Shown here one piece after another: positions 1 to 64,000 of a stretch of 64,000 nt of DNA (positions are counted from its first letter, which is position 1; each line of letters begins with the position of its first letter). The notes beneath the pieces were generated by a model that was not told the DNA's origin, made no database searches, and was given only the letters and a program-made list of their open reading frames with translations. A program made the position numbers and the translations under genes. The DNA comes from Ancylobacter moscoviensis (GTDB taxonomy: Bacteria > Pseudomonadota > Alphaproteobacteria > Rhizobiales > Xanthobacteraceae): contig NZ_VMBP01000002.1 in assembly GCF_007559435.1 (NCBI RefSeq), forward strand, positions 1 to 64,000. Reading direction: 5' to 3'.

Positions 1-81
1 GAGCTCTTCTTCCGCGACAACACCATGATGCTCTTCGCCGACGCCAAAAAAATGGTCGAGGATATCGTCAAGAATCTTTGA
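1..81 (+). CDS. pntB: NAD(P) transhydrogenase subunit beta, C-terminal end (partial)
   Basis: Only the last 26 codons and the TGA are present; the gene begins before the window. The visible tail reads FFRDNTMMLFADAKKMVED and then a short helix, matching the end of PntB domain III (NADP(H)-binding), where a phenylalanine-rich turn is followed by N-T-x-M-x-F-x-D-A-K. PntB is the membrane subunit of the proton-translocating transhydrogenase that reduces NADP+ with NADH. It is followed by a clear terminator, so it ends its operon. The family call rests on a short stretch recognised from memory. Confidence 0.75.
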   Translation, partial: ELFFRDNTMMLFADAKKMVEDIVKNL

Positions 82-118
82 CGGCCGGCCGTCGCGGCGG
101 CCTCATCCTTGTGCAAGC

Positions 119-147
119 AAAAGGCCGGGCCCACGCCCGGCCTTTTT
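119..147 (+). terminator. Rho-independent terminator after pntB
   Basis: A perfect GC-rich stem (AGGCCGGGC pairing with GCCCGGCCT, short CCAC loop) is preceded by an A run and followed by five T. The flanking A and T runs extend the stem and make a classic intrinsic terminator, 38 bases after the pntB stop. Confidence 0.85.
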
Positions 148-281
148 CATGTGCGGCCATGTCGCCGCCAATGCTGCGCTGCCGCGACTCTTTTCGTTGA
201 CGGCTTGTGTATGGCATACCAGACTTAGACCAAAGAATAAGATGACGTGACGGCCAAGGCCCGCAACCAGAGGGATGTGCC

Positions 282-734
282 ATGCTTGTCGCTGATCTCA
301 TGAAGCTCAAAAGCGCCCGCGTGCCGACGATACGCATGTCGGAAAACATCGAGATGGCCACCACGCTGCTCAATCGCGAGCACATCGGCGCCGTGGTGGT
401 GAAGGATGCCTGCGGTTCGGAAGGGGATACCGTGGTCGGCATCTTCTCCGAGCGCGACGTGGTGCGCGCCCTCGCCGAGCGCGGCGCGGCGGCGCTGCGC
501 CTCACCGTCGGCGATCTGATGTCGCGCAACATGATCTCCTGCGCCATGGACGACACGATCGACCATGTGCGCGCGCTGATGGACCAGCATCATGTGCGCC
601 ATCTGCCGGTGCTCGAGGAACACCAGCTCGTCGGCGTGCTGAGTATCCGCGACGTGCTTGCCCATGACGTTCGCCAGGCGAACGAGTTCACCGGCCGGGC
701 AACGCCGGCAACGGTCCACCCGCTGCCGGCCTGA
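282..734 (+). CDS. Two-CBS-domain protein (150 aa)
   Basis: A stand-alone pair of CBS domains, about residues 7-70 and 77-135, with the typical endings VVGIFSERDVVRAL and LVGVLSIRDVLAHDV. CBS pairs bind adenosyl ligands (AMP, ATP, SAM, NAD) and act as regulatory modules; no catalytic domain is fused here, so the partner is unknown. The ATG at 282 follows AGAGGGA at a normal distance. It has its own short upstream region after the pntB terminator and converges on rpoH, from which it is separated by a hairpin. Such small CBS proteins are common in alphaproteobacteria and often stress related; the role here is not visible. Confidence 0.85.
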   Translation: MLVADLMKLKSARVPTIRMSENIEMATTLLNREHIGAVVVKDACGSEGDTVVGIFSERDVVRALAERGAAALRLTVGDLMSRNMISCAMDDTIDHVRALMDQHHVRHLPVLEEHQLVGVLSIRDVLAHDVRQANEFTGRATPATVHPLPA

Positions 735-749
735 TCCCGCAGGGAGAAA

Positions 750-771
750 CCCGGCGCCTCACAGCGCCGGG
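750..771. terminator. Hairpin between convergent CBS gene and rpoH
   Basis: Arms CCCGGCGC (750-757) and GCGCCGGG (764-771) enclose a six-base loop. The rpoH stop codon (759-761, minus strand) lies inside the loop. It sits between two genes that run towards each other and could end transcription from either side, although neither side has a long U run. Confidence 0.45.
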
Positions 772-1670
772 GAGGTCTCCTGCCGCATGGGCGCCGATTC
801 CATCTGGTGCACGCGGTCGATCACCGCCTTCTGCACCTTCTCGAAGGCGCGGACCTCGATCTGCCGCACGCGCTCGCGCGACACGCCGAACTCGGCGGCG
901 AGGTCCTCCAGCGTCATCGGGTCGTCCGACAGGCGCCGCGCCTCGAAGATCCGGCGCTCGCGCTCGTTGAGGACGGAGAGGGCGCCGGACAGCGCGCTGC
1001 GCCGGTTGTCCATCTCCTCGACCTCGGCGAGCGTGGTTTCCTGGCTGTCACGGTCGTCGGCAAGCCAGTCCTGCCACTCGCCGCCGCCCTCGACATCGCC
1101 GCGCAGGGGCGCGTTGAGCGAGGCGTCGCCGCCGAGACGGCGGTTCATGTCGATGACTTCCTGCTCGGTGACGCCGAGCTTGGTGGCGATCTGCTGCACC
1201 TGGTCGGGGCGCAGGTCGCCGTCCTCGAGCGCGGAGATCTGGCTCTTCGCCTTGCGCAGGTTGAAGAACAGCTTCTTCTGCGCCGCCGTGGTGCCCATCT
1301 TCACCAGGCTCCACGAGCGCAGGATGTACTCCTGGATCGAGGCCTTGATCCACCACATGGCATAGGTGGCGAGGCGGAAGCCCTTATCGGGCTCGAAGCG
1401 CTTCACCGCCTGCATGAGGCCGACATTGCCCTCCGAGATGACCTCGGAGATCGGCAGGCCGTAGCCGCGGTAGCCCATGGCGATCTTGGCCACGAGACGC
1501 AGATGGCTGGTGACGAGCTTGTGCGCGGCTTCCGGGTCCTCGTGCTCGCGCCAGCGCTTAGCGAGCATATATTCTTCCTGCGGCTCCAGCATCGGGAACC
1601 GGCGGATTTCCGCGAGATAGCGGCTCAGGCCGCCCTCCGCGGAAGGTAGGCTCATAGCGGAACGGGCCAT
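759..1670 (-). CDS. rpoH: RNA polymerase sigma-32 factor RpoH (303 aa)
   Basis: Heat-shock sigma factor directing RNA polymerase to chaperone and protease promoters. The sequence shows region 2 (LRLVAKIAMGYRGYGLP, then ISEVISEGNVGLMQAVKRF), the RpoH box QKKLFFNLRKAK near residues 130-141 that separates RpoH from RpoD-type factors, and a C-terminal region 4 helix-turn-helix (TLEDLAAEFGVSRERVRQIE). The length is normal for the family. It lies downstream of rluD on the same strand, the order commonly seen in alphaproteobacteria. Alphaproteobacteria often carry two RpoH paralogues, so this may be one of a pair. A 6+6 bp inverted repeat lies about 70 bases upstream of the start. Confidence 0.95.
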   Translation of the reverse strand: MARSAMSLPSAEGGLSRYLAEIRRFPMLEPQEEYMLAKRWREHEDPEAAHKLVTSHLRLVAKIAMGYRGYGLPISEVISEGNVGLMQAVKRFEPDKGFRLATYAMWWIKASIQEYILRSWSLVKMGTTAAQKKLFFNLRKAKSQISALEDGDLRPDQVQQIATKLGVTEQEVIDMNRRLGGDASLNAPLRGDVEGGGEWQDWLADDRDSQETTLAEVEEMDNRRSALSGALSVLNERERRIFEARRLSDDPMTLEDLAAEFGVSRERVRQIEVRAFEKVQKAVIDRVHQMESAPMRQETSPAL

Positions 1671-1739
1671 GAATGCACCCTCCTGTCTTTCTCGGTCCCC
1701 ATGATTGGGCGACCGGTTTACGGCCGCTTTCAGCCGGCC

Positions 1740-1755
1740 GTTATTCTATAATAAC
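1740..1755. promoter_or_regulatory. AT-rich inverted repeat upstream of rpoH
   Basis: GTTATT and AATAAC arms flank CTAT. This is one of very few AT-rich spots here and lies in the 156-base gap between rluD and rpoH, about 70 bases before the rpoH start. Read on the minus strand it holds TATTAT and TATAGAAT, either of which could be a -10 element. A promoter or operator for rpoH is plausible, but no -35 partner stands out. Confidence 0.35.
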
Positions 1756-1826
1756 AGGAACATCGTCTTTTTGCGAAAGCGCAAGGCGATGAGGGGTCAC
1801 GATGCGTTGAGCGGGCGTGTCCGCGC

Positions 1827-2885
1827 TCAACTTCTCCCATCGAGCGGCGCTTCGAGAGCCGCCTGGAGGCGCGCGAGATCGTCGGGAAGCGCGCTTTCGA
1901 ACAGCATGAAGTCGCCGGTGGCCGGATGCTCGAAACCCAGCCGAAAGGCGTGCAGCGCCTGCCGCCCCAGCGCGTCCAGCCGGTCGCGGGCTTCCGGGCC
2001 GAGACGGTTCGCCCGGGTGCGCTGGCCTCCGCCATAGACCGCGTCGCCCAGCAGCGGATGGCCGATATGGGCCATGTGGATGCGGATCTGGTGCGTGCGG
2101 CCGGTTTCCAGCCGGCACTCGACGAGCGAGGCGACGGGGCGGCCCTGCGTGTCCGGGTAGCTTTCCAGGCGCTGCCAGTGGGTGATGGCGAAACGGCCGT
2201 TCGTGCGCACCGCGATGCGCTCGCGCGAGACCGGATGGCGCGCGAGCGGCGCGTCCACCGTGCCGCTCGGCAATTCCGGCACGCCCCAGACGAAGGCGAG
2301 ATAGGCGCGCTCCAAGGGGCCGCTGCGGCCGTGATCGGCGAACTGCGCCGCGAGAACTTTGTGGGCGCGGTCGTTCTTGGCGACCACCATGAGGCCGGAG
2401 GTGTCCTTGTCGAGCCGGTGGACGATGCCGGGCCGCCGCACCCCGCCGATGCCGGAAAGACTTGTCCCGCAATGGAACAGCAGAGCGTTGACCAGCGTGC
2501 CGTCGGGATTGCCGGGGGCGGGATGGACGACGAGGCCGGCGGGCTTGTCGATGACGATGAGGTCGTCGTCCTCGTGGACGATGACGAGCGGGATATCCTG
2601 CGGCACCGGCTCGGCGGGCTCGGGGGCGGGCACCTCCACGGTGAAGCCCTCGCCGGGGCTCACCTTGGCCGAGCCGCCGGTGACGGGGCGGCCGTCGCGC
2701 AGCACCTTGCCGTCGGCGATCAGCGCCTGCAGCCGGGTGCGGCTGAGCTCGGGCAGATGGCGTGCCAGCACGCGATCGAGCCGAAGCCCTTCATCCTCCG
2801 GCCCGGCAATGATATCGACGCGCGTCGCGGCCGCCTCGGGCGCGATCTCGTCCATATCCTCATTCAGTTCGTCCGGTGCCGGCAT
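1827..2885 (-). CDS. rluD: RluA/RluD family 23S rRNA pseudouridine synthase (352 aa)
   Basis: Converts uridines to pseudouridine in 23S rRNA. An N-terminal S4 RNA-binding domain (around LDRVLARHLPELSRTRLQALI) is followed by the RluA catalytic domain with the signature HRLDKDTSGLMVVAK, whose aspartate is the catalytic nucleophile, and the later RTHQIRIHMAHIGHPLLGD block. The frame is open to 3068, but the ATG at 2885 is chosen because AGGAGAGG sits just upstream and the S4 domain begins soon after. This start codon overlaps that of the gene on the opposite strand. rpoH follows on the same strand. A shorter start at 2855 is possible. Whether it is RluD or another RluA-family member cannot be settled by eye. 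Confidence 0.9.
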   Translation of the reverse strand: MPAPDELNEDMDEIAPEAAATRVDIIAGPEDEGLRLDRVLARHLPELSRTRLQALIADGKVLRDGRPVTGGSAKVSPGEGFTVEVPAPEPAEPVPQDIPLVIVHEDDDLIVIDKPAGLVVHPAPGNPDGTLVNALLFHCGTSLSGIGGVRRPGIVHRLDKDTSGLMVVAKNDRAHKVLAAQFADHGRSGPLERAYLAFVWGVPELPSGTVDAPLARHPVSRERIAVRTNGRFAITHWQRLESYPDTQGRPVASLVECRLETGRTHQIRIHMAHIGHPLLGDAVYGGGQRTRANRLGPEARDRLDALGRQALHAFRLGFEHPATGDFMLFESALPDDLARLQAALEAPLDGRS

Positions 2886-3225
2886 GACCTCTCCTGATAC
2901 AGACGACGAAAAGCTCGATCCGGCCGCCGAACGCGTGCTGCGCAAGCTGCGCGGCTTCGCCGCCTTTTCCGGCCTGCTGATGGCTTTCGGCTTCCTCGCC
3001 CTGTTCGGTGCCATCGGATACAGGGTCGTGACGGGTTGGAAAAGCGCGCCGGTGGAGATCGCCGGCACGATTCAGCTTCCCAGGGGGGCGAATGTCCGCT
3101 CGGCGGTCGTTTCCGGCGACATGATCGCGGTGACGCTGGAGCGGGACGGTCTGGTCGAGACGCGCTTCTTCGACCTTGCCTCGCGCGCCCCCCGCGGCGT
3201 TCTGGGCTTCGCCAGCGAGCCGTAA
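2884..3225 (+). CDS. Small single-pass membrane protein (113 aa, DUF6476-like)
   Basis: A charged N-terminus rich in Asp and Glu (about 25 residues) is followed by one transmembrane helix (about residues 27-48, FSGLLMAFGFLALFGAIGYR) and a short C-terminal beta-rich domain with AGTIQLPRGANV. No catalytic motif is visible. Small proteins of this type lie divergent to rluD in other alphaproteobacteria; I place it near DUF6476 from memory. The ATG at 2884-2886 overlaps the rluD ATG on the other strand, so the rluD ribosome binding site lies inside this coding region. The frame upstream of 2884 has no start closer than the rluD interior. Function unknown. Confidence 0.75.
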   Translation: MTSPDTDDEKLDPAAERVLRKLRGFAAFSGLLMAFGFLALFGAIGYRVVTGWKSAPVEIAGTIQLPRGANVRSAVVSGDMIAVTLERDGLVETRFFDLASRAPRGVLGFASEP

Positions 3226-3348
3226 GGCGGCGGTATGCCGGCCATCCCGCGGGGGCGGACAGCGCCGCCGGTGAAAATCCACCGGGATGAGCGTGCGCCG
3301 CCCTTGATCCCGCTGCCGAATGGCTCTAAGAGACCGGCCTGCCTAGAT

Positions 3349-3423
3349 GCGCCCATCGTCTAGCGGTCAGGACGTCGCCCTCTCACGGCGAAAACCGGGG
3401 TTCGATTCCCCGTGGGCGCGCCA
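3349..3423 (+). tRNA. tRNA-Glu (anticodon CTC)
   Basis: The acceptor arms GCGCCCA and TGGGCGC pair fully, followed by discriminator G and an encoded CCA at 3421-3423. The anticodon arm TCGCC/GGCGA closes the loop CTCTCAC, giving anticodon CTC at 3382-3384. The T arm contains GGTTCGATTCC. At 75 nt with a tRNA-Glu D arm (TAGCGGTCAGGA), all parts are present. The accessory phosphonate cluster starts about 130 bases downstream, but no integrase or repeated tRNA 3' end is seen there. Confidence 0.96.
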
Positions 3424-3552
3424 TTCCGTGCGTGGTGCCGGGATGGATGCCGTGGCCGGCGGGTAGATCCCCTTCTCAGCATCGCCTTTCGTGAGCCGCG
3501 ATCCGTTCGGCGCGTTGCCGGCATCCGCGACAGGTTTCAGCTTTGTCGAACC

Positions 3553-4329
3553 TCAGAAGATGAAGTCGACGGAGGTCAGCAGCCAGCAGCCTCGTGCCCA
3601 CTCGATTCGGTTGCCCGAGGCATCCGCGTTGATCGAGCTGGTGCGGAAGACCGGCGTGCCGGGGGTGAGCTGAAGCAGCAGCGCTTCCTCGGCGGTCGCG
3701 AAGCCTCCGCTGATGCGGGTCTCGACGCGCCGGTACTTCTGGATTCCGTGCGCCACGAAGACGTCGGTCACCGATTGACGCCGCGAATACACCACCTCGA
3801 AGTCCGGCAGCAGATCCGCCGGAAAGACCTTGGTGCTGATGTAGATCGGCTGGCCGTCGGCGCTGCGCACGCGCCGCAGCCGGATTGCCGGCGCGCCGGC
3901 CTGCAGCCGCAGCTCGGCGGCCATTTCCGGATCCGCCGGCACCCGCTCCAGAAAGAGCGTCTGGGTGGCGACCGCCTTGCCGTCGGCGCGCAGGCTTTCG
4001 GCGAAGCGGCTGCCGTCGCGCACGACCAGTGCCGACGGCAGGCTGCGCACGAAGACGCCGACCCCCTTGCGCGAGGTGAGATGGCCCTCCTGCTGGAGCT
4101 GCTGAAGGGCGCGGCGCAGCGTGATGCGGGTCACGCCGAGCTTCTCGGCGAGGTGGATTTCACCGGGAAGCTGGCTGCCGGCCCGCAGGCAGCCGCTGTC
4201 GATCAAGGCCAGGATGTAGTCGTAGATCTGTTGCCAGATCGGCGTGTCGCTCCGTGGACGGAAGACGAGGCCGTCGAAGCCGGATACGTCGCCCGACCGG
4301 GCGGGCTGGGACCGAAGGCTCGTATTCAC
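3553..4329 (-). CDS. phnF: GntR-family regulator, HutC/PhnF type (258 aa)
   Basis: An N-terminal GntR winged helix (about residues 25-95; QLPGEIHLAEKLGVTRITLR followed by the wing GHLTSRKGVGVFV) is joined to a UTRA ligand-binding domain with a terminal WARGCWLLTSVDFIF-type strand pair. HutC-type GntR proteins bind GT-n-TA-n-AC palindromes and respond to small ligands. The GTG at 4329 is chosen: GGAG lies nine bases upstream and everything earlier in the frame overlaps phnM. It starts four bases after the phnM stop, so it is co-transcribed with phnM. Two sites matching the family consensus lie in the phnM-phnD divergent region, which suggests it controls both arms. The name phnF is by context. 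Confidence 0.8.
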   Translation of the reverse strand: MNTSLRSQPARSGDVSGFDGLVFRPRSDTPIWQQIYDYILALIDSGCLRAGSQLPGEIHLAEKLGVTRITLRRALQQLQQEGHLTSRKGVGVFVRSLPSALVVRDGSRFAESLRADGKAVATQTLFLERVPADPEMAAELRLQAGAPAIRLRRVRSADGQPIYISTKVFPADLLPDFEVVYSRRQSVTDVFVAHGIQKYRRVETRISGGFATAEEALLLQLTPGTPVFRTSSINADASGNRIEWARGCWLLTSVDFIF

Positions 4330-4333
4330 GCTG

Positions 4334-5533
4334 TCACTCCGCCGCGCTCGCGAGGGTGGGTACCGGGAGGCGATCGATCGCCCGGCTAGCATAGACGATT
4401 TTGCCGGCGACCATCGTCGCCACCACCTGCGGGTGCGCCATGTCGCCGGCGTCGACCAGGATGAGGTCGGCGCGGTGACCTTCGCCGAGGCTGCCGCGAT
4501 CCCGCAGCCGCGCCACCCGGGAAGGGTTGCCGGAGACGAGCGGCCAGATGGCGGCCAGCCGGTCCGGCGCGCCGTCGGCCAGCTTGAAGGCGGCATGCAG
4601 CGGGGAGGGGTAGTGATAGTCGCTGGTGAGGACGGTGCAGAGGTCCTGGCGGATCGCGTCGGTCGCGTCGAGGGCGCCGTTGTGGCTGCCGCCGCGCACG
4701 ACGTTGGGGGCGCCCAGGATGACGTCCTCGCCCGCGGCGCGGGCAGCCTCGGCGGTTTGCAGCGTCAAGGGAAACTCGGACGACACCGCACCCAGCGCGC
4801 GGAAGCGCAGGCGCTCCTCGGGGGAAGCCTCGTCATGGGCGAGCAGGACGTTGCCGTGCGCGCGCGCGGCGGCGGTCATGGCCTCGATCGCCATGGGAAC
4901 CTCGTCCCGGCGGCTCCACACATGGTCGAGCAGGGCCATGTATCCCTCGCGGCTGAGGCTCGAGCGTTCGGCCATCTGGCCGATCTTGCGGGCAATGCTG
5001 CCCTTCAGCACCGATCCGGTCGTGTGGTCGTTGAGGGCGAGGATGGGGGAGGGAGACAGCTCCAGCCACCGGATCACCTGCGCGGCCTCGTCCAGCGCGA
5101 AGGTCTCCCAGCGCAGATGCAGGCGCGTGTCGCAGCTCAGCGATCCCCGCAGGTCGATGAGCATGCTCACGAAGGCCCGCGCGGCGTCGAGGGAACGAAG
5201 GCCCGGCTCCCAGGAGATGGTGACGCCGTGGAACGCCGTGGTGATCCCGTTGGCGACGAGCTGGCGGTCGGTGTCGCGCAACGCCAGCTTCGTGTCGAAG
5301 CGCACGCCGGGACGCGGCATGATGTGACGCTCGAAGGCGTCCCCATGAAGGTCGACGATGCCGGGCAGGATCAGCAGCCCCGAGGCGTCGAGGGCCGGCG
5401 CTCCGGCGCCGCCGTCCGGCGCTCCGGCGCCGCCGTCCGGCGCGAGGGTCGCTCCGGCGACCGCGAGCGGGGCGTCGCTCCAGCGGCCGTCGATCAGTGC
5501 CAATCCGTTCTCAATCCGCCAAGCCATTGCCAT
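4334..5533 (-). CDS. phnM: PhnM-type amidohydrolase (alpha-D-ribose 1-methylphosphonate 5-triphosphate diphosphatase) (399 aa)
   Basis: In the C-P lyase pathway PhnM removes pyrophosphate from ribose-1-methylphosphonate 5-triphosphate. The amidohydrolase fold is shown by ILPGIVDLHGDAFERHIMPRPG near residues 54-75 (metal-binding HxD), LALNDHTTG, HDEASPEE and TSDYHYPS, all PhnM hallmarks. The start at 5533 follows AGGTGA. Residues about 32-45 form a duplicated seven-residue GGAGAPD unit from a 21-base tandem repeat. It is first in a two-gene arm with the GntR regulator and divergent from phnDCE. The C-P lyase genes phnGHIJKL are not nearby, so they lie elsewhere or this PhnM acts on another substrate. 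Confidence 0.9.
   Translation of the reverse strand: MAMAWRIENGLALIDGRWSDAPLAVAGATLAPDGGAGAPDGGAGAPALDASGLLILPGIVDLHGDAFERHIMPRPGVRFDTKLALRDTDRQLVANGITTAFHGVTISWEPGLRSLDAARAFVSMLIDLRGSLSCDTRLHLRWETFALDEAAQVIRWLELSPSPILALNDHTTGSVLKGSIARKIGQMAERSSLSREGYMALLDHVWSRRDEVPMAIEAMTAAARAHGNVLLAHDEASPEERLRFRALGAVSSEFPLTLQTAEAARAAGEDVILGAPNVVRGGSHNGALDATDAIRQDLCTVLTSDYHYPSPLHAAFKLADGAPDRLAAIWPLVSGNPSRVARLRDRGSLGEGHRADLILVDAGDMAHPQVVATMVAGKIVYASRAIDRLPVPTLASAAE
5397..5438. repeat. Two tandem 21-base repeats inside phnM
   Basis: A perfect 21-base unit (beginning GGCGCTCCGG) occurs twice head to tail, followed by a partial third copy. It keeps frame and gives a seven-residue duplication in a surface segment between the first strands of PhnM. 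This is probably a recent slippage product. Confidence 0.85.
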
Positions 5534-5569
5534 TCACCTGCTGACCCACCGTCACGAACCCGTCATCTG

Positions 5570-5581
5570 CTGTATATACAG
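5570..5581. promoter_or_regulatory. Palindromic operator 1 (phnM-phnD divergent region)
   Basis: CTGTATATACAG is a perfect 12-base palindrome. It fits the HutC-subfamily GntR consensus GT-n-TA-n-AC. It lies 37 bases before the phnM start on one side and 46 bases before phnD on the other, so a repressor here could affect both arms. Confidence 0.7.
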
Positions 5582-5601
5582 ATAATCAAACAACGATATT
5601 C

Positions 5602-5613
5602 CTGTCTATACAG
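5602..5613. promoter_or_regulatory. Palindromic operator 2 (phnM-phnD divergent region)
   Basis: CTGTCTATACAG matches operator 1 at 11 of 12 positions and keeps GT-n-TA-n-AC. Its centre is 32 bases (about three helical turns) from that of operator 1, so both sites face the same side of the helix. It overlaps the region just upstream of the phnD ribosome binding site (AGAGG at 5616-5620). Confidence 0.7.
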
Positions 5614-5626
5614 CAAGAGGCAGAAA

Positions 5627-6484
5627 ATGTTTCGCACGCTCGTTCCCGCCCTCGCCATCACGCTGGCGGCGGCATTCTCGGCGATGGCCGAACCGGTCCG
5701 TTTCGCGGTGACGGACATCGAGGGGCTCGAGGCGCTCCAGCAGGAGTTCGGCGGCTTCCAGAAGGCGCTGGAGGAGAAGACCGGCCTCGATATCGAGCTG
5801 ATCCCGGTCAGCTCCCGCACGGCGGCGGTGGAGGCGATGAATGCCGGCCACGTCGAGCTCGTCCTCACCGGCCCGGCGGAATACGTCGTCATGAAGCAGC
5901 TCAGCGATCCGCGGATCGTGGTGGCGTGGCAGCGTCCCGACTATTTCGCTCAGGTCGCCGTGCTGGCGAACGGTCCCATCCGCACCTTGAACGACCTCAA
6001 GGGCAAGAAGATCGCCTTCGGGGCGGTCGGCTCGACCTCGCAGCATCTCGGTCCGGCCCAGGCGCTGGCGGATCAGGGGCTGATCTACGGCAAGGACTAT
6101 GAGGGTGTGATCATCGCCCGCAACGTCGCGGCGGAAGCCCTCATCCGTGGCGACATCGCCGCCATCGGCCTGAACTTCGGCCACCTCAATTCGATCCGCA
6201 AGGCTTTCCCGGACGCCGCCTTCGCGGTGGTGGCCCGCGGCCGCGATCTGCCGAACGACATCCTCGTGGCGCGCAAGGACGTTCCCGAGGAGGTGTTCGT
6301 GAAGGTCCGCGAGGCGTTCCTCAAGCATGGCAACGAGCTGATGAGCGCGGTGCTGACGGGCGAGGACAATCAGAAGTTCAAGGGCGGTGTCTTCATCACC
6401 GACGTGAAGGACAGCGACTACGACTACGTGCGCTCGATGTACCGCACGATCGGCATCGAGAGCTTCGGCTCCTTCGTCGAGTGA
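5627..6484 (+). CDS. phnD: Phosphonate/phosphite ABC transporter substrate-binding protein (285 aa)
   Basis: Periplasmic receptor that delivers phosphonate-type ligands to PhnCE. A signal peptide covers about residues 1-21 (hydrophobic stretch ending AMAEP). PhnD-family features follow: VRFAVTDIEG, VELVLTGPAEYVV and, in the second lobe, LKGKKIAFGAVGSTSQHLGPAQAL, where the G-S-T-S-x-H/Y segment binds the phosphonate group. The ATG at 5627 is preceded by AGAGG and followed directly by the signal peptide; the much longer open frame upstream is antisense to phnM and phnF. It is first of phnDCE and divergent from phnM. A stem-loop follows it before phnC. Confidence 0.88.
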   Translation: MFRTLVPALAITLAAAFSAMAEPVRFAVTDIEGLEALQQEFGGFQKALEEKTGLDIELIPVSSRTAAVEAMNAGHVELVLTGPAEYVVMKQLSDPRIVVAWQRPDYFAQVAVLANGPIRTLNDLKGKKIAFGAVGSTSQHLGPAQALADQGLIYGKDYEGVIIARNVAAEALIRGDIAAIGLNFGHLNSIRKAFPDAAFAVVARGRDLPNDILVARKDVPEEVFVKVREAFLKHGNELMSAVLTGEDNQKFKGGVFITDVKDSDYDYVRSMYRTIGIESFGSFVE

Positions 6485-6498
6485 TCTTCCCGCCGGAT

Positions 6499-6525
6499 GC
6501 CGGATGGGCCGCGCGCCCCTCCGGC
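6499..6525 (+). other. Stem-loop between phnD and phnC
   Basis: Outer arms GCCGGA (6499-6504) and TCCGGC (6520-6525) and inner GGGC/GCCC form a stem with a small loop, without a U run. It lies in the 103-base gap after the binding-protein gene and could protect the phnD transcript 3' end or lower read-through into phnCE. Confidence 0.5.
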
Positions 6526-6587
6526 GTTCCGGTCGCGCATGGCCGTTTCCCGGCAGTTCACCAGATCGTCGACCGATGGAGGCCGCC

Positions 6588-7427
6588 ATGGAGCATGTTC
6601 CGGTGCAGAAGACCGACGGGCCTCGTCCGGGCGGTCCTCTGATCGCGCCGCTGGCAAGGGCGCCGGCACCGTCTTCCGGTCCCCCGATCATCCGCACGCA
6701 CGGTCTCGCCAAGACCTATCCCAACGGACAGGCGGTGTTTGCCGGCATCGAGCTCGATATCCGCGCAAACCAGCGCGTCGCGCTCATCGGTTCCAACGGG
6801 GCGGGCAAGTCCACCCTGCTGAAGTGCCTCATCGGCCTTCTTCCCTCCACCGGCGGCGAGATCGCGACGCTGGGCGAGCGCTTCACCGCCATGCCCGGCC
6901 CCGCGCAGATGAAACGCCTGCGCCGGCAGATCGGTTTCGTGTTCCAGAACCACGGGCTCGTCGGGCGCCAGTCCGTGCTGACCAATGTGGTGCAGGGCAA
7001 GCTCGGCCTGCCGGGCAGCTGGCGCGCCTGGCATCAGGGCATCGCCCCGCGTGCATGGCGCGAGGAGGCGATGCAGGTGCTCGCCGAGGTGCGTCTCGCC
7101 GACAAGGCGGGCGCCCGGGCCGATCAGCTGTCCGGCGGTCAGGCCCAGCGCGTCGCCATTGCCCGCGCCCTGATACGCCGTCCGAGGCTCCTGATCGCCG
7201 ACGAGCCGGCGGCGAGCCTCGATCCGGCGGTCGGGCGCGACATCATGCGCATCTTCTCCGATCTCGCCGGCGAGCACGGCATCACCCTCGTCTACACGAC
7301 GCACGACATGCAGCACGCGCTCGACTACTCCGACCGCATCGTGGCGCTGAAGGGCGGCAAGGTGCATTTCGACCGGCCCACCGCGCGGGTCTCCCGCCGC
7401 GAGATGGATGGCGTGTTCCATGGCTAG
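6588..7427 (+). CDS. phnC: Phosphonate ABC transporter ATP-binding protein (279 aa)
   Basis: ATPase of the phosphonate importer. Walker A is GSNGAGKST, the Q loop lies in IGFVFQNHGLV, the ABC signature is LSGGQAQRVAIARAL, Walker B is LLIADEPAASLDP and the switch histidine is in VYTTHDMQHAL. The ATG at 6588 is chosen because GGAGG sits five bases upstream; starts at 6504 or 6576 are open but have poorer sites. The chosen form keeps a proline-rich leader of about 30 residues before the domain, longer than in most PhnC proteins. It overlaps the start of phnE. Confidence 0.9.
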   Translation: MEHVPVQKTDGPRPGGPLIAPLARAPAPSSGPPIIRTHGLAKTYPNGQAVFAGIELDIRANQRVALIGSNGAGKSTLLKCLIGLLPSTGGEIATLGERFTAMPGPAQMKRLRRQIGFVFQNHGLVGRQSVLTNVVQGKLGLPGSWRAWHQGIAPRAWREEAMQVLAEVRLADKAGARADQLSGGQAQRVAIARALIRRPRLLIADEPAASLDPAVGRDIMRIFSDLAGEHGITLVYTTHDMQHALDYSDRIVALKGGKVHFDRPTARVSRREMDGVFHG

Positions 7428-8226
7428 CACGACCTCGACGGCGTCTCTCCCCTCGCGCCTGCCCCCGATCTCGCCGCTGTCCTTCACGCTGATCGTCGCC
7501 GTCGGCGCGCTGTTCCTCGCCTCGATGGGGCAGGTGGCGCCGTCGCCTGAAAAGCTGGCGGCCGGCGCGCCGCGCATGGCCGAGCTGGTCGGGCGCATGT
7601 TGCCGCCCAATTCCGATCCGGCGTTCCTCCAGCGCATGGGCTGGCGCATCCTGGAGACGCTGCAGATCGCGCTCGTCGGCACGGTGTTCGGCGTCATCGC
7701 CAGCCTGCCGATGGGCTGGCTGGCGGCGCGCGGCATCTCGCCCCTCGGCGCGCTGCGTCATCTCCCGCGCGCGCTGATCTCGCTGTTCCGTACCGTGCCG
7801 GACCTCGTCTGGGCGCTGCTGTTCGTATCGACGCTGGGCCTCGGGGCGGTCGCCGGCACCATGACCATCGTCGTCGACACGATCGGCTTCTGCGGCCGCT
7901 TCTTCGCAGAGGCGATGGAGGAGGCGGACAAGAAGCCTCAGGAAGCGCTCCACGCCATCGGCGCCAACCGGGTGACGGTGCTGTGCGGGGCGGTCCTGCC
8001 GGACGTCATGCCGACGCTGATCAACTCCTCGCTCTTCGCGCTGGAAAAGGCGGTGCGCTCCTCCGTGGTGCTCGGCCTCGTCGGCGCGGGCGGAATTGGT
8101 CAGGAGCTGAAGGTCGCGTTCGACCTGTTCCAGTACAGGAACGCCTCCGCGATCATCCTGGCGATCTTCGTCATCGTGCTGGCGATGGAGTTCCTGACCG
8201 ACCGTCTGCGCGCGCGCTTCCAGTAG
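7408..8226 (+). CDS. phnE: Phosphonate ABC transporter permease (272 aa)
   Basis: Inner-membrane channel subunit with about six helices. The cytoplasmic coupling loop EALHAIGANRVTVLCGAVLPDVMP is the EAA motif that docks on PhnC, and the C-terminal block VVLGLVGAGGIGQEL is typical of PhnE. The start may be 7408 or 7420; both overlap the end of phnC (stop 7425-7427) and neither has a strong ribosome binding site, consistent with translational coupling. A single phnE is present, so the channel would be a homodimer. It ends the operon and is followed by a stem-loop. Confidence 0.9.
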   Translation: MACSMASTTSTASLPSRLPPISPLSFTLIVAVGALFLASMGQVAPSPEKLAAGAPRMAELVGRMLPPNSDPAFLQRMGWRILETLQIALVGTVFGVIASLPMGWLAARGISPLGALRHLPRALISLFRTVPDLVWALLFVSTLGLGAVAGTMTIVVDTIGFCGRFFAEAMEEADKKPQEALHAIGANRVTVLCGAVLPDVMPTLINSSLFALEKAVRSSVVLGLVGAGGIGQELKVAFDLFQYRNASAIILAIFVIVLAMEFLTDRLRARFQ

Positions 8227-8240
8227 CGCCGCGACGCCGC

Positions 8241-8268
8241 GCGCTGGGCGAACGTGTCCGCCCTGCGC
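8241..8268 (+). terminator. Probable terminator after phnE
   Basis: GCGCTGGGCG and CGCCCTGCGC pair with one T-T mismatch around an eight-base loop and are followed by TTCCGTTCC. It lies between convergent phnE and the IalB-like gene. Confidence 0.5.
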
Positions 8269-8278
8269 TTCCGTTCCC

Positions 8279-8782
8279 TCACGGGCAGCGCGAGAGGATG
8301 CGGTTGGTCGCGGCGGTGATGCCGTCGAGCGAGAAGACGTAGCTCGTCTCGTTGCCGCGCGCGGAGGTGGCGGTGATCGCCATTTCGGCGCCGCTGCGCA
8401 TCGCCTGCAGGAAGGCGGGCTCGCGCTCCGCGCGGTGCAGCCAGGCGCCCTTTCCTTCCGTGAACAGGGTGAAGGTGTCATCGCCGATGCTGGCGACCAC
8501 CCTGGAACCCTCCGCGAGATCATAGCCGGTCTGCAGGCTGACCTGCGTCCGGGACTGGCGGCTTTCCTTCGCGGTGACGAAGAACGCCACCTCGCCGTGA
8601 TCGAGATGCGTCGGCCGGGCCGTCGAGGGCCAGCTGACGGCGTAGCATGTCGGCTTGCCGTCGACTTTGTAGGCGTAGGCTCCCCAGTCGTCGAACTTTC
8701 CCATTTCGGTAACCTGAGCAGCCTCCACTTCCACGTTGGCGAAGATCAGCATGCTGAGGGCAATGGCGGTCCGTCCGATCAT
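8279..8782 (-). CDS. IalB-family (invasion associated locus B) secreted protein (167 aa)
   Basis: An N-terminal signal peptide (about residues 1-21, ending VEAAQ) is followed by the IalB-type domain: FDDWGAYAY, a conserved CYAVSWPSTARPT segment, FFVTAKESR, and FTLFTEGKGAWLHRA with SARGNETSYVFSL near the end. A first cysteine in CYAVS and a terminal one in ILSRCP could form a disulfide. The family is named for a Bartonella protein linked to erythrocyte entry but is widespread in free-living Hyphomicrobiales, where its role is unclear. It stands alone, converging on phnE. The ATG has AGGAGTAGC close upstream. Confidence 0.8.
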   Translation of the reverse strand: MIGRTAIALSMLIFANVEVEAAQVTEMGKFDDWGAYAYKVDGKPTCYAVSWPSTARPTHLDHGEVAFFVTAKESRQSRTQVSLQTGYDLAEGSRVVASIGDDTFTLFTEGKGAWLHRAEREPAFLQAMRSGAEMAITATSARGNETSYVFSLDGITAATNRILSRCP

Positions 8783-8896
8783 TGGCCTTGCTACTCCTTT
8801 TCCGGAATGAGGTCGCGCGAGCCTTTTCGATGCGGCCTAACAGGAGGTTAACCGCGCGGTGCGCGTCCGCCCCGCGCGGGGGCGCCGGCGCCGGGC

Positions 8897-9349
8897 TCAC
8901 CTCTCGCGCCGGAACACCATGCCGCCGTGATGCAGCGTGTCCGCGTCGACGAACGTGCCGTCGGCGGTGAAACCGGTGTCGTCCCAGTAATCGATATGGT
9001 TTCCGCGCACTTCGTAGCGCCCCTGATAGGCGCTCTGGCGGCTGCCGCGCGCCTCGTCGTAGCGGCCGTTCGGCAGCAGTTCATGGCGGATATGGCCGTC
9101 GAGCGTTACCCACATACCGACATAGGGGTGGCTTTGTGCGGGCCGGGAGGGGGATGAAGAATGCGTGATCATCTGGGCGCCGGATCTGTCGATGGGGGGA
9201 AGGAGCGTGCCGGTGGCGAGCGCGATCAGGAGCATGGGCAGCCGGCGTGCAGGCCCGTGCCGCGCCTTGGCCATGGGTGCGGCGCATGGGCGCCGCTTCC
9301 CGGTTGTCGTGGCGGCGGCAACCGCGTGCGGCGGGGCGTGGACGGACAT
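8897..9349 (-). CDS. Atu4866-domain protein with N-terminal membrane signal (150 aa)
   Basis: The C-terminal 78 residues (YVGMWVTLDGHIRHELLPNG, then YQGRYEVRGNHIDYWDDTG and HHGGMVFRRER) match the small Atu4866 domain, a structurally known protein of unknown function. It is preceded by a basic, hydrophobic segment (about residues 34-52) that looks like a signal or anchor. The ATG at 9349 has GAGGG upstream and lies 11 bases after the SDR stop on the same strand, so the two are co-transcribed. A shorter start at 9274 is possible. The pairing with an SDR hints at a shared oxidoreductive or stress role, which is inference. Confidence 0.75.
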   Translation of the reverse strand: MSVHAPPHAVAAATTTGKRRPCAAPMAKARHGPARRLPMLLIALATGTLLPPIDRSGAQMITHSSSPSRPAQSHPYVGMWVTLDGHIRHELLPNGRYDEARGSRQSAYQGRYEVRGNHIDYWDDTGFTADGTFVDADTLHHGGMVFRRER

Positions 9350-9360
9350 CCGTCTTGCCC

Positions 9361-10077
9361 TCACGCGCCGCCGGCCGGGCGCACGACGATCTCGCTGACA
9401 TCGACGTCGTCTGGTTGCTCGATCGCGTAGCGCACCGCCCGGCCGATCGCGTCGGGCTGCAGCGCGATGGCGCGAAAGCTCTTCATCGCCTCGGCCGCGA
9501 CCGGGTCGGTGATGGTGTCGGCGAGTTCGCTCTCGACGACGCCGGGATGGATGCAGGTGACGCGGATATGCCTGTTCTCCTGCCTGAGCCCGTCCGAGAG
9601 CGCGCGCACCGCGTATTTGGTCGCGCAGTAGACGGCGGCGGTCGGCGAGACCTGCAGCGCGCCGATCGAGGCGATGTTGACGACGTGGCCGGAACCCCGC
9701 TGCGTCATCTCCGGCAACACGGCGGCGATGCCGTAGAGCACGCCCTTGATGTTGACGTCGATCATGCGGTCCCATTCCTCGACCTTCAGCGACGTCATGA
9801 GCGAGAGCGGCATGACGCCGGCGTTGTTGACGATCACGTCGACGCGCCCGAAGCGTTCGCGCGCCGCATCCGCGAAACCCGCGACGTCGGCGCGATCGGT
9901 CACGTCGAGGCGTCGGACGAGAACCTCGCCGCCGATCTCGCGGGCCAGCGCGTCCAAGCGTTCCGTGCGGCGGGCGCCGAGCGCCAGCCGGGCGCCGGCC
10001 TTGCCCAGTTCGCGGGCGATGCCCGCCCCGATGCCGCTGGAGGCGCCGGTGATCAGCACGACCTTTTCCAAAGCCAT
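9361..10077 (-). CDS. Short-chain dehydrogenase/reductase (238 aa)
   Basis: A classical SDR: TGASSGIGAGIARELG binds the dinucleotide, the acidic or basic selector falls in ALGARRTERL (Arg-Arg, favouring NADP(H)), NNAGVMPL is the structural NNAG motif, and the catalytic Ser-Tyr-Lys is seen as IASIGAL and YCATKYAV. Substrate unknown. The ATG at 10077 sits after GAGGAG and just before the Rossmann strand; the longer open frame runs into the divergent promoter. It is divergent from a LysR gene, which probably regulates it, and precedes the Atu4866-like gene. Confidence 0.9.
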   Translation of the reverse strand: MALEKVVLITGASSGIGAGIARELGKAGARLALGARRTERLDALAREIGGEVLVRRLDVTDRADVAGFADAARERFGRVDVIVNNAGVMPLSLMTSLKVEEWDRMIDVNIKGVLYGIAAVLPEMTQRGSGHVVNIASIGALQVSPTAAVYCATKYAVRALSDGLRQENRHIRVTCIHPGVVESELADTITDPVAAEAMKSFRAIALQPDAIGRAVRYAIEQPDDVDVSEIVVRPAGGA

Positions 10078-10187
10078 CTCGTTTGTCTCCTCTGCTGCTC
10101 CGGACCGGAGTTGGCGGGAAGATAGGGGCATGGCATTGTCGCGATAAGGCGCCTTCAGATGTACGAAATGGAAAGTCATACTAACCA

Positions 10188-11093
10188 ATGAGCCCCGACC
10201 TGAACGCGCTCGCGGTCTTCATGCTGGTGGCGGAGGAGAAGAGTTTCCGCGCCGCCGCGGACCGGCTCGGCGTGACCCGCTCCGCCGTCAGCCAGACCAT
10301 GGCGCGGCTGGAGGCGACGATGGGCATCGCGCTCGTGCGGCGTACCACGCGGAGCGTCAGCCTGACGGAAGCGGGCGAGCGGCTCGCGGTTTCACTGGCT
10401 CCGGCAATCGCCGATATCCGCGCTGCGGTGGAGAGCGCCGGCAGCCTCGGCCGGCGCCCGCGCGGCCAGCTGCGTCTGGCGGTCTCGTCGATCGCCGAGA
10501 CCTTCCTGGCCGGGCCGCTGCTCGCCGGCTTCGCCGGGGCCTATCCCGAGATCCAGCTCGACATCACCGTGACGGATGAGGAATTCGATATCGTGGCCGA
10601 GGGCTACGATGCCGGCGTCCGGCTCGGCGAGGTGATCGCGCAGGACATGATCGCCGTCCCCGTCTCGGGCGAGCAGCGCCAGTCCGCCGTGTGCGCGCCG
10701 GCCTATCTGGAGCGCGCCGGCATGCCGAAGCATCCGGGCGAGCTGGTGGGCCATCGCTGCATCGGCTGGCGGCCGGCGCCGCGCGTGGCGCCCTATCGGT
10801 GGGAATTCGGCGTGGACGGCAGGGAGTTCGCGGTTGAAGTCGCTCCCGAGATCACCACCAACGACATGGCGCTGATGATCAAGCTCGCCGTCGCCGGCGC
10901 GGGCATCACCTTCGGCATGGAGGAGAGCTTTCGCGCGGAGGTGGAGCGCGGCCGTCTGGTGCCGATCCTGGAAGAGTTCTGTCCCCGCTTCGCCGGCTTC
11001 TATCTCTACTATCCCAGCCGCCGCAATCTCGCGCCGAAACTGCGGGCGCTGACCAATCACCTGCGTACGGCTCGCAGCGGCATGAGGGGCTAG
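10188..11093 (+). CDS. LysR-family transcriptional regulator (301 aa)
   Basis: An N-terminal winged helix (residues 1-65; NALAVFMLVAEEKSFRAAAD and GVTRSAVSQTMARLE) is followed by a LysR effector domain (about 90-295) of the CrgA/DsdC-like subgroup with ELVGHRCIGWR, common in regulators of adjacent oxidoreductases. It is divergent from the SDR gene with 110 bases between the start codons, the usual layout for a LysR protein controlling its neighbour. The effector cannot be inferred. Confidence 0.92.
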   Translation: MSPDLNALAVFMLVAEEKSFRAAADRLGVTRSAVSQTMARLEATMGIALVRRTTRSVSLTEAGERLAVSLAPAIADIRAAVESAGSLGRRPRGQLRLAVSSIAETFLAGPLLAGFAGAYPEIQLDITVTDEEFDIVAEGYDAGVRLGEVIAQDMIAVPVSGEQRQSAVCAPAYLERAGMPKHPGELVGHRCIGWRPAPRVAPYRWEFGVDGREFAVEVAPEITTNDMALMIKLAVAGAGITFGMEESFRAEVERGRLVPILEEFCPRFAGFYLYYPSRRNLAPKLRALTNHLRTARSGMRG

Positions 11094-11166
11094 AGGCGGG
11101 CGCCGCCGCTGCGAGCACTGCCTCCGCCTTCCAGCCGTGCCGCCGGTCGCCGATGTTCGAAGGACA

Positions 11167-12366
<1,200 letters not shown>

Positions 12367-12368
12367 CG

Positions 12369-13748
12369 TCAGGTCTCGTCGCAAAGGGGAAGAAGGCAGG
12401 TCACATCGGCCAGCGTCTCGATCCGGCCGAGCCGGTCGAGCAGGCTGGCGGCGTCGGCCGGTGTCGTCACGCTTGCGGCGCAGTCGAGGAACTTGGCCGC
12501 CAGCGCCTGGTCGGAGAGCGGGTCGGCCGCCGCGCCGCGCGGAAAGGCCCGGAAGCCCTCGAGCCGCCGTCCGTCGCGCAGAAGCAGCGTGACATGGGCG
12601 CCCTCGGGCGCGGCGCGCCGGGCCGCCTCGTCCCAGCGCTCGCCGGTCTGCATGCTGATCCGTGGCAGCAGCCGGGCGAGAGCCGGATCGGCGAGCACGG
12701 CGTCGTCGAGATGGCGCAGCCGCACCTCGCCGAACACCAGCGTCGCGGCGATGGCGAAGGGCATGCTGAATTGCGCCTGCTGGCGGTTCGCCGGCAGATC
12801 GTAGATGAGATTGGCGATCACCACCGGCGGCACGTCGCAGGCGATGTGCACGATCTCGCCCGGCTCGACGTCATGGGTCCGCGCCAGCTCGTCCACGACG
12901 TCGACCGCCGCGTGCGAGGAGAGGCACACCGGGATGCGCTTGACGTCGATGCCGGGCTCGAGAAGCCGCCACGTCCGGCCCAGCGTCGCGAAGGCTTCGT
13001 CCTCCCGCACGCCGCCGTTGAACAGGCCGGCGAAGCCGCGCGGATGCTCGACCGCGTCGAGCGGTCCGCTCACGCCGGCCCGCGCCATGAACGCCGCGAT
13101 CACGCCCGCCTCGGCGGCGCGGCCGGCGAGCACCGGCTTGGCGTCGGTGCCGAAGGCGGCCTTGGCGCCCCCGGTGCCGGCCAGCGCGATGCCGATCGCC
13201 GCCCCGGTCGCCCGGGCGTCGAGCCCGTAGAGGCGGGCCGCGGCGACGCTGGCGCCCACCGGCCCGAGCACCGCCGTGGTCCACCAGCCGCGCTCGTACA
13301 GCGCCATGGTCATGCCGGCGCCGAGGGCGTACTCCGCCTCCGAGCCGGCGACGATCGCCTCGATCAACGCGGCCCCCGACGCGCCGACGCTCTGCGCCAC
13401 GGCGAGCGCGGCCGGCACGATCACCGCCGAACCGTGCACGACCCCGGAATAGCAGTTGTCGTCGAAATCGAGCGCATGGGCGGCGGTGGCGTTGGCCGCC
13501 GCGGCGCCGGGGGCGGCGAGACGCGCGGCGGAGCCGAGAAGCTGCGCCTCGCCCACCGCGCCGATGTCGGCCAGCACGCCGCGCGCGCGGCGGGCGACCG
13601 GGGTCGCCGACCCCGCCAGGGCGACGCCGAGCGTGTCGATCAGGCAGTTGCGGGCGACCCGCTGCACCGGCGCCGGCACATCGCCGGGGCGCAGGCCGCA
13701 AGCCCAGCGGGCCATGCGCTCGATGGCGGTCGCCGGTCGCTCCTCCAT
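12369..13748 (-). CDS. MmgE/PrpD family protein (459 aa)
   Basis: The family includes 2-methylcitrate dehydratase, cis-aconitate decarboxylase and other dehydratases or isomerases of multi-carboxylic acids. The sequence shows RVARNCLIDTLGVALAG, then AAHALDFDDNCYSG near residues 90-105 (active-site DFDD), a VKRIPVCLSSHAAVD segment where PrpD has VKPYPSCRYTH, and RQQAQFSMPFAIA. Full length. GGAGG precedes the ATG, which lies six bases after the HutU stop. The divergence from PrpD in the substrate segment argues against 2-methylcitrate; no prpB or prpC is nearby. A role on the HutU product is inferred. Confidence 0.85.
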   Translation of the reverse strand: MEERPATAIERMARWACGLRPGDVPAPVQRVARNCLIDTLGVALAGSATPVARRARGVLADIGAVGEAQLLGSAARLAAPGAAAANATAAHALDFDDNCYSGVVHGSAVIVPAALAVAQSVGASGAALIEAIVAGSEAEYALGAGMTMALYERGWWTTAVLGPVGASVAAARLYGLDARATGAAIGIALAGTGGAKAAFGTDAKPVLAGRAAEAGVIAAFMARAGVSGPLDAVEHPRGFAGLFNGGVREDEAFATLGRTWRLLEPGIDVKRIPVCLSSHAAVDVVDELARTHDVEPGEIVHIACDVPPVVIANLIYDLPANRQQAQFSMPFAIAATLVFGEVRLRHLDDAVLADPALARLLPRISMQTGERWDEAARRAAPEGAHVTLLLRDGRRLEGFRAFPRGAAADPLSDQALAAKFLDCAASVTTPADAASLLDRLGRIETLADVTCLLPLCDET

Positions 13749-13754
13749 GGGCGG

Positions 13755-15446
13755 CTAGCCTCCGGCGGCCGGCGGCGCGCCGAAGGTCCGCAGCCCTTCG
13801 CGCTCGACGGTCGCCAGCGCCTCGTCATAGCCGGCATCGGCATGGCGGAACATCGCCACCGAGGAATCGTTGGCCAGCACCCGGCTGAGGCGGCGCGCGG
13901 CGTCCTCGCTGCCGTCCGCCACCACCGCGAAGCCGGCATGCTGCGAATAGCCGATGCCGACACCGCCGCCATTGTGCAGCGACACCCAGGTCGCCCCGCT
14001 GGCGCAGGAGACCAGCGCGTTGAGCATCGGCCAGTCGGCCACCGCGTCGGAACCGTCCAGCATGCCCTCGCTCTCGCGGTTGGGGCTGGCCACCGAGCCG
14101 GAGCTGATATGGTCGCGGGTGACGATGACGGGGGCGCCCACCTCGCCGGAGGCGACCATCTGGTTAAGCGCCAGCCCCGCCGCGACGCGGTCGCGCAGGC
14201 CCATCCAGTAGCTGCGCGAGGGCAGTCCCTGGAAGCGGATGCGCGTCTCCGCCATGTCGATCCAGCGCGCGAAGCTGGGGTCCTCGACGATGCCCTTCAG
14301 CTTGCGGCTGGAGACGAGGATGTCCTGCGGGTCGCCGGAAAGCGCGATCCAGCGGAACTGCGTCCGGCCCCGGCAGAATTGCGGGCGGACATAGGCCGAG
14401 ATGAAGCCGGGAAAGGCGAAGGCCTCTTCCACCCCGACATCGCGCGCCATCTGGCGGATGTTGTTGCCATAGTCGAACACCGGAATGCCGCGCGCCCGGA
14501 ATTCCAGCATCGCGCGCACCTGCCGCGCCATGGTCTGCTTGGCGGCGGCGATGACGGCCTCCGGCTCGCTATCGCGCCGGCGCTCCCACTCGGCGATCGT
14601 CCAGCCGGCGGGAATGTAGCCGTAGAGCGGGTCGTGCGCCGCCGTCTGGTCGGTCACGAGATCGGGGAGCGTGCCGCGCGCGAGGATCTCCTCATAGACC
14701 TCGGCAGCATTGCCCAGCAGGCCGATCGAGACCGCCTTGCCGGTGCGCTTCGCCTCGGCCAGCAGGGCGAGGGCCTCGTCGAGGCTCGCGGCGCGGCGGT
14801 CGAGATAGCCGCCCTCCATGCGCCGCTCGATGCGCTCGGCGCGCATGTCGACCGCCAGCACCGAGCAGCCGGCCATGACGCCCGCCAGCGGCTGCGCGCC
14901 GCCCATGCCGCCGAGCCCGGCGGTGAGCAGCCAGCGGCCGGAAAGATCGCCGCCATAATGCTGGCGGCCGGCTTCCACGAAGGTCTCGAAGGTGCCGCCG
15001 ATGATCCCCTGGCTGCCGATATAGGTCCAAGAGCCGGCCGTCATCTGGCCGTACATCATGAGCCCGCGACGCTCCAGCTCGTCGAAGACCTCCTGCGTCG
15101 CCCAGCGGCCGACGAGGTTCGAATTGGCGATCAGCACACGCGGCGCATCGGCATGGGTGCGGATGACGCCGACCGGCTTGCCGGACTGCACCAGCAGCGT
15201 CTCGTCATTGTCCATCGCCTTCAGCGTGGCGACGATGCGGTCGAAGGATTCCCAGTTGCGCGCCGCCCGTCCGCGCCCGCCATAGACGACGAGGTCCTCG
15301 GGACGCTCGGCGACCTCGGGGTCGAGATTGTTCATCAGCATGCGCAGCGGGCCTTCCGTCTGCCAGCTTCGCGCGTTCAGGGTGGAACCGCGCGGGGCGC
15401 GCACGACGCGGCTGTTCTTGGAAATGCTGATGTCGGAGGTGGTCAC
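13755..15446 (-). CDS. Urocanase (HutU) family protein, non-canonical paralogue (563 aa)
   Basis: Urocanase hydrates urocanate to imidazolonepropionate with a tightly bound NAD+ as electrophile. The family is clear: [19 protein letters not shown] at the N-terminus, [19 protein letters not shown] for NAD+ binding, then [22 protein letters not shown] and [22 protein letters not shown]. At the position of the essential cysteine in bacterial urocanase (GLPARICWxG) this protein reads [10 protein letters not shown], with Tyr at about residue 413. The GTG at 15446 is chosen from GGGGAG upstream and normal family length. It is followed closely by MmgE/PrpD and a CoA-transferase and preceded by a LysR gene; hutH, hutI and hutG are absent. 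Either a urocanase on an unusual route or an enzyme for a urocanate analogue. Confidence 0.82.
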
Positions 15447-15533
15447 GCAAGGCTCCCCGATGAGGGGCCACCCGAAGGCGGCCGGCAGGCTTACCGGCGG
15501 GACCATAGGGGCGACAGAGAATGAATTGTACTA

Positions 15534-15545
15534 ATGAATTTTCAT
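15534..15545. promoter_or_regulatory. Palindrome upstream of the HutU-family gene
   Basis: ATGAA and TTCAT arms around TT lie in the AT-rich 116-base gap between the LysR gene and the urocanase paralogue. It is placed about 90 bases before the GTG start and may be a LysR binding site; other T and A positions nearby allow several T-N11-A readings. Confidence 0.35.
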
Positions 15546-15562
15546 AATCTGGATAAGACAAA

Positions 15563-16483
15563 CTAATTCAGATCGGGATCGGGCGTGCGGTCTCGGAAAT
15601 AGTCCTTGGCCGTCTCGACGAAGGCTTCGGCCGCCCGCGTCATGGGCGAGCGGGCGGAGGAGCCGATGATCACGCGCTGCGGCGGCACGATCTCGACCAG
15701 CGGCCGGCACACCAGCGGCAACCCGTCATGCGAGCGGTCGCCATAGGGGCGCGTCACCAGCACGCTGTTGCCCAGCCCGTGCGCGACCATGCCCCGCAGG
15801 GTCGGCAGCGAGGTGCAGCGGATCAGTTGCTCGGGCATCACGTCGGCGATGCGGAACAGCGACAGGAAATAATCGCGGCTGTGGGGAAGATCGATGAGCA
15901 CGAAGGGCTCGACGGCGAGGTCGCGCAGCGAGACGCGGTCCTGCGCCCCCAGCGGGTGGCCCTCCGGCAGCAGCGCGTAGGGGCGGTGGGCGCCGAGCGG
16001 GATGCGGACCATCTCGCCCATCGTGTCGATCTCGTAGAGCAGCGCGATCTCGATGGCGCCGTCGTCGAGGTCGCGATGAAGCTGGTCGAGCGTCGCCTCG
16101 CGCATGCGCACCCGCACCTTGGGATGGGCGGCGCCGAAGGCGCGCATCAGGCCGGGCGCATAGGCGGGGGCGAGGGTCGAGAAGACGCCGATCTCCAGAT
16201 CGCCGATCAGCTCGTCGTCCTCGCCGGTTCCCATCACCGCCTGGCCATGCGCCAGCAGATGGCGCACCTCGGCGAGCTTGCGTCGGCCGAACGGGGTGAG
16301 GTCCACACCCTGCGCATGGCGGCGGACGAACAGCTTCTGGCCGAAGGCCTGTTCGAGCTGGCCGATGGCGACGGACACCGCCGGCTGGGAGACGTGCAGC
16401 GTCTCGGCAGCGCGCAGCGTGCTTCCGGCCTCGGCGGTGGCGACGAAGTAGGAGAGCTGTCGCCAGGAGATGTGGAGGGCCAT
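15563..16483 (-). CDS. LysR-family transcriptional regulator (306 aa)
   Basis: An N-terminal winged helix (SWRQLSYFVATAEAGSTLRA and LHVSQPAVSVAIGQLEQAFG) is joined to a LysR effector domain (GDLEIGVFSTLAPAYAPGLM, later MVAHGLGNSVLVTRPYG). It resembles the CynR/OxyR-like group with an N-terminal extension of about seven residues. It lies upstream of the urocanase paralogue on the same strand and is divergent from an acyl-CoA dehydrogenase, so it could control both. The intergenic DNA on either side is AT-rich for this genome and carries short inverted repeats. The effector is unknown. Confidence 0.9.
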   Translation of the reverse strand: MALHISWRQLSYFVATAEAGSTLRAAETLHVSQPAVSVAIGQLEQAFGQKLFVRRHAQGVDLTPFGRRKLAEVRHLLAHGQAVMGTGEDDELIGDLEIGVFSTLAPAYAPGLMRAFGAAHPKVRVRMREATLDQLHRDLDDGAIEIALLYEIDTMGEMVRIPLGAHRPYALLPEGHPLGAQDRVSLRDLAVEPFVLIDLPHSRDYFLSLFRIADVMPEQLIRCTSLPTLRGMVAHGLGNSVLVTRPYGDRSHDGLPLVCRPLVEIVPPQRVIIGSSARSPMTRAAEAFVETAKDYFRDRTPDPDLN

Positions 16484-16499
16484 GGATAAGCTTTTTTAA

Positions 16500-16512
16500 T
16501 TCAGAATATGAA
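16500..16512. promoter_or_regulatory. Candidate LysR box between LysR and acyl-CoA dehydrogenase genes
   Basis: TTCAGAATATGAA is an imperfect dyad (TTCA/TGAA) that also fits the LysR T-N11-A pattern. It lies in the divergent gap, about 17 bases from the LysR start and 70 from the dehydrogenase start. Confidence 0.35.
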
Positions 16513-16580
16513 CAGCGAATATTTTTATTATTCCGAACAGGGCGTCAAGCTTGGATCAGTATTCCTGTTCCGAGCGTGCC

Positions 16581-17717
16581 ATGGACCCTTTCTGCTCCGC
16601 CGATGACCTCGCCATCGCCGACGCCATCGAGCGTTTCGCGGCGGAACGGATCGCCCCGCGTGCCCACGCCATCGATGCCGGGGCGCTGTTCGCCGGCGAG
16701 CATGTTCCCGCGCTCGCCGAGATCGGCCTCATGGGCATGAACCTGCCGGAGCAATGGGGCGGGGCCGGCGTATCGGCGGTCGGGCTCTATCTCGCGGTGG
16801 AAGCGCTCGCCGGAGCCTGTGCTTCCACCACTTCGATGCTCACCGCCCACTTCCTGGCGACCGATTCCATATTGATCGGCGGCGATGACGGGCAGCGCGC
16901 CCGCTGGCTGCCGGAGGCCGCCGCCGGCACGGCCCTCGGCGCCTTCGCGCTGACCGAGCCCCGCGCCGGCTCCAACCCCGCGGACATGCGCACCCGCGCC
17001 ACGCGGGAGGGGGAAAATTACCGGCTCGACGGCACCAAGCACTTCATCTCCAACGCGGCGCATGCTCGCTTTCTGGTCGTCTTCGCGCTGACCGATCCCG
17101 GAGCGGGCGCGCGCGGCATCAGCGCCTTCGTGGTCGACCGGGAAATGCCGGGCCTGAGCGTCAGCTCGCCGGAGCCCACCATGGGCCTGCGCGGCGGCCA
17201 TGTGTTCGAAGTCACCTTCGACGGCTGCCTCGTTCCCGCCGGGCGGCGGCTGGGGGAGGAGGGCACGGGGTTCCGCACCGCCATGAAGGTGCTGGACAAT
17301 GGCCGGGTGGAAGTCGCCGCCACCTCCACCGGCATCGCCGCCGCCGCGTTGAAGGCCGCGCGGGAGTGGGTGCAGCAGCGCGAGGTCGACGGCGCGCCGA
17401 TCGCCCGGTTCCAGGGGCTCCAGTGGATGCTGGCGGATATGGCGACCGAGCTCGACGCGGCACGCCTTCTCGGGCTGCGGGCCGCCCATCTGCGCGCCAG
17501 GCACGGGCGCTTCTCGCAGGAGGCCGCCATGGCCAAGCTGTTCACGGCGGAGGCGGCGGGACGCATCACCGACGCGGCCCTGCAGATCCACGGGGGCTAT
17601 GGCTACTCGCGCGACCTGCCGCTGGAGCGGCTGGTGCGCGACGCGCGGATCATGCGGATCTACGAGGGCTCCTCGGAAATCCAGCGCAACATCATCGCCC
17701 GCACGCTGCTCAAGTGA
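16581..17717 (+). CDS. Acyl-CoA dehydrogenase (378 aa)
   Basis: FAD enzyme that makes the alpha,beta double bond in an acyl-CoA. Family signatures are present: GAFALTEPRAGSNPADMRT (FAD-binding), DGTKHFISNAAHA, and the C-terminal IHGGYGYSRDLPLERLVRDARIMRIYEGSSEIQRN, where the glutamate of YEGSSE is the catalytic base. The ATG at 16581 is chosen; a TTG at 16551 in the same frame with AGGG upstream is possible and would add ten residues. It is divergent from the LysR gene and faces the HutU/PrpD/CoA-transferase set, so it may act on the CoA ester made there. Confidence 0.92.
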   Translation: MDPFCSADDLAIADAIERFAAERIAPRAHAIDAGALFAGEHVPALAEIGLMGMNLPEQWGGAGVSAVGLYLAVEALAGACASTTSMLTAHFLATDSILIGGDDGQRARWLPEAAAGTALGAFALTEPRAGSNPADMRTRATREGENYRLDGTKHFISNAAHARFLVVFALTDPGAGARGISAFVVDREMPGLSVSSPEPTMGLRGGHVFEVTFDGCLVPAGRRLGEEGTGFRTAMKVLDNGRVEVAATSTGIAAAALKAAREWVQQREVDGAPIARFQGLQWMLADMATELDAARLLGLRAAHLRARHGRFSQEAAMAKLFTAEAAGRITDAALQIHGGYGYSRDLPLERLVRDARIMRIYEGSSEIQRNIIARTLLK

Positions 17718-17835
17718 GGTCCCGGTGATGCAGCTCTCCGCCACTGTGCCATCGCCGGGACCGGGAAGCTGCTCACCGCAAAGGCAGAAGGCCGCTCAAT
17801 TCTGGTTCATTTTGGATCAAACAGTTCATAATCTA

Positions 17836-17858
17836 TGCAAATTGAAACATTCGTTGCA
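17836..17858. promoter_or_regulatory. Candidate operator upstream of the RpiR gene
   Basis: TGCAA (17836-17840) and TTGCA (17854-17858) are inverted around an AT-rich 13-base centre, about 30 bases before the RpiR start. RpiR proteins often bind AT-rich dyads in their own promoters. The site falls in the 172-base gap after the acyl-CoA dehydrogenase gene, the only visible promoter region for the eight-gene operon. Confidence 0.35.
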
Positions 17859-17889
17859 AAGCCCGTTCGGGCGTCCTAGCCTCGGCGTC

Positions 17890-18816
17890 ATGAAGCACGC
17901 TGACTTCGTGACGAAGGTGAAGCACCAGTTCGACGCGCTGCCCGGCCAGATCCGGATCGCCGCCGAGTTCGTGCTCGATCATCCCCAGGATGTGGCGCTC
18001 CTCTCCATGCGCGAGCAGGCACGCCGTGCCGGCGTGCCGCCCGCCACCATGACACGCTTCGCGCAGCATCTTGGGCTGGCCGGCTATGACGAGGTGCGGG
18101 CCATTCATGCGGCCGCCATCCGCGAGGCGCCGGAGGCGTATAGCGGGCGCGCGCAAAGCCTCGTCTCCCGCCACCGCGAGGTCGGCGTCGCCGGCGTTGC
18201 ATCGGAAATGACGGCGCGCCTGTCCGGTCATCTCGCCGATATCGGCGTGCCGGCCTCGGTGAGGCGGCTGGTCGACGCCGCGCAGCAGATGGTGCAGGCG
18301 CGGCACATCTACTGCCTCGGCCACCGCTCGTCCTTCCCGGCGGCGTTCCAGTTCAATTATCTGCTGTCCTTCTTCGACACCCGCTCGACCCTGCTCGACG
18401 CGACCGGCGGCATCGGTCATCCGGGGATGCTGAATGCCGGGGAGGGGGATGTGCTGCTCGCCATCTGCTACTCCCCCGCCGCGCGCCATGTGGTCGAGAC
18501 GGTCGCGTTCGCCCGCCGCCAGGGCGTCCACGTCATCGCCATCACCGACAGCGAGACGAACCCCATCGGGCGGCTGGCGAACCTCACCCTGCTGGCGTCG
18601 AGCCAGTCGCCGTCCTTCTTCGATTCCATCACGCCGGCGGTGGCCGTGTGCGAGACGCTGGTCGCGCTGATCGCCGGCCTGCATCCGGGCGATGTGCCCT
18701 CCGCCGTCGCGCGCTCGGAGGAGAAGCTCTGGGATCTCGGCGTCTGGTGGCGACCGGACGATCCGCTCCCGCCCTCGCATTCCGAAAAGACCAGACCGAA
18801 AGGGAGGGCCGGGTGA
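17890..18816 (+). CDS. RpiR/MurR-family transcriptional regulator (308 aa)
   Basis: An N-terminal helix-turn-helix of the RpiR type (about residues 5-80; REQARRAGVPPATMTRFAQHLGLAGYDEVR) is followed by a SIS domain (about 130-270) with RHIYCLGHRSSFPAA and DVLLAICYSPAARHVVE. SIS domains usually sense phosphosugars, but RpiR regulators also control amino-compound catabolism. The ATG at 17890 is chosen as the start of the conserved HTH; the longer frame lacks support. Its TGA overlaps the ATG of the first ureohydrolase by one base, so regulator and catabolic genes are one operon. Confidence 0.88.
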   Translation: MKHADFVTKVKHQFDALPGQIRIAAEFVLDHPQDVALLSMREQARRAGVPPATMTRFAQHLGLAGYDEVRAIHAAAIREAPEAYSGRAQSLVSRHREVGVAGVASEMTARLSGHLADIGVPASVRRLVDAAQQMVQARHIYCLGHRSSFPAAFQFNYLLSFFDTRSTLLDATGGIGHPGMLNAGEGDVLLAICYSPAARHVVETVAFARRQGVHVIAITDSETNPIGRLANLTLLASSQSPSFFDSITPAVAVCETLVALIAGLHPGDVPSAVARSEEKLWDLGVWWRPDDPLPPSHSEKTRPKGRAG

Positions 18817-19775
18817 TGGACACGCAGACACCCCGCTACAACGCCTACATGCCGTCGGCCGGCATTGCGAGCTTCCTGCGCTCGCCGATCTGCGAGGATT
18901 TCTCGAAGGTCGAGGCGGACGTCGCCATTCTCGGCATCCCCTATGATTGCGGCGTCGGCTACCGGCCCGGCACGCGCTTCGGGCCGCGCGAGATCCGCAA
19001 CCAGTCGACGCGCTACGCCTCCTGGGGCACCGGCAACGCCGCCGGCTACTGGGACGTGAACCAGAAGAAGCGCTTCCTGAGGGATGTCTCGATCGTCGAT
19101 TGCGGCGACGTCGACATCACCTATTTCGACATCGCCGCCAACATGGCGAAGATCACCGAGTCCGTCTCGGCGCTGCTGGCGCGCGGGGCGCTGCCGGTCA
19201 TCCTCGGCGGCGACCATTCGGTGACCTTCCCGAACGTGCGCGCCTTCGCCCCGCTTGGCCCGATCGACATCGTCCACATCGACGCCCACATGGATTGGCG
19301 CGACGATATCGCCGGCGTGCGCTTTACCAATGCGAGCCCGCTGCGCCGCTCGAAGGAGCTGCCCTTCGTGCGCCACATGGTGCAGCTCGGCATCCGCGAC
19401 GTGCGCACCCGCGAGAGCGACTACGCCGACGCGACCGCGCAGGGCGTGCAGATCGTCACCCGCGAGGACATCCGCGAGAGGGGCGTGGCGGCGGTGCTGG
19501 GCGCGATGCCGGAACTCGGCAACGTCTTCGTCACCATCGACATTGACGGCCTCGACCCCTCCATCGCGCCGGGCACCGGCTCTCCGACCGTCGACGGGCT
19601 GCTCTACCACGAGGTGCGGGCGCTGCTGCAGGGCGTGGCGGCGCGGGGCAACGTGGTCGGCTTCGATCTGGTCGAGGTGAATCCCTTCATCGACGTCGAG
19701 GGGCAGACCAGCCTCCTCGCCACCACGCTGATCCTCGAATTCCTCGGAGCGATCTTCGCGGCCCGCGGCCGCTGA
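18816..19775 (+). CDS. Ureohydrolase (agmatinase/arginase family), first copy (319 aa)
   Basis: Binuclear-metal hydrolase that removes urea (or formamide) from guanidino (or formimino) compounds. All metal-ligand motifs are intact: GGDHSVTFP, HIDAHMDWR and TIDIDGLDPSIAPGTGSP. The N-terminus GIASFLRSPICEDFSKVEADVAILGIPYD fits the agmatinase/guanidinobutyrase branch rather than arginase proper. The start overlaps the RpiR stop and has GGGAGGG upstream. A stem-loop follows before the ABC binding-protein gene. The operon pairs it with a dipeptide-type importer, a second ureohydrolase and RidA; agmatine is possible but the true substrate is open. Confidence 0.88.
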   Translation: MDTQTPRYNAYMPSAGIASFLRSPICEDFSKVEADVAILGIPYDCGVGYRPGTRFGPREIRNQSTRYASWGTGNAAGYWDVNQKKRFLRDVSIVDCGDVDITYFDIAANMAKITESVSALLARGALPVILGGDHSVTFPNVRAFAPLGPIDIVHIDAHMDWRDDIAGVRFTNASPLRRSKELPFVRHMVQLGIRDVRTRESDYADATAQGVQIVTREDIRERGVAAVLGAMPELGNVFVTIDIDGLDPSIAPGTGSPTVDGLLYHEVRALLQGVAARGNVVGFDLVEVNPFIDVEGQTSLLATTLILEFLGAIFAARGR

Positions 19776-19782
19776 AGCATAC

Positions 19783-19804
19783 CCGGCGCCCCGCGCGGCG
19801 CCGG
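19783..19804 (+). other. Intercistronic stem-loop before the ABC binding-protein gene
   Basis: CCGGCGCC and GGCGCCGG pair around a six-base loop, followed by an A-rich, not U-rich, stretch. It lies 48 bases before the binding-protein start and may act in transcript processing rather than termination. Confidence 0.5.
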
Positions 19805-19851
19805 CGAAATACCAAAAATATCAAGAACATAAAAACCAGATGGAGTTGGGA

Positions 19852-21351
19852 ATGAAGAAGCGAATTATCGGTGCCCTTGGGGCTGCGGCCGTCAGCCTTG
19901 CCGCGCTGATGGCCCCTGCCATGGCGGACGGCAATCTGCGTGTCGCCATCCCCGCCAACCTCAACACGCTCGACGCCGCGAAGACCAAGCTCGGCGAAGA
20001 GTACATCATGAACTTCCTCGTCTTCAGCGGGCTGACCGAGGTCGACGGCAAGGGCGGCGTGAAGCCCGACCTCGCCGAAAGCTGGGCCAAGAGCGACGAC
20101 CAGAAGACCTGGACGTTCAAGCTGCGTCCGGGCGTGAAGTTCCACGACGGCCGGCTTCTGGAAGCCGAGGACGTCAAGGCCACCATCCAGCGCATCCAGG
20201 ACAAGGCCACCGGCTCCACCGCGCGGGTGAATTTCGACATCGTCGAGAGCATCGAGACGCCGGACAAGCAGACCGTCGTCTTCAAGCTGAAGATTCCCTA
20301 TTCCGGCTTCGCCGAGCTGTTCGGCGACCGCCAGGTCCGCATCCTGCCGCGCGACAAGTTCGATACCGTCGCCACCAGCCCCGTCGGCACCGGCCCCTTC
20401 ATCTTCAAGTCCTTCACGCCGGGCGACCGCGTGGAGCTGGTGAAGAACCCCGACTACTTCGTCGCCGGCGAGCCGAAGCTCGATGCCATCACCCTCCGCA
20501 TCATGCCGGAGAGCGCCGCGCAGATCGCTGCCCTGGAGACCGGGGACATCGATCTCGTCTGGAACCTGCCGCTCGAATCCATCGATCAGATGAAGAAGAA
20601 CCCGGACGTCGTCGTCGACTCGACCTCGACCTCGACCTGGGACGGGCTGATCATGAACGCGGCGCAGAAGCCCTTCGACGACAAGCGGGTGCGCAAGGCG
20701 ATCCTGATGACCCTCGACAAGCCGGCCCTTGTCGAGGTCGCGCTCTACGGTCAGGGCACGCCGACCCACACGATGATCCCGCCGTCGCATCCCTACTTCA
20801 ACAAGGACCTGCCGATCTCGACCCCGGACATCGAGGGCGCGAAGAAGCTGCTGGCCGAAGCGGGCTATCCGAACGGCTTCGAGGCGACCCTCTACGTGCC
20901 GGTGGGCCGCCCCACGCGCGAGCGCCTCGGCATCGCCGCGAAGGAGCTGCTCGCGCCGATCGGCATCAAGGTCGATCTGCAGCGCGTGCCGTGGGACAAG
21001 TTCGTGAAGGAGATCGAGGGCAAGGCCGCGTTCTACACGGACGGCTTCTTCAGCCGCCCGACCATCGACACCTCGATCTATCCCTTCTTCCACTCGACGG
21101 GTTCGTGGAACACCCAGCTCTGGAACTACAAGAACCCGGAGATCGACAAGGTTCTGGACGACGCGCGCGCCGCCAAGACCGAGGAAGAACGGGCGGCGCT
21201 CTACAACAAGTTCCAGGCTCTCGCCGAGGACGATCCGGCCGGCGCGATCCCCTACGTGCTCAATCACGTCAATGCCTACCGCAAGAACGTGAAGGGCTTC
21301 TCGTCCAGCCCGATGATGTGGCTCGATCTGCGCGAGACCACCATCCAGTGA
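19852..21351 (+). CDS. Dipeptide/nickel-type ABC transporter substrate-binding protein (499 aa)
   Basis: Cluster C binding protein (SBP_bac_5). A signal peptide covers about residues 1-26 (MKKRIIG, hydrophobic core, AMADG). Typical features follow: TLDAAKTKLGEEYIMNFLVFSGLTEVD, PDLAESWAKSDDQKTWTFKLRPGVKFHDG and VELVKNPDYF. The ATG at 19852 is preferred over 19840 because GGAG lies at the right distance and the signal peptide begins there. The ligand is not fixed by the family: members bind peptides, opines, guanidino compounds and others. Stem-loops lie on both sides of the gene, a layout often linked to higher binding-protein expression. Confidence 0.88.
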   Translation: MKKRIIGALGAAAVSLAALMAPAMADGNLRVAIPANLNTLDAAKTKLGEEYIMNFLVFSGLTEVDGKGGVKPDLAESWAKSDDQKTWTFKLRPGVKFHDGRLLEAEDVKATIQRIQDKATGSTARVNFDIVESIETPDKQTVVFKLKIPYSGFAELFGDRQVRILPRDKFDTVATSPVGTGPFIFKSFTPGDRVELVKNPDYFVAGEPKLDAITLRIMPESAAQIAALETGDIDLVWNLPLESIDQMKKNPDVVVDSTSTSTWDGLIMNAAQKPFDDKRVRKAILMTLDKPALVEVALYGQGTPTHTMIPPSHPYFNKDLPISTPDIEGAKKLLAEAGYPNGFEATLYVPVGRPTRERLGIAAKELLAPIGIKVDLQRVPWDKFVKEIEGKAAFYTDGFFSRPTIDTSIYPFFHSTGSWNTQLWNYKNPEIDKVLDDARAAKTEEERAALYNKFQALAEDDPAGAIPYVLNHVNAYRKNVKGFSSSPMMWLDLRETTIQ

Positions 21352-21384
21352 GCTGAAGGCCGTTCGGCCAGCTCGCTCTTCCTG

Positions 21385-21417
21385 ACGCGCCCGGCGCCAT
21401 GCCGGTCCCGGGCGCGT
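21385..21417 (+). other. Stem-loop after the ABC binding-protein gene
   Basis: A perfect 10-base stem (ACGCGCCCGG pairing with CCGGGCGCGT) around a 13-base loop lies in the 126-base gap between the binding protein and the first permease. There is no U run directly after it, so partial termination or 3' end protection is more likely than full termination. Confidence 0.55.
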
Positions 21418-21477
21418 TCACGCCCTCCTTTCGTCCGGCGCCTTCGCTGGAAGCGCGCCCTCACATGCGGATGACCG

Positions 21478-22434
21478 ATGGCCATCTACGTGATCAAACG
21501 GTTGCTCGGCATCGTCGCGATCCTCGCGGTCATGTCCGTGTTGGTGTTCGCCATCACCCAGGTGATGCCGGGCAACGTCGCGAACATCCTCGCCGGGCAG
21601 TTCGCCGACGACGCCACCATCAAGGCCATCGAGCACAAGCTCGGCCTCGATGCGCCGGCCTATGTGCAGTACTGGCGCTGGGCTGGCGGCGTGCTGAGCG
21701 GCAATCTCGGCAATTCCATCATCATGGAGCGTCCGGTCGGCCCGCTTATCTGGGAGGCGTTCAAGTCGTCGGCGCTGCTCGCCATCCTCGCCTTCATCAT
21801 GGTCGCCGTGTTCGGCATCCTGCTCGGCGTCATCGCCGCCATCCGGCAGAACAGGTTCGCCGATCACGCGGTGTCGCTGTTCTCCTATGTCGGCGTGTCG
21901 GTGCCGGAGTTCTTCTGGGCCATCGTCGCCATCATCGTCTTCGCGCGCTATCTCAACTGGCTGCCGAGCGGCGGCGCGGGGAATATCTCCCAGGGGTTCT
22001 GGGTCTGGGCTTCGCACCTCGTGCTGCCCGTGCTCACGCTGACCCTGACCCTCATCGCCCATGTGTCGCGGCTCACGCGCTCCAGCATGATCGAGACGCT
22101 GCGCTCCAACTATGTGCGCAACGCCCGCGCCAAGGGATTGCCGGAGAAGGTGATCATCCGCCGGCACGCTCTGCGCAACGCGCTGCTGCCCACCATCACC
22201 GTGCTGGCCATCGATGTCGGCTGGCTGCTGGGCAACATCGTGGTGGTGGAGGCGGTGTTCTCCTATCCCGGCATCGGGCGCCTGCTGCTGTTCGCCATCG
22301 AGCGGCACGACCTGCCGCTCATCCAGGCCGGCATCCTGCTGATCGCGGCGGTCTACTGCTTCGCGAACCTGATCGCCGATCTCCTCTATGCCTATTTCAA
22401 CCCGAAGATCCGCTATGGCCATGCCGAAAGCTGA
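21478..22434 (+). CDS. ABC transporter permease, DppB type (318 aa)
   Basis: First membrane subunit of the dipeptide-type importer. The N-terminus MAIYVIKRLLGIVAILAVMSVLVFAI is the standard first helix of DppB/OppB, and the coupling loop YVRNARAKGLPEKVIIRRHALRNALLP is the EAA-like motif that contacts the ATPase. About six helices. The C-terminus overlaps the next permease gene by 20 bases. Confidence 0.92.
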   Translation: MAIYVIKRLLGIVAILAVMSVLVFAITQVMPGNVANILAGQFADDATIKAIEHKLGLDAPAYVQYWRWAGGVLSGNLGNSIIMERPVGPLIWEAFKSSALLAILAFIMVAVFGILLGVIAAIRQNRFADHAVSLFSYVGVSVPEFFWAIVAIIVFARYLNWLPSGGAGNISQGFWVWASHLVLPVLTLTLTLIAHVSRLTRSSMIETLRSNYVRNARAKGLPEKVIIRRHALRNALLPTITVLAIDVGWLLGNIVVVEAVFSYPGIGRLLLFAIERHDLPLIQAGILLIAAVYCFANLIADLLYAYFNPKIRYGHAES

Positions 22435-23296
22435 AACCGCGCAAAGCGCGGCCGCACGCCCGCGACGGCTATGGCCTCGTGGTCTCAATGGAAAGCTCGT
22501 GATCGGCAGCGCCGTTCTGCTGCTGCTGATCGTCGTCGCCGTCGCGGCACCCTGGATCGTGCCCTACCGCTTCGACGAGATGAGCATCCTCAATCGTCTC
22601 AAGCCCCCGAGCCTGCGCAACTGGCTCGGCACCGACGAGTTCGGGCGCGACGTCTTCAGCCGGACACTGATCGGCGCGCGGCTGTCCCTGCTGATGGGCT
22701 TCGCCGCCACCGCCGTCAGCCTCGCCATCGGCGTGCCGCTGGGCCTGTGGGCCGGCTACCGGCGCGGCCGGGTGGACGAGATCGTCATGCGCTCCACGGA
22801 CGTGCTGCTGTCCTTCCCGCCCATCATGCTCGGCCTGCTGCTGCTCGCCGTCACCCCGCCCTCGCTGTGGAAGATGATCGTGGCGGTGGGCATCGTCTAT
22901 GTGCCGAGCACGGTGCGCCTGACGCGCAGCGTCACGCTCGATCTCGCGGGTGAGGAGTTCGTGCAGGCGGCGCGCGCCCGTGGCGAGCGCACCTCCTACA
23001 TTCTCCACGCGGAGATCCTGCCCAATGCCTGGCCGCCGATCATGGTGGAGGCGAGCCTGCGCGTGACCTTCGCCATACTGCTCGGCGCCGCGCTGTCCTT
23101 CATCGGCCTCGGCGCCCAGCCGCCCAGCTCGGACTGGGGTCTCATGATCGCCGAAGCCCGCCCCCTCATCGACCGCGCGCCCTGGGTGGCCATCGCGCCC
23201 GGCATCGCCATGGGCATCACGGTCATTGCCGTGAACCTGCTCGGCGACGGCCTGCGCGAGGCGCTCGACCCGCGCATGCACCGGAAAGGTGGCTGA
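22415..23296 (+). CDS. ABC transporter permease, DppC type (293 aa)
   Basis: Second membrane subunit. The conserved periplasmic segment NWLGTDEFGRDVFSRTLIGARLSL and the coupling loop EEFVQAARARGERTSYILHAEILPN mark the DppC/OppC family. The start is ATG 22415 or 22421; both overlap the DppB-type gene, and the longer frame to 22388 is unlikely. Its TGA overlaps the ATG of the ATPase by one base. Confidence 0.9.
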   Translation: MAMPKAETAQSAAARPRRLWPRGLNGKLVIGSAVLLLLIVVAVAAPWIVPYRFDEMSILNRLKPPSLRNWLGTDEFGRDVFSRTLIGARLSLLMGFAATAVSLAIGVPLGLWAGYRRGRVDEIVMRSTDVLLSFPPIMLGLLLLAVTPPSLWKMIVAVGIVYVPSTVRLTRSVTLDLAGEEFVQAARARGERTSYILHAEILPNAWPPIMVEASLRVTFAILLGAALSFIGLGAQPPSSDWGLMIAEARPLIDRAPWVAIAPGIAMGITVIAVNLLGDGLREALDPRMHRKGG

Positions 23297-25380
23297 TGAC
23301 CGCTCCCCTCCTGACCCTCGACAATCTGACCCTGGCCTACCAGACGGGCCGCGGCACGCTGCGGGCGCTGAATTCCGTCAGTCTCGGCGTCGGCGCGGGC
23401 GAGACGCTGGCGGTCGTGGGGGAGTCGGGCTCCGGCAAGAGCTCGATCGCCTTCGCCACCATGGGCCTGCTCGGCCCCGAGGCCGCGATCAGCGGATCGA
23501 TCCGTTTCGACGGCACCGAGCTTGTCGGTCTCGACGAGGCGTCGCGTCGCGACCTGCGCGGCCGGTCGATCGGCATGGTGTTCCAGGATCCGTTCACCTC
23601 GCTCAACCCGAGCCTGCGCGTTGGCGAGCAGGTGGCCGAGCCGCTGGTCTATCATCAGGGCCTGACGCGTCCGGCCGCTCTGGAGCGGGCCATCGCGGCG
23701 CTGGGCGAGGTGGGACTGCCGAGCCCGCGTGAACTGGCCTCGGCCTATCCGCACCAGCTCTCGGGCGGCATGCAGCAGCGCGTGCTGATCGCCAGCGCCA
23801 TCGTCTGCGATCCGCGCATCCTCATTCTGGACGAGCCCACCACCGCGCTCGACGTGACGGTCGAGGCGCAGATACTCGACCTGCTCGACCATCTGCGGCG
23901 CAGCCGTGGGCTGGGCATGCTGTTCATCACCCACAATCTGGGCGTGGTGAACCGCATCGCCGACCGGGTCTGCGTGCTCTACGCCGGGCAGGTCGTCGAG
24001 ATCGGGGCCAAGGAGGCGGTGCTCGGCCGCTCCTCCCATCCCTACACCAAGGGGCTGCTCGCCTCGCTGCCGCAGCTTTCCGCGCAGGGGCGCAGCCAGC
24101 GCATCGCGCCGATCCCCGGCCGCTTTCCGGATCTGGTCGATCCGCCGCCGGGCTGCATCTTCGCCCCCCGCTGTCCGTTCGCCGAGGAAAAGTGCGCCGC
24201 CCCGCAGGCTTTGACCGTGGACGACACCGGCAGCGGCGCCCGCTGCTGGAAGAGCGGCCGGCTGCCCGGCTGGCCGCAGGCCGACACGGCCCCCCGCGTG
24301 GCGCAGCCGGCCGGGGCAGGGGAAGAGCCGCTGCTGCGCGCCGAGCATCTGGTCAAGCGCTACCGGCGCGGGCGCATCGGCGGCGGTATCGCGTGGACGC
24401 GGAAGTTCGGCGTCCTGCCGTGGCCCGAGGTGCGCGCCGAGATCGTCAACGCGGTGGACGACATCTCCATCGATGTCCGGCGCGGCGAGACGCTCGGGCT
24501 GGTCGGCGAGAGCGGCAGCGGCAAGTCCACGCTGGGCCGCACGGTGCTGCGCCTCATCGATCCCTCGGCCGGGCGCCTGCTGTTCGAGGGCGTCGATGTC
24601 GCGGCGGCGCCGGCGGACGATCTGCAGGACCTGCGCAAGCGGGCGCAGATCGTGTTCCAGAACCCGGATTCCTCGCTCAATCCGCGCCGCAAGGTCGGCG
24701 ACGCCATCGCCCGTGCCGTCGCGCTGCAGACCAACGTGCCCCGCGAAGGGCGCCGCGCCCATGTCGAGGACCTGCTCGACCGGGTCGGGCTGCCGCGCTC
24801 CTATTATGATCGCTACCCGCACCAGCTCAGCGGCGGCGAGAAGCAGCGGGTCGGCATCGCACGCGCGCTGGCGACGGGGCCGGACTTCATCGTCTGCGAC
24901 GAGCCGGTCTCCGCGCTCGACGTCTCCGTGCAGGCCACGGTTCTCAACCTGCTGGACGAGCTGCGCGACGACCTGAAGCTCTCCTACCTGTTCATCTCGC
25001 ACGACCTGTCGGTCGTCGCCTACATCGCCGACCGCATCGCGGTGATGTATTCCGGCCGCATCTGCGAGATCGGCGACGCGAAGGACGTGCTGTCGCCGCC
25101 CTATCACCCCTACACGCAGGCCCTGCTCTCCGCCGTGCCGCTCGCTACCCCGGGAGCGGAGAAGAGCGAGCGTATCCGGCTGCGCGGCGACCGCCCTCCA
25201 TCGGAGGGCGAGCGTTCGGGCTGCGTGTTCCACACCCGCTGCCCGCGCGCGCTCGGCGACATCTGCGCTACCACGATGCCACCGTTGCAAGAGCCCCGCC
25301 CCGGCCACCGCATCGCCTGCCATCTGCCGCTCGACGAGCTGATGCGCGCGCCTTCCGCGCTGCCGGCCGCCGCGGAATGA
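23296..25380 (+). CDS. Fused DppD-DppF ABC transporter ATPase (694 aa)
   Basis: Two complete nucleotide-binding domains in one chain. Domain 1 (about residues 5-320) has Walker [10 protein letters not shown], signature [15 protein letters not shown] and Walker [13 protein letters not shown]. Domain 2 (about 350-690) has [24 protein letters not shown] and [12 protein letters not shown]. Each ends in the oligopeptide C-terminal cysteine cluster ([14 protein letters not shown] and [15 protein letters not shown]) that may hold an iron-sulfur cluster. Most dipeptide systems use two separate ATPases; here the heterodimer is built in, as in GsiA. The linker around residues 328-345 is Ala/Gly-rich. 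Confidence 0.92.
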
Positions 25381-25428
25381 TTTCCCGCGAGCGGGAAGCC
25401 GCTCGTTCAAGCCTGAGGATGTGATCCG

Positions 25429-26388
25429 ATGAGTGCCCGCCTGACTACCCCTCCTAAGCACGGCCATAAGAGCCTCCTCTATTCCGAGGTCGTGGACGAC
25501 CTCGATAACCTCAAGGCCGACATCGCCGTGCTCGGCATTCCCTATGGCTCCGCCTATACGATCGAGGAAGTCAGCAACGATCAGTCCAATGCGCCGACGG
25601 CGATCCGCCAGGCCTCGGACCGCGCCGTGCGCGCCCTGGAGCGCTACGACTTCGACATTGGCGGCCCGCTGCTGATGAACAAGCCGATCCGCATGGTGGA
25701 TTGCGGCGACGTCATCAACGATCCGCGCGATCTCGGCATGAGCTACCGCAACGCCGAGGCCGCCGTGCGCAAGATCCTGAAGGCTGGCGCCCTGCCGATC
25801 ATCCTCGGCGGCGACCATGGCATTCCGATCCCGGTGCTGCGCGCCTATGACGATCAGGAGGGGCCGATCACCCTCGTCCACATCGACGCGCATCTCGATT
25901 GGCGCAACGAGGTCAATGGCGTGACGGACGGCTATTCGAGCCCGATCCGCCGCATCTCCGAAATGGACCATGTGAAGGACATCTTCCAGATCGGCATTCG
26001 CGCCCAGGGCAGTGCCCGGCAGGAAGAGGTCGACGTCGCCTATGCCTATGGCGCTAACATCATCACCGCCTACGAGCTGCACGATGTCGGCATGGACGCC
26101 GTTCTGGAGCGCATCCCCGCCGGTGGGCGCTACTACATCACCATCGATGCGGACGGCATGGATCCGTCCGTGATGCCCGCCGTGAACGGCCCCGCGCTCG
26201 GCGGCGTGACCTATCACCAGGCGCGCAAGCTGATCCACGGCCTCGTCAACAAGGGGCGTGTGGTGGGCATGGATCTCGTCGAGATCACGCCCGCCAAGGA
26301 TGTGAACCGCATCTCGTCGATCGCGGCCTGCCGCCTCTTCGTCAACCTGATCGGCGCGACCATCAAGGCCGGCTATTTCGACCGCTGA
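25429..26388 (+). CDS. Ureohydrolase (agmatinase-like), second copy (319 aa)
   Basis: Same fold as the first copy but clearly divergent. Metal motifs GGDHGIPIP, HIDAHLDWR and TIDADGMDPS are kept, but the last block reads DPSVMPAVNGPALGG in place of the usual DPxxAPG, and the N-terminal substrate-side loop (YTIEEVSNDQSNAPTAIRQASDR) differs from classical agmatinase. It may therefore hydrolyse another guanidino or formimino compound, or work as a partner subunit. It lies 48 bases after the ATPase, with GAGGATGTG upstream of the ATG, and 18 bases before ridA. Activity unknown. Confidence 0.85.
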   Translation: MSARLTTPPKHGHKSLLYSEVVDDLDNLKADIAVLGIPYGSAYTIEEVSNDQSNAPTAIRQASDRAVRALERYDFDIGGPLLMNKPIRMVDCGDVINDPRDLGMSYRNAEAAVRKILKAGALPIILGGDHGIPIPVLRAYDDQEGPITLVHIDAHLDWRNEVNGVTDGYSSPIRRISEMDHVKDIFQIGIRAQGSARQEEVDVAYAYGANIITAYELHDVGMDAVLERIPAGGRYYITIDADGMDPSVMPAVNGPALGGVTYHQARKLIHGLVNKGRVVGMDLVEITPAKDVNRISSIAACRLFVNLIGATIKAGYFDR

Positions 26389-26406
26389 GCATCGGGAGCC
26401 ATCATC

Positions 26407-26829
26407 ATGACCACCCATACCCGCATTCGTCCCTTCAACACGAAGGAGACCTATCCCGAGCAGAAGCTCGACAACGATCTCTGCCAGGCGGTCGTCGCGC
26501 GCGGAACCATGGTGTTCCTGCGCGGCCAGATCGCCCAGGACCTCGACACGCGTGAAAGCCTGCATGTCGGGGATCCCGGCAAACAGGCCGAAAAGGCGAT
26601 GTCGAACATCAAGATGCTCATGGAGGAAGCCGGTGGCGACATGAGCCATATCTGTCGCATCGTCGTCTATCTCACGGATATCCGCTACCGCGAGGCGGTT
26701 TATTGCGAGATGGGCAAGTGGTTTAAGGGCGTGTTCCCGGTATCGACCGGCCTCGTCGTTCCCGCGCTTGCGCGACCGGAATGGGTCGTCGAGATCGAGG
26801 CGACCGCCGTCATCCCCGACGCGTCCTGA
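26407..26829 (+). CDS. RidA/YjgF/Rid family protein (140 aa)
   Basis: Rid proteins hydrolyse reactive enamine or imine intermediates or act as catabolic accessory subunits. The Rid pattern is present: LCQAVVARGTMVFLRGQIAQD, NIKMLMEEAGGDMSHICRIVVYLTDI and the C-terminal LARPEWVVEIEATAVIPD with the conserved E. The canonical arginine that binds the carboxylate in RidA is expected near the VVPALARPE segment and may be the Arg there. It is the last gene of the RpiR operon, directly after the second ureohydrolase. Its position suggests that a pathway intermediate is an imine; this is inference. Confidence 0.88.
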   Translation: MTTHTRIRPFNTKETYPEQKLDNDLCQAVVARGTMVFLRGQIAQDLDTRESLHVGDPGKQAEKAMSNIKMLMEEAGGDMSHICRIVVYLTDIRYREAVYCEMGKWFKGVFPVSTGLVVPALARPEWVVEIEATAVIPDAS

Positions 26830-26845
26830 GCGCCATCGCGAGACG

Positions 26846-26891
26846 GGCGTCGAGCGAGCAGGGTCCGACGGGATCAGGATTGCTCGACGCC
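26846..26891 (+). terminator. Possible terminator hairpin after ridA
   Basis: A perfect 10-base stem (GGCGTCGAGC and GCTCGACGCC) with a 26-base loop lies 17 bases after the ridA stop. There is no U run, so a Rho-assisted or RNA-processing role is as likely as intrinsic termination. The rest of 26830-27104 becomes AT-rich from about 26990, probably the promoter of the following RcnB-like gene. Confidence 0.4.
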
Positions 26892-27104
26892 TGCCCCTAC
26901 ATCAGGGCAGATTCAGTGTTCAAGTTCGGGTCCGGCCTTTGAAAAGGCTGCAGGATGCAGCGATGCCATGACTTCATGTTGAAATCTGACAAATGGCCGG
27001 ATTCTGCAACCTTACGAAAATGTAAATTTCATATTCAGTTTCGGTTCAGGTGCTGTTGTATAGGTTGACTTCATCAGAACGCTTCATTCGTTCAGGAGTT
27101 AATT

Positions 27105-27440
27105 ATGTACAAGTCTGTCATCGCCGGCCTCGCTATGCTGATGATACCGGGGTCGACCGCAGTATTTGCGCAGGGATATTATAACCCGCAGGGCAAGCCG
27201 CCGGCCGGATACCATCAGAATTACAAGCCTCATCACGGATATCAGGCGCCCAGGAAGCGGTCGCATTGGAGCCGGGGCGAGCGTCTTCCGTCGCAGTATC
27301 GGCGAGATGTGGTGCGTGACTACAAGCGTTATCGGCTTGCACCGCCGCCCCGCGGACATCATTGGGTGCGCGTGAACAATGATTACCTGCTGATCTCGGC
27401 AACGACCGGGTTGATCGCTTCGGTCTTCGGGGCGCGCTGA
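27105..27440 (+). CDS. RcnB-family periplasmic protein (111 aa)
   Basis: A signal peptide (about residues 1-22, ending VFAQG) leads to a His- and Tyr-rich stretch (PAGYHQNYKPHHGYQ) and a RcnB domain: SHWSRGERLPSQYRRDVVRDYKRYRLAPPPRGHHWVRVNNDYLLIS, then a final Gly-Ile helix. RcnB in E. coli affects nickel and cobalt efflux, but alphaproteobacterial members have mostly unknown roles. TCAGGAG precedes the ATG. The coding region and promoter are less GC-rich than the neighbours. It stands alone between two operons. Confidence 0.82.
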   Translation: MYKSVIAGLAMLMIPGSTAVFAQGYYNPQGKPPAGYHQNYKPHHGYQAPRKRSHWSRGERLPSQYRRDVVRDYKRYRLAPPPRGHHWVRVNNDYLLISATTGLIASVFGAR

Positions 27441-27766
27441 GTTCCTGTCGCAAAGCAGAACCCGCCAGATACGATCCCCCGCTCTCCGACCGGTGGGCGG
27501 GGGATTCTGCTGCGCTGCCGCTGGCGCAGCGTGATGGTTTCGGTTCAACGCCAGCCCTGTCGTGCTGCGTTGCAGCATAACGGGGCTGGCTGTCCGCGCA
27601 ATCGGCGGATGCCGGCTCGCCGCCTTTTGCCTGGAACGTCACGGGCAAGGTGTTCCCGTCATAAACTTGACGCGGAATCCCAAAGAGCTTTCGTCGCCCG
27701 AATTGATGTTGTGGTGCAACATGGGGGCGGTTACGGTGCGCCGGTTCCGTTGGAAAGGCGTGCCGC
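27441..27766. promoter_or_regulatory. Long intergenic region upstream of the patatin-GntP operon
   Basis: No gene is supported in these 326 bases. They hold a stem-loop at 27474-27505 (ATCCCCCGC pairing with GCGGGGGAT, no U run) that may end the RcnB-like transcript, a dyad at 27563-27577 (TGCTG-CGTTG-CAGCA, containing CTGC-N3-GCAG), and a second dyad at 27706-27722 (ATGTTG-TGGTG-CAACAT) about 45 bases before the patatin start. The TGC-rich dyads resemble reported PhaR operators of polyhydroxybutyrate-forming alphaproteobacteria; that reading is from memory and tentative. Confidence 0.4.
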
Positions 27767-28876
27767 ATGTCCCGCGCGAAGTCCCCGACACCCGCCCGTT
27801 CTCCCCGCAAGACCGCCGCCGCATCGTCCGAGGCCGCCGCAAAGCCGGAGGCTGGCGTTTCGCGTGCGCCGGTGCTGGTCGATCTCGCCTTGCAGGGGGG
27901 TGGGGCGCACGGAGCGTTCACCTGGGGGGTGATCGACCGGCTGCTGGAAGAGGAATGGCTGCGGATCGACGGCGTTTCCGGCACCTCAGCCGGGGCGATG
28001 AACGCCGCGGTAATGGCGGACGGCTATGCCGCCGGCGGCGCCGCAGGCGCGCGCGCCGCTCTCGACGCCTATTGGCGCCATGTGGCCGATGCGGCCCGCT
28101 TCAGCCCCTTCCAGCGCGGCCCGCTGGACGTGCTGCTCGGGCGCTGGACGCTCGATAACTCGCCCCTGTTCATCGCCATGGACCTGATGTCCCGGCTCTA
28201 TTCACCCTATGACCTCAATCCGGCCGGCACGAACCCGCTCCGGTCCGTGCTGGAGAAGGCAATCGACTTCGACCGCCTCAAGACATCGCCGGTCAAGGTC
28301 TTCATCACCGCCACCAATGTGCGCACCGGGCGCGGCCGGGTGTTCCGCAACGCCGAGATCACCCCAGAGGTACTGCTGGCCTCCGCCTGCCTGCCGACCC
28401 TTTTCCAGGCGGTCGAGATCGACGGCGAGAGCTACTGGGACGGCGGCTATGCCGGCAACCCGACCATGACGCCGCTGGTGCGGGAACTGGACTCGGACGA
28501 CACCATCCTCGTGCCGATCAATCCGATCGAGCGGCCCGGCACGCCCCGCACCGCCGCGGAGATCCTCAACCGCCTCAACGAGGTATCGTTCAACTCGGCG
28601 CTGCTGAAGGAGCTGCGGATGATCGCCCTGCTTCGGCAGGTCGCCGATCCCGGCCACAGCGAGGGCGCGCAATGGGCGAAGATGCGCATCCACCTCGTGC
28701 GCAACTCCATCATGAGCACGCTCGGCTATTCCTCGAAGCTGAACGCCGAATGGACATTCCTGAGCATGTTGCGGGACGAGGGCCGCAAGGCGGCCGAGGC
28801 TTTCCTCGAAGCCGACGCCGACAATATCGGCAAGCGTTCCTCCGTTGATCTCGACCTGTTGCTGGAAGGGGTCTGA
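27767..28876 (+). CDS. Patatin-like phospholipase family protein (369 aa)
   Basis: Serine hydrolase with a Ser-Asp dyad. The oxyanion motif LALQGGGAHGAFTWGV (about residue 40), nucleophile elbow GVSGTSAGAMNAA (about 70) and catalytic aspartate in SYWDGGYAGNP (about 227) are all present. The first 30 residues are Ala/Pro/Lys rich and look disordered. Substrate could be phospholipid, another ester, or short-chain hydroxyacid polymer. It is three bases ahead of a GntP permease, and relatives of this pair occur near 3-hydroxybutyrate genes in other Hyphomicrobiales (recalled, not checked), so a link to polyhydroxybutyrate is possible. Confidence 0.88.
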   Translation: MSRAKSPTPARSPRKTAAASSEAAAKPEAGVSRAPVLVDLALQGGGAHGAFTWGVIDRLLEEEWLRIDGVSGTSAGAMNAAVMADGYAAGGAAGARAALDAYWRHVADAARFSPFQRGPLDVLLGRWTLDNSPLFIAMDLMSRLYSPYDLNPAGTNPLRSVLEKAIDFDRLKTSPVKVFITATNVRTGRGRVFRNAEITPEVLLASACLPTLFQAVEIDGESYWDGGYAGNPTMTPLVRELDSDDTILVPINPIERPGTPRTAAEILNRLNEVSFNSALLKELRMIALLRQVADPGHSEGAQWAKMRIHLVRNSIMSTLGYSSKLNAEWTFLSMLRDEGRKAAEAFLEADADNIGKRSSVDLDLLLEGV

Positions 28877-28879
28877 GCC

Positions 28880-30331
28880 ATGGGCCTTCTCGGCATACTG
28901 CTCGGCCTCGGGCTCCTCGTCTGGTTTGCCTATCGCGGCTGGAGCGTATTGCTGCTGGCGCCGCTTTCGGCGCTGATCGCCTCCTTCCTCTCCGGCGAGC
29001 CGCTGCTCGCCAACTGGACGCAGACCTTCATGGGCAGCGCGGCGAGCTTCGTCGGCCAGTTCTTTCCGCTGTTCCTGCTCGGCGCTCTGTTCGGTAAGCT
29101 GATGGAGGACAGCGGCTCGGTGTCATCCATCGCCGACTTCATGACCGAGAAGCTCGGGGCGCAGCGCGCCATCCTCGCCGTCGTGCTGGCGGGTGCCATC
29201 GTCACCTATGGCGGTGTCAGTCTGTTCGTCGCGCTGTTCGTGCTGGCGCCCATGGCGGAGGCGCTGTTCCGCGTCGCCGACATTCCCCGCCGGCTGATGC
29301 CGCCGGCCATCGCGCTCGGCACCTTCACCTTCACCATGATGGCGCTGCCCGGCACGCCGGCGATCCAGAACGCCATTCCCATGCCGTTCTTCGGCACCAC
29401 GCCCTTCGCCGCGCCGGGGCTTGGCATCATCGCTTCGGCAATCATGCTCGGCTTCGGCTTGTGGTGGCTGGCGGGGGCGGAAGCCCGCGCGCGGCTTGCG
29501 GGAGAGGGCTTCGGCGACGGCGCGGCGGGCGTGAACGCGCATCTGGACGATCCGCTGCTGCGCGAGCGGGCCACGACGGCGCGCGAATTCGATCCGGCTG
29601 AGATCGCGCATGGCCATGTCAGCACGGACCGCCCTTCCATCGCCCTTGCCGCGCTGCCGCTGGTGCTGGTGATCGTCGTCAACCTGCTGATGTCCTTCGT
29701 CGTGCTGCCGAGCCTCGATTTCAGCTTCCTCGCCGAGGAGCGCTGGGGCGGCGTGCCCTTCGCGGCGGTCAGCGGCGTGTGGTCGGTGGCGGTGGCGCTG
29801 ATCGTCGCCATCCTCGCCACGCTCGCCCTCAACTGGCGTCGCCTGCCGAAGCTGCGCGAGACCATGGACGCGGGCGCCAACGCCTCGGTGCTGCCGATCT
29901 TCAGCGTGGCAAGTCTCGTCGGTTTCGGCGCGGTGGTGGCGGCGCTGCCGGCGTTCGAACTGGTGCGCGACTGGGTGCTCTCCATCGAGGGAGGACCGCT
30001 GGTCTCACTGGCGGTGGCGACCAACATTCTCGCGGCGCTCACGGGTTCGGCTTCCGGCGGCCTCACCATCGCGCTCGACGCGCTCGGGCCGACCTTCCTC
30101 GCGCGCGCCGGCGAGCTCGGCATCGACCCCGCCCTGCTGCACCGCGTGGCGGTGATGAGCGCGGGCACGCTCGACAGCCTTCCCCATAGTGGAGCGGTGG
30201 TCACGCTGCTCGCGGTCTGCGGTGCGACGCCGAAACAGAGCTATCTCGACATCGTCATGGTTGCCATCGTCGGTGCCATCGTGGCACTCGTCGCAGTTAT
30301 CGCGCTCGGTTCGGTGGTCGGAAGCTTCTGA
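28880..30331 (+). CDS. GntP-family organic acid permease (483 aa)
   Basis: A proton-coupled transporter of gluconate or hydroxy acids with about 12-14 helices. Family features are MGLLGILLGLGLLVWFAYRG at the N-terminus, GALFGKLMEDSGSVSSIADF, GGVSLFVALFVLAPMAEALF and ALTGSASGGLTIALDALG with GTLDSLPHSGAVVTLL near the end. The central loop (about residues 195-245) is charged and cytosolic. It begins three bases after the patatin stop, so the two are co-transcribed. A 3-hydroxybutyrate or similar substrate is a guess from context. Confidence 0.88.
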   Translation: MGLLGILLGLGLLVWFAYRGWSVLLLAPLSALIASFLSGEPLLANWTQTFMGSAASFVGQFFPLFLLGALFGKLMEDSGSVSSIADFMTEKLGAQRAILAVVLAGAIVTYGGVSLFVALFVLAPMAEALFRVADIPRRLMPPAIALGTFTFTMMALPGTPAIQNAIPMPFFGTTPFAAPGLGIIASAIMLGFGLWWLAGAEARARLAGEGFGDGAAGVNAHLDDPLLRERATTAREFDPAEIAHGHVSTDRPSIALAALPLVLVIVVNLLMSFVVLPSLDFSFLAEERWGGVPFAAVSGVWSVAVALIVAILATLALNWRRLPKLRETMDAGANASVLPIFSVASLVGFGAVVAALPAFELVRDWVLSIEGGPLVSLAVATNILAALTGSASGGLTIALDALGPTFLARAGELGIDPALLHRVAVMSAGTLDSLPHSGAVVTLLAVCGATPKQSYLDIVMVAIVGAIVALVAVIALGSVVGSF

Positions 30332-30366
30332 GGCGGCGCCTTCGCGAACCTGCGTATGGGGCAACG

Positions 30367-31572
30367 ATGACGTCGATCGCATTTTCCGGCCTGCTGACCT
30401 TCACCATCGCCATCGTGGTGTTCTTCGTCGGCTCGGGTATCAACCAGGCGGTGCCCGCCCTGCGGAGCTGGAACATTCCCGAGGCGGTGACCGGCGGTCT
30501 GCTCGCGGCGGTCGCCACGCTCATCGCCTATCGCGTGTTCGACACCGAGATCGCCTTCGCCCTTGGCGCGCGCGACATGCTGCTGCTTTATTTCTTCACC
30601 GGCATCGGCCTCAACGCCCGCCTCGACGACCTTCTCGCCGGCGGCAAGCCGCTGCTGATCCTGCTGGCGCTCACCGTCGCCTTCCTAGTGATCCAGAACC
30701 TCGTCGCCATCGGCGCCGTCGCGGCTCTGAGCCTGCCGGAGGGGCTGACCGTCTTCCTCGGTTCGGCGTCGCTGATCGGAGGGCATGGCACGACGATCGC
30801 CTGGGCACCGCTGATCTCGCAGCGCTTCGGCGTCGCGAACGTGATGGAGGTCGGGATCGCCGTGGCCACGCTCGGTCTCGTGCTGGCGAGCCTTGCGGGC
30901 GGCCCCATCGCCCGCCACCTCATCACCCGCTATCGGCTGAAGAGCCCGCCGGGCGAGGAAGCGGTGGTCGGCCTGCCGGCGTCGGCGGATCGCAAGGCTT
31001 CGGACGACATCAGCCATGTCAGCCTGCTGCGGACCGTTCTCGTGCTGAACGTCGCGATACTGATCGCTTTCGCGCTGGAAGGAGTGGTCGAGAACACCGG
31101 CCTGAAGCTGCCGATGTTCGTCGTCTGCCTGCTGGTCGGCATCGTGCTTACCAATACGGTGCCGCGCCTTTTCCCGCGCCTGCTTTGGCCGACGCGAACC
31201 CGCGCGCTGGCGCTGGTGTCGGATCTCGCGCTGAACGTCTTCCTCGCGATGTCGCTGATGAGCATGCAGCTCTGGACCATAGGCGGTCTCGGCCTCGCGC
31301 TCGTCATCGTGCTTGGCGTGCAGACCCTGGTGGCGGTCGCCTACATCATCTTCGTGGTGTTCCCGCTGATGGGGAAGGATTATCAGGCGGCGGTCATCTC
31401 GGCCGGCTTCACCGGTATCAGTCTCGGCGCGACGCCGACGGCCATCGCCAACATGACGGCGGTGACCAAGACGCACGGTCCTGCGCCTCGTGCCTTCATC
31501 ATCCTGCCGCTGGTGTCGGCCTTCTTCATCGATATCGTGAACGCGGCGGTCATCGGCTTCATGGTCCGTTGA
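30367..31572 (+). CDS. gltS: Sodium/glutamate symporter, GltS family (401 aa)
   Basis: GltS moves glutamate with sodium using two inverted five-helix repeats with re-entrant loops. The motifs GGLLAAVATLIAYRVFDTEI, YFFTGIGLNARLDDLLAGGKPL, IGGHGTTIAWAPL and the matching second-half SAGFTGISLGATPTAIANMTAVTK are strong family markers. Length fits. It follows the GntP gene by 35 bases and might share its transcript. The specificity (glutamate or another dicarboxylate) is not certain. Confidence 0.88.
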   Translation: MTSIAFSGLLTFTIAIVVFFVGSGINQAVPALRSWNIPEAVTGGLLAAVATLIAYRVFDTEIAFALGARDMLLLYFFTGIGLNARLDDLLAGGKPLLILLALTVAFLVIQNLVAIGAVAALSLPEGLTVFLGSASLIGGHGTTIAWAPLISQRFGVANVMEVGIAVATLGLVLASLAGGPIARHLITRYRLKSPPGEEAVVGLPASADRKASDDISHVSLLRTVLVLNVAILIAFALEGVVENTGLKLPMFVVCLLVGIVLTNTVPRLFPRLLWPTRTRALALVSDLALNVFLAMSLMSMQLWTIGGLGLALVIVLGVQTLVAVAYIIFVVFPLMGKDYQAAVISAGFTGISLGATPTAIANMTAVTKTHGPAPRAFIILPLVSAFFIDIVNAAVIGFMVR

Positions 31573-31608
31573 CCGCTTGCCGTCTCCCGAGTGTGCCCGG
31601 GGGAAGGT

Positions 31609-32826
31609 TCAGTCAGCGCCGGGGTCTTCGACGGTGCCGCTCACCGCACGGCCGAACTGTTCGACCTGCCCCTGATAGGTGCGGCGCGTCTTCGGGTCGA
31701 TGACCGCGAGCGGCGCGCTGAGGGCAAGGCCCGCCGCGCCGCCGACCGTCTGGCCGACGCCCATGGCGGCGACGCCGATGCGATCGCCGATGCTGACGTC
31801 GGAATCGGTTACGGTCTGGCCGTTGACCAGGCGTTGGCCGATCAGCTTCACCACTTCGGGTGAAGAGGCGAAGCGGCCGTGATTGAGTGTGTCACCGCTG
31901 CGCATCGCCGTGAGGTCGATCACCACGATGCCGGATTTCTCCAGCTCGGCGTAATACTGCTGGGTGTCGATCATGCCGAGCCGGTCGACGCCGCCGGCGA
32001 TGCGGCGCGAGACCTGGAGGGCGCGGTCGTCGCGGGAAACGAACAGGGTGAAATGCGCGTTCGGCCCGTTGAGCGCGCGCCACTGAGAGGCAAACACATC
32101 CACGTCGACATCCGGTGAGGCGAGGATGACGTTGCTGATCTTCGCCGGCAGTTGGCCACGGCGGATCGCCATCTGTCGCAGGCCTTCCATGGCGAGCCAG
32201 GCGCCCATGGAGTGCGCCATGACGGTGACGTCCTCCACGCGGGGATCGCTCACCACCTGCCAGACGGTCTCCTCGAAGGCATCGCGCGAGAAGATGGTGC
32301 TCTCGCGATCGAACAGATAGTCGAACACCCGCGCGCGCGATGGCCAGGTGAACAGCACCGGCGCCACTTCCGAACGGGAGTCGTGCGTGATCTGCGCAAA
32401 GCGGTAGACCGCGTCCTCGAAACGGTTGTTGTAGCCGTGCACGAAAATCAGCACGCGACGGCTCGGAGGCAGATGGGCGTTGAGCCAGCCCTTGGCCGCC
32501 TTCACGCTGTCGAGCGGTTCCACCGAGAGGGTGGCGAAATCGGTTGCGGGATTGGCCGGCAGGCTGCGCGGCCACTGGACCTCGCCGATCTGCCGACGGT
32601 CGTCCGGCGGAATCGAAACGGTGAAGGCGCTCAGCGAGACGCCGCGTCCGCGCTCGCCGCTGAAGAGTTCTCCGGCATTGGGGGAGGGCGCGCGGGTCGT
32701 GGCAACCAGAAGGTCGAGCTTGGTCGCGTCCGGCGCCGTTTCCTCGACGGGCGTGAGCACGCCCACCGGTCGTCCGGCACATCCGGCGCTCAGGGCGCAG
32801 GCCAACGCAACAATGACCAGACGCAT
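31609..32826 (-). CDS. Alpha/beta hydrolase lipoprotein (DUF900 type, 405 aa)
   Basis: A lipoprotein signal (MRLVIVALACALSAGCAG, lipobox LSAGC with the acylated Cys near residue 16) is followed by a DUF900-type hydrolase domain: LDLLVATTRAP, VLIFVHGYNNRFEDAVYRFAQI, FTWPSRARVFDYLFDRES and nucleophile elbow VMAHSMGAWL. The C-terminal 90 residues carry an Ala/Gly-rich hydrophobic region. GGAGG lies before the ATG at 32826; the far longer open frame upstream is antisense to the RND adaptor. Probable outer-membrane-anchored esterase or lipase; substrate unknown. It converges on gltS and is divergent from the RND pair. Confidence 0.85.
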   Translation of the reverse strand: MRLVIVALACALSAGCAGRPVGVLTPVEETAPDATKLDLLVATTRAPSPNAGELFSGERGRGVSLSAFTVSIPPDDRRQIGEVQWPRSLPANPATDFATLSVEPLDSVKAAKGWLNAHLPPSRRVLIFVHGYNNRFEDAVYRFAQITHDSRSEVAPVLFTWPSRARVFDYLFDRESTIFSRDAFEETVWQVVSDPRVEDVTVMAHSMGAWLAMEGLRQMAIRRGQLPAKISNVILASPDVDVDVFASQWRALNGPNAHFTLFVSRDDRALQVSRRIAGGVDRLGMIDTQQYYAELEKSGIVVIDLTAMRSGDTLNHGRFASSPEVVKLIGQRLVNGQTVTDSDVSIGDRIGVAAMGVGQTVGGAAGLALSAPLAVIDPKTRRTYQGQVEQFGRAVSGTVEDPGAD

Positions 32827-33096
32827 TCCGCCTCCATCGGGCTCCGCCCGTGACCGCGAACCAATATCGCGCCCCGGAGGCTGTGACCAGATTGCCGATG
32901 TCGTTGGTGGCGGGGCGCGGCCTCGGGGCAACAGTCGGGGAAGGGACGCAATGCCATGGTTTCCCGCACGGGCCGCATATAGTGTGCGAGAAATACCGTC
33001 ATAACGCGATGATCCCACCGCACTATCGCGGATGGGCATGTCGCGCTTCGTGGTTTTATGGTGCGACGGACTTGTTTGGTGGGGACTGGGACCGAG

Positions 33097-34182
33097 ATGA
33101 CGACAGCTAGGCCGTGGATGGTATTTGTCGCGCTCGGTGCGAGCCTGCTTCTTGCCGGGTGCGGAGCGGAGACCGAGGCGGAAGCGCCGCAGCCGCGGCC
33201 GGTGCGGGTCGTCACCGTCGAGAAGGGCGAGGGCGGGCAGGTCGTCAGCTTCACGGGCGAGGTGCTGGCCCAGGACGAGGCGTCGCTGGCCTTCCGGGTC
33301 TCCGGGCGGATGATCGAGCGCAGCGCCAATATCGGCGACCAGGTGAAGGCCGGCCAGATCGTGGCGCGGCTCGACCCGCAGAACGCGCAGAATACGTTGC
33401 GTTCGGCGCAGGCGGCACTGGCGGCGGCGGAAAGCCAGCTTGTCACGGCAGCCAACGCCTTCGAGCGGCAGGACCGCCTGCTTGCCAACGGCTTCACCAC
33501 CCGTGCCAACCACGATTCCGCCCGCACCGCGCTCCAGGCGGCGCAGTCGGCGGTGGACGACGCCGAGGCGCAGCTCAAGATCGCGCAGGACAATCTCAGC
33601 TACACCGATCTCGTTGTCGACGCCGCCGGTACGGTGACGGCGCGCGGTGCCGAGCCGGGCGAGGTGGTGCAGGCGGGGCAGATGATCCTTCAGCTCGCCC
33701 GTCAGGGCGGGCGCGACGCCGTGTTCGACCTGCCGGCGAACATGCTCCGCCAGGCGCCGGCCGATCCCGTCATCACCGTCTCGCTCAGCGACGATCCGAA
33801 TGTGACCGCCGTCGGCCGCGTGCGCGAGGTGGCGCCGCAGGCGGACCCGGTCACGCGCACCTTCCGGGTGCGGGTCGGGCTCGACAATCCGCCGCCGGCG
33901 ATGCGGCTGGGTTCCACCGTCGTCGGCCGGGTGAGGCTCGACAACGACCTGGTGATCGATATTCCCGCCTCCGCGCTGACCGCGGTCAACAGCCAGCCGG
34001 CGGTCTGGATCGTCGATCCGGCGACGCAGACGGTCTCGCTGCGCAACATCGAGGTCCGCAGCTTCTCGCAGGCCCGCGTCGCCGTCGATTCCGGGCTCAG
34101 CCCCGGTGAGGTCGTGGTGACGGCGGGCGTGCAGGCGCTGCATCCCGGCCAGAAGGTGCGACTGCTGGGTGCGGGGTCGTGA
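33097..34182 (+). CDS. RND efflux periplasmic adaptor, lipoprotein (361 aa)
   Basis: Membrane fusion protein linking an RND pump to an outer-membrane channel. A lipoprotein signal with lipobox LLAGC (Cys about residue 23) leads to barrel-sandwich halves (VVSFTGEVLAQDEASLAFRVSG, ANIGDQVKAGQIVARLDPQ and YTDLVVDAAGTVTARGAEPGEVVQAG), an alpha-helical hairpin between them (about 95-165) and the beta-barrel and membrane-proximal domains. The ATG at 33097 gives the lipoprotein signal directly. It overlaps the RND gene. No outer-membrane factor gene is nearby, so a shared TolC is expected. Confidence 0.9.
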   Translation: MTTARPWMVFVALGASLLLAGCGAETEAEAPQPRPVRVVTVEKGEGGQVVSFTGEVLAQDEASLAFRVSGRMIERSANIGDQVKAGQIVARLDPQNAQNTLRSAQAALAAAESQLVTAANAFERQDRLLANGFTTRANHDSARTALQAAQSAVDDAEAQLKIAQDNLSYTDLVVDAAGTVTARGAEPGEVVQAGQMILQLARQGGRDAVFDLPANMLRQAPADPVITVSLSDDPNVTAVGRVREVAPQADPVTRTFRVRVGLDNPPPAMRLGSTVVGRVRLDNDLVIDIPASALTAVNSQPAVWIVDPATQTVSLRNIEVRSFSQARVAVDSGLSPGEVVVTAGVQALHPGQKVRLLGAGS

Positions 34183-37100
34183 TGCGGTTCAACCTTTCGG
34201 AATGGGCCGTCCGCGAGCGCTCGCTCGTCATCTATTTCATGCTGGCGGTGATCGGCGCGGGGCTCTTCGCCTATACGCGCCTCGGCCGGGCGGAAGATCC
34301 GTCCTTCATCATCAAGACCATGGTGGTGCAGGCAGCCTGGCCCGGAGCCAGCGTCGAGGACACGCTCCAGCAGGTCACCGAGCGGCTTGAGCGCACGCTG
34401 CAGGAGACGCCGCATCTCGACTTCATCCGCAGCTATACGCGGCCGGGCGTCACCACGATCTTCGTCGCCCTCAAGGGCAGTACCACTGCCGCCGAGGTGC
34501 CCGACACCTGGTATCATGTGCGCAAGAGCATCGGCGACATGGCCCACACGCTGCCGCGCGGCGTGGTGGGGCCTGGCTTCAACGACGAGTTCGGCGACAC
34601 CTTCGGCCTGATCTACGGCTTCACCGCCGACGGCTTCACCCATCGCGAGCTGCGCGATTATGTGGAGCAGGCCCGCTCCACGCTGCTGCATGTGCCCGAC
34701 GTCGCCAAGATCGAGCTGCTCGGCGAGCAGGACGAGCAGATCTTCGTCGAGTTCTCCATGCGCGAGCTGGCCAATCTCGGGATCAACCGGGCCACGCTGA
34801 TCGCGGCTCTGCGCGCGCAGAACGTGGTTCAGCCCTCCGGTACCATCCAGACCGGCGACGAGAAGCTGGCGATCGACGTCACCGGCGCCTTCGGCTCGGA
34901 ACAGGACATCGCCAACATCAATTTCGCGGTCGGCGGGCGTATGCTGCGACTGTCGGACATCGCCACCGTCCGGCGCGGCTATGTGGACCCGCCGCGCCCG
35001 CTGTTCCGCGTGAACGGCGAGCCGGCGATCGGCCTTGCCATTTCGATGCGCGACGGTGGCGACATTCTCCAGCTCGGCCGCAACATCGACCAGGCGATGG
35101 CGAAGATCACCGCCGAGCTACCGGTGGGCATCGAGCCGCATCTGGTGGCGGACCAGGCGGTGACGGTGCGCAGCGCCATCTCCGAGTTCATGGAGTCGCT
35201 CTGGCAGGCCATCGTCATCATCCTGGCGGTAAGCTTCATCGCGCTCGGCGTGCGCGCCGGGCTGATGGTGGCGCTGACCATTCCGCTCACGCTGGCGGGC
35301 GTCTTCGCCGTCATGTGGCTCTTCAACATCGACATGCAGCGCATCTCGCTGGGCGCGCTCATCATCGCGCTGGCGCTCATGGTCGACGACGCCATGACCA
35401 CCACCGATGCGACGCTCGGGCGCCTCGCTGCCGGGGACCGCAAGGAGGTGGCGGCGGTCTACGCCTTCAAGACCTACGCCTTCGCCATGCTGGCGGGCAC
35501 GCTGGTGACGATCGCCGGCTTCGTGCCGGTGGGCTTCGCGGCCTCCTCGGCGGGCGAATACACCTTCACCCTGTTCGCGGTGGTGACGATCGCGCTGCTG
35601 ATCTCGTGGCTGGTGGCGGTGGTGTTCGCTCCGCTGATCGGCCTCGTGATCCTCAAGGTGCCCAAGAATGCCGGGAGCGAACCGGGGCGGGTGATGCGCG
35701 TCTATCGCGGCTTCCTCTCCGCCGCGCTCACGGCGCGCTGGCTCACCGTCGCTGTGACGCTCGGACTGTTCGCCGCCGCGGTGCTGCTGATGCCGCTCAT
35801 TCCCCGGCAGTTCTTCCCCTCGTCCGATCGGCCGGAACTGCTGGTGGACCTGCAACTGCCGCAGAACGCCTCGATCTACGCCACCGATGCGGCGATGCAG
35901 CGGCTCGACGCGGCGCTGAAGGGCGACGAGGATGTCGCGCGCTGGAGCGGCTATGTGGGCCGTGGCGCCATCCGCTTCTACCTGCCGCTCAACGCCCAGC
36001 TGCCGAATGATTTCTTCGGCCAGGCGGTAGTGGTCGCCAAGGACGTCGAGGCGCGCGAGCGGCTGCATGCGAAGCTGGTGACGCTGCTCGCCAACGAGTT
36101 CCCCAATGTGGTGAGCCGCGTCTCGCCGCTGGAGCTCGGCCCGCCGGTCGGCTGGCCGATCCAGTATCGGGTCGTCGGCCCCGAGCTCGGGCAGGTGCGC
36201 GACATCGCCTTCAAGCTGGCCGAGGTCATGGCCGCTGATCCGCTGACGCGATCGGTGAACTATGACTGGATCGAGCCGGCGCGCGAGATCCGTATCCGGG
36301 TCGACCAGGACCAGGCGCGCCTGCTCGGCCTCTCCACCGAGGCCATCGGCTCGGTGCTCAACACCGTCATCACCGGCGCGCCGGTCACGCAGGTGCGCGA
36401 CGACATCTATCTCGTCGACGTGGTGCTGCGCGCGACCGACGAGCAGCGTGTTTCGCTCGACACGCTGCGCACGCTGGAGGTGCCGCTGCCCAACGGGCGC
36501 ACCGTGCCGCTCAGCCAGTTCGCGACCTTCGACTACGAGCAGACCTATCCACTGGTCTGGCGCCGCGACCGGCTACCCTCGCTGACCGTGCAGTCGGATA
36601 TCGAGGCCGGGCAGTTGCCCGAGACGGTGGTGCAGCAGCTCACCCCGAAGATCGAGGAACTGGCCAGGACCTTGCCGGCCGGCTACCGCATCGAGACCGG
36701 CGGCACGGTGGAAGAGAGCGCGTCCTCGCTCGCCTCGGTCATGGCGGTGGTGCCGGTCATGATCCTGATCATGCTCACCGTGCTGATGTTCCAGCTGCGT
36801 CGCTTCTCGCTGACCTTCCTGGTCATCAGCGTGGCGCCGCTCGGCTTGATCGGCGTGGTGCTGGCGCTGCTGGTCTCCAGCCGGCCGCTTGGCTTCGTCG
36901 CCATCCTCGGCGTGCTGGCGCTGATCGGCATGATCATCAAGAACGCGGTGATCCTGATCGGTCAGATCGAAGCCGAGCGCGCGGGCGGCAAGAGCGCACG
37001 CGAGGCGGTGATCGACGCTTCCTGCGCGCGTTTCACGCCGATCATGCTGACCGCCGTCTCCACCGTGCTCGGCATGATTCCCATCGCCCCGACGGTGTTC

Positions 37101-37220
37101 TGGGGGCCGATGGCCTTCGCCATCATGGGCGGCCTGCTGGTCGCCACGCTGCTCACCCTCATCTTCCTGCCGGCGCTCTATCTGGCGACGGTGGGAAGGG
37201 AGCGCACGAAGACGGCTTGA
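34182..37220 (+). CDS. RND-family efflux transporter permease subunit (1012 aa)
   Basis: Proton-driven inner-membrane pump of the AcrB superfamily with 12 helices and two large periplasmic loops. Motifs: the N-terminal FNLSEWAVRERSLVIYFMLA, then helix 4 LGALIIALALMVDDAMTT, where the paired Asp residues relay protons, and in the second half VAILGVLALIGMIIKNAVILIGQIE. It is shorter than AcrB and near the subgroup called drug/solvent RND permeases with a single adaptor. The start ATG overlaps the adaptor stop (TGATG); GTG 34179 is an alternative. Substrate unknown. Confidence 0.92.
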   Translation: MRFNLSEWAVRERSLVIYFMLAVIGAGLFAYTRLGRAEDPSFIIKTMVVQAAWPGASVEDTLQQVTERLERTLQETPHLDFIRSYTRPGVTTIFVALKGSTTAAEVPDTWYHVRKSIGDMAHTLPRGVVGPGFNDEFGDTFGLIYGFTADGFTHRELRDYVEQARSTLLHVPDVAKIELLGEQDEQIFVEFSMRELANLGINRATLIAALRAQNVVQPSGTIQTGDEKLAIDVTGAFGSEQDIANINFAVGGRMLRLSDIATVRRGYVDPPRPLFRVNGEPAIGLAISMRDGGDILQLGRNIDQAMAKITAELPVGIEPHLVADQAVTVRSAISEFMESLWQAIVIILAVSFIALGVRAGLMVALTIPLTLAGVFAVMWLFNIDMQRISLGALIIALALMVDDAMTTTDATLGRLAAGDRKEVAAVYAFKTYAFAMLAGTLVTIAGFVPVGFAASSAGEYTFTLFAVVTIALLISWLVAVVFAPLIGLVILKVPKNAGSEPGRVMRVYRGFLSAALTARWLTVAVTLGLFAAAVLLMPLIPRQFFPSSDRPELLVDLQLPQNASIYATDAAMQRLDAALKGDEDVARWSGYVGRGAIRFYLPLNAQLPNDFFGQAVVVAKDVEARERLHAKLVTLLANEFPNVVSRVSPLELGPPVGWPIQYRVVGPELGQVRDIAFKLAEVMAADPLTRSVNYDWIEPAREIRIRVDQDQARLLGLSTEAIGSVLNTVITGAPVTQVRDDIYLVDVVLRATDEQRVSLDTLRTLEVPLPNGRTVPLSQFATFDYEQTYPLVWRRDRLPSLTVQSDIEAGQLPETVVQQLTPKIEELARTLPAGYRIETGGTVEESASSLASVMAVVPVMILIMLTVLMFQLRRFSLTFLVISVAPLGLIGVVLALLVSSRPLGFVAILGVLALIGMIIKNAVILIGQIEAERAGGKSAREAVIDASCARFTPIMLTAVSTVLGMIPIAPTVFWGPMAFAIMGGLLVATLLTLIFLPALYLATVGRERTKTA

Positions 37221-37221
37221 T

Positions 37222-37235
37222 CGGGCGGCCGCCCG
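37222..37235. terminator. GC palindrome between convergent RND and hydrolase genes
   Basis: CGGGCGGCCGCCCG is a perfect 14-base palindrome two bases after the RND stop. With no loop of its own it would give only a short stem and there is no U run; weak as a terminator but well placed between convergent genes. Confidence 0.25.
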
Positions 37236-37244
37236 CGTCTGTCG

Positions 37245-38741
37245 TCAGGGCGCGGAGGAGGCGGAGGCCGCGTTCTCCGGCGTGCCGGCCTGTGCCGTGG
37301 AGACTGGCGGCGCGATCCGGTCGATCATGTAGGGGAAGAACGGGTTCGACGACATGCGCACCAGCGCGTCGAGGCTGACGATCAGCGCCCCGCGCTCGCC
37401 CCGCACCGCCATGGCGCCGAGCTGAAGCCCGAAATTCTCCTTCGGGTCGGGGGCCGAACCGTAGAGCGAGTCGCTCGACGGGAAGGGCAGCGCGACATGC
37501 GAGAGCGAATAGACGTCCAGCGGGTAGGAGAGGCCGAGCGGGCGCACGACCTCCTCGCTCAAGCCGGCGGCGATGCTGCGTTCCACCACCTGGTCGCTGC
37601 CGGAATCCTCGTTGGTGATGATCACGGTGCGGAAATTGCGCGGCAGCGGCGGCAACAGCCGCATCAGCGCCGAATAGGAGGTGGCGCGCAGCAGCGGGCC
37701 GAGCTTGGTGTTGCGGTTGATGTCGAACAGCACCAGCTCGCTGCCGTTGGCGGGAAGCTGGCTGTAGAAGGCGTCGATGATCGCGCGCGTCGAGACGGTG
37801 AAATCCATCACCGACTGGAAGGTGAGCGCCGGGGGCAGCTCCGCCAGCTTGCCGGCACGCGCCTGAGCCGTGATGGAAGCCTGCAAGGCCCGCGTCAGGC
37901 GATGCGACTGCACGGCGCCGTTGACCGGGAAGCTGTTGTACTTGAACGGATTGAACTCCGGCACAATGCCGAGCCACGCTGCCTTGTCGAAAGCTGGCAG
38001 CCAGGCGGGGAGCGCGGCGAGGCCGGCGAAACGCGCAAAGCGGGTGATGCCGATCATCGGCGAGATCAGCACCAGCCGGCTGGGCCGGGCGAGCTTGTCG
38101 TCGCTGAGCGCGTCGAGCGCGTATTTCAGCGCCAGCGCGCCGCCATTGGAGAAACCGACGATCTCCAGCGGCTTGCCCGGCGCCCGCGCCGCGGCCTCGC
38201 GCATCGCGAGGCGCGTCGCCGCGAGCCAGTCTTCCCATTCGACCTCGGTGAGGCCAGCGGGCACGGTGCCGTGCCCGGGCAGGCGGGGGGCCACCACCAC
38301 GAAGCCGGCGGCGAGATAGCGCTGCGCGGTGTGGCGCAGGCTGTAGGGCGAGTCCGTCAACCCGTGCAGCAGCACGACCGCGCCGGCCGGCTCGCCCACG
38401 GGCACCATCTCGTAGGAGCGGTTCCAGTCGTGGGTGAGGCTCGGCGGGTAGACGATGCTGCCGGAGAAGTAGCGGTTCGAGGGGATGCGCTCATCCTCGG
38501 GCAGCTTCTGTACGACCTCGCGGGTCACGTCGCTGAAGAGCTTGTCCTCGCGGGCGAGATAGGCCGCCCAGTCCGCCTCGTCGAGCTCGGCGACGGTCAT
38601 CTCCTCCGGCACGAAGGTGTGCCAGGGCTCCAGCGGCGCGCCGCTCTGGGCGAACCAGACTCGCGAGCCGAGGAAGCCGACGAACAGCACCAGCAGCAGG
38701 ATGCCGACCCATTTCAGGGCTTTGCGCAGGGGCGTGAGCAT
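37245..38741 (-). CDS. Membrane-anchored alpha/beta hydrolase (498 aa)
   Basis: One N-terminal transmembrane helix (about residues 9-28) anchors a hydrolase domain: VVLLHGLTDSPYSLRHTAQRYLAAGFVVVAPRLPGHG, then nucleophile elbow VGFSNGGALALKYAL (Ser about residue 195). A candidate acid and histidine lie in the C-terminal third, around SLSHVALPF. The domain probably faces the periplasm or is membrane associated. The last 25 residues are Ala/Ser/Pro rich. It starts one base after the stop of the upstream AI-2E-type permease gene, so they are co-transcribed. Substrate unknown. Confidence 0.82.
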   Translation of the reverse strand: MLTPLRKALKWVGILLLVLFVGFLGSRVWFAQSGAPLEPWHTFVPEEMTVAELDEADWAAYLAREDKLFSDVTREVVQKLPEDERIPSNRYFSGSIVYPPSLTHDWNRSYEMVPVGEPAGAVVLLHGLTDSPYSLRHTAQRYLAAGFVVVAPRLPGHGTVPAGLTEVEWEDWLAATRLAMREAAARAPGKPLEIVGFSNGGALALKYALDALSDDKLARPSRLVLISPMIGITRFARFAGLAALPAWLPAFDKAAWLGIVPEFNPFKYNSFPVNGAVQSHRLTRALQASITAQARAGKLAELPPALTFQSVMDFTVSTRAIIDAFYSQLPANGSELVLFDINRNTKLGPLLRATSYSALMRLLPPLPRNFRTVIITNEDSGSDQVVERSIAAGLSEEVVRPLGLSYPLDVYSLSHVALPFPSSDSLYGSAPDPKENFGLQLGAMAVRGERGALIVSLDALVRMSSNPFFPYMIDRIAPPVSTAQAGTPENAASASSAP

Positions 38742-38742
38742 G

Positions 38743-39768
38743 TCAGGCGACGGGCTCCTCTCGGCCGGACAGCAGGCGGGCGATCCAGCGCGTGCCCTCT
38801 CCCTCCTCGCAGAAGGTGAGGGCGGCGATTACCAGCGGCACGCCGATGAAGGCGCCCGGCAGGCCCCACATGAAGGACCAGAAGAACACCGCGAACAGCA
38901 CGAGGAAGGGCGAGATGGAGAGCGCCTTGCCGGCCATGCGCGGCTCGATATAGCTGCCGGAGAAGAACTGGATGACGTTCATGGTGAGGAAGACCAGCAC
39001 CGCTGTCTCCCACGATCCGAACTGCGCCAGCGCGAAGAAGGTCGGCAGCAGCGTCGCCACCAGCGGCCCGATGAAGGGGATGTAGTTCAGCGCGAAGGCG
39101 ATGGCGCCGAAGGCGGGCGCGAGATCGAGCCCCAGCGCGGCGGTGACGGCCCAGACGAAGAGGCCAGTCAGCACGCTCATCGCCGTGCGCACCATCATGT
39201 AGGTGCGGAACTTCGCGGCCGTGGCCGCGCTCGCCCGCACCAGCCGGGTGCCCTTCTCCCCCGCCTCGGCGAGGAGCTTGCTGCGGATGATGTCGACCTC
39301 CAGCAGGCCGAGCATGACGAAGATCAGCGTCACCACCACGAAGCCGATCATGCCGTTCAGGCGCCCCGCGAGGCCCTGGAAGAAGCGGATCAGCCAGCTC
39401 GCGTTGAAGGTATCGGAGAGCATGCCGGCCGAATAGAGCCCCATCTCCTCCAGCCGGGCGGCGGTCTCGGTGTAGAGCGCCTGGAAGCGGCCGGCATTGG
39501 CGATAAGCCAGCGGCCCGTCTGGCTGAAGCCCCAAACGGTGACGTAGCCGAGCAGGGCGACCACGAGAATGGTGAGCAGCAGCGTGATCGCCATCGCCCC
39601 GAGGCCGGAGAGATGGTTCTGCAACCGCTTCTGAAGCGGCCAGACAAGGGCGATGATGAACAGCGCGAATGCCACCGGCGCGACGATCGGCTGCGCGAGA
39701 TGGATGGCGCCGGCGCCGATGATGAACGTACTGATGCCGAGGAGAAGGTTGGTGGCGCGGGAGGTCAT
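38743..39768 (-). CDS. AI-2E family transporter (PerM/YdiK type, 341 aa)
   Basis: Polytopic membrane protein of the AI-2 exporter superfamily, with about eight helices and a soluble segment (about residues 80-140). Motifs: LVWPLQKRLQNHLS, VLTGLFVWAVTAALGLDLAPAFGAIAFALNYIPFIGPLVATLLP (the conserved N-Y-I-P-x-x-G region) and IEPRMAGKALSISPFLVLFAVFFW. Family members are linked to AI-2 or other small-molecule export or to sodium/proton exchange, so the substrate cannot be named. It heads a two-gene operon with the hydrolase. Confidence 0.88.
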   Translation of the reverse strand: MTSRATNLLLGISTFIIGAGAIHLAQPIVAPVAFALFIIALVWPLQKRLQNHLSGLGAMAITLLLTILVVALLGYVTVWGFSQTGRWLIANAGRFQALYTETAARLEEMGLYSAGMLSDTFNASWLIRFFQGLAGRLNGMIGFVVVTLIFVMLGLLEVDIIRSKLLAEAGEKGTRLVRASAATAAKFRTYMMVRTAMSVLTGLFVWAVTAALGLDLAPAFGAIAFALNYIPFIGPLVATLLPTFFALAQFGSWETAVLVFLTMNVIQFFSGSYIEPRMAGKALSISPFLVLFAVFFWSFMWGLPGAFIGVPLVIAALTFCEEGEGTRWIARLLSGREEPVA

Positions 39769-39855
39769 GGGGGCCTTTGGGTCACGCGGTCATCCTCGCC
39801 GGATAACATGGCGCAACCCAAAGGAAAATCGCTGTTTGTCCACGGTTCAAGCAAA

Positions 39856-39880
39856 GGGTGCCCGCATCGCGCTGGCACCC
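39856..39880 (-). terminator. Probable terminator of the ssu operon
   Basis: GGGTGCC and GGCACCC arms form a seven-base stem just after the ssuA stop; read on the minus strand the hairpin is followed by TTTGCTTG. It fits an intrinsic terminator with a short U tract. Confidence 0.5.
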
Positions 39881-39888
39881 CGCCATCC

Positions 39889-40848
39889 TCAGAGACCGGC
39901 GCGGATCACCGCATCGGCGACCGTGATCTTTTTCGGCAGCAGGCCGAGGTCGAAGAAGGTGTCGGCGACGAGCTGCTGATCGGCGATCACTTTCTCGCTG
40001 AGCGGGGCGACGCCGAAGCTCTGCCGCGCGACCGCGACGGCGAGCACCGGAGCCGGAATGCCGGTCGAAGGCGCCAGTTCCGCCACCGCCGCGGCCGGAT
40101 CCTTCTGGATCCAGTCGTCGGTCTCGCGGATGGCCTCAATGAGCTGCCCGATCACCTTGGGATTGGCATCGGCGAATTTCCGCGAGCCGAGATAGAACTG
40201 GTAGTTCGGCACGATGCCCTCGGCGGTGGTGAGGGTGCGCGCCTTGATCGCGACTTCCGCGGCCGCCTGGAACGGATCCCAGATCGCCCAGGCGTCGATG
40301 GCGCCCTTCTCGAAGGCGGCGCGGGCATCGGCCGGCGGCAGGAACTTGGTCGTGATGTCGGAATAGGCGAGGCCGTTCTGCTCCAGTGCCTTCACCAGCA
40401 GAAAATGCACGTTCGAGCCCTTGTTGAGGCCGACGATCTTGCCCTTGAGATCCTTGACCGACTGGATTGGGCTGTCCTTCGGCACGAGGATCGCCTCGCC
40501 CTTGGGCGCGGGAGGCTCGTTGGCGATGTAGGCGAGGTTGTCGCTGGCGGCCTGGGCGAAGATCGGCGGCGCTTCACCGGTCTGGCCGATGTCGATGGCA
40601 CCGGCGTTCAGCGCTTCCAGCATCTGCGGGCCGGCGGCGAACTCCGCCCATTTCACCGTGACGCCGAGCGGCTCCAGCTTCTTCTCGAGGATGCCGCGCC
40701 CCTTCAGCAGCACCAGCGTGCCGTATTTCTGGAAGCCGACGCGGACCTCCGTATCGGCGGCGAAGGCGGAGTGAAGGCCGGGGGCGGCGAGCGCGGCGGC
40801 AAGGCCGGCAGTGCCGGCGAGCAGGGTACGGCGAGAAAGAGCGGTCAT
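39889..40848 (-). CDS. ssuA: Aliphatic sulfonate ABC transporter substrate-binding protein (319 aa)
   Basis: Periplasmic receptor for alkanesulfonates. The N-terminus MTALSRRTLLAGTAGLAAAL has the twin-arginine pattern (SRRTLL) with cleavage near AFAAD. Binding-protein motifs follow: VRVGFQKYGTLVLLKGRGILE, GAIDIGQTGEAPPIFAQAA, GEAILVPKDSPI and DLKGKIVGLNKGSNVHFLLVKALE, close to SsuA of enteric bacteria. It is last in the minus-strand order ssuE-ssuC-ssuB-ssuA, 38 bases after ssuB, and is followed by a terminator. Confidence 0.9.
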   Translation of the reverse strand: MTALSRRTLLAGTAGLAAALAAPGLHSAFAADTEVRVGFQKYGTLVLLKGRGILEKKLEPLGVTVKWAEFAAGPQMLEALNAGAIDIGQTGEAPPIFAQAASDNLAYIANEPPAPKGEAILVPKDSPIQSVKDLKGKIVGLNKGSNVHFLLVKALEQNGLAYSDITTKFLPPADARAAFEKGAIDAWAIWDPFQAAAEVAIKARTLTTAEGIVPNYQFYLGSRKFADANPKVIGQLIEAIRETDDWIQKDPAAAVAELAPSTGIPAPVLAVAVARQSFGVAPLSEKVIADQQLVADTFFDLGLLPKKITVADAVIRAGL

Positions 40849-40886
40849 CTGCAGGGTGTCCTTCCGCGGGAATGAGCGGGACGGGA

Positions 40887-41657
40887 TTAGGAACCGAAGA
40901 GCTGCTGGAGGATGCGCCCTTCGAGCCGAGCGAGTTCGGCCGAACCGCGCGGGCGCGGACGGGGCAGTTCGACATCGAGGTCAAGCGCCACGCGACCGCC
41001 GTCGATCAGCAGAACGCGGTCGGCGAGGGCGAGGGCTTCGGAGACGTCGTGGGTCACCAGAATGGCGGTGAAGCGCTGTTCCAGCCAGATGCGCTCGACG
41101 AGGCCCTGCATCTCGATACGGGTGAGGGCGTCGAGCGCGCCGAGCGGCTCATCCAGCGCCAGCAGGCGCGGGCCGGAAGCCAGCGCCCTAGCCAGAGCGA
41201 CGCGCTGCTTCTGGCCGCCGGAGAGCACGGAGGGCCATTCGTCGGCGCGGTCCGCGAGGCCGACCTCGGCGAGGATGGCGCGGGCGCGTTCGTGGCGTTC
41301 CTCGCCCTTCACCGTGGCCGGGAGGCCGACCTCGACATTGGCGAGCACCCGCTCCCACGGCAGCAGGCGCGGCTCCTGGAACATGATGCGCAGAGCTTCG
41401 CCATCATGCGCGCCGTCGAACAGCAGGCGCCCGCTGCTCGGCTGATCGAGACCGGCGACGAGGCGCAGCAGTGTGCTCTTGCCGCAGCCGCTCTTGCCGA
41501 CGATCGCGACGAACTGGCCGGCGGGAATGGAGAGGTCGATATTCTCCAGAACGCGCTTGGTGCCGAAATGGCGGCCGAGCCGCTCGAAACGGACGCCAAG
41601 CCCACGTGCGGCATCGACGAAGGCCGTGAAGCTGGCGGGAGAAGGGGCAGCCGTCAT
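40887..41657 (-). CDS. ssuB: Aliphatic sulfonate ABC transporter ATP-binding protein (256 aa)
   Basis: ATPase of the sulfonate importer: Walker [11 protein letters not shown]-loop [14 protein letters not shown] (the LLPW signature of the nitrate/sulfonate/taurine branch), ABC signature [15 protein letters not shown], Walker [13 protein letters not shown] and switch [15 protein letters not shown]. The ATG at 41657 is chosen, 17 bases after the ssuC stop; the longer frame overlaps ssuC. The C-terminal 30 residues are Arg/Pro rich as in other SsuB proteins. Confidence 0.92.
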
Positions 41658-41674
41658 GTGTCCGCTCCGCCGCT

Positions 41675-42523
41675 TCAGCCGTGCGCGGGCGTCTGGAAGG
41701 CCGGGTGCCACTGCAGGCAGGTGCGCTCCAGCCAGCGCGTGAGCACGTCGGCGAGCTTGCCCAGCAGCGCATAGATGAGGATCGCCAGCACGACGATGTC
41801 GACCAGAAGGAACTCGCGCGCCTGCATCGCCATGTAGCCGAGGCCGGAGGAGGCGGCGATGGTCTCGGCGACGATCAGCGTCAGCCACATGATGCCGAGC
41901 GCGAAGCGCAGGCCGACGAAGATCGACGGCAGCGCGCCGGGCAGGATCACCCGGCGGAACAGCGTGAAGGGCGACATGCCGTAGACCCGCCCCATCTCGA
42001 TGAGCTGGGGATCCACGGTGCGCACGCCGTGCAGCGTGTTGATGTAGATCGGGAAGAACACGCCGAGGGCGACGAGGAAGAGCTTCGCCTCCTCCTCGAT
42101 CCCGAACCACAGGATGACCAGCGGAATCAGTGCCAGATGCGGCACGTTGCGGATCATCTGCAGCGTCGTGTCGGTATAACGGCGGGACAGTTCCGACAGC
42201 CCGTTGGCAATGCCGAGCGCGAGCCCGATGCCGCCGCCGACCACCAGCCCGGCGAGGGCGCGCAGCGTGCTGACGCCCATGTTGTGAGCCAGTTCGCCCG
42301 ACTTCAGCGCCTGCCAGCCGGCGCGCGCCACGGCGGACGGCGCCGGCAGAACGTTCGGCGCGATATAGCCGATGCGGGAGAGATATTCCCAGGCCGCCAC
42401 GAGCAGCACCGGAAGCACCCAGCCGGCAATGCGGGCCTCGACCGAGGAGAGGTCGAGGCGGCCGCGCGCATCCGCTTTCTTGCCGGAGGTGGCGACAGGC
42501 GCATCGAGCTCGGCCAGCGACAT
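41675..42523 (-). CDS. ssuC: Aliphatic sulfonate ABC transporter permease (282 aa)
   Basis: Membrane channel of the sulfonate importer with about six helices. The N-terminal third has [28 protein letters not shown], and the coupling loop [35 protein letters not shown] carries the EAA motif of the SsuC/TauC/NrtB family. The ATG at 42523 has GAGGAGG upstream and lies one base after the ssuE stop. Confidence 0.92.
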
Positions 42524-42524
42524 G

Positions 42525-43106
42525 TCAGGCGGCCTCCTCGGTGAGGCGTCGGGCTGCGCGCAGGCGGCCGTCGAGGGCATGCACCGCTTCGGCGACGAGT
42601 TGTTCGAAGCGCTGTTCCGCAGCTCCCGGCACAACCCGACCTTCGGCGAATTCGCGGTCGGTGAAGAAGATGCCGGTGCCGAGCGGCTGGGCCTGGAAGA
42701 AGGCGAAGAGCGGACGCAGCTGATGCTCGATCACCAGCGCGTGGCGGTCGCTCCCGCCGGTGGCGAGCAGGGCGACCGGCACGCCGACGAGGCTGCGATA
42801 GTCGAGAAGGTCGACGAAGTGCTTGAAGAGGCCGGAATAGGAGCCCTTGTAGACCGGCGAGCCGACCACCAGCAGATCGGCCGTCTCGACCGCCTGCAGA
42901 GCCGCTTCCTCGATCGTTCCTGCCGCCGGGCGGGCACGCAGCGCGCCGATATGTTCGAGTGCCGCGACATCGATCACCTTGCTGTCCACGCGGAATGACG
43001 CCCCTGCCGCGGAGGCGATACGGGCGACCGCGAGTTCGACCAGCGCGAGCGTACGCGAGGGCACGGACAGGCCGCCGCTCAGGCCGACGATCTTGATGTT
43101 TGCCAT
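42525..43106 (-). CDS. ssuE: NADPH-dependent FMN reductase for sulfonate use (193 aa)
   Basis: Supplies reduced FMN to the SsuD monooxygenase. A flavodoxin-like fold with the phosphate-binding loop GLSGGLSVPSRTLAL, then LVVGSPVYKGSYSGLFKHFVDLLDY (FMN-binding GSPVYKGS) and LLATGGSDRHALVIEHQLRPLFAFF, matches the MsuE/SsuE family. First gene of the minus-strand operon, divergent from ssuD; the pairing of a reductase here with the monooxygenase on the other arm suggests one shared regulator acting in the region between. Confidence 0.9.
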   Translation of the reverse strand: MANIKIVGLSGGLSVPSRTLALVELAVARIASAAGASFRVDSKVIDVAALEHIGALRARPAAGTIEEAALQAVETADLLVVGSPVYKGSYSGLFKHFVDLLDYRSLVGVPVALLATGGSDRHALVIEHQLRPLFAFFQAQPLGTGIFFTDREFAEGRVVPGAAEQRFEQLVAEAVHALDGRLRAARRLTEEAA

Positions 43107-43401
43107 GGCCGCGCTCCGTTTCCGCTGCGTCCAGTCCCGATAAGTTGGTCAATCCGTGACATGACGATTGCCAAATGTCTATATAGAAAATAGATTTCTA
43201 CCTATGTCCGGCGTGCGGGACTGGCGTCAAGTAGATGAAATATAAGGGCTATTCGCCGTTTTTCCGCGCTACCCGAGCCCCGCGATCCGCGCGTCGGACG
43301 TTGCTTTTCGCGGCGTCTGATGCGGCGAATTCGGTTCCTCTTGCCTGTTTCGGCGCGCCGCGAGGCCTGATCGCCGCCACCTAATCGGAAGGAAGCCTGA
43401 A
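43107..43401. promoter_or_regulatory. Divergent ssuE-ssuD promoter region with AT-rich dyad
   Basis: In these 295 bases the AT-rich core at about 43175-43210 stands out. It contains TAGAAAATAGATTTCTA (43184-43200), a 17-base dyad with TAGAAA/TTTCTA arms. A close relative occurs twice upstream of tauA (46024-46054). The remainder, 43211-43401, is ordinary GC-rich DNA with a weak ribosome site before ssuD (GGAAGGAAG near 43390). Confidence 0.6.
43184..43200. promoter_or_regulatory. Candidate sulfonate-regulon operator, copy 1
   Basis: TAGAAAATAGATTTCTA, arms of six bases around ATAGA, lies 78 bases before the ssuE start. Shares TAGAAAATA with the copies near tauA. Sulfur-starvation regulators of the CysB/Cbl (LysR) type bind AT-rich dyads, but the regulator is not in this window. 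Confidence 0.5.
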
Positions 43402-44592
43402 ATGTCGTCCCAATCCTCGATCCCGTCCACGCAGAGCGAGGGATTAAACGTCCTGTGGTTCCTGCCGACCCACGGCGACGGTCGCCATCTGGGTACCGGC
43501 GCCGGCGCCCGCGAGGTCGACATCGACTATCTGCGCCAGGTGGCGCAGGCGGCGGACCGGCTCGGCTATTACGGCGTGCTCATCCCCACTGGCAAAAGCT
43601 GCGAGGATTCCTGGCTGGTGGCCTCGGCTCTGGCGCCGGTGACGAAGCGGCTTCGCTATCTGGTGGCGGTTCGCCCCGGCCTTGCCTCGCCCACTCTTTA
43701 CGCGCGCATGACGGCGACGCTCGACCGTATCTCCGACGGGCGGCTGCTGATCAACATCGTCACCGGCGGCGATCCGGTGGAGAATGCCGGCGACGGCATC
43801 TTCCTCAATCACGACGAGCGCTACGAGGTGACGGACGAGTTCCTCACCGTCTATCGGCGCCTGCTCGCCGGCGAGCATGTGAGTTATGAGGGCAAGCATA
43901 TCCGGATCGAGGACGGCCATCTGCTGTTCCCACCGGCGCAGGAGAACGGACCGGCGTTGTATTTCGGCGGCTCGTCGGAAGCGGCGAACACCGTGGCGGC
44001 CGATCACGTCGACAAATACCTCACCTGGGGCGAGCCGCCGGCCGCCGTCGCGGCCAAGATCAAGCAGGTGAGGGAGCTCGCCGAGGCGCGCGGGCGCAAG
44101 GTGAGCTTCGGCATCCGCCTGCACGTCATCGCGCGCGAGACCGATGCCAAGGCCTGGGAGGCGGCGGAGGATCTCATCCGCTATCTCGACGACGACACCA
44201 TCGCCGCGGCGCAGAAGGTGTTTTCGCGTCTCGATTCCGTCGGGCAGGCGCGCATGCAGGCGCTTCACGGCGGACGACGTGATAAGCTTGAAGTCAGCCC
44301 GAACCTGTGGGCCGGCGTCGGGCTGGTGCGCGGCGGTGCCGGCACGGCTCTGGTCGGCTCCGGCGAAACGGTGGCGGCGCGCATGCAGGAATATGCGGAT
44401 CTTGGCGTCGACAGCTTCATCCTCTCAGGCTACCCGCATCTGGAGGAGGCCTATCGCGTGGCCGAGCTGGTGCTGCCCCGTCTCAAGCTGAAGCATGACA
44501 TCGTGAAGGCCAGCTCGAAGGTGAACACCGGGCCCTTCGGCGAAACCATCGCCAACGATTACCGCCCGGTCACGCGCGCGTCCCAGTCGTGA
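43402..44592 (+). CDS. ssuD: FMNH2-dependent alkanesulfonate monooxygenase (396 aa)
   Basis: Cleaves the C-S bond of alkanesulfonates to aldehyde and sulfite using FMNH2 and oxygen. A bacterial luciferase-like barrel with [18 protein letters not shown] at the N-terminus, SCEDSW (Cys 54 of the E. coli enzyme), [30 protein letters not shown] (catalytic Arg and His) and [18 protein letters not shown] (loop arginine). All key residues are present. Length is normal plus a short C-terminal tail. Its stop overlaps the GTG of the next gene by four bases. Confidence 0.94.
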
Positions 44593-46022
44593 GCACGTCC
44601 GCACATCAGGTGCCGGCGGTCGCGATTGTCGGCGGCGGCTTCTCTGGCGCCGCTGTCGCCTGGCACCTCTTCCGGCTGCGCCCGGATCTGGAGCGGGTCG
44701 TCGTGATCGAGCCGCGCGCGGAGCTGGGGCGCGGTCTGGCCTACAGCGCCGCCGATCCCAGCCATCGCATCAATGTACCGGCGGTGCGCATGACGCTGAT
44801 GCCCGACCAGCCCGAGCATTTCAACGCGTGGCTGGAGGCGTCGGGCCGCCTTGATGGCGACCCGGCGGCCCGCATGCCGGACGGGCGGAATTTCCCCGCC
44901 CGCGCGGTGTTCGGCGAGTATGTCCACCGCATGCTGACCTCGCTCGGGCCGCGCCTTCATCATGTGCGCGCGGCTGCGCAGGACATCGAGCCGGTCGAGG
45001 GCGGCTATCGCATCGCCTGCTCCGACGGGAGCGAGGTGCTGGCCCGGATCGTGGTGCTGGCGGTGGCGCACGTCGCGCCGAGTCCCCCGTCACTCGTCGA
45101 CCGAGCACTCGCCGGTCATCCCCGCTATGTGCGCGATCCATGGGCGACCGACCGGCTGGAGACGATCCGCCCCGAGGATCGCGTGCTGATCGTGGGTACG
45201 GGGCTGACCATGGCGGATATCGTCGCCAGCCTCGACCGTCTCGGCCACAAGGGCGAGATCGTCGCCATCTCCCGCCGGGGCCTGCGTTCGCGCGGCCATC
45301 CCGCCGAAGCGCATGAGCCTTATGGCGACTTCGCCACAGAGCCGGCGCAGACGGTGCGCGAACTGGTGCGGCGCGTGCGTGAGACGGTTCGGGCGGCCGC
45401 CCGCGAGGGCAAGAGCTGGCACTGCGTGCTCGATCAGGTACGCCTGCAGGGCAGCGCCGTCTGGCGGGCGCTGCCGCTTGCCGAGCGCGCGCGGCTGCTG
45501 CGTCATCTGCGCCCCTTCTGGGACGTGCATCGCTTCCGCATCGCGCCGCAGGTAGAGCAGGGGCTCGACCGGCGTCTGGCGGAGGGGCGGCTCTCGCTGC
45601 GTGCCGCTTCCCTGAAAACGGTGGAGCGCAAGGGCGAGACCATCGAGGTGACCCTCCGATCCCGCCGGGGCGCTCGCGTCGATACGGAGCGGTTCGATGC
45701 GGTGGTGGTGGCGACCGGCCCGGCACATGGCCGGGTCTTCGCCGAGACGCCGGTATTGGCGTCGCTGGAGGCTGCCGGTCTTGCCCGTCCCGATCCCCTG
45801 CAGCTCGGCATCGACGTGACCGGCGATGGCCACGCTGTCGGTGCCGACGGTGTCGCGCGTCCCGATCTTTTCGTCGCCGGGCCGCTGGCGCGCGGCACGG
45901 TGGGCGAGCTGATGGGGCTGCCGGACGTGACCAACTATGCCATCCGCGTGGCTGGTGGCGTGGCGGCGCAGCTCGATGCCCGGATCGCCAGGAAACCCGA
46001 CCTGGTTCAGGCTTCCGGCTGA
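44589..46022 (+). CDS. FAD/NAD(P)-binding oxidoreductase of sulfonate cluster (477 aa)
   Basis: An N-terminal dinucleotide-binding domain ([20 protein letters not shown]) is followed by [27 protein letters not shown] and a second motif [24 protein letters not shown] (NADP(H)-type Rossmann). This is the FAD-NAD(P)-binding family found next to sulfonate and sulfate-ester genes in proteobacteria. It starts with GTG, overlapping the ssuD stop as GTGA, so expression is coupled to ssuD. It may supply electrons or oxidise a released aldehyde or amine; no direct evidence. Its last base is one before an AT-rich repeat region. Confidence 0.82.
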
Positions 46023-46023
46023 A

Positions 46024-46054
46024 TAGAAAATAAATCTACTAGAAAAATAGATTA
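46024..46054. promoter_or_regulatory. Tandem candidate operators upstream of tauA, copies 2 and 3
   Basis: TAGAAAATAAATCTA (46024-46038) and TAGAAAAATAGATTA (46040-46054) stand side by side and match the dyad found between ssuE and ssuD. They begin directly after the stop of the FAD protein, about 225 bases before tauA. The remaining 46055-46277 shows no gene; GTCATCCTGTCACCGAGG-like GC-rich DNA precedes a ribosome site CAGGAAATTTCAG before tauA. Confidence 0.6.
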
Positions 46055-46277
46055 TGATATTGACGAGGCGTCCGGCATCTGGTGTCATCCTGTCACCGAG
46101 GCCGGACGCGTCGCCCTTTCAGGGTGCCCGGTTTCGCTGAAGAGGGGCGGTTGGGCTTCACATGACTTGGAACTGTCGACGCGGCTGACGCCGCCGGATT
46201 GCCGGTACTCCCGCAGAATTCTCAGGGGCCGTGTGCAGGCGCGTGGGCGCCGCGACGGCACAATCAGGAAATTTCAG

Positions 46278-47294
46278 ATGTTCACTCTGTCTCGCCGCGG
46301 CTTCGTCGCCGCCACGGCCGCGCTTGGCCTTCTGGCCGCGGGTTCCGGCCCTTCCTCCGCCTCGGCGGCCGAATTCACCATTGGCTACCAGACCGGCGCC
46401 GATCCGGCGAAGGTCGCGCAGGCCAGCGGCGCCTATGAGAAGGCGACCAAATCCACCATCAACTGGCGCAAGTTCGATTCCGGCGCCGACGTGATCGCCG
46501 CCATCGCCTCGGGCGACATCCAGTTCGGCTATGTCGGCTCCAGCCCGCTCGCCGCCGCCGCGAGCCGCGAACTGCCGATCGAGACCGTCTATGTCGCGGC
46601 GCTGCTCGGCGATGCCGAGGCGCTGGTCGTCCGCAACGGCGCGGGCATCGAGAAGCCGGAGGACTTCAAGGGCAAGAAGGTCGCGGTACCCTTCGTTTCC
46701 ACCACGCATTATTCGCTGCTGGCGGCGCTGAAGCACTGGGGCGTCGATCCCAAGAGCGTCGAGATCCTGAACCTGCGTCCGCCGGAGATCGCCGCCGCCT
46801 TCACGCGCGGCGACATCGACGCTGCCTATGTGTGGGATCCCGCGCTCGGCAAGATCAAGGAGAATGGCAAGGTCTTCGCGTCGTCGGCTGACGTCGCCAA
46901 GTGGGGCGCGCCCACCTTCGACGCCTGGATCGTGCGCACGGACTTCGCAAAGAAGAATCCGGAGGCGGTAGCCGAGTTCGTGAAGGTGACGGCGGACTCC
47001 TATGCCGATTACGCCAAGAGCGGCGCCTCATGGACGCCGACCTCGCCAGAGGTCGTCGCCATCGCCAAGCTCTCGGGTGCCAAGCCCGAGGAAGTTCCGG
47101 ATCTGCTGAAGGGCAACAAATATCCTCTGCTGAACGAGCAGCTGTCCGAAGGGCTGCTGGGCGGCGGCACGGTCGAGGCGCTGGTCGCCACCGCGAAGTT
47201 CCTGAAGGAGCAGGGCCGAATCGAGGCCGTGCTGAAGGACTACAGTCCCTATGTCAGCCGTGTGCCGGCCGAGCAGGCCGCCAAGCTGAACTGA
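46278..47294 (+). CDS. tauA: Taurine-type ABC transporter substrate-binding protein (338 aa)
   Basis: Periplasmic receptor for taurine or related sulfonates. A twin-arginine signal MFTLSRRGFVAATAALGLLAAG (SRRGFVAA) ends near ASAAE. Family motifs: FTIGYQTGADPAKVAQASG, INWRKFDSGADVIAAIASGDIQFGYVGSSPLAAAASR, GAGIEKPEDFKGKKVAVPFVSTTHYSLLAALKHW and GDIDAAYVWDPALG, which agree with TauA. The ATG at 46278 has CAGGAA upstream. It is first of tauABC; a stem-loop follows before tauB. tauD is not adjacent, so the substrate may be used by SsuD or an enzyme elsewhere. Confidence 0.88.
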   Translation: MFTLSRRGFVAATAALGLLAAGSGPSSASAAEFTIGYQTGADPAKVAQASGAYEKATKSTINWRKFDSGADVIAAIASGDIQFGYVGSSPLAAAASRELPIETVYVAALLGDAEALVVRNGAGIEKPEDFKGKKVAVPFVSTTHYSLLAALKHWGVDPKSVEILNLRPPEIAAAFTRGDIDAAYVWDPALGKIKENGKVFASSADVAKWGAPTFDAWIVRTDFAKKNPEAVAEFVKVTADSYADYAKSGASWTPTSPEVVAIAKLSGAKPEEVPDLLKGNKYPLLNEQLSEGLLGGGTVEALVATAKFLKEQGRIEAVLKDYSPYVSRVPAEQAAKLN

Positions 47295-47336
47295 GTTCCC
47301 GAGCGCTGCGGCTGGGTGAGAGCCCGCGGTGTACCT

Positions 47337-47388
47337 TGGCCCGGCACTCCTTCGTCGTCACCAAAGCGACCGAATGGATGCCGGGCCA
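47337..47388 (+). terminator. Stem-loop with U run between tauA and tauB
   Basis: TGGCCCGGCA (47337-47346) and TGCCGGGCCA (47379-47388) pair perfectly around a 32-base loop that can fold further, and TTTTCTTCT follows directly. It looks like a partial intrinsic terminator inside the operon, which would let the receptor be made in excess over TauBC. The long-looped palindrome also resembles the repeat units at 61897-62025. Confidence 0.6.
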
Positions 47389-47416
47389 TTTTCTTCTCAG
47401 TCCGGGAGCAAGAACC

Positions 47417-48196
47417 ATGGCGCTGACGATCTTCGAGCTGGGCGTGCGTTTCCCCGCGCCGGACGGTAGCGAGACCGCCGTCCTCCACGACATCAACCTG
47501 ACGATCGAGCCGGGCGAACTGGTCGTGCTGCTGGGCGCCTCGGGATGCGGCAAGTCCACGCTGCTGAACGCCATCGCCGGCTTCAACCAGCCGAGTACCG
47601 GTGAAATCTGGGTGGATCGGCGCCGGGTCGAGGGACCGGGCATCGACCGGGGCGTGGTGCTGCAGACGGACGCGCTCTACCCCTGGCTCAATGCCCGCGA
47701 GAATGTGGGCTTCGGCCTGCGCCTGCGCGGCGTGTCCAAGGCCGAGCGAGAGGCGCGCGCCGATGAGGCGCTGGCTCTCGTCGGCCTCGAGGGCAAGGGC
47801 GATCATGCCGTCTGGCAGCTTTCCGGAGGCATGCGCCAGCGTGTGAGCCTCGCCCGGGCGCTGGTCGCCGACCCGGAAATCCTGCTGATGGACGAGCCGC
47901 TCGGCGCTCTCGATGCGCTGACCCGCGAGAATATGCAGGACCTCGTGCTCGATGTCTGGCAGCGCACCGGCAAGACCATCGTCTTCGTCACGCACGGCCT
48001 CGACGAGGCGCTCTATCTCGGCAGCCGCGTGGTGGTGATCGCCGGGCGGCCCGGCCGCATCGCGCTCGATGAGCGCTCCGATCTGGGACGCCGTGCCCTC
48101 GCCGAGGGAGCGAGCGGGCGCATCAAGTCCACCCCCGAATTCGCCGCCGCCCGCGAGCGGCTGCGGGGCGTGATCTTTGCGGGAGCCGAGCAATGA
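47417..48196 (+). CDS. tauB: Taurine-type ABC transporter ATP-binding protein (259 aa)
   Basis: ATPase of the importer. Walker A GASGCGKST, Q-loop GVVLQTDALYPWLNARENVGFG (the ALYPW pattern of TauB), signature LSGGMRQRVSLARAL, Walker [13 protein letters not shown] and switch VTHGLDEALYLGSRV, in which the usual His-Asp is His-Gly. The ATG at 47417 follows GGGAGCAAGAACC. The C-terminus overlaps tauC by four bases. Confidence 0.9.
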   Translation: MALTIFELGVRFPAPDGSETAVLHDINLTIEPGELVVLLGASGCGKSTLLNAIAGFNQPSTGEIWVDRRRVEGPGIDRGVVLQTDALYPWLNARENVGFGLRLRGVSKAEREARADEALALVGLEGKGDHAVWQLSGGMRQRVSLARALVADPEILLMDEPLGALDALTRENMQDLVLDVWQRTGKTIVFVTHGLDEALYLGSRVVVIAGRPGRIALDERSDLGRRALAEGASGRIKSTPEFAAARERLRGVIFAGAEQ

Positions 48197-49083
48197 GCCA
48201 TTCCACTCCCATCGCGGTACCGGATATCGCCCTGCCGCTCGTCGTCCCGTCCGAAGGCATCCCGCGCGGTGCCGAGGTCGACGCCGGCACCTCCGGCTCG
48301 GGCGGACGCGCCTTCGCTGTGCCGGCGCGCCTCTGGATCTCGGCTGCGACCATTGCCGGTCTCGTCGCGTTGTGGTGGGTGGCGAGCGCCTCCGGCGCGG
48401 TGCCTGCTCTCTTTCTCCCATCGCCGCAGAGCGTGCTGACGCGGCTGTGGAGCATCGCGACGGAAGGCTTCGTCGACGCGACGCTGGCGCAGCACCTGCT
48501 CGCCAGCCTGTTCAGGGTCTTCGCCGCCCTGGCGGCTGCGCTGATCATCGGCGTGCCGGTCGGGCTGGCCATCGGCCTTTCCACCGTCGGACGCGGCGTC
48601 CTCGATCCGATCATCGAGTTCCTGCGGCCGATCCCGCCGCTCGCCTACCTGCCGCTCGTCATCATCTGGGCTGGCATCGGGGAGACGGCGAAGGTGCTGG
48701 TGATCGGCCTCGCCATGCTGCCGCCCATCGTCATCGCCACGGCAGCTGGCGCGCGTGGTGTCGAACGCAACCGCGTCAACGTCGCCCGCGCGCTTGGGGC
48801 GACACGTGCGCAAGTGTTGCGCTTCGTGGTGCTACCCTCGGCGCTGCCGTCGATCCTCACCGGTACGCGCATCGCACTCGGCGCCGGCTGGTCGACGCTG
48901 GTCGCGGCGGAACTGGTGGCGGCGACGCGCGGCGTCGGTTTCATGATCCAGTCCGCCGCCAATTTCCTCGCCACGGACGTGGTAGTGGCCGGCATTCTTG
49001 TGATCGCGGCGGTGGCGTTCGTTCTGGAGCTCGGCGTCAGGCTGCTGGAGAAGGCGCTGGTCGGCTGGTCGCTGCATAGCTGA
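48193..49083 (+). CDS. tauC: Taurine-type ABC transporter permease (296 aa)
   Basis: Channel subunit with about six helices. An unusually long N-terminal segment of about 55 residues (Pro/Gly/Ser rich) precedes the first helix (LWISAATIAGLVALWWVASASG). Family markers are LPSPQSVLTRLWSIA, IEFLRPIPPLAYLPLVIIWAGIGETAKVLVI and coupling loop VNVARALGATRAQVLRFVVLPSALPSILTG. The start ATG overlaps the tauB stop as ATGA. Last gene of the operon, followed by a strong terminator hairpin. Confidence 0.9.
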   Translation: MSHSTPIAVPDIALPLVVPSEGIPRGAEVDAGTSGSGGRAFAVPARLWISAATIAGLVALWWVASASGAVPALFLPSPQSVLTRLWSIATEGFVDATLAQHLLASLFRVFAALAAALIIGVPVGLAIGLSTVGRGVLDPIIEFLRPIPPLAYLPLVIIWAGIGETAKVLVIGLAMLPPIVIATAAGARGVERNRVNVARALGATRAQVLRFVVLPSALPSILTGTRIALGAGWSTLVAAELVAATRGVGFMIQSAANFLATDVVVAGILVIAAVAFVLELGVRLLEKALVGWSLHS

Positions 49084-49166
49084 GGGCGCTCTCCACGTTT
49101 CACACTGCCGCAACGGCAGTTTCGGCGCGCTGCGAGACATATGCGCAACACCTTGTCGCTGTTTGG

Positions 49167-49200
49167 CCCGCGCGGGATGGAGAGTATCCCGCGCGGGTTT
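49167..49200 (+). terminator. Terminator after tauC
   Basis: A perfect 12-base stem (CCCGCGCGGGAT and ATCCCGCGCGGG) with a seven-base loop, followed by TTT. It lies 84 bases after the tauC stop and about 105 before the TRAP genes, so it separates the two transcripts. Confidence 0.8.
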
Positions 49201-49304
49201 AAACTGCGTGAGACGATGGTCTATCTTGCCCCGATCGGCAGGGGCGGCGATTGCAGCTTCCCACACCGCAACGACAAAAGTCGACCAGAACGAGGGGGGA
49301 TGCG

Positions 49305-49844
49305 ATGGGAGGGCTGCTGGCCTTCAGCCGCGTCATCGACGGACTGAACGAGAGGTTCGGCCGCATCGCGGATTATTGCGTGCTGTTCGCCTGCCTCATC
49401 AGTGCCGGCAATGCCACCGTCCGCTATCTGCTCAGCTACAGCACCAACGGCCTGCTGGAGATCCAGTGGTACCTGTTCGGCGCCGTGGTGCTGCTCGGCG
49501 CCCCCTATACGCTCCAGCGCAACGAGCATGTGCGCGTCGACCTTCTCTACATGGCGCTCTCGCCGCGCGGGCGGCTCTGGGTCGACACGATCGGCTTCGT
49601 GGTGGTCCTCATCCCGGCCGGTATCTACCTGACCTGGCTGAGCTTCCCCTTCTTCTGGCAGTCCTTCGTCTCCGACGAGATGTCGCAGAACGCGGGCGGC
49701 CTGATCCTGTGGCCGGCCAAGCTGCTGCTGCCGCTCGGCTTCGCCCTTCTCACCATCCAGGGCATTTCGGAGCTCATCAAGCGCGTCGCCGCGCTCGCCG
49801 GTGCGATCGAGATCGAGACCGATTACGAGAAGCCGCTCCAGTAG
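49305..49844 (+). CDS. TRAP transporter small permease (DctQ type, 179 aa)
   Basis: The small membrane subunit of a tripartite ATP-independent periplasmic transporter, four helices. Typical DctQ features: LNERFGRIADYCVLFACLISAGNATVRYL, LEIQWYLFGAVVLLGAPYTLQRNEHVRVDLLY (conserved E-x-Q and H-x-R-V-D) and FPFFWQSFVSDEMSQNAGGLILWPAKLLLPLGF. The ATG at 49305 follows GAGGGGGG. It lies 59 bases ahead of the large subunit. No binding protein (DctP or TakP) gene lies on either side. Confidence 0.88.
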   Translation: MGGLLAFSRVIDGLNERFGRIADYCVLFACLISAGNATVRYLLSYSTNGLLEIQWYLFGAVVLLGAPYTLQRNEHVRVDLLYMALSPRGRLWVDTIGFVVVLIPAGIYLTWLSFPFFWQSFVSDEMSQNAGGLILWPAKLLLPLGFALLTIQGISELIKRVAALAGAIEIETDYEKPLQ

Positions 49845-49903
49845 CGTCCAGCCGCCAGAGTCTTCAGACCCGAGCCCCGAACTCCCCGAGCCGCGAGCCC
49901 TTC

Positions 49904-51316
<1,413 letters not shown>

Positions 51317-51604
51317 GGACGGCTTTGGCCGCGTCGTTCCGCCGGTGCGCCGAGCACTGCTATCCGGTGCGGAAGCGTGATCGCGACCGCCAGGACCAGC
51401 CGGCTCGCGACGTTTTGATGATATCGATCATTTTTGTCGGGGCCAGCGTCGGCGCTGGCTCGCGGGCCATAATGGGTCTTCGGGTGGGTGCCTGTTATCG
51501 ATTTCATCCGGCCTGTGTCTTCCGGCCAATAGGGCTGAGCGGCTTTCTGGGGCATAAGGCCAGCCCGCCTCACTTCCTGCCTTCTTCCAATGCATGGACA
51601 TCGC
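51317..51604. other. Intergenic region between TRAP and MFS genes
   Basis: No gene is supported in these 288 bases. They contain a short hairpin at 51442-51459 (GCCAGCG pairing with CGCTGGC) beside TTTTTG and a dyad ATGAT-ATCG-ATCAT at 51418-51431, which may be a promoter or operator for the MFS gene. The evidence is weak. Confidence 0.3.
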
Positions 51605-52858
51605 ATGAGCACGCCCGCGCCCGCGCCGGAGAATCCCCATCCCGGCATGGGATTTCGTGAATTCGTGCTGTTCATCGCCGGTCTGATGGCGACCAACGCC
51701 ATCGCCATCGATTCCATGCTGCCGGCACTGCCCGAGATCGGTCATTCGCTGGCGATCGACACGGCCAATCACACCCAGCTCATCGTCACCGCCTATCTGC
51801 TTGGCTTTGGCTCCGCACAGCTCATCTACGGCACGCTGGCGGATCGTTTCGGGCGCCGCGCCGTCCTGCTGTTCGGCCTCGCTCTCTACACGTTGGCCTC
51901 GGTGGGGGCGATCTTTGCCGGTACGCTGGAGGTGATGCTGGCGGCGCGCGTGCTGCAGGGCGTCGGCTCGGCGTCTACGCGCATCCTCGCCATCACCATC
52001 GTGCGCGACTGCTATTCCGGCTCGCACATGGCACGAGTGATGTCGCTCGCTTTCCTCGTCTTCCTGTCGGTGCCGATCCTCGCCCCCTCCATCGGGCAGG
52101 CCATCATGCTGGTGGCGCCGTGGCGGGCGATCTTCCTCATGCTCTGCCTGCTCGGCGCCGTGCTGTTCTTCTGGACGCTGACGCGTCTGCCCGAGACGCT
52201 TCACCCGGAGGATCGTTCGCCGATCTCCCTCGCCGGCGTCTCCCACGCTTTCGGGCTGATCGTCCGCAGCCGCGTGACGGTGGGCTACATGCTGGCCATG
52301 ACCATGGTGATGGGCGGACTGTTCGGCTTCATCAACTCGGCCCAGCAGGTGTTCGCCGACGCCTTCGACGCGGCCGAGCTGTTCACGCTGATCTTCGCGC
52401 TTATCGCCGTGTTCATGGCGGCCTCGTCGCTGGTCAATGCCCGCATCGTCGAGAAGCTCGGCATGCGGCGCGTCTCGCATGCGGCGCTCGCCGGCTACTT
52501 TCTGGTCACGGTGGTGCATGCCGCCGTGGTGCTGGCGGGCGTGGAGACCATCTGGACCTTCTCGGTGCTGCAGGGGGCGATGATGTTTTTCTTCGGCCTC
52601 ATGGTGTCGAACTTCAACTCCATGGCGATGGAGCCGGTCGGGCATGTGGCGGGCACCGCATCCTCGGCGCTCGGCTTCGTCAGCACGGTGGGAGGCGCCC
52701 TGTTCGGCTTCGCGATCGGCCAGCGTTTCGACGGCACCACGCTGCCGCTCACCATGGGCTTCGTGGTGCTGGCCTGCGGGGCGCTGTTCTTCGTGCTGGT
52801 GGCCGAGCGCGGCCGGCTATTCCGCACGGACATGCGTGTTTCCGATACGGCGAACTGA
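51605..52858 (+). CDS. MFS transporter, Bcr/CflA drug-resistance type (417 aa)
   Basis: Twelve-helix major facilitator of the Bcr/CflA branch. Motifs: MATNAIAIDSMLPALPEIG, LIYGTLADRFGRRAVLLFGL (MFS loop 2-3 signature), VLQGVGSASTRILAITIVRD (motif C-like helix) and PWRAIFLMLCLLG. Such exporters move chloramphenicol, bicyclomycin, sulfonamides or amino-acid derivatives; this substrate is unknown. The ATG at 51605 is chosen; 51590 in the same frame is an alternative. It stands alone. Confidence 0.88.
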   Translation: MSTPAPAPENPHPGMGFREFVLFIAGLMATNAIAIDSMLPALPEIGHSLAIDTANHTQLIVTAYLLGFGSAQLIYGTLADRFGRRAVLLFGLALYTLASVGAIFAGTLEVMLAARVLQGVGSASTRILAITIVRDCYSGSHMARVMSLAFLVFLSVPILAPSIGQAIMLVAPWRAIFLMLCLLGAVLFFWTLTRLPETLHPEDRSPISLAGVSHAFGLIVRSRVTVGYMLAMTMVMGGLFGFINSAQQVFADAFDAAELFTLIFALIAVFMAASSLVNARIVEKLGMRRVSHAALAGYFLVTVVHAAVVLAGVETIWTFSVLQGAMMFFFGLMVSNFNSMAMEPVGHVAGTASSALGFVSTVGGALFGFAIGQRFDGTTLPLTMGFVVLACGALFFVLVAERGRLFRTDMRVSDTAN

Positions 52859-52888
52859 TCGCGGATCGTTGCGAGCCGACGGCCTCGC

Positions 52889-53419
52889 TCAGGTGCCAGC
52901 CGGGGGGGGCGCCTTGGCGTCTGCCGCCTTCGAGGCGCTCTCGCGGCGTGGGGCCAGCCGGCGTGCGGTTGGAGACTGGGCGAACTCGACGATCAGAGCG
53001 CCGAGTTCGGGCTCGTCCACCAGCAGCGCGGCATCCTCGGCATTGATCCACATCTGCGCCCGTTCGTGGCGTTCGGGCCAGTCGGAGAGCTGGCGACGGA
53101 CGGCCAGTGGATAGACCGAGACCTTGACCAGTGCGAAATGCGTTTCCAGCCGCTTCCAGTAGCGGTACTGGCCGATGCGCTTGCGACCGATATCGCCGAT
53201 CACGCCGGCCTCCTGCCGCGCCTCGATCTGCGCCGACTTCCAGTCCTTGCGGTTCTTCATCGGCCAGCCCTTGGGAATCACGACGCGGTGGGTCTCACGC
53301 GAAGTCATCACCAGGATATCGACCCCGCCGTCTTCCGTGATCCGAAAGGGAAGGGCCGCAACCTGCTCCAGGGGGCGTCCGTCAGCCAGATGCCGCTTCT
53401 TCTGTTTATCTTTGGCCAT
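52889..53419 (-). CDS. Nudix hydrolase with degenerate Nudix box (176 aa)
   Basis: A small Nudix protein of the diphosphoinositol-polyphosphate-hydrolase-like type, with AALPFRITEDGGVDILVMTSR, HRVVIPKGWPMKNRKDWKSAQIEARQEAGVIGDI and IGQYRYWKRLETHFALVKVSVYPL. The Nudix box GX5EX7REUXEEXGU is altered: the first E is R, the R of RE is I and the first E of EE is Q, while the other two glutamates and the final G are kept. The last 25 residues are Ala/Pro rich. It may still hydrolyse a nucleoside diphosphate compound or be a regulatory relic. Single gene, divergent from MAPEG. Confidence 0.8.
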   Translation of the reverse strand: MAKDKQKKRHLADGRPLEQVAALPFRITEDGGVDILVMTSRETHRVVIPKGWPMKNRKDWKSAQIEARQEAGVIGDIGRKRIGQYRYWKRLETHFALVKVSVYPLAVRRQLSDWPERHERAQMWINAEDAALLVDEPELGALIVEFAQSPTARRLAPRRESASKAADAKAPPPAGT

Positions 53420-53491
53420 GGCTGCTAATGTAGTCTGCCTCGCGCAAATAGCGATGGATTTCGCCGTTCTTCCCTGCCGATCACCCTAGTC

Positions 53492-53890
53492 ATGACGACG
53501 GAACTTATCCTGCTCGCCTGGACGCTGGTTCTTGCCTTGGTGCAGGTATTGTTGCCAGCGTTTTTCCGCAACCGTGAGACGGGCATTGCGTATAATGCAG
53601 GCCCGCGCGACGAGGCGGGTCCTCCCGTCGGCGTGGTCACCGGGCGGCTGCGGCGAGCGCAGGCGAATCTGTTCGAAACGCTGCCGGTCTTCGCCGCCGG
53701 CGTGCTCATCGCACATCTGGCGGACCGGGAAGGCACGCTGACGCTCTTGGGGGCCGGGCTCTATCTCGGCGCCCGGCTCGTCTACGTCCCGCTCTATGCC
53801 TTCGGGGTGCCCTATCTGCGCTCCCTGGCGTGGCTGGTCTCGCTCGGCGGCGTGGTGATGATCCTGTTCTCCGTACTCAGTCCGGCCTGA
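53492..53890 (+). CDS. MAPEG-family membrane protein (132 aa)
   Basis: Four transmembrane helices and the MAPEG pattern: an N-terminal LLAWTLVLALVQVLLPAFFRNRETGIAYNAGPRDE, then RLRRAQANLFETLPVFAAGVLIAHLADREG and a later YLGARLVYVPLYAFGVPYLRSLAWLVSL. MAPEG proteins include glutathione-dependent detoxification enzymes; the E-N/R-N motif in helix 2 is here NLFET. It overlaps no gene, and its stop is 17 bases before the RBBP9-like hydrolase, suggesting an operon. Confidence 0.88.
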   Translation: MTTELILLAWTLVLALVQVLLPAFFRNRETGIAYNAGPRDEAGPPVGVVTGRLRRAQANLFETLPVFAAGVLIAHLADREGTLTLLGAGLYLGARLVYVPLYAFGVPYLRSLAWLVSLGGVVMILFSVLSPA

Positions 53891-53907
53891 TCCCGGGAGG
53901 CCCTGCC

Positions 53908-54474
53908 ATGTCCGTCGATTTCGCCTCCTTCGACTTCCTCGTCGTGCCCGGCCGCGAGAACGCGCCGGCGGAACATTGGCAGTCGCACTGGCTCGGCGCC
54001 TTTCCGAATTCCACCCGGCTGATTCAGGAGAACTGGAGCCAGCCGGAAGTCGCGGCATGGACCGGGCGGCTCGATCGCGCGGTCGAGGCCGCTCCGCGCC
54101 GCGTGGTGCTCATCGCCCATTCGGTGGGTGTGGCGACGGTGGTGCGCTGGACGGCGGCACGGCCGGAGCTGGCGAAGACCAAGGTCGCGGGAGCCTTCCT
54201 CGCGGCGCCGACCAATGTCGACGATCCCGATCCATCCTTCGACGTGGTGCGCAATTTCGGGCCGATGCCGCTCGCCCACCTGCCTTATCCCGCACTGGTG
54301 GTCGCCTCGCGCGACGATCCGCGCGTGCGCCCGGCGCAGGCGCGGACCTTCGCCGAAGCGTGGGGCGCGGATTTCGCCGATGTCGGCGAGTTCGGCCATA
54401 TCGGCAGCGCCGCGCGGCTCGGCATCTGGCCGACGGGACTGCTGCTGCTCGGCGGGCTGCTGGGGCGGATCTAG
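53908..54474 (+). CDS. RBBP9/YdeN-family serine hydrolase (188 aa)
   Basis: A compact alpha/beta hydrolase. FDFLVVPGRENAPAEHWQSHWLGAFPNSTRLIQENW at the N-terminus, nucleophile elbow IAHSVGVATVVRW (Ser about residue 73), the Asp in VVASRDDPRV and His in FGHIGSAARLG near the C-terminus complete a Ser-Asp-His triad. GGGAGG precedes the ATG at 53908. Last gene of the MAPEG pair; physiological substrate unknown. Confidence 0.88.
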   Translation: MSVDFASFDFLVVPGRENAPAEHWQSHWLGAFPNSTRLIQENWSQPEVAAWTGRLDRAVEAAPRRVVLIAHSVGVATVVRWTAARPELAKTKVAGAFLAAPTNVDDPDPSFDVVRNFGPMPLAHLPYPALVVASRDDPRVRPAQARTFAEAWGADFADVGEFGHIGSAARLGIWPTGLLLLGGLLGRI

Positions 54475-54502
54475 GCGGTTCGCGGCACGGTGGCCGCGAC
54501 GG

Positions 54503-54712
54503 CTAGTGCTGGGCGAGGATCTGCGCGAGCGCCTGGGCCACCTGCCTGGTCACGCGGCGACGGTAGCGCCGGTGAACGAGCTGGCCGTTGTGATAGACGT
54601 CCTGCTCGACATAGAGATCGGTACCGTCCCAATGGAGGATGTTGTCGGACTCGGTGGTCTCGATCACGCCAATCTCCGGGATCAGGGTCCCTTCCGGCGC
54701 CGGGATGCTCAT
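54503..54712 (-). CDS. Small hypothetical protein (69 aa)
   Basis: A short soluble protein: acidic N-terminal half with EIGVIETTESDNILHWDGTDLYVEQDVYH and a basic helical C-terminus (RRYRRRVTRQVAQALAQILAQH). A strong AGGAGG at the right distance before the ATG and coding-like codon use support it as real. No recognised domain and no cysteine or metal motif. It stands between the RBBP9-like gene (convergent) and the PAP2 gene (same strand, 92 bases upstream). Confidence 0.65.
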   Translation of the reverse strand: MSIPAPEGTLIPEIGVIETTESDNILHWDGTDLYVEQDVYHNGQLVHRRYRRRVTRQVAQALAQILAQH

Positions 54713-54804
54713 GTGTTTCCTCCTGCGACAGCGTGGAGCGCTTCGGCCCCAGCGCCGCCGATGATAGCCGAGCGCCGGGCGAATGGAATCGCCGTCTTCG
54801 AGGA

Positions 54805-55584
54805 TCAGGAATTGGGCGTAGGCTGATCCGCTTCGTTCGCTCCGTTGGCGCTCTCAATACGTCCGCGGCGCTGAAGAAGGAGCGCCACGAACCAGCACAG
54901 CAGCGCCCAGGCGCTGCCGGCGCACCAGCCGGCGATGACGTCGGTCGGCCAGTGGACGCCGAGATAGATGCGACTGAGGCCCACCATGAGCGTGAGCCCC
55001 ATGGCGACAGCCAGCACATAGGCCTTGATCCGACGGCGGCTTTCTGTCCGCACGATCAGCGCGCCGAGGGTGAGATAGGTCACGGCGGCGCCCATGGCGT
55101 GGCCGCTCGGAAAGCTCAGCGTCTGCACGTCGACGAGATGGGCGACGAGGTCCGGGCGCGGCCGCTCGAAGCCGAGCTTCAGCAGGTAGCTCGCGATCCC
55201 GCCGCCGGCGGTGGCGACAAGCACGAACAGCGCCGCGGCACGCTTGCGGTCCACCACGAGAAATCCCACCACGACGAGCGTGATGAGCGTCAGCACGGTG
55301 GTGCTGCCGAGTGCCGTGATGTCGCGTATGGCGCCTTCCAGCCAGGGCGGACCCAGCGGGTCGGCCGGATCGCCCGGCGTGCGGAAGGCGAGCAGGACGG
55401 CTTCGTCGAAGGCGTGGGTTTCGCCCTCCACCACCTCGTCCGCGATGAGTGCGAAGACGAGCAGCCCGAGCGCCGCGCCCATCAGGGCGATGAGCGCGCT
55501 CAGTTCGGACAGGACCCAGCGCGGCAGGTCCCGCAGTCGGTGAAGCAGCGGTTCCCGGGAGGGGGGAGGGGCGAGGTCCGGCAT
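54805..55584 (-). CDS. PAP2-family phosphatase (259 aa)
   Basis: Membrane-bound acid phosphatase with the three active-site motifs: KLGFERPRP (motif 1, KX6RP), LSFPSGHAMG (motif 2, PSGH) and SRIYLGVHWPTDVIAG (motif 3, SRX5HX3D). About six helices. Substrates of the family are phosphatidic acid, undecaprenyl diphosphate or other lipid phosphates. The N-terminal 20 residues are Pro/Arg rich. It has its own start region at 55585-55699, shared with a divergent small gene. Confidence 0.9.
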   Translation of the reverse strand: MPDLAPPPSREPLLHRLRDLPRWVLSELSALIALMGAALGLLVFALIADEVVEGETHAFDEAVLLAFRTPGDPADPLGPPWLEGAIRDITALGSTTVLTLITLVVVGFLVVDRKRAAALFVLVATAGGGIASYLLKLGFERPRPDLVAHLVDVQTLSFPSGHAMGAAVTYLTLGALIVRTESRRRIKAYVLAVAMGLTLMVGLSRIYLGVHWPTDVIAGWCAGSAWALLCWFVALLLQRRGRIESANGANEADQPTPNS

Positions 55585-55699
55585 CGAACAAAAGCTCTGC
55601 AGGTGGCAACAGGTGGCACGTCCCGAGGAGTACCCCGTCTCCTACGGGAACCGGAAGGGGCGTTGGCGTGTTCCCCTTCGGCATCAGAGGGAGAAGCCT

Positions 55700-55783
55700 A
55701 TGCTGAAGGGTGGAATCCTGTGGCTGATCGGCATTCCCCTGCCGATCATTATCCTGTTGTGGCTGTTCGGCTATCTCAGTTGA
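55700..55783 (+). CDS. 27-residue hydrophobic membrane protein
   Basis: A tiny gene with a strong ribosome site (AGAGGGAG, six bases before the ATG). The product starts MLKGGILWLIGIPLPIIILL and is almost one transmembrane helix with a Lys at position 3 and no charged residue after it. Short hydrophobic proteins of this type are conserved in proteobacteria and are usually left out of annotation. It is divergent from PAP2 and 137 bases before the MHYT kinase gene. Function unknown. Confidence 0.6.
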   Translation: MLKGGILWLIGIPLPIIILLWLFGYLS

Positions 55784-55920
55784 ACGCGCCACGGGCCACA
55801 ATGCCGGGAAATCGGGCGGGCGCGGCATCGTCACGCATGATGCGGCATTTTCCTACGGCTTTTCGGCGCTAGTGTCCGTGATGGCGCGTCCGCCATCGGC
55901 GAGAGGTTCGCGGTTGTTCT

Positions 55921-58239
55921 ATGAATCCTGTCGGTAGCCACGATCCGGCGCTGGTGGCGCTGTCGATACTGATCGCGGTGGCAGCGTCCTACACGGCGCT
56001 GGACCTCGCCGGGCGCGTGCCTCCCGCGCGCGGCACGGTGCGCAATGGCTGGCTGGCCGCAGCGGCGCTCGTGCTCGGTGGCGGCATCTGGGCGATGCAC
56101 TTCATCGCCATGCTCGCCATGCATGTCGGCATGCCCATCTCCTACGATCCGGGGTTGACGATCCTGTCCTTCGTCGTCGCGGTCGTTGCGACCGGGATCG
56201 CCCTCTACGCGGCCAGCCACGTCGATGTGGGGCCGAGAGTCGTCAGTAATGGCCGCATCCTGCTGAGCGGCATTTTCATGGGACTCGGTATCGTCGGGAT
56301 GCACTATACCGGCATAGCGGCCCTGCGCATGCCTGCCGTCATGACGCATGATCTTGTCTATGTGGGTGCGTCGGTTGTGCTGGCGATCACGGCGTCCACC
56401 GTGGCGATCTGGCTGGCCTTCCGCCGGCACTCGATAACGCAGCGCGCCATTGCGGCGCTGGCGCTCGGCTTCGGCATTGCCGGCATGCACTACGTCGCCA
56501 TGATGGGAGTGACGCTCGCGCCGCACGAGGGAGGTCATGTTCCTCTCGATGGCCTCGATACCGTCGATCTCGTCATCGTGGTCACTGCCGCGACCTTCAC
56601 CATCTTCATCGCGGCCTTGCTGGCCGCGATGTACGACCGGCGCTTTGCGGTGCTGGCCGAGCGGGAGGCGGCGATGTGGCGCGAGAGCGAGGAGCGCTAT
56701 CGCATGCTCTATCGCCGTACGCCGCTACCTCTGCATTCGCTGGACGCGGACGGCTGTATCGCACAGGTGAGTGATCGCTGGCTCGACATGCTCGGCTATC
56801 GGCGGGAGGAGGTGGTGGGGCGTCCGCTGACGGATTTCATGACGCCGGATTCCACACGCCGGCGCCTGGAGGAGCACTGGCCGCGCCTGCTCGGCACGGG
56901 GGAACTGCGCGAGGCGGAATACCGCCTGATCACCCGGGACGGGCGGGTGCTCGACTGCGTTCTCTCCGCCGTGGCGGAGAAGGATGCCGAGGGACGCCTC
57001 ACCAAGACGCTCTGCGGGCTGATCGACGTCACCGAACGCCGCGCCGCGGAGGAGGCGCTCCGGCAGGCGCAGAAGCTGGAGGCGGTCGGTCAGCTTACCG
57101 GCGGCATCGCCCATGACTTCAACAACCTGCTCGCGGTCGTGCTGGGCAATCTCGAACTCGCCACCAAGCGGGCTCCTGATGACGCGCGCCTGCTCGCCCT
57201 GCTCGACAATGCGATCCAGGCCGCGCAGCGCGGGGCGGCTCTGACCCAGCGCATGCTGGCCTTCGCCCGTCGGCAGGACCTGCAGCCCGAGCCGGTGGAC
57301 GTGCCCGACCTCGTGCTCGGCATGGCGGAGCTGTTGCGCCGTTCCATCGGGCCGAGCGTGCGCATCGAGACGCGCTTTCCCCTCGGCCTGCCGCGTGCCC
57401 GGGTCGATGCCAACCAGCTCGAGCTCGCGCTGCTCAATCTGGCGGTGAACGCCCGCGACGCCATGCCGGATGGCGGCACAATCACCATTGCCGCCCGGGA
57501 AGAGACGGTGGGGCCATCCGATGACGAAGCGGATGCCGGCTCCTTCCGGCCGGGGCGCTATTTCTGCCTGTCGGTGTCGGATAGCGGCACCGGCATGGAC
57601 GAGGAGACGCTGGCGCGGGCCACGGAGCCGTTCTTCACCACCAAGGGGGTCGGCAAAGGGACCGGCCTCGGCCTTGCCATGGTCCATGGGCTCGCGGCCC
57701 AATCGGGCGGAAAGCTGTCGCTGGACAGCCGCCTGGGGCAGGGCACGACGGCGACGATCTGCCTACCGATCGCCGAGGCCATCGCGGCACCGGTCGCCGA
57801 ACCCGCCATGGCGGCCGAGGACGACGATGGCGTGCCCGCCGGCGAGACCGGCAAGCAGCGTGTGCTCGTCGTCGACGACGATCCTCTCGTCCTCTCCGCC
57901 ACCGCCGCGATGCTGGAGGACCTTGGCTGCATGGTCCGCGAGGCGTCGTCCGGATCGGAAGCGTTGGCGCTGCTCGAGGCTGGCGAGGGCTTCGACGCGG
58001 TGCTTACGGACCAGGCGATGCCGGGCATGACCGGCGTCCAGCTTGCTTCGGCCATTGCGTCCCGCTGGCCGGCGCTGCCGGTCATTCTCGGCACCGGCTA
58101 TGCCGAGCTTCCGCCGGACGCCAAGGCCGGCATGCTGCGGCTCGGCAAGCCCTTCAGCCGCGAGACCTTGCGGCGTGCGGTGATCGCCGCCACGCGCGGC
58201 CAGACGGACAATGTGGTGCCGCTGACCCGGCTTGGGTGA
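55921..58239 (+). CDS. MHYT-domain hybrid sensor histidine kinase (772 aa)
   Basis: Seven-helix MHYT sensor (about residues 1-250) with repeated Met-His motifs: AMHFIAMLAMHVGMP, GMHYTGIAALRMP and GMHYVAMMGV, proposed to bind copper or sense gases. It is followed by a PAS domain (about 265-385), a histidine kinase core with H box GGIAHDFNNLLAVVLGNLEL, N box LNLAVNARDAMPDGG and G boxes SGTGMDEETLARATEPFFTTK and GLGLAMVHGL, and a C-terminal receiver (about 645-770) with VDDDPL, phosphoacceptor region AVLTDQAMPGMTG and LGKPF. No regulator lies beside it; output may go through the receiver by phosphorelay. Confidence 0.93.
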   Translation: MNPVGSHDPALVALSILIAVAASYTALDLAGRVPPARGTVRNGWLAAAALVLGGGIWAMHFIAMLAMHVGMPISYDPGLTILSFVVAVVATGIALYAASHVDVGPRVVSNGRILLSGIFMGLGIVGMHYTGIAALRMPAVMTHDLVYVGASVVLAITASTVAIWLAFRRHSITQRAIAALALGFGIAGMHYVAMMGVTLAPHEGGHVPLDGLDTVDLVIVVTAATFTIFIAALLAAMYDRRFAVLAEREAAMWRESEERYRMLYRRTPLPLHSLDADGCIAQVSDRWLDMLGYRREEVVGRPLTDFMTPDSTRRRLEEHWPRLLGTGELREAEYRLITRDGRVLDCVLSAVAEKDAEGRLTKTLCGLIDVTERRAAEEALRQAQKLEAVGQLTGGIAHDFNNLLAVVLGNLELATKRAPDDARLLALLDNAIQAAQRGAALTQRMLAFARRQDLQPEPVDVPDLVLGMAELLRRSIGPSVRIETRFPLGLPRARVDANQLELALLNLAVNARDAMPDGGTITIAAREETVGPSDDEADAGSFRPGRYFCLSVSDSGTGMDEETLARATEPFFTTKGVGKGTGLGLAMVHGLAAQSGGKLSLDSRLGQGTTATICLPIAEAIAAPVAEPAMAAEDDDGVPAGETGKQRVLVVDDDPLVLSATAAMLEDLGCMVREASSGSEALALLEAGEGFDAVLTDQAMPGMTGVQLASAIASRWPALPVILGTGYAELPPDAKAGMLRLGKPFSRETLRRAVIAATRGQTDNVVPLTRLG

Positions 58240-58284
58240 GCCGACCACTGACGCCGCCATCGGAATATTGTGTACTGGCGGTGA

Positions 58285-58301
58285 CATTCGACGTTCGAAT
58301 G
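58285..58301. promoter_or_regulatory. Palindrome upstream of the TPP riboswitch
   Basis: CATTCGA and TCGAATG arms flank CGT, a perfect 7+7 dyad 16 bases before the riboswitch, next to GACTATATCAG, which may hold a -10 element. It could be an extra operator for the thi operon besides the riboswitch. Confidence 0.4.
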
Positions 58302-58316
58302 ACTATATCAGACACG

Positions 58317-58410
58317 TCCGGGGGAGCCTCGTCAGGAGGCTGAGAGGCCATCGGCGCGCGAGCGGCATGGCGACCCTTCGAACCTGATCCAGTTGAGACT
58401 GGCGGAGGGA
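58317..58410 (+). promoter_or_regulatory. TPP riboswitch (THI element) controlling thiOSGE
   Basis: The two core landmarks are present: GGCTGAGAGGCC (58338-58349) with its CTGAGA pyrimidine-binding loop, and ACCTGATCCAGTTGAGACTG (58382-58401), the pyrophosphate-side helix with CTGATC. The outer stem pairs TCCG near 58317 with CGGA near 58404. GGGAGGAG follows at 58407-58414, directly before the thiO ATG at 58418, so ligand binding may hide the ribosome site (translational control). Thiamine pyrophosphate would turn the operon down. Confidence 0.93.
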
Positions 58411-58417
58411 GGAGTGA

Positions 58418-59470
58418 ATGCTGTCCCCGCACGATGAAACCACCGCAACGCCGCGCACGGCCAACGCCATGCGCGTGAAGATCGTGGGCGCCGGCGTTGC
58501 CGGGCTCACCTGCGCCCATGCCTTCGCCCGACGCGGCGCCGAAGTCACCATCGTGGAGCGCAAGGCCGGCTCCGGGCAGGGCTGCTCCTGGTATGCGGGC
58601 GGCATGCTCGCCCCGTGGTGCGAACGCGAGAGCGCCGAGCCGATCATCGCCGAACTCGGCTTCGAGTCGCTCGATTACTGGCGCGAGGCGGTGCCCGACG
58701 TACCGAAGGAAGGCAGCCTGGTGCTGGCGCAGCCGCGCGATCTGCCGGACCTTCGCCGCTTCTCGCGGCGCACCGAAGGGTATGAGTGGATTGACGACAC
58801 GCGCATCGCTGCGCTGGAGCCGGATCTCGAAGGGCGCTTCGACCAGGGCCTGTTCTTTCCGACCGAGGCGCATCTGGAGCCGCGCAAGGCGCTTGCGGCG
58901 CTGACCCGCAAGCTGGTCGACGAGCACCACGTGACCATCCGCTACGAGGCGGAGGGCTTCGATGGCGATGACGCCGCCGATGTAGTGGTCGACTGCCGCG
59001 GGCTCGCGGCGCGCGATCAGCTGGAAGATCTGCGCGGCGTGAAGGGCGAGATGCTGGTGCTCTATTCCACCGAGATCGCGCTCAAGCGTCCGGTGCGGAT
59101 GCTGCACCCGCGCATCCCCGTCTACATCGTGCCGCGCGGCGACGGGCATTTCATGATCGGGGCAACCTCGATCGAGAATGACGAGCGCGGCCGCGTCACC
59201 GGACGCTCCATGCTGGAGCTGCTGTCGGCGGTCTATGCGCTGCATCCCGCCTTCGGCGAGGCCGAGATCGTCGAGATCGGCGCCGATGTGCGCCCGGCTT
59301 TTCCCGACAACCTGCCGCGCCTGCGCCGGCGCGGGAACACGATCTATGTGAACGGTCTCTACCGCCACGGTTTCCTCGCGGCGCCGGCGCTGGCCCGCCG
59401 CGCGGCGGAACTGGCGTTCGACGGGACGCATTTCCCGGAGGTCATGGATGAAGATCATCGTGAATGGTGA
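58418..59470 (+). CDS. thiO: Glycine oxidase ThiO (350 aa)
   Basis: FAD amine oxidase that makes iminoglycine (dehydroglycine) for thiazole synthesis. An N-terminal GAGVAGLTCAHAFARRGAEVTIVERKAG binds FAD, then SWYAGGMLAPWCERE, a GEMLVLYSTEIALKRPVRMLHP substrate-lid region, and the C-terminal GLYRHGFLAAPALARRAAEL that completes the FAD site. The start at 58418 gives a 17-residue leader; an alternative ATG at 58469 is closer to the usual start. It is first in the operon directly under the riboswitch. thiC is not present. Confidence 0.92.
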   Translation: MLSPHDETTATPRTANAMRVKIVGAGVAGLTCAHAFARRGAEVTIVERKAGSGQGCSWYAGGMLAPWCERESAEPIIAELGFESLDYWREAVPDVPKEGSLVLAQPRDLPDLRRFSRRTEGYEWIDDTRIAALEPDLEGRFDQGLFFPTEAHLEPRKALAALTRKLVDEHHVTIRYEAEGFDGDDAADVVVDCRGLAARDQLEDLRGVKGEMLVLYSTEIALKRPVRMLHPRIPVYIVPRGDGHFMIGATSIENDERGRVTGRSMLELLSAVYALHPAFGEAEIVEIGADVRPAFPDNLPRLRRRGNTIYVNGLYRHGFLAAPALARRAAELAFDGTHFPEVMDEDHREW

Positions 59471-59645
59471 GGCGGCCGATACCCGTGCCGGCACGCTGGC
59501 CGCTCTGCTCGCGGAGCTCGGCCTCGGCGACGCCATCGTCGCGACGGCCGTCAACGGCGCCATGGTGCGGGCGGTGAAGCGCGAGGCGACGCCGATCGCC
59601 GACGGCGATAGGGTGGAAATCCTCGCCCCGATGCAGGGAGGCTGA
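59448..59645 (+). CDS. thiS: Sulfur carrier protein ThiS (65 aa)
   Basis: Small ubiquitin-like carrier that takes sulfur at its C-terminus as a thiocarboxylate. The sequence [20 protein letters not shown] has the ThiS fold start, and the chain ends MQGG, with the required Gly-Gly. It overlaps thiO by 23 bases, showing translational coupling, and stops just before thiG. Confidence 0.95.
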
Positions 59646-59646
59646 G

Positions 59647-60459
59647 ATGGACGCGATGACGGAAAAGACGACTCACGCCGACACGGTCGAGTTCTACGGC
59701 GCCAGGGTGAATTCGCGCCTGCTGCTCGGCACCGCGCAGTATCCCTCGCCGGCCATCCTCGCCGAGGCGATCCGGGCTTCGGGCACGGAGATCGTCACCG
59801 TCTCGCTGCGCCGCGAATCCGGCGTGGCGAAGTCCGGCCAGAGCTTCTGGCAGATCATCCGCGACCTTGGCGTGAAGGTGCTGCCCAACACGGCCGGCTG
59901 CAAGACGGTAAAGGAAGCTATCACCACGGCCGAGATGGCGCGCGAGCTGTTCGGCACGCCCTGGGTGAAGCTGGAGGTGATCGGCGAGGACGACACGCTG
60001 CAGCCGGACGTTTTCGGGCTGGTCGAGGCGGCACGCACGCTGGTGCGCGACGGCTTCCAGGTGTTCCCCTACACGACCGAGGACCTCGTGGTGGCGGAGA
60101 AACTGATTTCCGCCGGCTGCGAGGTACTGATGCCATGGGGCGCCCCCATCGGCTCCGGGCGCGGGTTGAACAACCCTTACGGCCTGCGCTCGATGCGCGC
60201 GCATTTCCCCGGCATTCCGCTGGTGGTGGATGCCGGCGTCGGCGTCCCCTCCCACGCGGCGGCGGCGATGGAGATGGGCTACGACGCCGTGCTGCTGAAC
60301 ACGGCGGTCGCCAAGGCCGGCGACCCGGTGCGCATGGCCCGTGCCTTCGCCCGCGCCATCGAGGCCGGCCGCGAGGCGCTGATCGCCGATCCCATGGAGG
60401 TGCGCGACATGGCGGCGCCCTCGACGCCCGTTATGGGCCGTGCCGTGCTGGGCCAGTGA
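59647..60459 (+). CDS. thiG: Thiazole synthase ThiG (270 aa)
   Basis: Builds the thiazole phosphate from deoxyxylulose phosphate, dehydroglycine and ThiS thiocarboxylate. Motifs: [20 protein letters not shown], the catalytic lysine in [35 protein letters not shown] and [29 protein letters not shown], which binds phosphate. Complete. It starts one base after the thiS stop, with the ATG at 59647. Confidence 0.96.
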
Positions 60460-60473
60460 GCCGGGGCAGAGTG

Positions 60474-61079
60474 ATGAAGCTCGATCCGTTCTATCTCATC
60501 GTCGACCGTGCCTCCTGGCTGCCTCGCCTGCTGCCGCAGGGCGTGAAGCTGGTGCAGCTGCGGGCCAAGGATCTGGAGGAGCCGGAGCTCCGGCAGGAGA
60601 TCGCGACCGCGCGGCAGGTCTGCGAGCGCTACGGCGCGCAGCTCATCGTCAATGACTACTGGCAGCTCGCCATCGAGGAGGGCTGCGATTTCGTCCACCT
60701 GGGCCAGGAAGACCTCGCCGCCGCCGACGTGCCGGCGATCCGCCGCGCGGGCTTGAAGCTCGGCATCAGCACCCATGACGAAGCGGAGCTGGAGGCGGCG
60801 TTGCTGGCCCGGCCCGATTATGTGGCGCTGGGCCCGGTCTATCCGACCATCCTCAAGAAGATGCGCTGGGCGCCGCAGGGGCTGGAGCGCGTGAGCCAGT
60901 GGAAGGCGCGCGTCGGCGACGTGCCGCTGGTCGGCATCGGCGGGCTCACCATCGAGCGCGCGCCCGGCGTGCTGCAGGCGGGCGCGGACAGTGTCGCCGT
61001 CGTCACCGACGTGCTGCTGAACGATAATCCCGAACGCCGCGCCCGTGAATGGGTGCTGGCGACGCGGGAACTCGCCTGA
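60474..61079 (+). CDS. thiE: Thiamine-phosphate synthase ThiE (201 aa)
   Basis: Joins the pyrimidine pyrophosphate and thiazole phosphate to thiamine phosphate. Motifs: GVKLVQLRAKDL, QLIVNDYWQLAIEEGCDFVHLGQEDL (phosphate and metal binding), LGISTHDEAEL and YVALGPVYPTILKKM, then VGIGGLTIERAPGVLQAGADSVAVVTDV. A GTG at 60471 is an alternative start. It ends the operon before a strong terminator. The family also contains TenI-like aminases, but the full motif set supports ThiE. Confidence 0.93.
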   Translation: MKLDPFYLIVDRASWLPRLLPQGVKLVQLRAKDLEEPELRQEIATARQVCERYGAQLIVNDYWQLAIEEGCDFVHLGQEDLAAADVPAIRRAGLKLGISTHDEAELEAALLARPDYVALGPVYPTILKKMRWAPQGLERVSQWKARVGDVPLVGIGGLTIERAPGVLQAGADSVAVVTDVLLNDNPERRAREWVLATRELA

Positions 61080-61092
61080 CGCTTGGTCATGA

Positions 61093-61124
61093 GGCCGTGG
61101 CCGGGAAATCTCCCGGCCACGGCC
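61093..61124. terminator. Bidirectional terminator after thiE
   Basis: A perfect 14-base stem (GGCCGTGGCCGGGA and TCCCGGCCACGGCC) with an AATC loop lies between thiE and the convergent DUF2087 gene. No U run follows on the plus strand (CCGTGCTTG), but stem strength and position support a terminator serving both genes. Confidence 0.7.
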
Positions 61125-61134
61125 CGTGCTTGTC

Positions 61135-61695
61135 TCAGCCGGCGGATGGCGCGAGCGTGCGCTGGCGCAGCAGGCTGGCGAGCTTGGCCATCTCGGGCGG
61201 AGGCTCCCGTTCGATGCGTCCGTACTCGCGGCCATCCGGCGTACGGCGGAACAGGCCGAGTTCCACCAGCTCACGGCGCAGCAGAGCATAGTCGCCGAAG
61301 GTGTGCTGTTCGTTCAGCAGCTCGTTCATCCGCCGTTCGGGGAAAGAGACCCCGCTCGGCAGGCGCGACCATAGCAGCCACAGGCACAGCACCTGCTGGT
61401 TGCGCTTCTTGGGCCAGCGCAGGAGGCGCCCTTCCACGTCGAACAGCCGCAGCGCCTTCTCGCAGCGCGCATGATCCGGCGGGAGAGCGGGTGCCATGGG
61501 GCTTTGCGACAGGCGATCACGGGCCTGCGCATCCGCGCGCAGATGCTGGAAGTTGCGGAAGCCGGCACCGCGCGCCAGCAGGTTCAGCAGTTCGACATGG
61601 CCGGGCGCGCGGTCCAGCGCGGCGATGCCGTCGCGCAGGGTGCGGGCGAGCGCGGAAATGTCCGGCGCCTCATAGGCCAGAACGGTTCTGGGCAT
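61135..61695 (-). CDS. DUF2087 domain protein (186 aa)
   Basis: The C-terminal 85 residues carry the DUF2087 pattern: RWPKKRNQQVLCLWLLWSRL, then FPERRMNELLNEQHTFGDYALLRRELVELGLFRRTPDGREYGRI, a winged-helix-like fold often fused to HTH regulators. The N-terminal part (LARTLRDGIAALDRAPGHVELLNLLARGAGFRNFQHLRA) is a second helical segment seen in small plasmid and chromosomal proteins. Together it looks like a DNA-binding or regulatory protein. It converges on thiE. Function unknown. Confidence 0.8.
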   Translation of the reverse strand: MPRTVLAYEAPDISALARTLRDGIAALDRAPGHVELLNLLARGAGFRNFQHLRADAQARDRLSQSPMAPALPPDHARCEKALRLFDVEGRLLRWPKKRNQQVLCLWLLWSRLPSGVSFPERRMNELLNEQHTFGDYALLRRELVELGLFRRTPDGREYGRIEREPPPEMAKLASLLRQRTLAPSAG

Positions 61696-62053
61696 GACCT
61701 ATCCTCGTTTGGTGCCATTCCGCGAGGAATTGTCGGGGTTGCCGTCTTGCGACCGGGCACAAGGACAAGTGCAGGGTACGGAGATGAGCAGGTTTAGCTC
61801 CCCTTGCGGGGCGGCAACGCCTCGGTGAACTGCAGACCGTAGCCGAGGCATAAGCGAAGGGCGGCCGGAAGTCCAGCGGTGCGCCCGATCACTGGGTGCC
61901 CGGGCCAAGCCCGGGCATGAGGGAAAACAAGCAATACATCGTCATGGCCGGGCTTGGCCCGGCCACCCACGTCTTTCCGCAGGCACCCGGTTCCAAGTCG
62001 TGAATGCCCGGGCCAAGCCCGGGCATGACGTCGTGAACGGGGAGGGGACGTCC
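61696..62053. other. Intergenic region with three GC palindromic repeats
   Basis: No gene is supported in 61696-62053. It holds the promoter side of the DUF2087 gene and, from 61897 to 62025, three palindromic units described separately. The remaining sequence, 61700-61890, shows nothing recognisable. Confidence 0.7.
61897..62025. repeat. Three REP-like palindromes, 21 bases each
   Basis: Units at 61897-61917, 61945-61965 and 62005-62025 each have nine-base GC arms around a three-base centre (arms TGCCCGGGC and GCCCGGGCA in units 1 and 3, identical to each other; TGGCCGGGC and GCCCGGCCA in unit 2, in reverse orientation, with flanking CATGA/TCATG conserved). Such repeats are common between genes in Hyphomicrobiales and are thought to be REP elements moved by RAYT transposases or to act in transcript processing. 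Confidence 0.8.
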
Positions 62054-63424
62054 TTACTCCGCTGCCGCGCTTACGCCGCCGCCGAAGGTGCGTTCCATTT
62101 CGCGCCGCAGGCGCACGGTCGGGCTGTCCTTCACCTCGACATCGGCCCAGCCGACGATCTCGCCCTCGGGGATGTCGCGCTTGAGCGCCACGTGGTGGGC
62201 GAGGCCGATGGGCAGGCCGCCCTTCGCCAGCGAGGTGGCGGCGGGAAAGAGCTTGCCCCACACCGTGAAGCCTCCTTCGCCGTCGAGCATCTCGCCGGCC
62301 TTCAGCGGGCGCTTGGCGACCGCCACCACATCGCCGTTGAACGCCTCGGTGACGCCGGTCGGTTCGCCCCGCAGCACGGCGGAGGCGACGCTGACGCCGA
62401 GTTCCAGCCCGATGAGATGATAGGGGCGGTAGAGCGCGGTGTAGCGGCCCGACGGGTCCGTCACCACGCCATATTCCTTGAAGCAGCGGCGGGCATAGTC
62501 GCCCCGTGCGCTCGGGTCGGCCTCGAACACCACATAGACGCCCCAGCGCAGATCGCGGAACACCGGGCGCCCGTCACGCTCCAGCGAGGAGACCGTCTCC
62601 ACCGTGCCGGAGTGTTCCAGAATGCCCCCGCGCTCGCGCGGGCGCAGCACGGTGGCGAGATCGTCGACGCCGCAGGGCGGGAACAGCAGGCCGTCCGAGG
62701 GCGCCTTCAGCCCCGCCGCATTGGCGATCGCCGCCATTTCGATGGACGACTTGGTGCCGTCGGCGAAGGAGTTGAACATCTGGGCATTCATGCCGCCCTG
62801 CGCGGCCTGCTCGACGGTGAGGCCGTAGAGATCCCAGATCGTGTCCGGCGTCGAGCGGTGGAAGCTCGGCAGGTACTTCGTGCCCTTGCCGGCGGCGACC
62901 ACGCTGAAGCCACAGGTGCGCGCCCAGTCCACCATCTCGCAGACCAGCGCCGGCTGGTCGCCATAGGCCATGGAGTAGACCACGCCGGCCTTGCGGGCGC
63001 GCTCGGCCAGCAGCGGGCCGACCAGCACGTCGGCCTCGACCGTCACCATGACGATGTGCCGCCCGTGCTCGATGGCCTTCAGCGCGTGATGTGCGCCGGC
63101 GGCGGGATTGCCCGTGACTTCCACCACGACGTCGAGCCCGTCGGCCGAAATCAGAGCGTCGGCATCCTCTGTGAGCACGGTGCGGCCGGTGCGCAGCGCC
63201 TCGGCGAAGGACGGGGCGACGGCAGCCGCCACGTCCCAGCCGGTCGCTTCCAGTGCGGCGCGGGCACGCGGCACGGAAAGGTCGGCGATTCCCAGCAGAT
63301 GCAGCCCCGGCGTGGTGCGCAACTGCGACAGGAACATGGAGCCGAACTTGCCGGCGCCGATAAGGCCGACACGGATGGGGCGGCCTTCGTCGGCGCGCGC
63401 CTTGAGCATGCGGGCGAGATTCAT
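62054..63424 (-). CDS. NAD(P)-dependent oxidoreductase with C-terminal SAF domain (456 aa)
   Basis: An N-terminal Rossmann domain (VGLIGAGKFGSMFLSQLRTTPG, residues about 17-150) shows homoserine dehydrogenase-like NAD(P) binding; VVEVTGNPAAGAHHALKAIEHGRHIVMVTVEADVLVG follows. The C-terminal third (VVAVAKRPLKAGEMLDGEGGFTVWGKL) is a SAF domain as in sialic acid synthases and FlgA, which misleads automatic naming. The ATG at 63424 is chosen; the earlier frame is intergenic. Relatives are found in sugar-acid and tetrose catabolism gene sets, but the substrate is unknown here. It is downstream of the partial coiled-coil gene on the same strand. Confidence 0.82.
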   Translation of the reverse strand: MNLARMLKARADEGRPIRVGLIGAGKFGSMFLSQLRTTPGLHLLGIADLSVPRARAALEATGWDVAAAVAPSFAEALRTGRTVLTEDADALISADGLDVVVEVTGNPAAGAHHALKAIEHGRHIVMVTVEADVLVGPLLAERARKAGVVYSMAYGDQPALVCEMVDWARTCGFSVVAAGKGTKYLPSFHRSTPDTIWDLYGLTVEQAAQGGMNAQMFNSFADGTKSSIEMAAIANAAGLKAPSDGLLFPPCGVDDLATVLRPRERGGILEHSGTVETVSSLERDGRPVFRDLRWGVYVVFEADPSARGDYARRCFKEYGVVTDPSGRYTALYRPYHLIGLELGVSVASAVLRGEPTGVTEAFNGDVVAVAKRPLKAGEMLDGEGGFTVWGKLFPAATSLAKGGLPIGLAHHVALKRDIPEGEIVGWADVEVKDSPTVRLRREMERTFGGGVSAAAE

Positions 63425-63517
63425 GGGCGTGTTCCTTCCCTGGCGTTGTCCGGCGGACCTTTGGTGTCCGCTCTTGTCTTCGGCCGATGCGGGTTTGGCG
63501 CCCCGCACCGTCGTCGT

Positions 63518-64000
63518 TCAGCCGGCCACCGCTCGGCCCTTGCTCCGCGGCGCGGATGTCTTCGGTGCCGCAGCCTTCGGGGCGGTCTGAGGCGGGGCGG
63601 CATCCTCTGCCGTCCTCAGCGCCAGAATGCGGTCGGCGAGGGTCGGCGAGGCGCCGTTCGCGGCCGGAGCGTGGCTGGCCAGCAGGACGTCGATGGGCGA
63701 GCCTGGACCTTCCAGCCGCGCCGTCAGATGGGCGACCTCGGCGGCGATGTCGCTGATGCGCTCACGCAGCAGCGCCGTGTCGTCGGCCTCGTCCCGGGAG
63801 GAGACGCCGCCCGCGGGCGTGGCGGGGACGGTGGTGGCGAGGGACAGGAGATGGTCGAGCTGCTGTTGCAGCCCGGCCCGGTCGTCGCGCGCCTTGGCGA
63901 GCGCGTCGTCGAGCATCGCCTTCTCGGCGCGGAGCATCTCGATGGTGTCGGCGGCCTCGCGTGCCAGCGCCTCGGCCGTACGCTGCGCCTGCCGCGCGTC
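63518..64000 (-). CDS. Coiled-coil protein, C-terminal part (window-truncated)
   Basis: The reading frame is open to the window edge, so the start lies outside. The visible 160 residues begin with DARQAQRTAEALAREAADTIE, a long Ala/Glu/Arg/Gln-rich heptad stretch, followed by a second helical segment (LLRERISDIAAEVAHLTARLEG) and an Ala/Pro/Lys tail ending SKGRAVAG. This suggests a long coiled coil that could be structural, a chromosome- or envelope-associated protein. No catalytic motif. It reads towards the SAF-domain gene. Confidence 0.7.
   Translation of the reverse strand, partial: DARQAQRTAEALAREAADTIEMLRAEKAMLDDALAKARDDRAGLQQQLDHLLSLATTVPATPAGGVSSRDEADDTALLRERISDIAAEVAHLTARLEGPGSPIDVLLASHAPAANGASPTLADRILALRTAEDAAPPQTAPKAAAPKTSAPRSKGRAVAG

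Follow-up and report, generated by a model that had tools for sequence, protein, structure and literature searches.

A urocanase paralogue of Ancylobacter moscoviensis with tyrosine at the cysteine 410 position, probably recruited to an imidazolepropionate-type catabolic cluster

The window analysed here, a stretch of 64,000 nucleotides of the Ancylobacter moscoviensis genome, encodes a paralogue of the hydratase HutU (urocanase) that we call UroY. Its gene, uroY, lies on the minus strand (13755..15446) and is read from a GTG start at 15446 to a stop at 13755, giving a full-length protein of 563 amino acids; an in-frame ATG at 15506, upstream of the GTG, is a possible alternative start. The assignment draws on the open reading frame, on domain and profile scans and on the fixed divergent residues described below. 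The Pfam Urocanase_N, Rossmann and C domains are all complete, and UroY aligns nearly end to end with 7jfz and with the chain of 1uwl, which we take to be the Pseudomonas putida urocanase, sharing 62% identity with the latter. The highest-scoring model is the TIGR01228 hutU profile (846 bits against a cut-off of 375), and the original prediction of a clear HutU-family member with intact sequence blocks is thus borne out. This cut-off is a loose one, passed as well by all ten thiourocanate-type proteins scanned (667-710 bits), and UroY scores between those proteins and true HutU: three UroY copies (from the window and from genomes G162 and G136) reach 834-848 bits, about 100 bits under the 932-960 bits of three true HutU proteins that include the one of the same genome and that of a tree neighbour, G356. 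A structure prediction of UroY from 12 sequences gave a mean pLDDT of 54.5, too poor for use.

Two further genes accompany uroY on the minus strand, all three preceded by a LysR regulator gene (15563..16483): one for an MmgE/PrpD family enzyme (12369..13748), 6 bases from uroY, and one for a CaiB-type family III CoA transferase (11167..12366), 2 bases from prpD. Divergent from lysR, on the plus strand, stands the gene of an acyl-CoA dehydrogenase (16551..17717) whose YEGSSE motif keeps the glutamate that is presumably the catalytic residue. The domain scan identified these four families. The plus strand continues with an RpiR/SIS regulator (17890..18816, its start set at an internal ATG of a frame scanned as 17599-18816), ureohydrolase 1 of the arginase/agmatinase superfamily (18816..19775), the SBP_bac_5 solute-binding protein of a peptide-type ABC importer (19840..21351), ABC permeases 1 (21478..22434) and 2 (22388..23296, start approximate), a double ABC ATPase (23296..25380), ureohydrolase 2 (25429..26388) and a RidA family protein (26407..26829). 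The permeases and the ATPase were assigned by reading, context and an annotated homologue. Comparison of the five UroY loci found in this work shows prpD adjoining uroY in all of them, and lysR, the dehydrogenase gene, the solute-binding protein with its ABC importer and ureohydrolase 2 are likewise present in all five. The CoA transferase and the RpiR regulator occur in four, ureohydrolase 1 in three and RidA in two (G000 and G162). The missing CoA transferase is that of G136, where no caiB was found in about 59 kb around uroY; the transferase and dehydrogenase genes therefore occur together with a urocanase-family gene in the window and at three of the four other UroY loci. Beside the cluster, positions 3553-8226 hold phosphonate-type genes (GntR/PhnF-, PhnM-, PhnD-, PhnC- and PhnE-like, by reading only).

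The claim that a tyrosine replaces the essential cysteine also stood. Within a ten-residue motif of UroY, Tyr413 (codon 14208..14210, minus strand, computed from 15446) aligns with Cys410, a number that we take to be in P. putida numbering and a residue that we assume to be essential in urocanase. We aligned 138 urocanase sequences from the loci collected over at least 450 columns, adding 1uwl and dropping one duplicate (L106, the same gene of genome G149 as L147). Column 410 holds Cys in 122 sequences, Ala in six, Gly in five and Tyr in five, and every row of this alignment without Cys is either thiourocanate-type or UroY. The tyrosine recurs in five genes, those of the window, of three congeners and of a metagenome-assembled genome (MAG) labelled Betaproteobacteria, so it is not a sequencing slip. 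Outside the alignment, a Thioclava plasmid hutU that is frame-split in its record (L155, 15154-16847) reads GLPARIMWIG, with Met at the Cys410 position.

The NCBIfam models were run on ten of the 11 thiourocanate-type proteins, L137 being left out for its in-frame stop, and in these ten residue 410 tracks the NCBIfam class: the six Ala proteins pass the thiourocanate cut-off and four Gly proteins the S-methyl-thiourocanate one (L133-L143). Judged from the sequences, the bulkier the substituent at C2, the smaller is residue 410, with Cys for urocanate, a pattern that may reflect the room left at ring C2. If it does, the larger Tyr of UroY speaks against a 2-substituted ring.

These comparisons bear directly on the suggestion, made in the original prediction, of a thio-imidazole or ergothioneine route. 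A thiourocanate or S-methyl-thiourocanate hydratase would belong to the same superfamily and residue 410 is replaced there too, but UroY scores 669 bits where the thiourocanate model NF058530 requires 930, and 675 where the S-methyl-thiourocanate model NF058531 requires 880. The G162 and G136 copies are also far below both cut-offs, one or other of which is passed by all ten thiourocanate-type relatives scanned. UroY keeps 14 of the 20 columns always altered in thiourocanate-type proteins relative to HutU (one of the 14 is a gap in the MAG copy); Q130, S135, W168 and H500 are kept by UroY and altered in all 11 of those proteins. The remaining columns are P346, C410 and V504, changed in all five UroY, and I137, V438 and G440, changed in the four congeneric copies only. 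Conversely, all 11 thiourocanate-type proteins keep the HutU residue at nine of the 16 positions changed throughout UroY. With Tyr rather than Ala or Gly at position 410 and a separate clade in the tree, UroY is extremely improbable as an enzyme of the ergothioneine route, and we disfavour that suggestion.

How far UroY has moved from urocanase was assessed at the 194 columns that are invariant in 122 HutU sequences. The UroY clade carries 16 fixed changes there (A28G, D121E, Q146G, V345I, P346S, G358T, P359Q, D376S, L389F, I409S, C410Y, L444I, D445S, T456S, V504A and G528A), whereas a single HutU compared with the rest has 0-3 (median 0). C410Y is counted partly by construction, the groups having been split by that motif; the other 15 changes are independent of it. 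Eleven of the 16 fall within residues 340-460, a stretch with 54 of the 194 such columns (p=4.5e-4 by Fisher's test, a descriptive value since the range was picked once the list was known). A maximum-likelihood tree was built from 64 of the 138 rows (5 UroY, 11 thiourocanate-type proteins, P. putida, 7 chosen and 40 random sequences). The five UroY form one clade with 100/100 support and a stem of 0.70, placed inside the HutU group and adjoining the Cys-bearing proteins of G356 and G335, and the 11 thiourocanate-type proteins form a separate clade, also at 100/100; the bootstrap had not settled (correlation 0.958) and the tool issued a long-branch warning. In the same tree, the HutU proteins of the window's family-mates group with Bradyrhizobium.

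Selection was estimated from the four congeneric copies out of the five, whose six pairs give dN/dS values of 0.12-0.16, like the 0.13 of one hutU pair. UroY seems to descend from urocanase and to have diverged while staying functional, not to be a copy in decay. A dead or purely structural paralogue would accord with the loss of a cysteine assumed to be essential, yet we hold it to be very improbable in view of these dN/dS values and of specific changes common to all five copies. A single stop turned up, at residue 552 of the 555-codon stretch of G155, and probably marks the natural end of that gene; the MAG copy is broken only by undetermined bases, some 43 aligned residues being missing. 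Recruitment to a different role is what the evidence indicates: 16 changes are fixed in the clade, its stem is long, purifying selection acts on it, and the neighbourhood of CoA transferase, acyl-CoA dehydrogenase and ureohydrolase genes is conserved.

UroY is rare: it was found in five genomes among those searched. The searches covered several sampled draws of genomes, with some overlap between them. In the genus, four of 30 genomes, that of the window included, carry orthologues (88-91% in this search). A family draw of 149 genomes yielded UroY in the window's genome and in G136 only, fragments in G035 aside. Those fragments are four pieces of urocanase on contigs C304, C4, C7 and C288, two of them N-terminal and 74-75% identical to UroY. 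In a class draw of 385 genomes (E<=1e-254) the window's genome had the sole UroY, the matches in G335, G356 and G490 being 67% identical to it with Cys at 410, and in a phylum draw of 398 genomes (E<=1e-256) the same genome gave the sole match. The MAG, palsa_1003 (G149; loci L106 and L126), was found among the 80 urocanase loci listed; its UroY is 74-75% identical, reads GLPARSYWMG and is the sole match among 399 genomes of the MAG's own order. A search of plasmids with UroY returned no orthologue among the best 30 of 705 records, the best identity listed being 67.4%.

The original prediction reasoned from the changed residue and an absence of hutH, hutI and hutG to a changed substrate. Near uroY the absence is real, no hut gene being found among the neighbouring genes scanned; genome-wide it is not. 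A PF01175 search of the genome gave two urocanases, one on the window's contig (C6) and one on contig C9, where a stretch (L115) carries hutF, hutI, hutH, hutG, a normal hutU, hutC and a histidine-type ABC binding protein. Because this hut operon is complete, the argument from missing hut genes falls. Each of the five UroY genomes has one hutH-family gene. In G162 some 25 kb separate uroY from hutU, and the remaining three congeneric genomes have the two genes far apart or on separate contigs. A tree placing UroY inside HutU and a complete hut operon elsewhere are, literally, the two findings that the original prediction had named as telling against itself. Its conclusion of a substrate other than urocanate nevertheless has support, on grounds different from those first offered: the fixed changes, the stem, the selection and the neighbourhood.

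A clue to the chemistry comes from relatives of the CoA transferase and dehydrogenase. These were sought by dehydrogenase similarity alone, in ten of the best 12 plasmid records listed (H86 and H88, further P. yeei records, being left out) and in four class-draw genomes. In all 14 loci a CaiB gene is adjacent to the dehydrogenase gene, and LysR relatives (41-46%) adjoin the pair in seven. Hut enzyme genes lie within about 10 kb in four of the 14 and near none of the other ten, chance proximity being expected in well under one of 14 if one hut locus per 4 Mb is assumed, which is an estimate. Three of the ten plasmids have the pair inside a hut operon (Thioclava, Paracoccus alcaliphilus and Pseudorhodobacter, in the last of which no hutG was found), two have beside it only a hutC-like regulator and a histidine-type binding protein (Mesorhizobium AR02 and, weakly, Sinorhizobium mexicanum), and five showed no hut gene near it (Leisingera, Tritonibacter, Pseudosulfitobacter, P. 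yeei and Gemmobacter). Among the class-draw genomes, G214 has the pair between hutH and hutU-hutG-hutI, and no hut gene was found in the 20 kb examined in each of the other three. Viewed from the urocanase side, one of the 80 loci listed, UroY locus aside, has a close pair (54 and 67%), in the order hutI-hutH-hutG-hutU-CaiB-dehydrogenase of Microvirga massiliensis; the pair of a Bradyrhizobium locus, L033, is only distantly related (41 and 40%), and six further loci have a distant dehydrogenase only (28-39%). In the MAG the pair likewise lies inside or beside hut genes.

Since relatives of the pair sit in hut operons, the simplest function that this association suggests for them there is the conversion of imidazolepropionate to urocanate by way of CoA esters. 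Pseudomonas testosteroni was reportedly described by Coote and Hassall in 1973 as using imidazolylpropionate. At three loci, an aminotransferase (HisC-like in two) and an FAD-binding oxidoreductase are encoded near the pair (L060 14653-20367, L154 14290-19146 and L159 3848-8500), two of the three also with Rieske-type oxygenase genes; imidazolelactate or N-methylated histidines might be substrates there. On a Sodalis plasmid (L181, 8457-12857), an aromatic amino acid ammonia-lyase, a CaiB relative, a 3-hydroxyacyl-CoA dehydrogenase and an enoyl-CoA hydratase are encoded in a row, and this CaiB type may activate aryl-acrylates.

The same association feeds the main rival explanation, that UroY is an ordinary urocanase isozyme acting on urocanate made from imidazolepropionate, a dedicated copy in a separate regulon whose changes are merely tolerated. 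We judge it unlikely, if the most serious of the alternatives. HutU is the best profile match of UroY, UroY is nested within HutU, and hutU stands right beside the CaiB-dehydrogenase pair in Microvirga, Paracoccus alcaliphilus, Thioclava and Pseudorhodobacter, much as UroY stands near it in the window; the Met of the frame-split Thioclava gene moreover hints that even a urocanase encoded in a hut operon may do without the cysteine. An isozyme is hard to reconcile with 16 fixed changes at otherwise invariant sites and a hutU score some 100 bits low, and its cluster should have no need of ureohydrolases in a genome that has hutF and hutG. The MAG is instructive here. One of its strands reads dehydrogenase-permeases-ABC-flavin oxidoreductase-solute-binding protein-caiB-hutU-hutI-hutF-hutG, and the divergent one lysR-uroY-prpD-ureohydrolase 2. 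The hutU beside caiB is normal (932 bits) and UroY belongs to the opposite, adjoining operon, so UroY is not simply the urocanase of that locus.

The ureohydrolases of the cluster are of the agmatinase/guanidinobutyrase type, and the plasmid neighbourhoods of ureohydrolase 2 relatives point to no single consistent substrate: aspartate ammonia-lyase and asparaginase in Aminobacter, an ArgE-type hydrolase in Ewingella and Azospirillum (where RidA is also near), a urea-carboxylase-associated protein in Chelatococcus, nothing clear in Bosea and a record without annotation in Paracoccus versutus. A guanidine-like ring such as 2-aminoimidazole acrylate, from which the ureohydrolases would release urea and glutamate, is in keeping with the enzyme type and with the Chelatococcus neighbour. 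Against it stand the bulky Tyr where enzymes of 2-substituted rings have Ala or Gly, the fact that no natural source could be named and the presence of ureohydrolase 2 relatives in clusters without UroY, and we give this reading very little credence. The module of ureohydrolase 2, RidA, PrpD and ABC importer occurs without a urocanase in Azospirillum stretches and so need not belong to imidazole chemistry; it may serve a different substrate and have been added to the imidazole genes.

The explanation that we favour, with modest confidence, is that UroY is an active ring hydratase, dependent on NAD, which was taken into a cluster for the catabolism of imidazolepropionate-type acids and probably acts there on a urocanate analogue. 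This view draws on sequence, phylogeny, selection and gene context, from which every reaction step is inferred. UroY would have arisen by duplication of a proteobacterial urocanase. The SBP_5 ABC importer would take up the compound, the CaiB-type transferase would place CoA on its propionate side chain and the acyl-CoA dehydrogenase would form the acrylyl-CoA, whereupon CaiB would pass the CoA on and release urocanate or its analogue, as the relatives of the pair in hut operons suggest. UroY would then hydrate the ring, NAD serving as the electrophile as it does in urocanase, a role consistent with the retained domains and NAD motif. Ring opening would fall to HutI in trans or to another enzyme, and one of the two ureohydrolases would cleave the resulting amidine to an amino acid; MmgE/PrpD and RidA stand outside the assigned steps. 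Most likely, the remodelled 340-460 region (I409S, C410Y, D445S, G358T, P359Q and D376S among others) fits UroY to an analogue that is not bulky at ring C2, and we consider N-methyl or side-chain variants likelier than 2-thio ones. Several points weigh against this explanation: plain hutU is the best profile match, ten of the 14 loci chosen by dehydrogenase similarity have no hut enzyme gene near the pair, a single one of the 80 urocanase loci, UroY locus aside, has a close pair, and UroY was found in five genomes only. Three further ideas, cis-urocanate, direct use of urocanyl-CoA and an epimerase role for PrpD, were put aside for lack of evidence.

A broader proposal, which we advance tentatively and rate at somewhat under an even chance, is that the cluster represents an undescribed aerobic pathway of imidazolepropionate type, that UroY defines a Tyr-type urocanase class for an analogue that is neither urocanate nor thiourocanate, and that the CaiB-dehydrogenase pair is a general imidazolepropionate-to-urocanate converter. 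Tyr at residue 410 would then mark a further class, next to those with Cys (urocanate), Ala (thiourocanate) and Gly (S-methyl-thiourocanate). The titles and opening parts of abstracts in the literature searched describe no Cys410 variant and no gene set or catabolic genes for imidazolepropionate. Gut bacteria produce imidazolepropionate, and the compound has been linked to type 2 diabetes. If true, the proposal would add a further substrate class to a small family of NAD-dependent hydratases, mark residue 410 as a position where specificity has changed repeatedly and supply candidate genes for bacterial use of imidazolepropionate.

Set against known systems, UroY resembles HutU (TIGR01228; 1uwk and 1uwl) in its full length, its three urocanase domains and a conserved 15-residue region, and differs from it by the Tyr in place of Cys410 and 15 other fixed changes at HutU-invariant positions, by its place outside the hut operon and by being the paralogue of a normal hutU. 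The thiourocanate (NF058530) and S-methyl-thiourocanate (NF058531) hydratases are, like UroY, paralogues within the urocanase superfamily with residue 410 replaced, but they have Ala or Gly there, share about 45-50% identity with UroY, form a separate clade and are changed at other positions; 7ned and 8q9u/8q9v, named urocanate hydratase in the PDB, are by our understanding such enzymes. The CaiB-dehydrogenase pairs of hut operons (Paracoccus alcaliphilus, L182 6880-9167; Thioclava, L155 12803-15134; Pseudorhodobacter, L180 8823-11152; Microvirga, L060 11654-13959) are 50-54% identical to the window's in CaiB and 55-67% in the dehydrogenase; the urocanase beside them is HutU, whereas the window has UroY with PrpD, ureohydrolases and a peptide-type importer. 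The LysR-PrpD-ABC-RidA-ureohydrolase-ArgE cluster of Azospirillum was seen in the order PrpD-SBP-permeases-ABC-RidA-ureohydrolase-(HutF)-ArgE (L150 4171-14227 and L158 11962-23338). In A. brasilense its importer, PrpD, RidA and ureohydrolase 2 are 49-73% identical to those of the window, and A. ramasamyi additionally has a HutF-type deiminase. It differs from the window's cluster in having, in the stretches examined, no urocanase, CaiB or dehydrogenase, and in possessing an ArgE-type hydrolase of its own.
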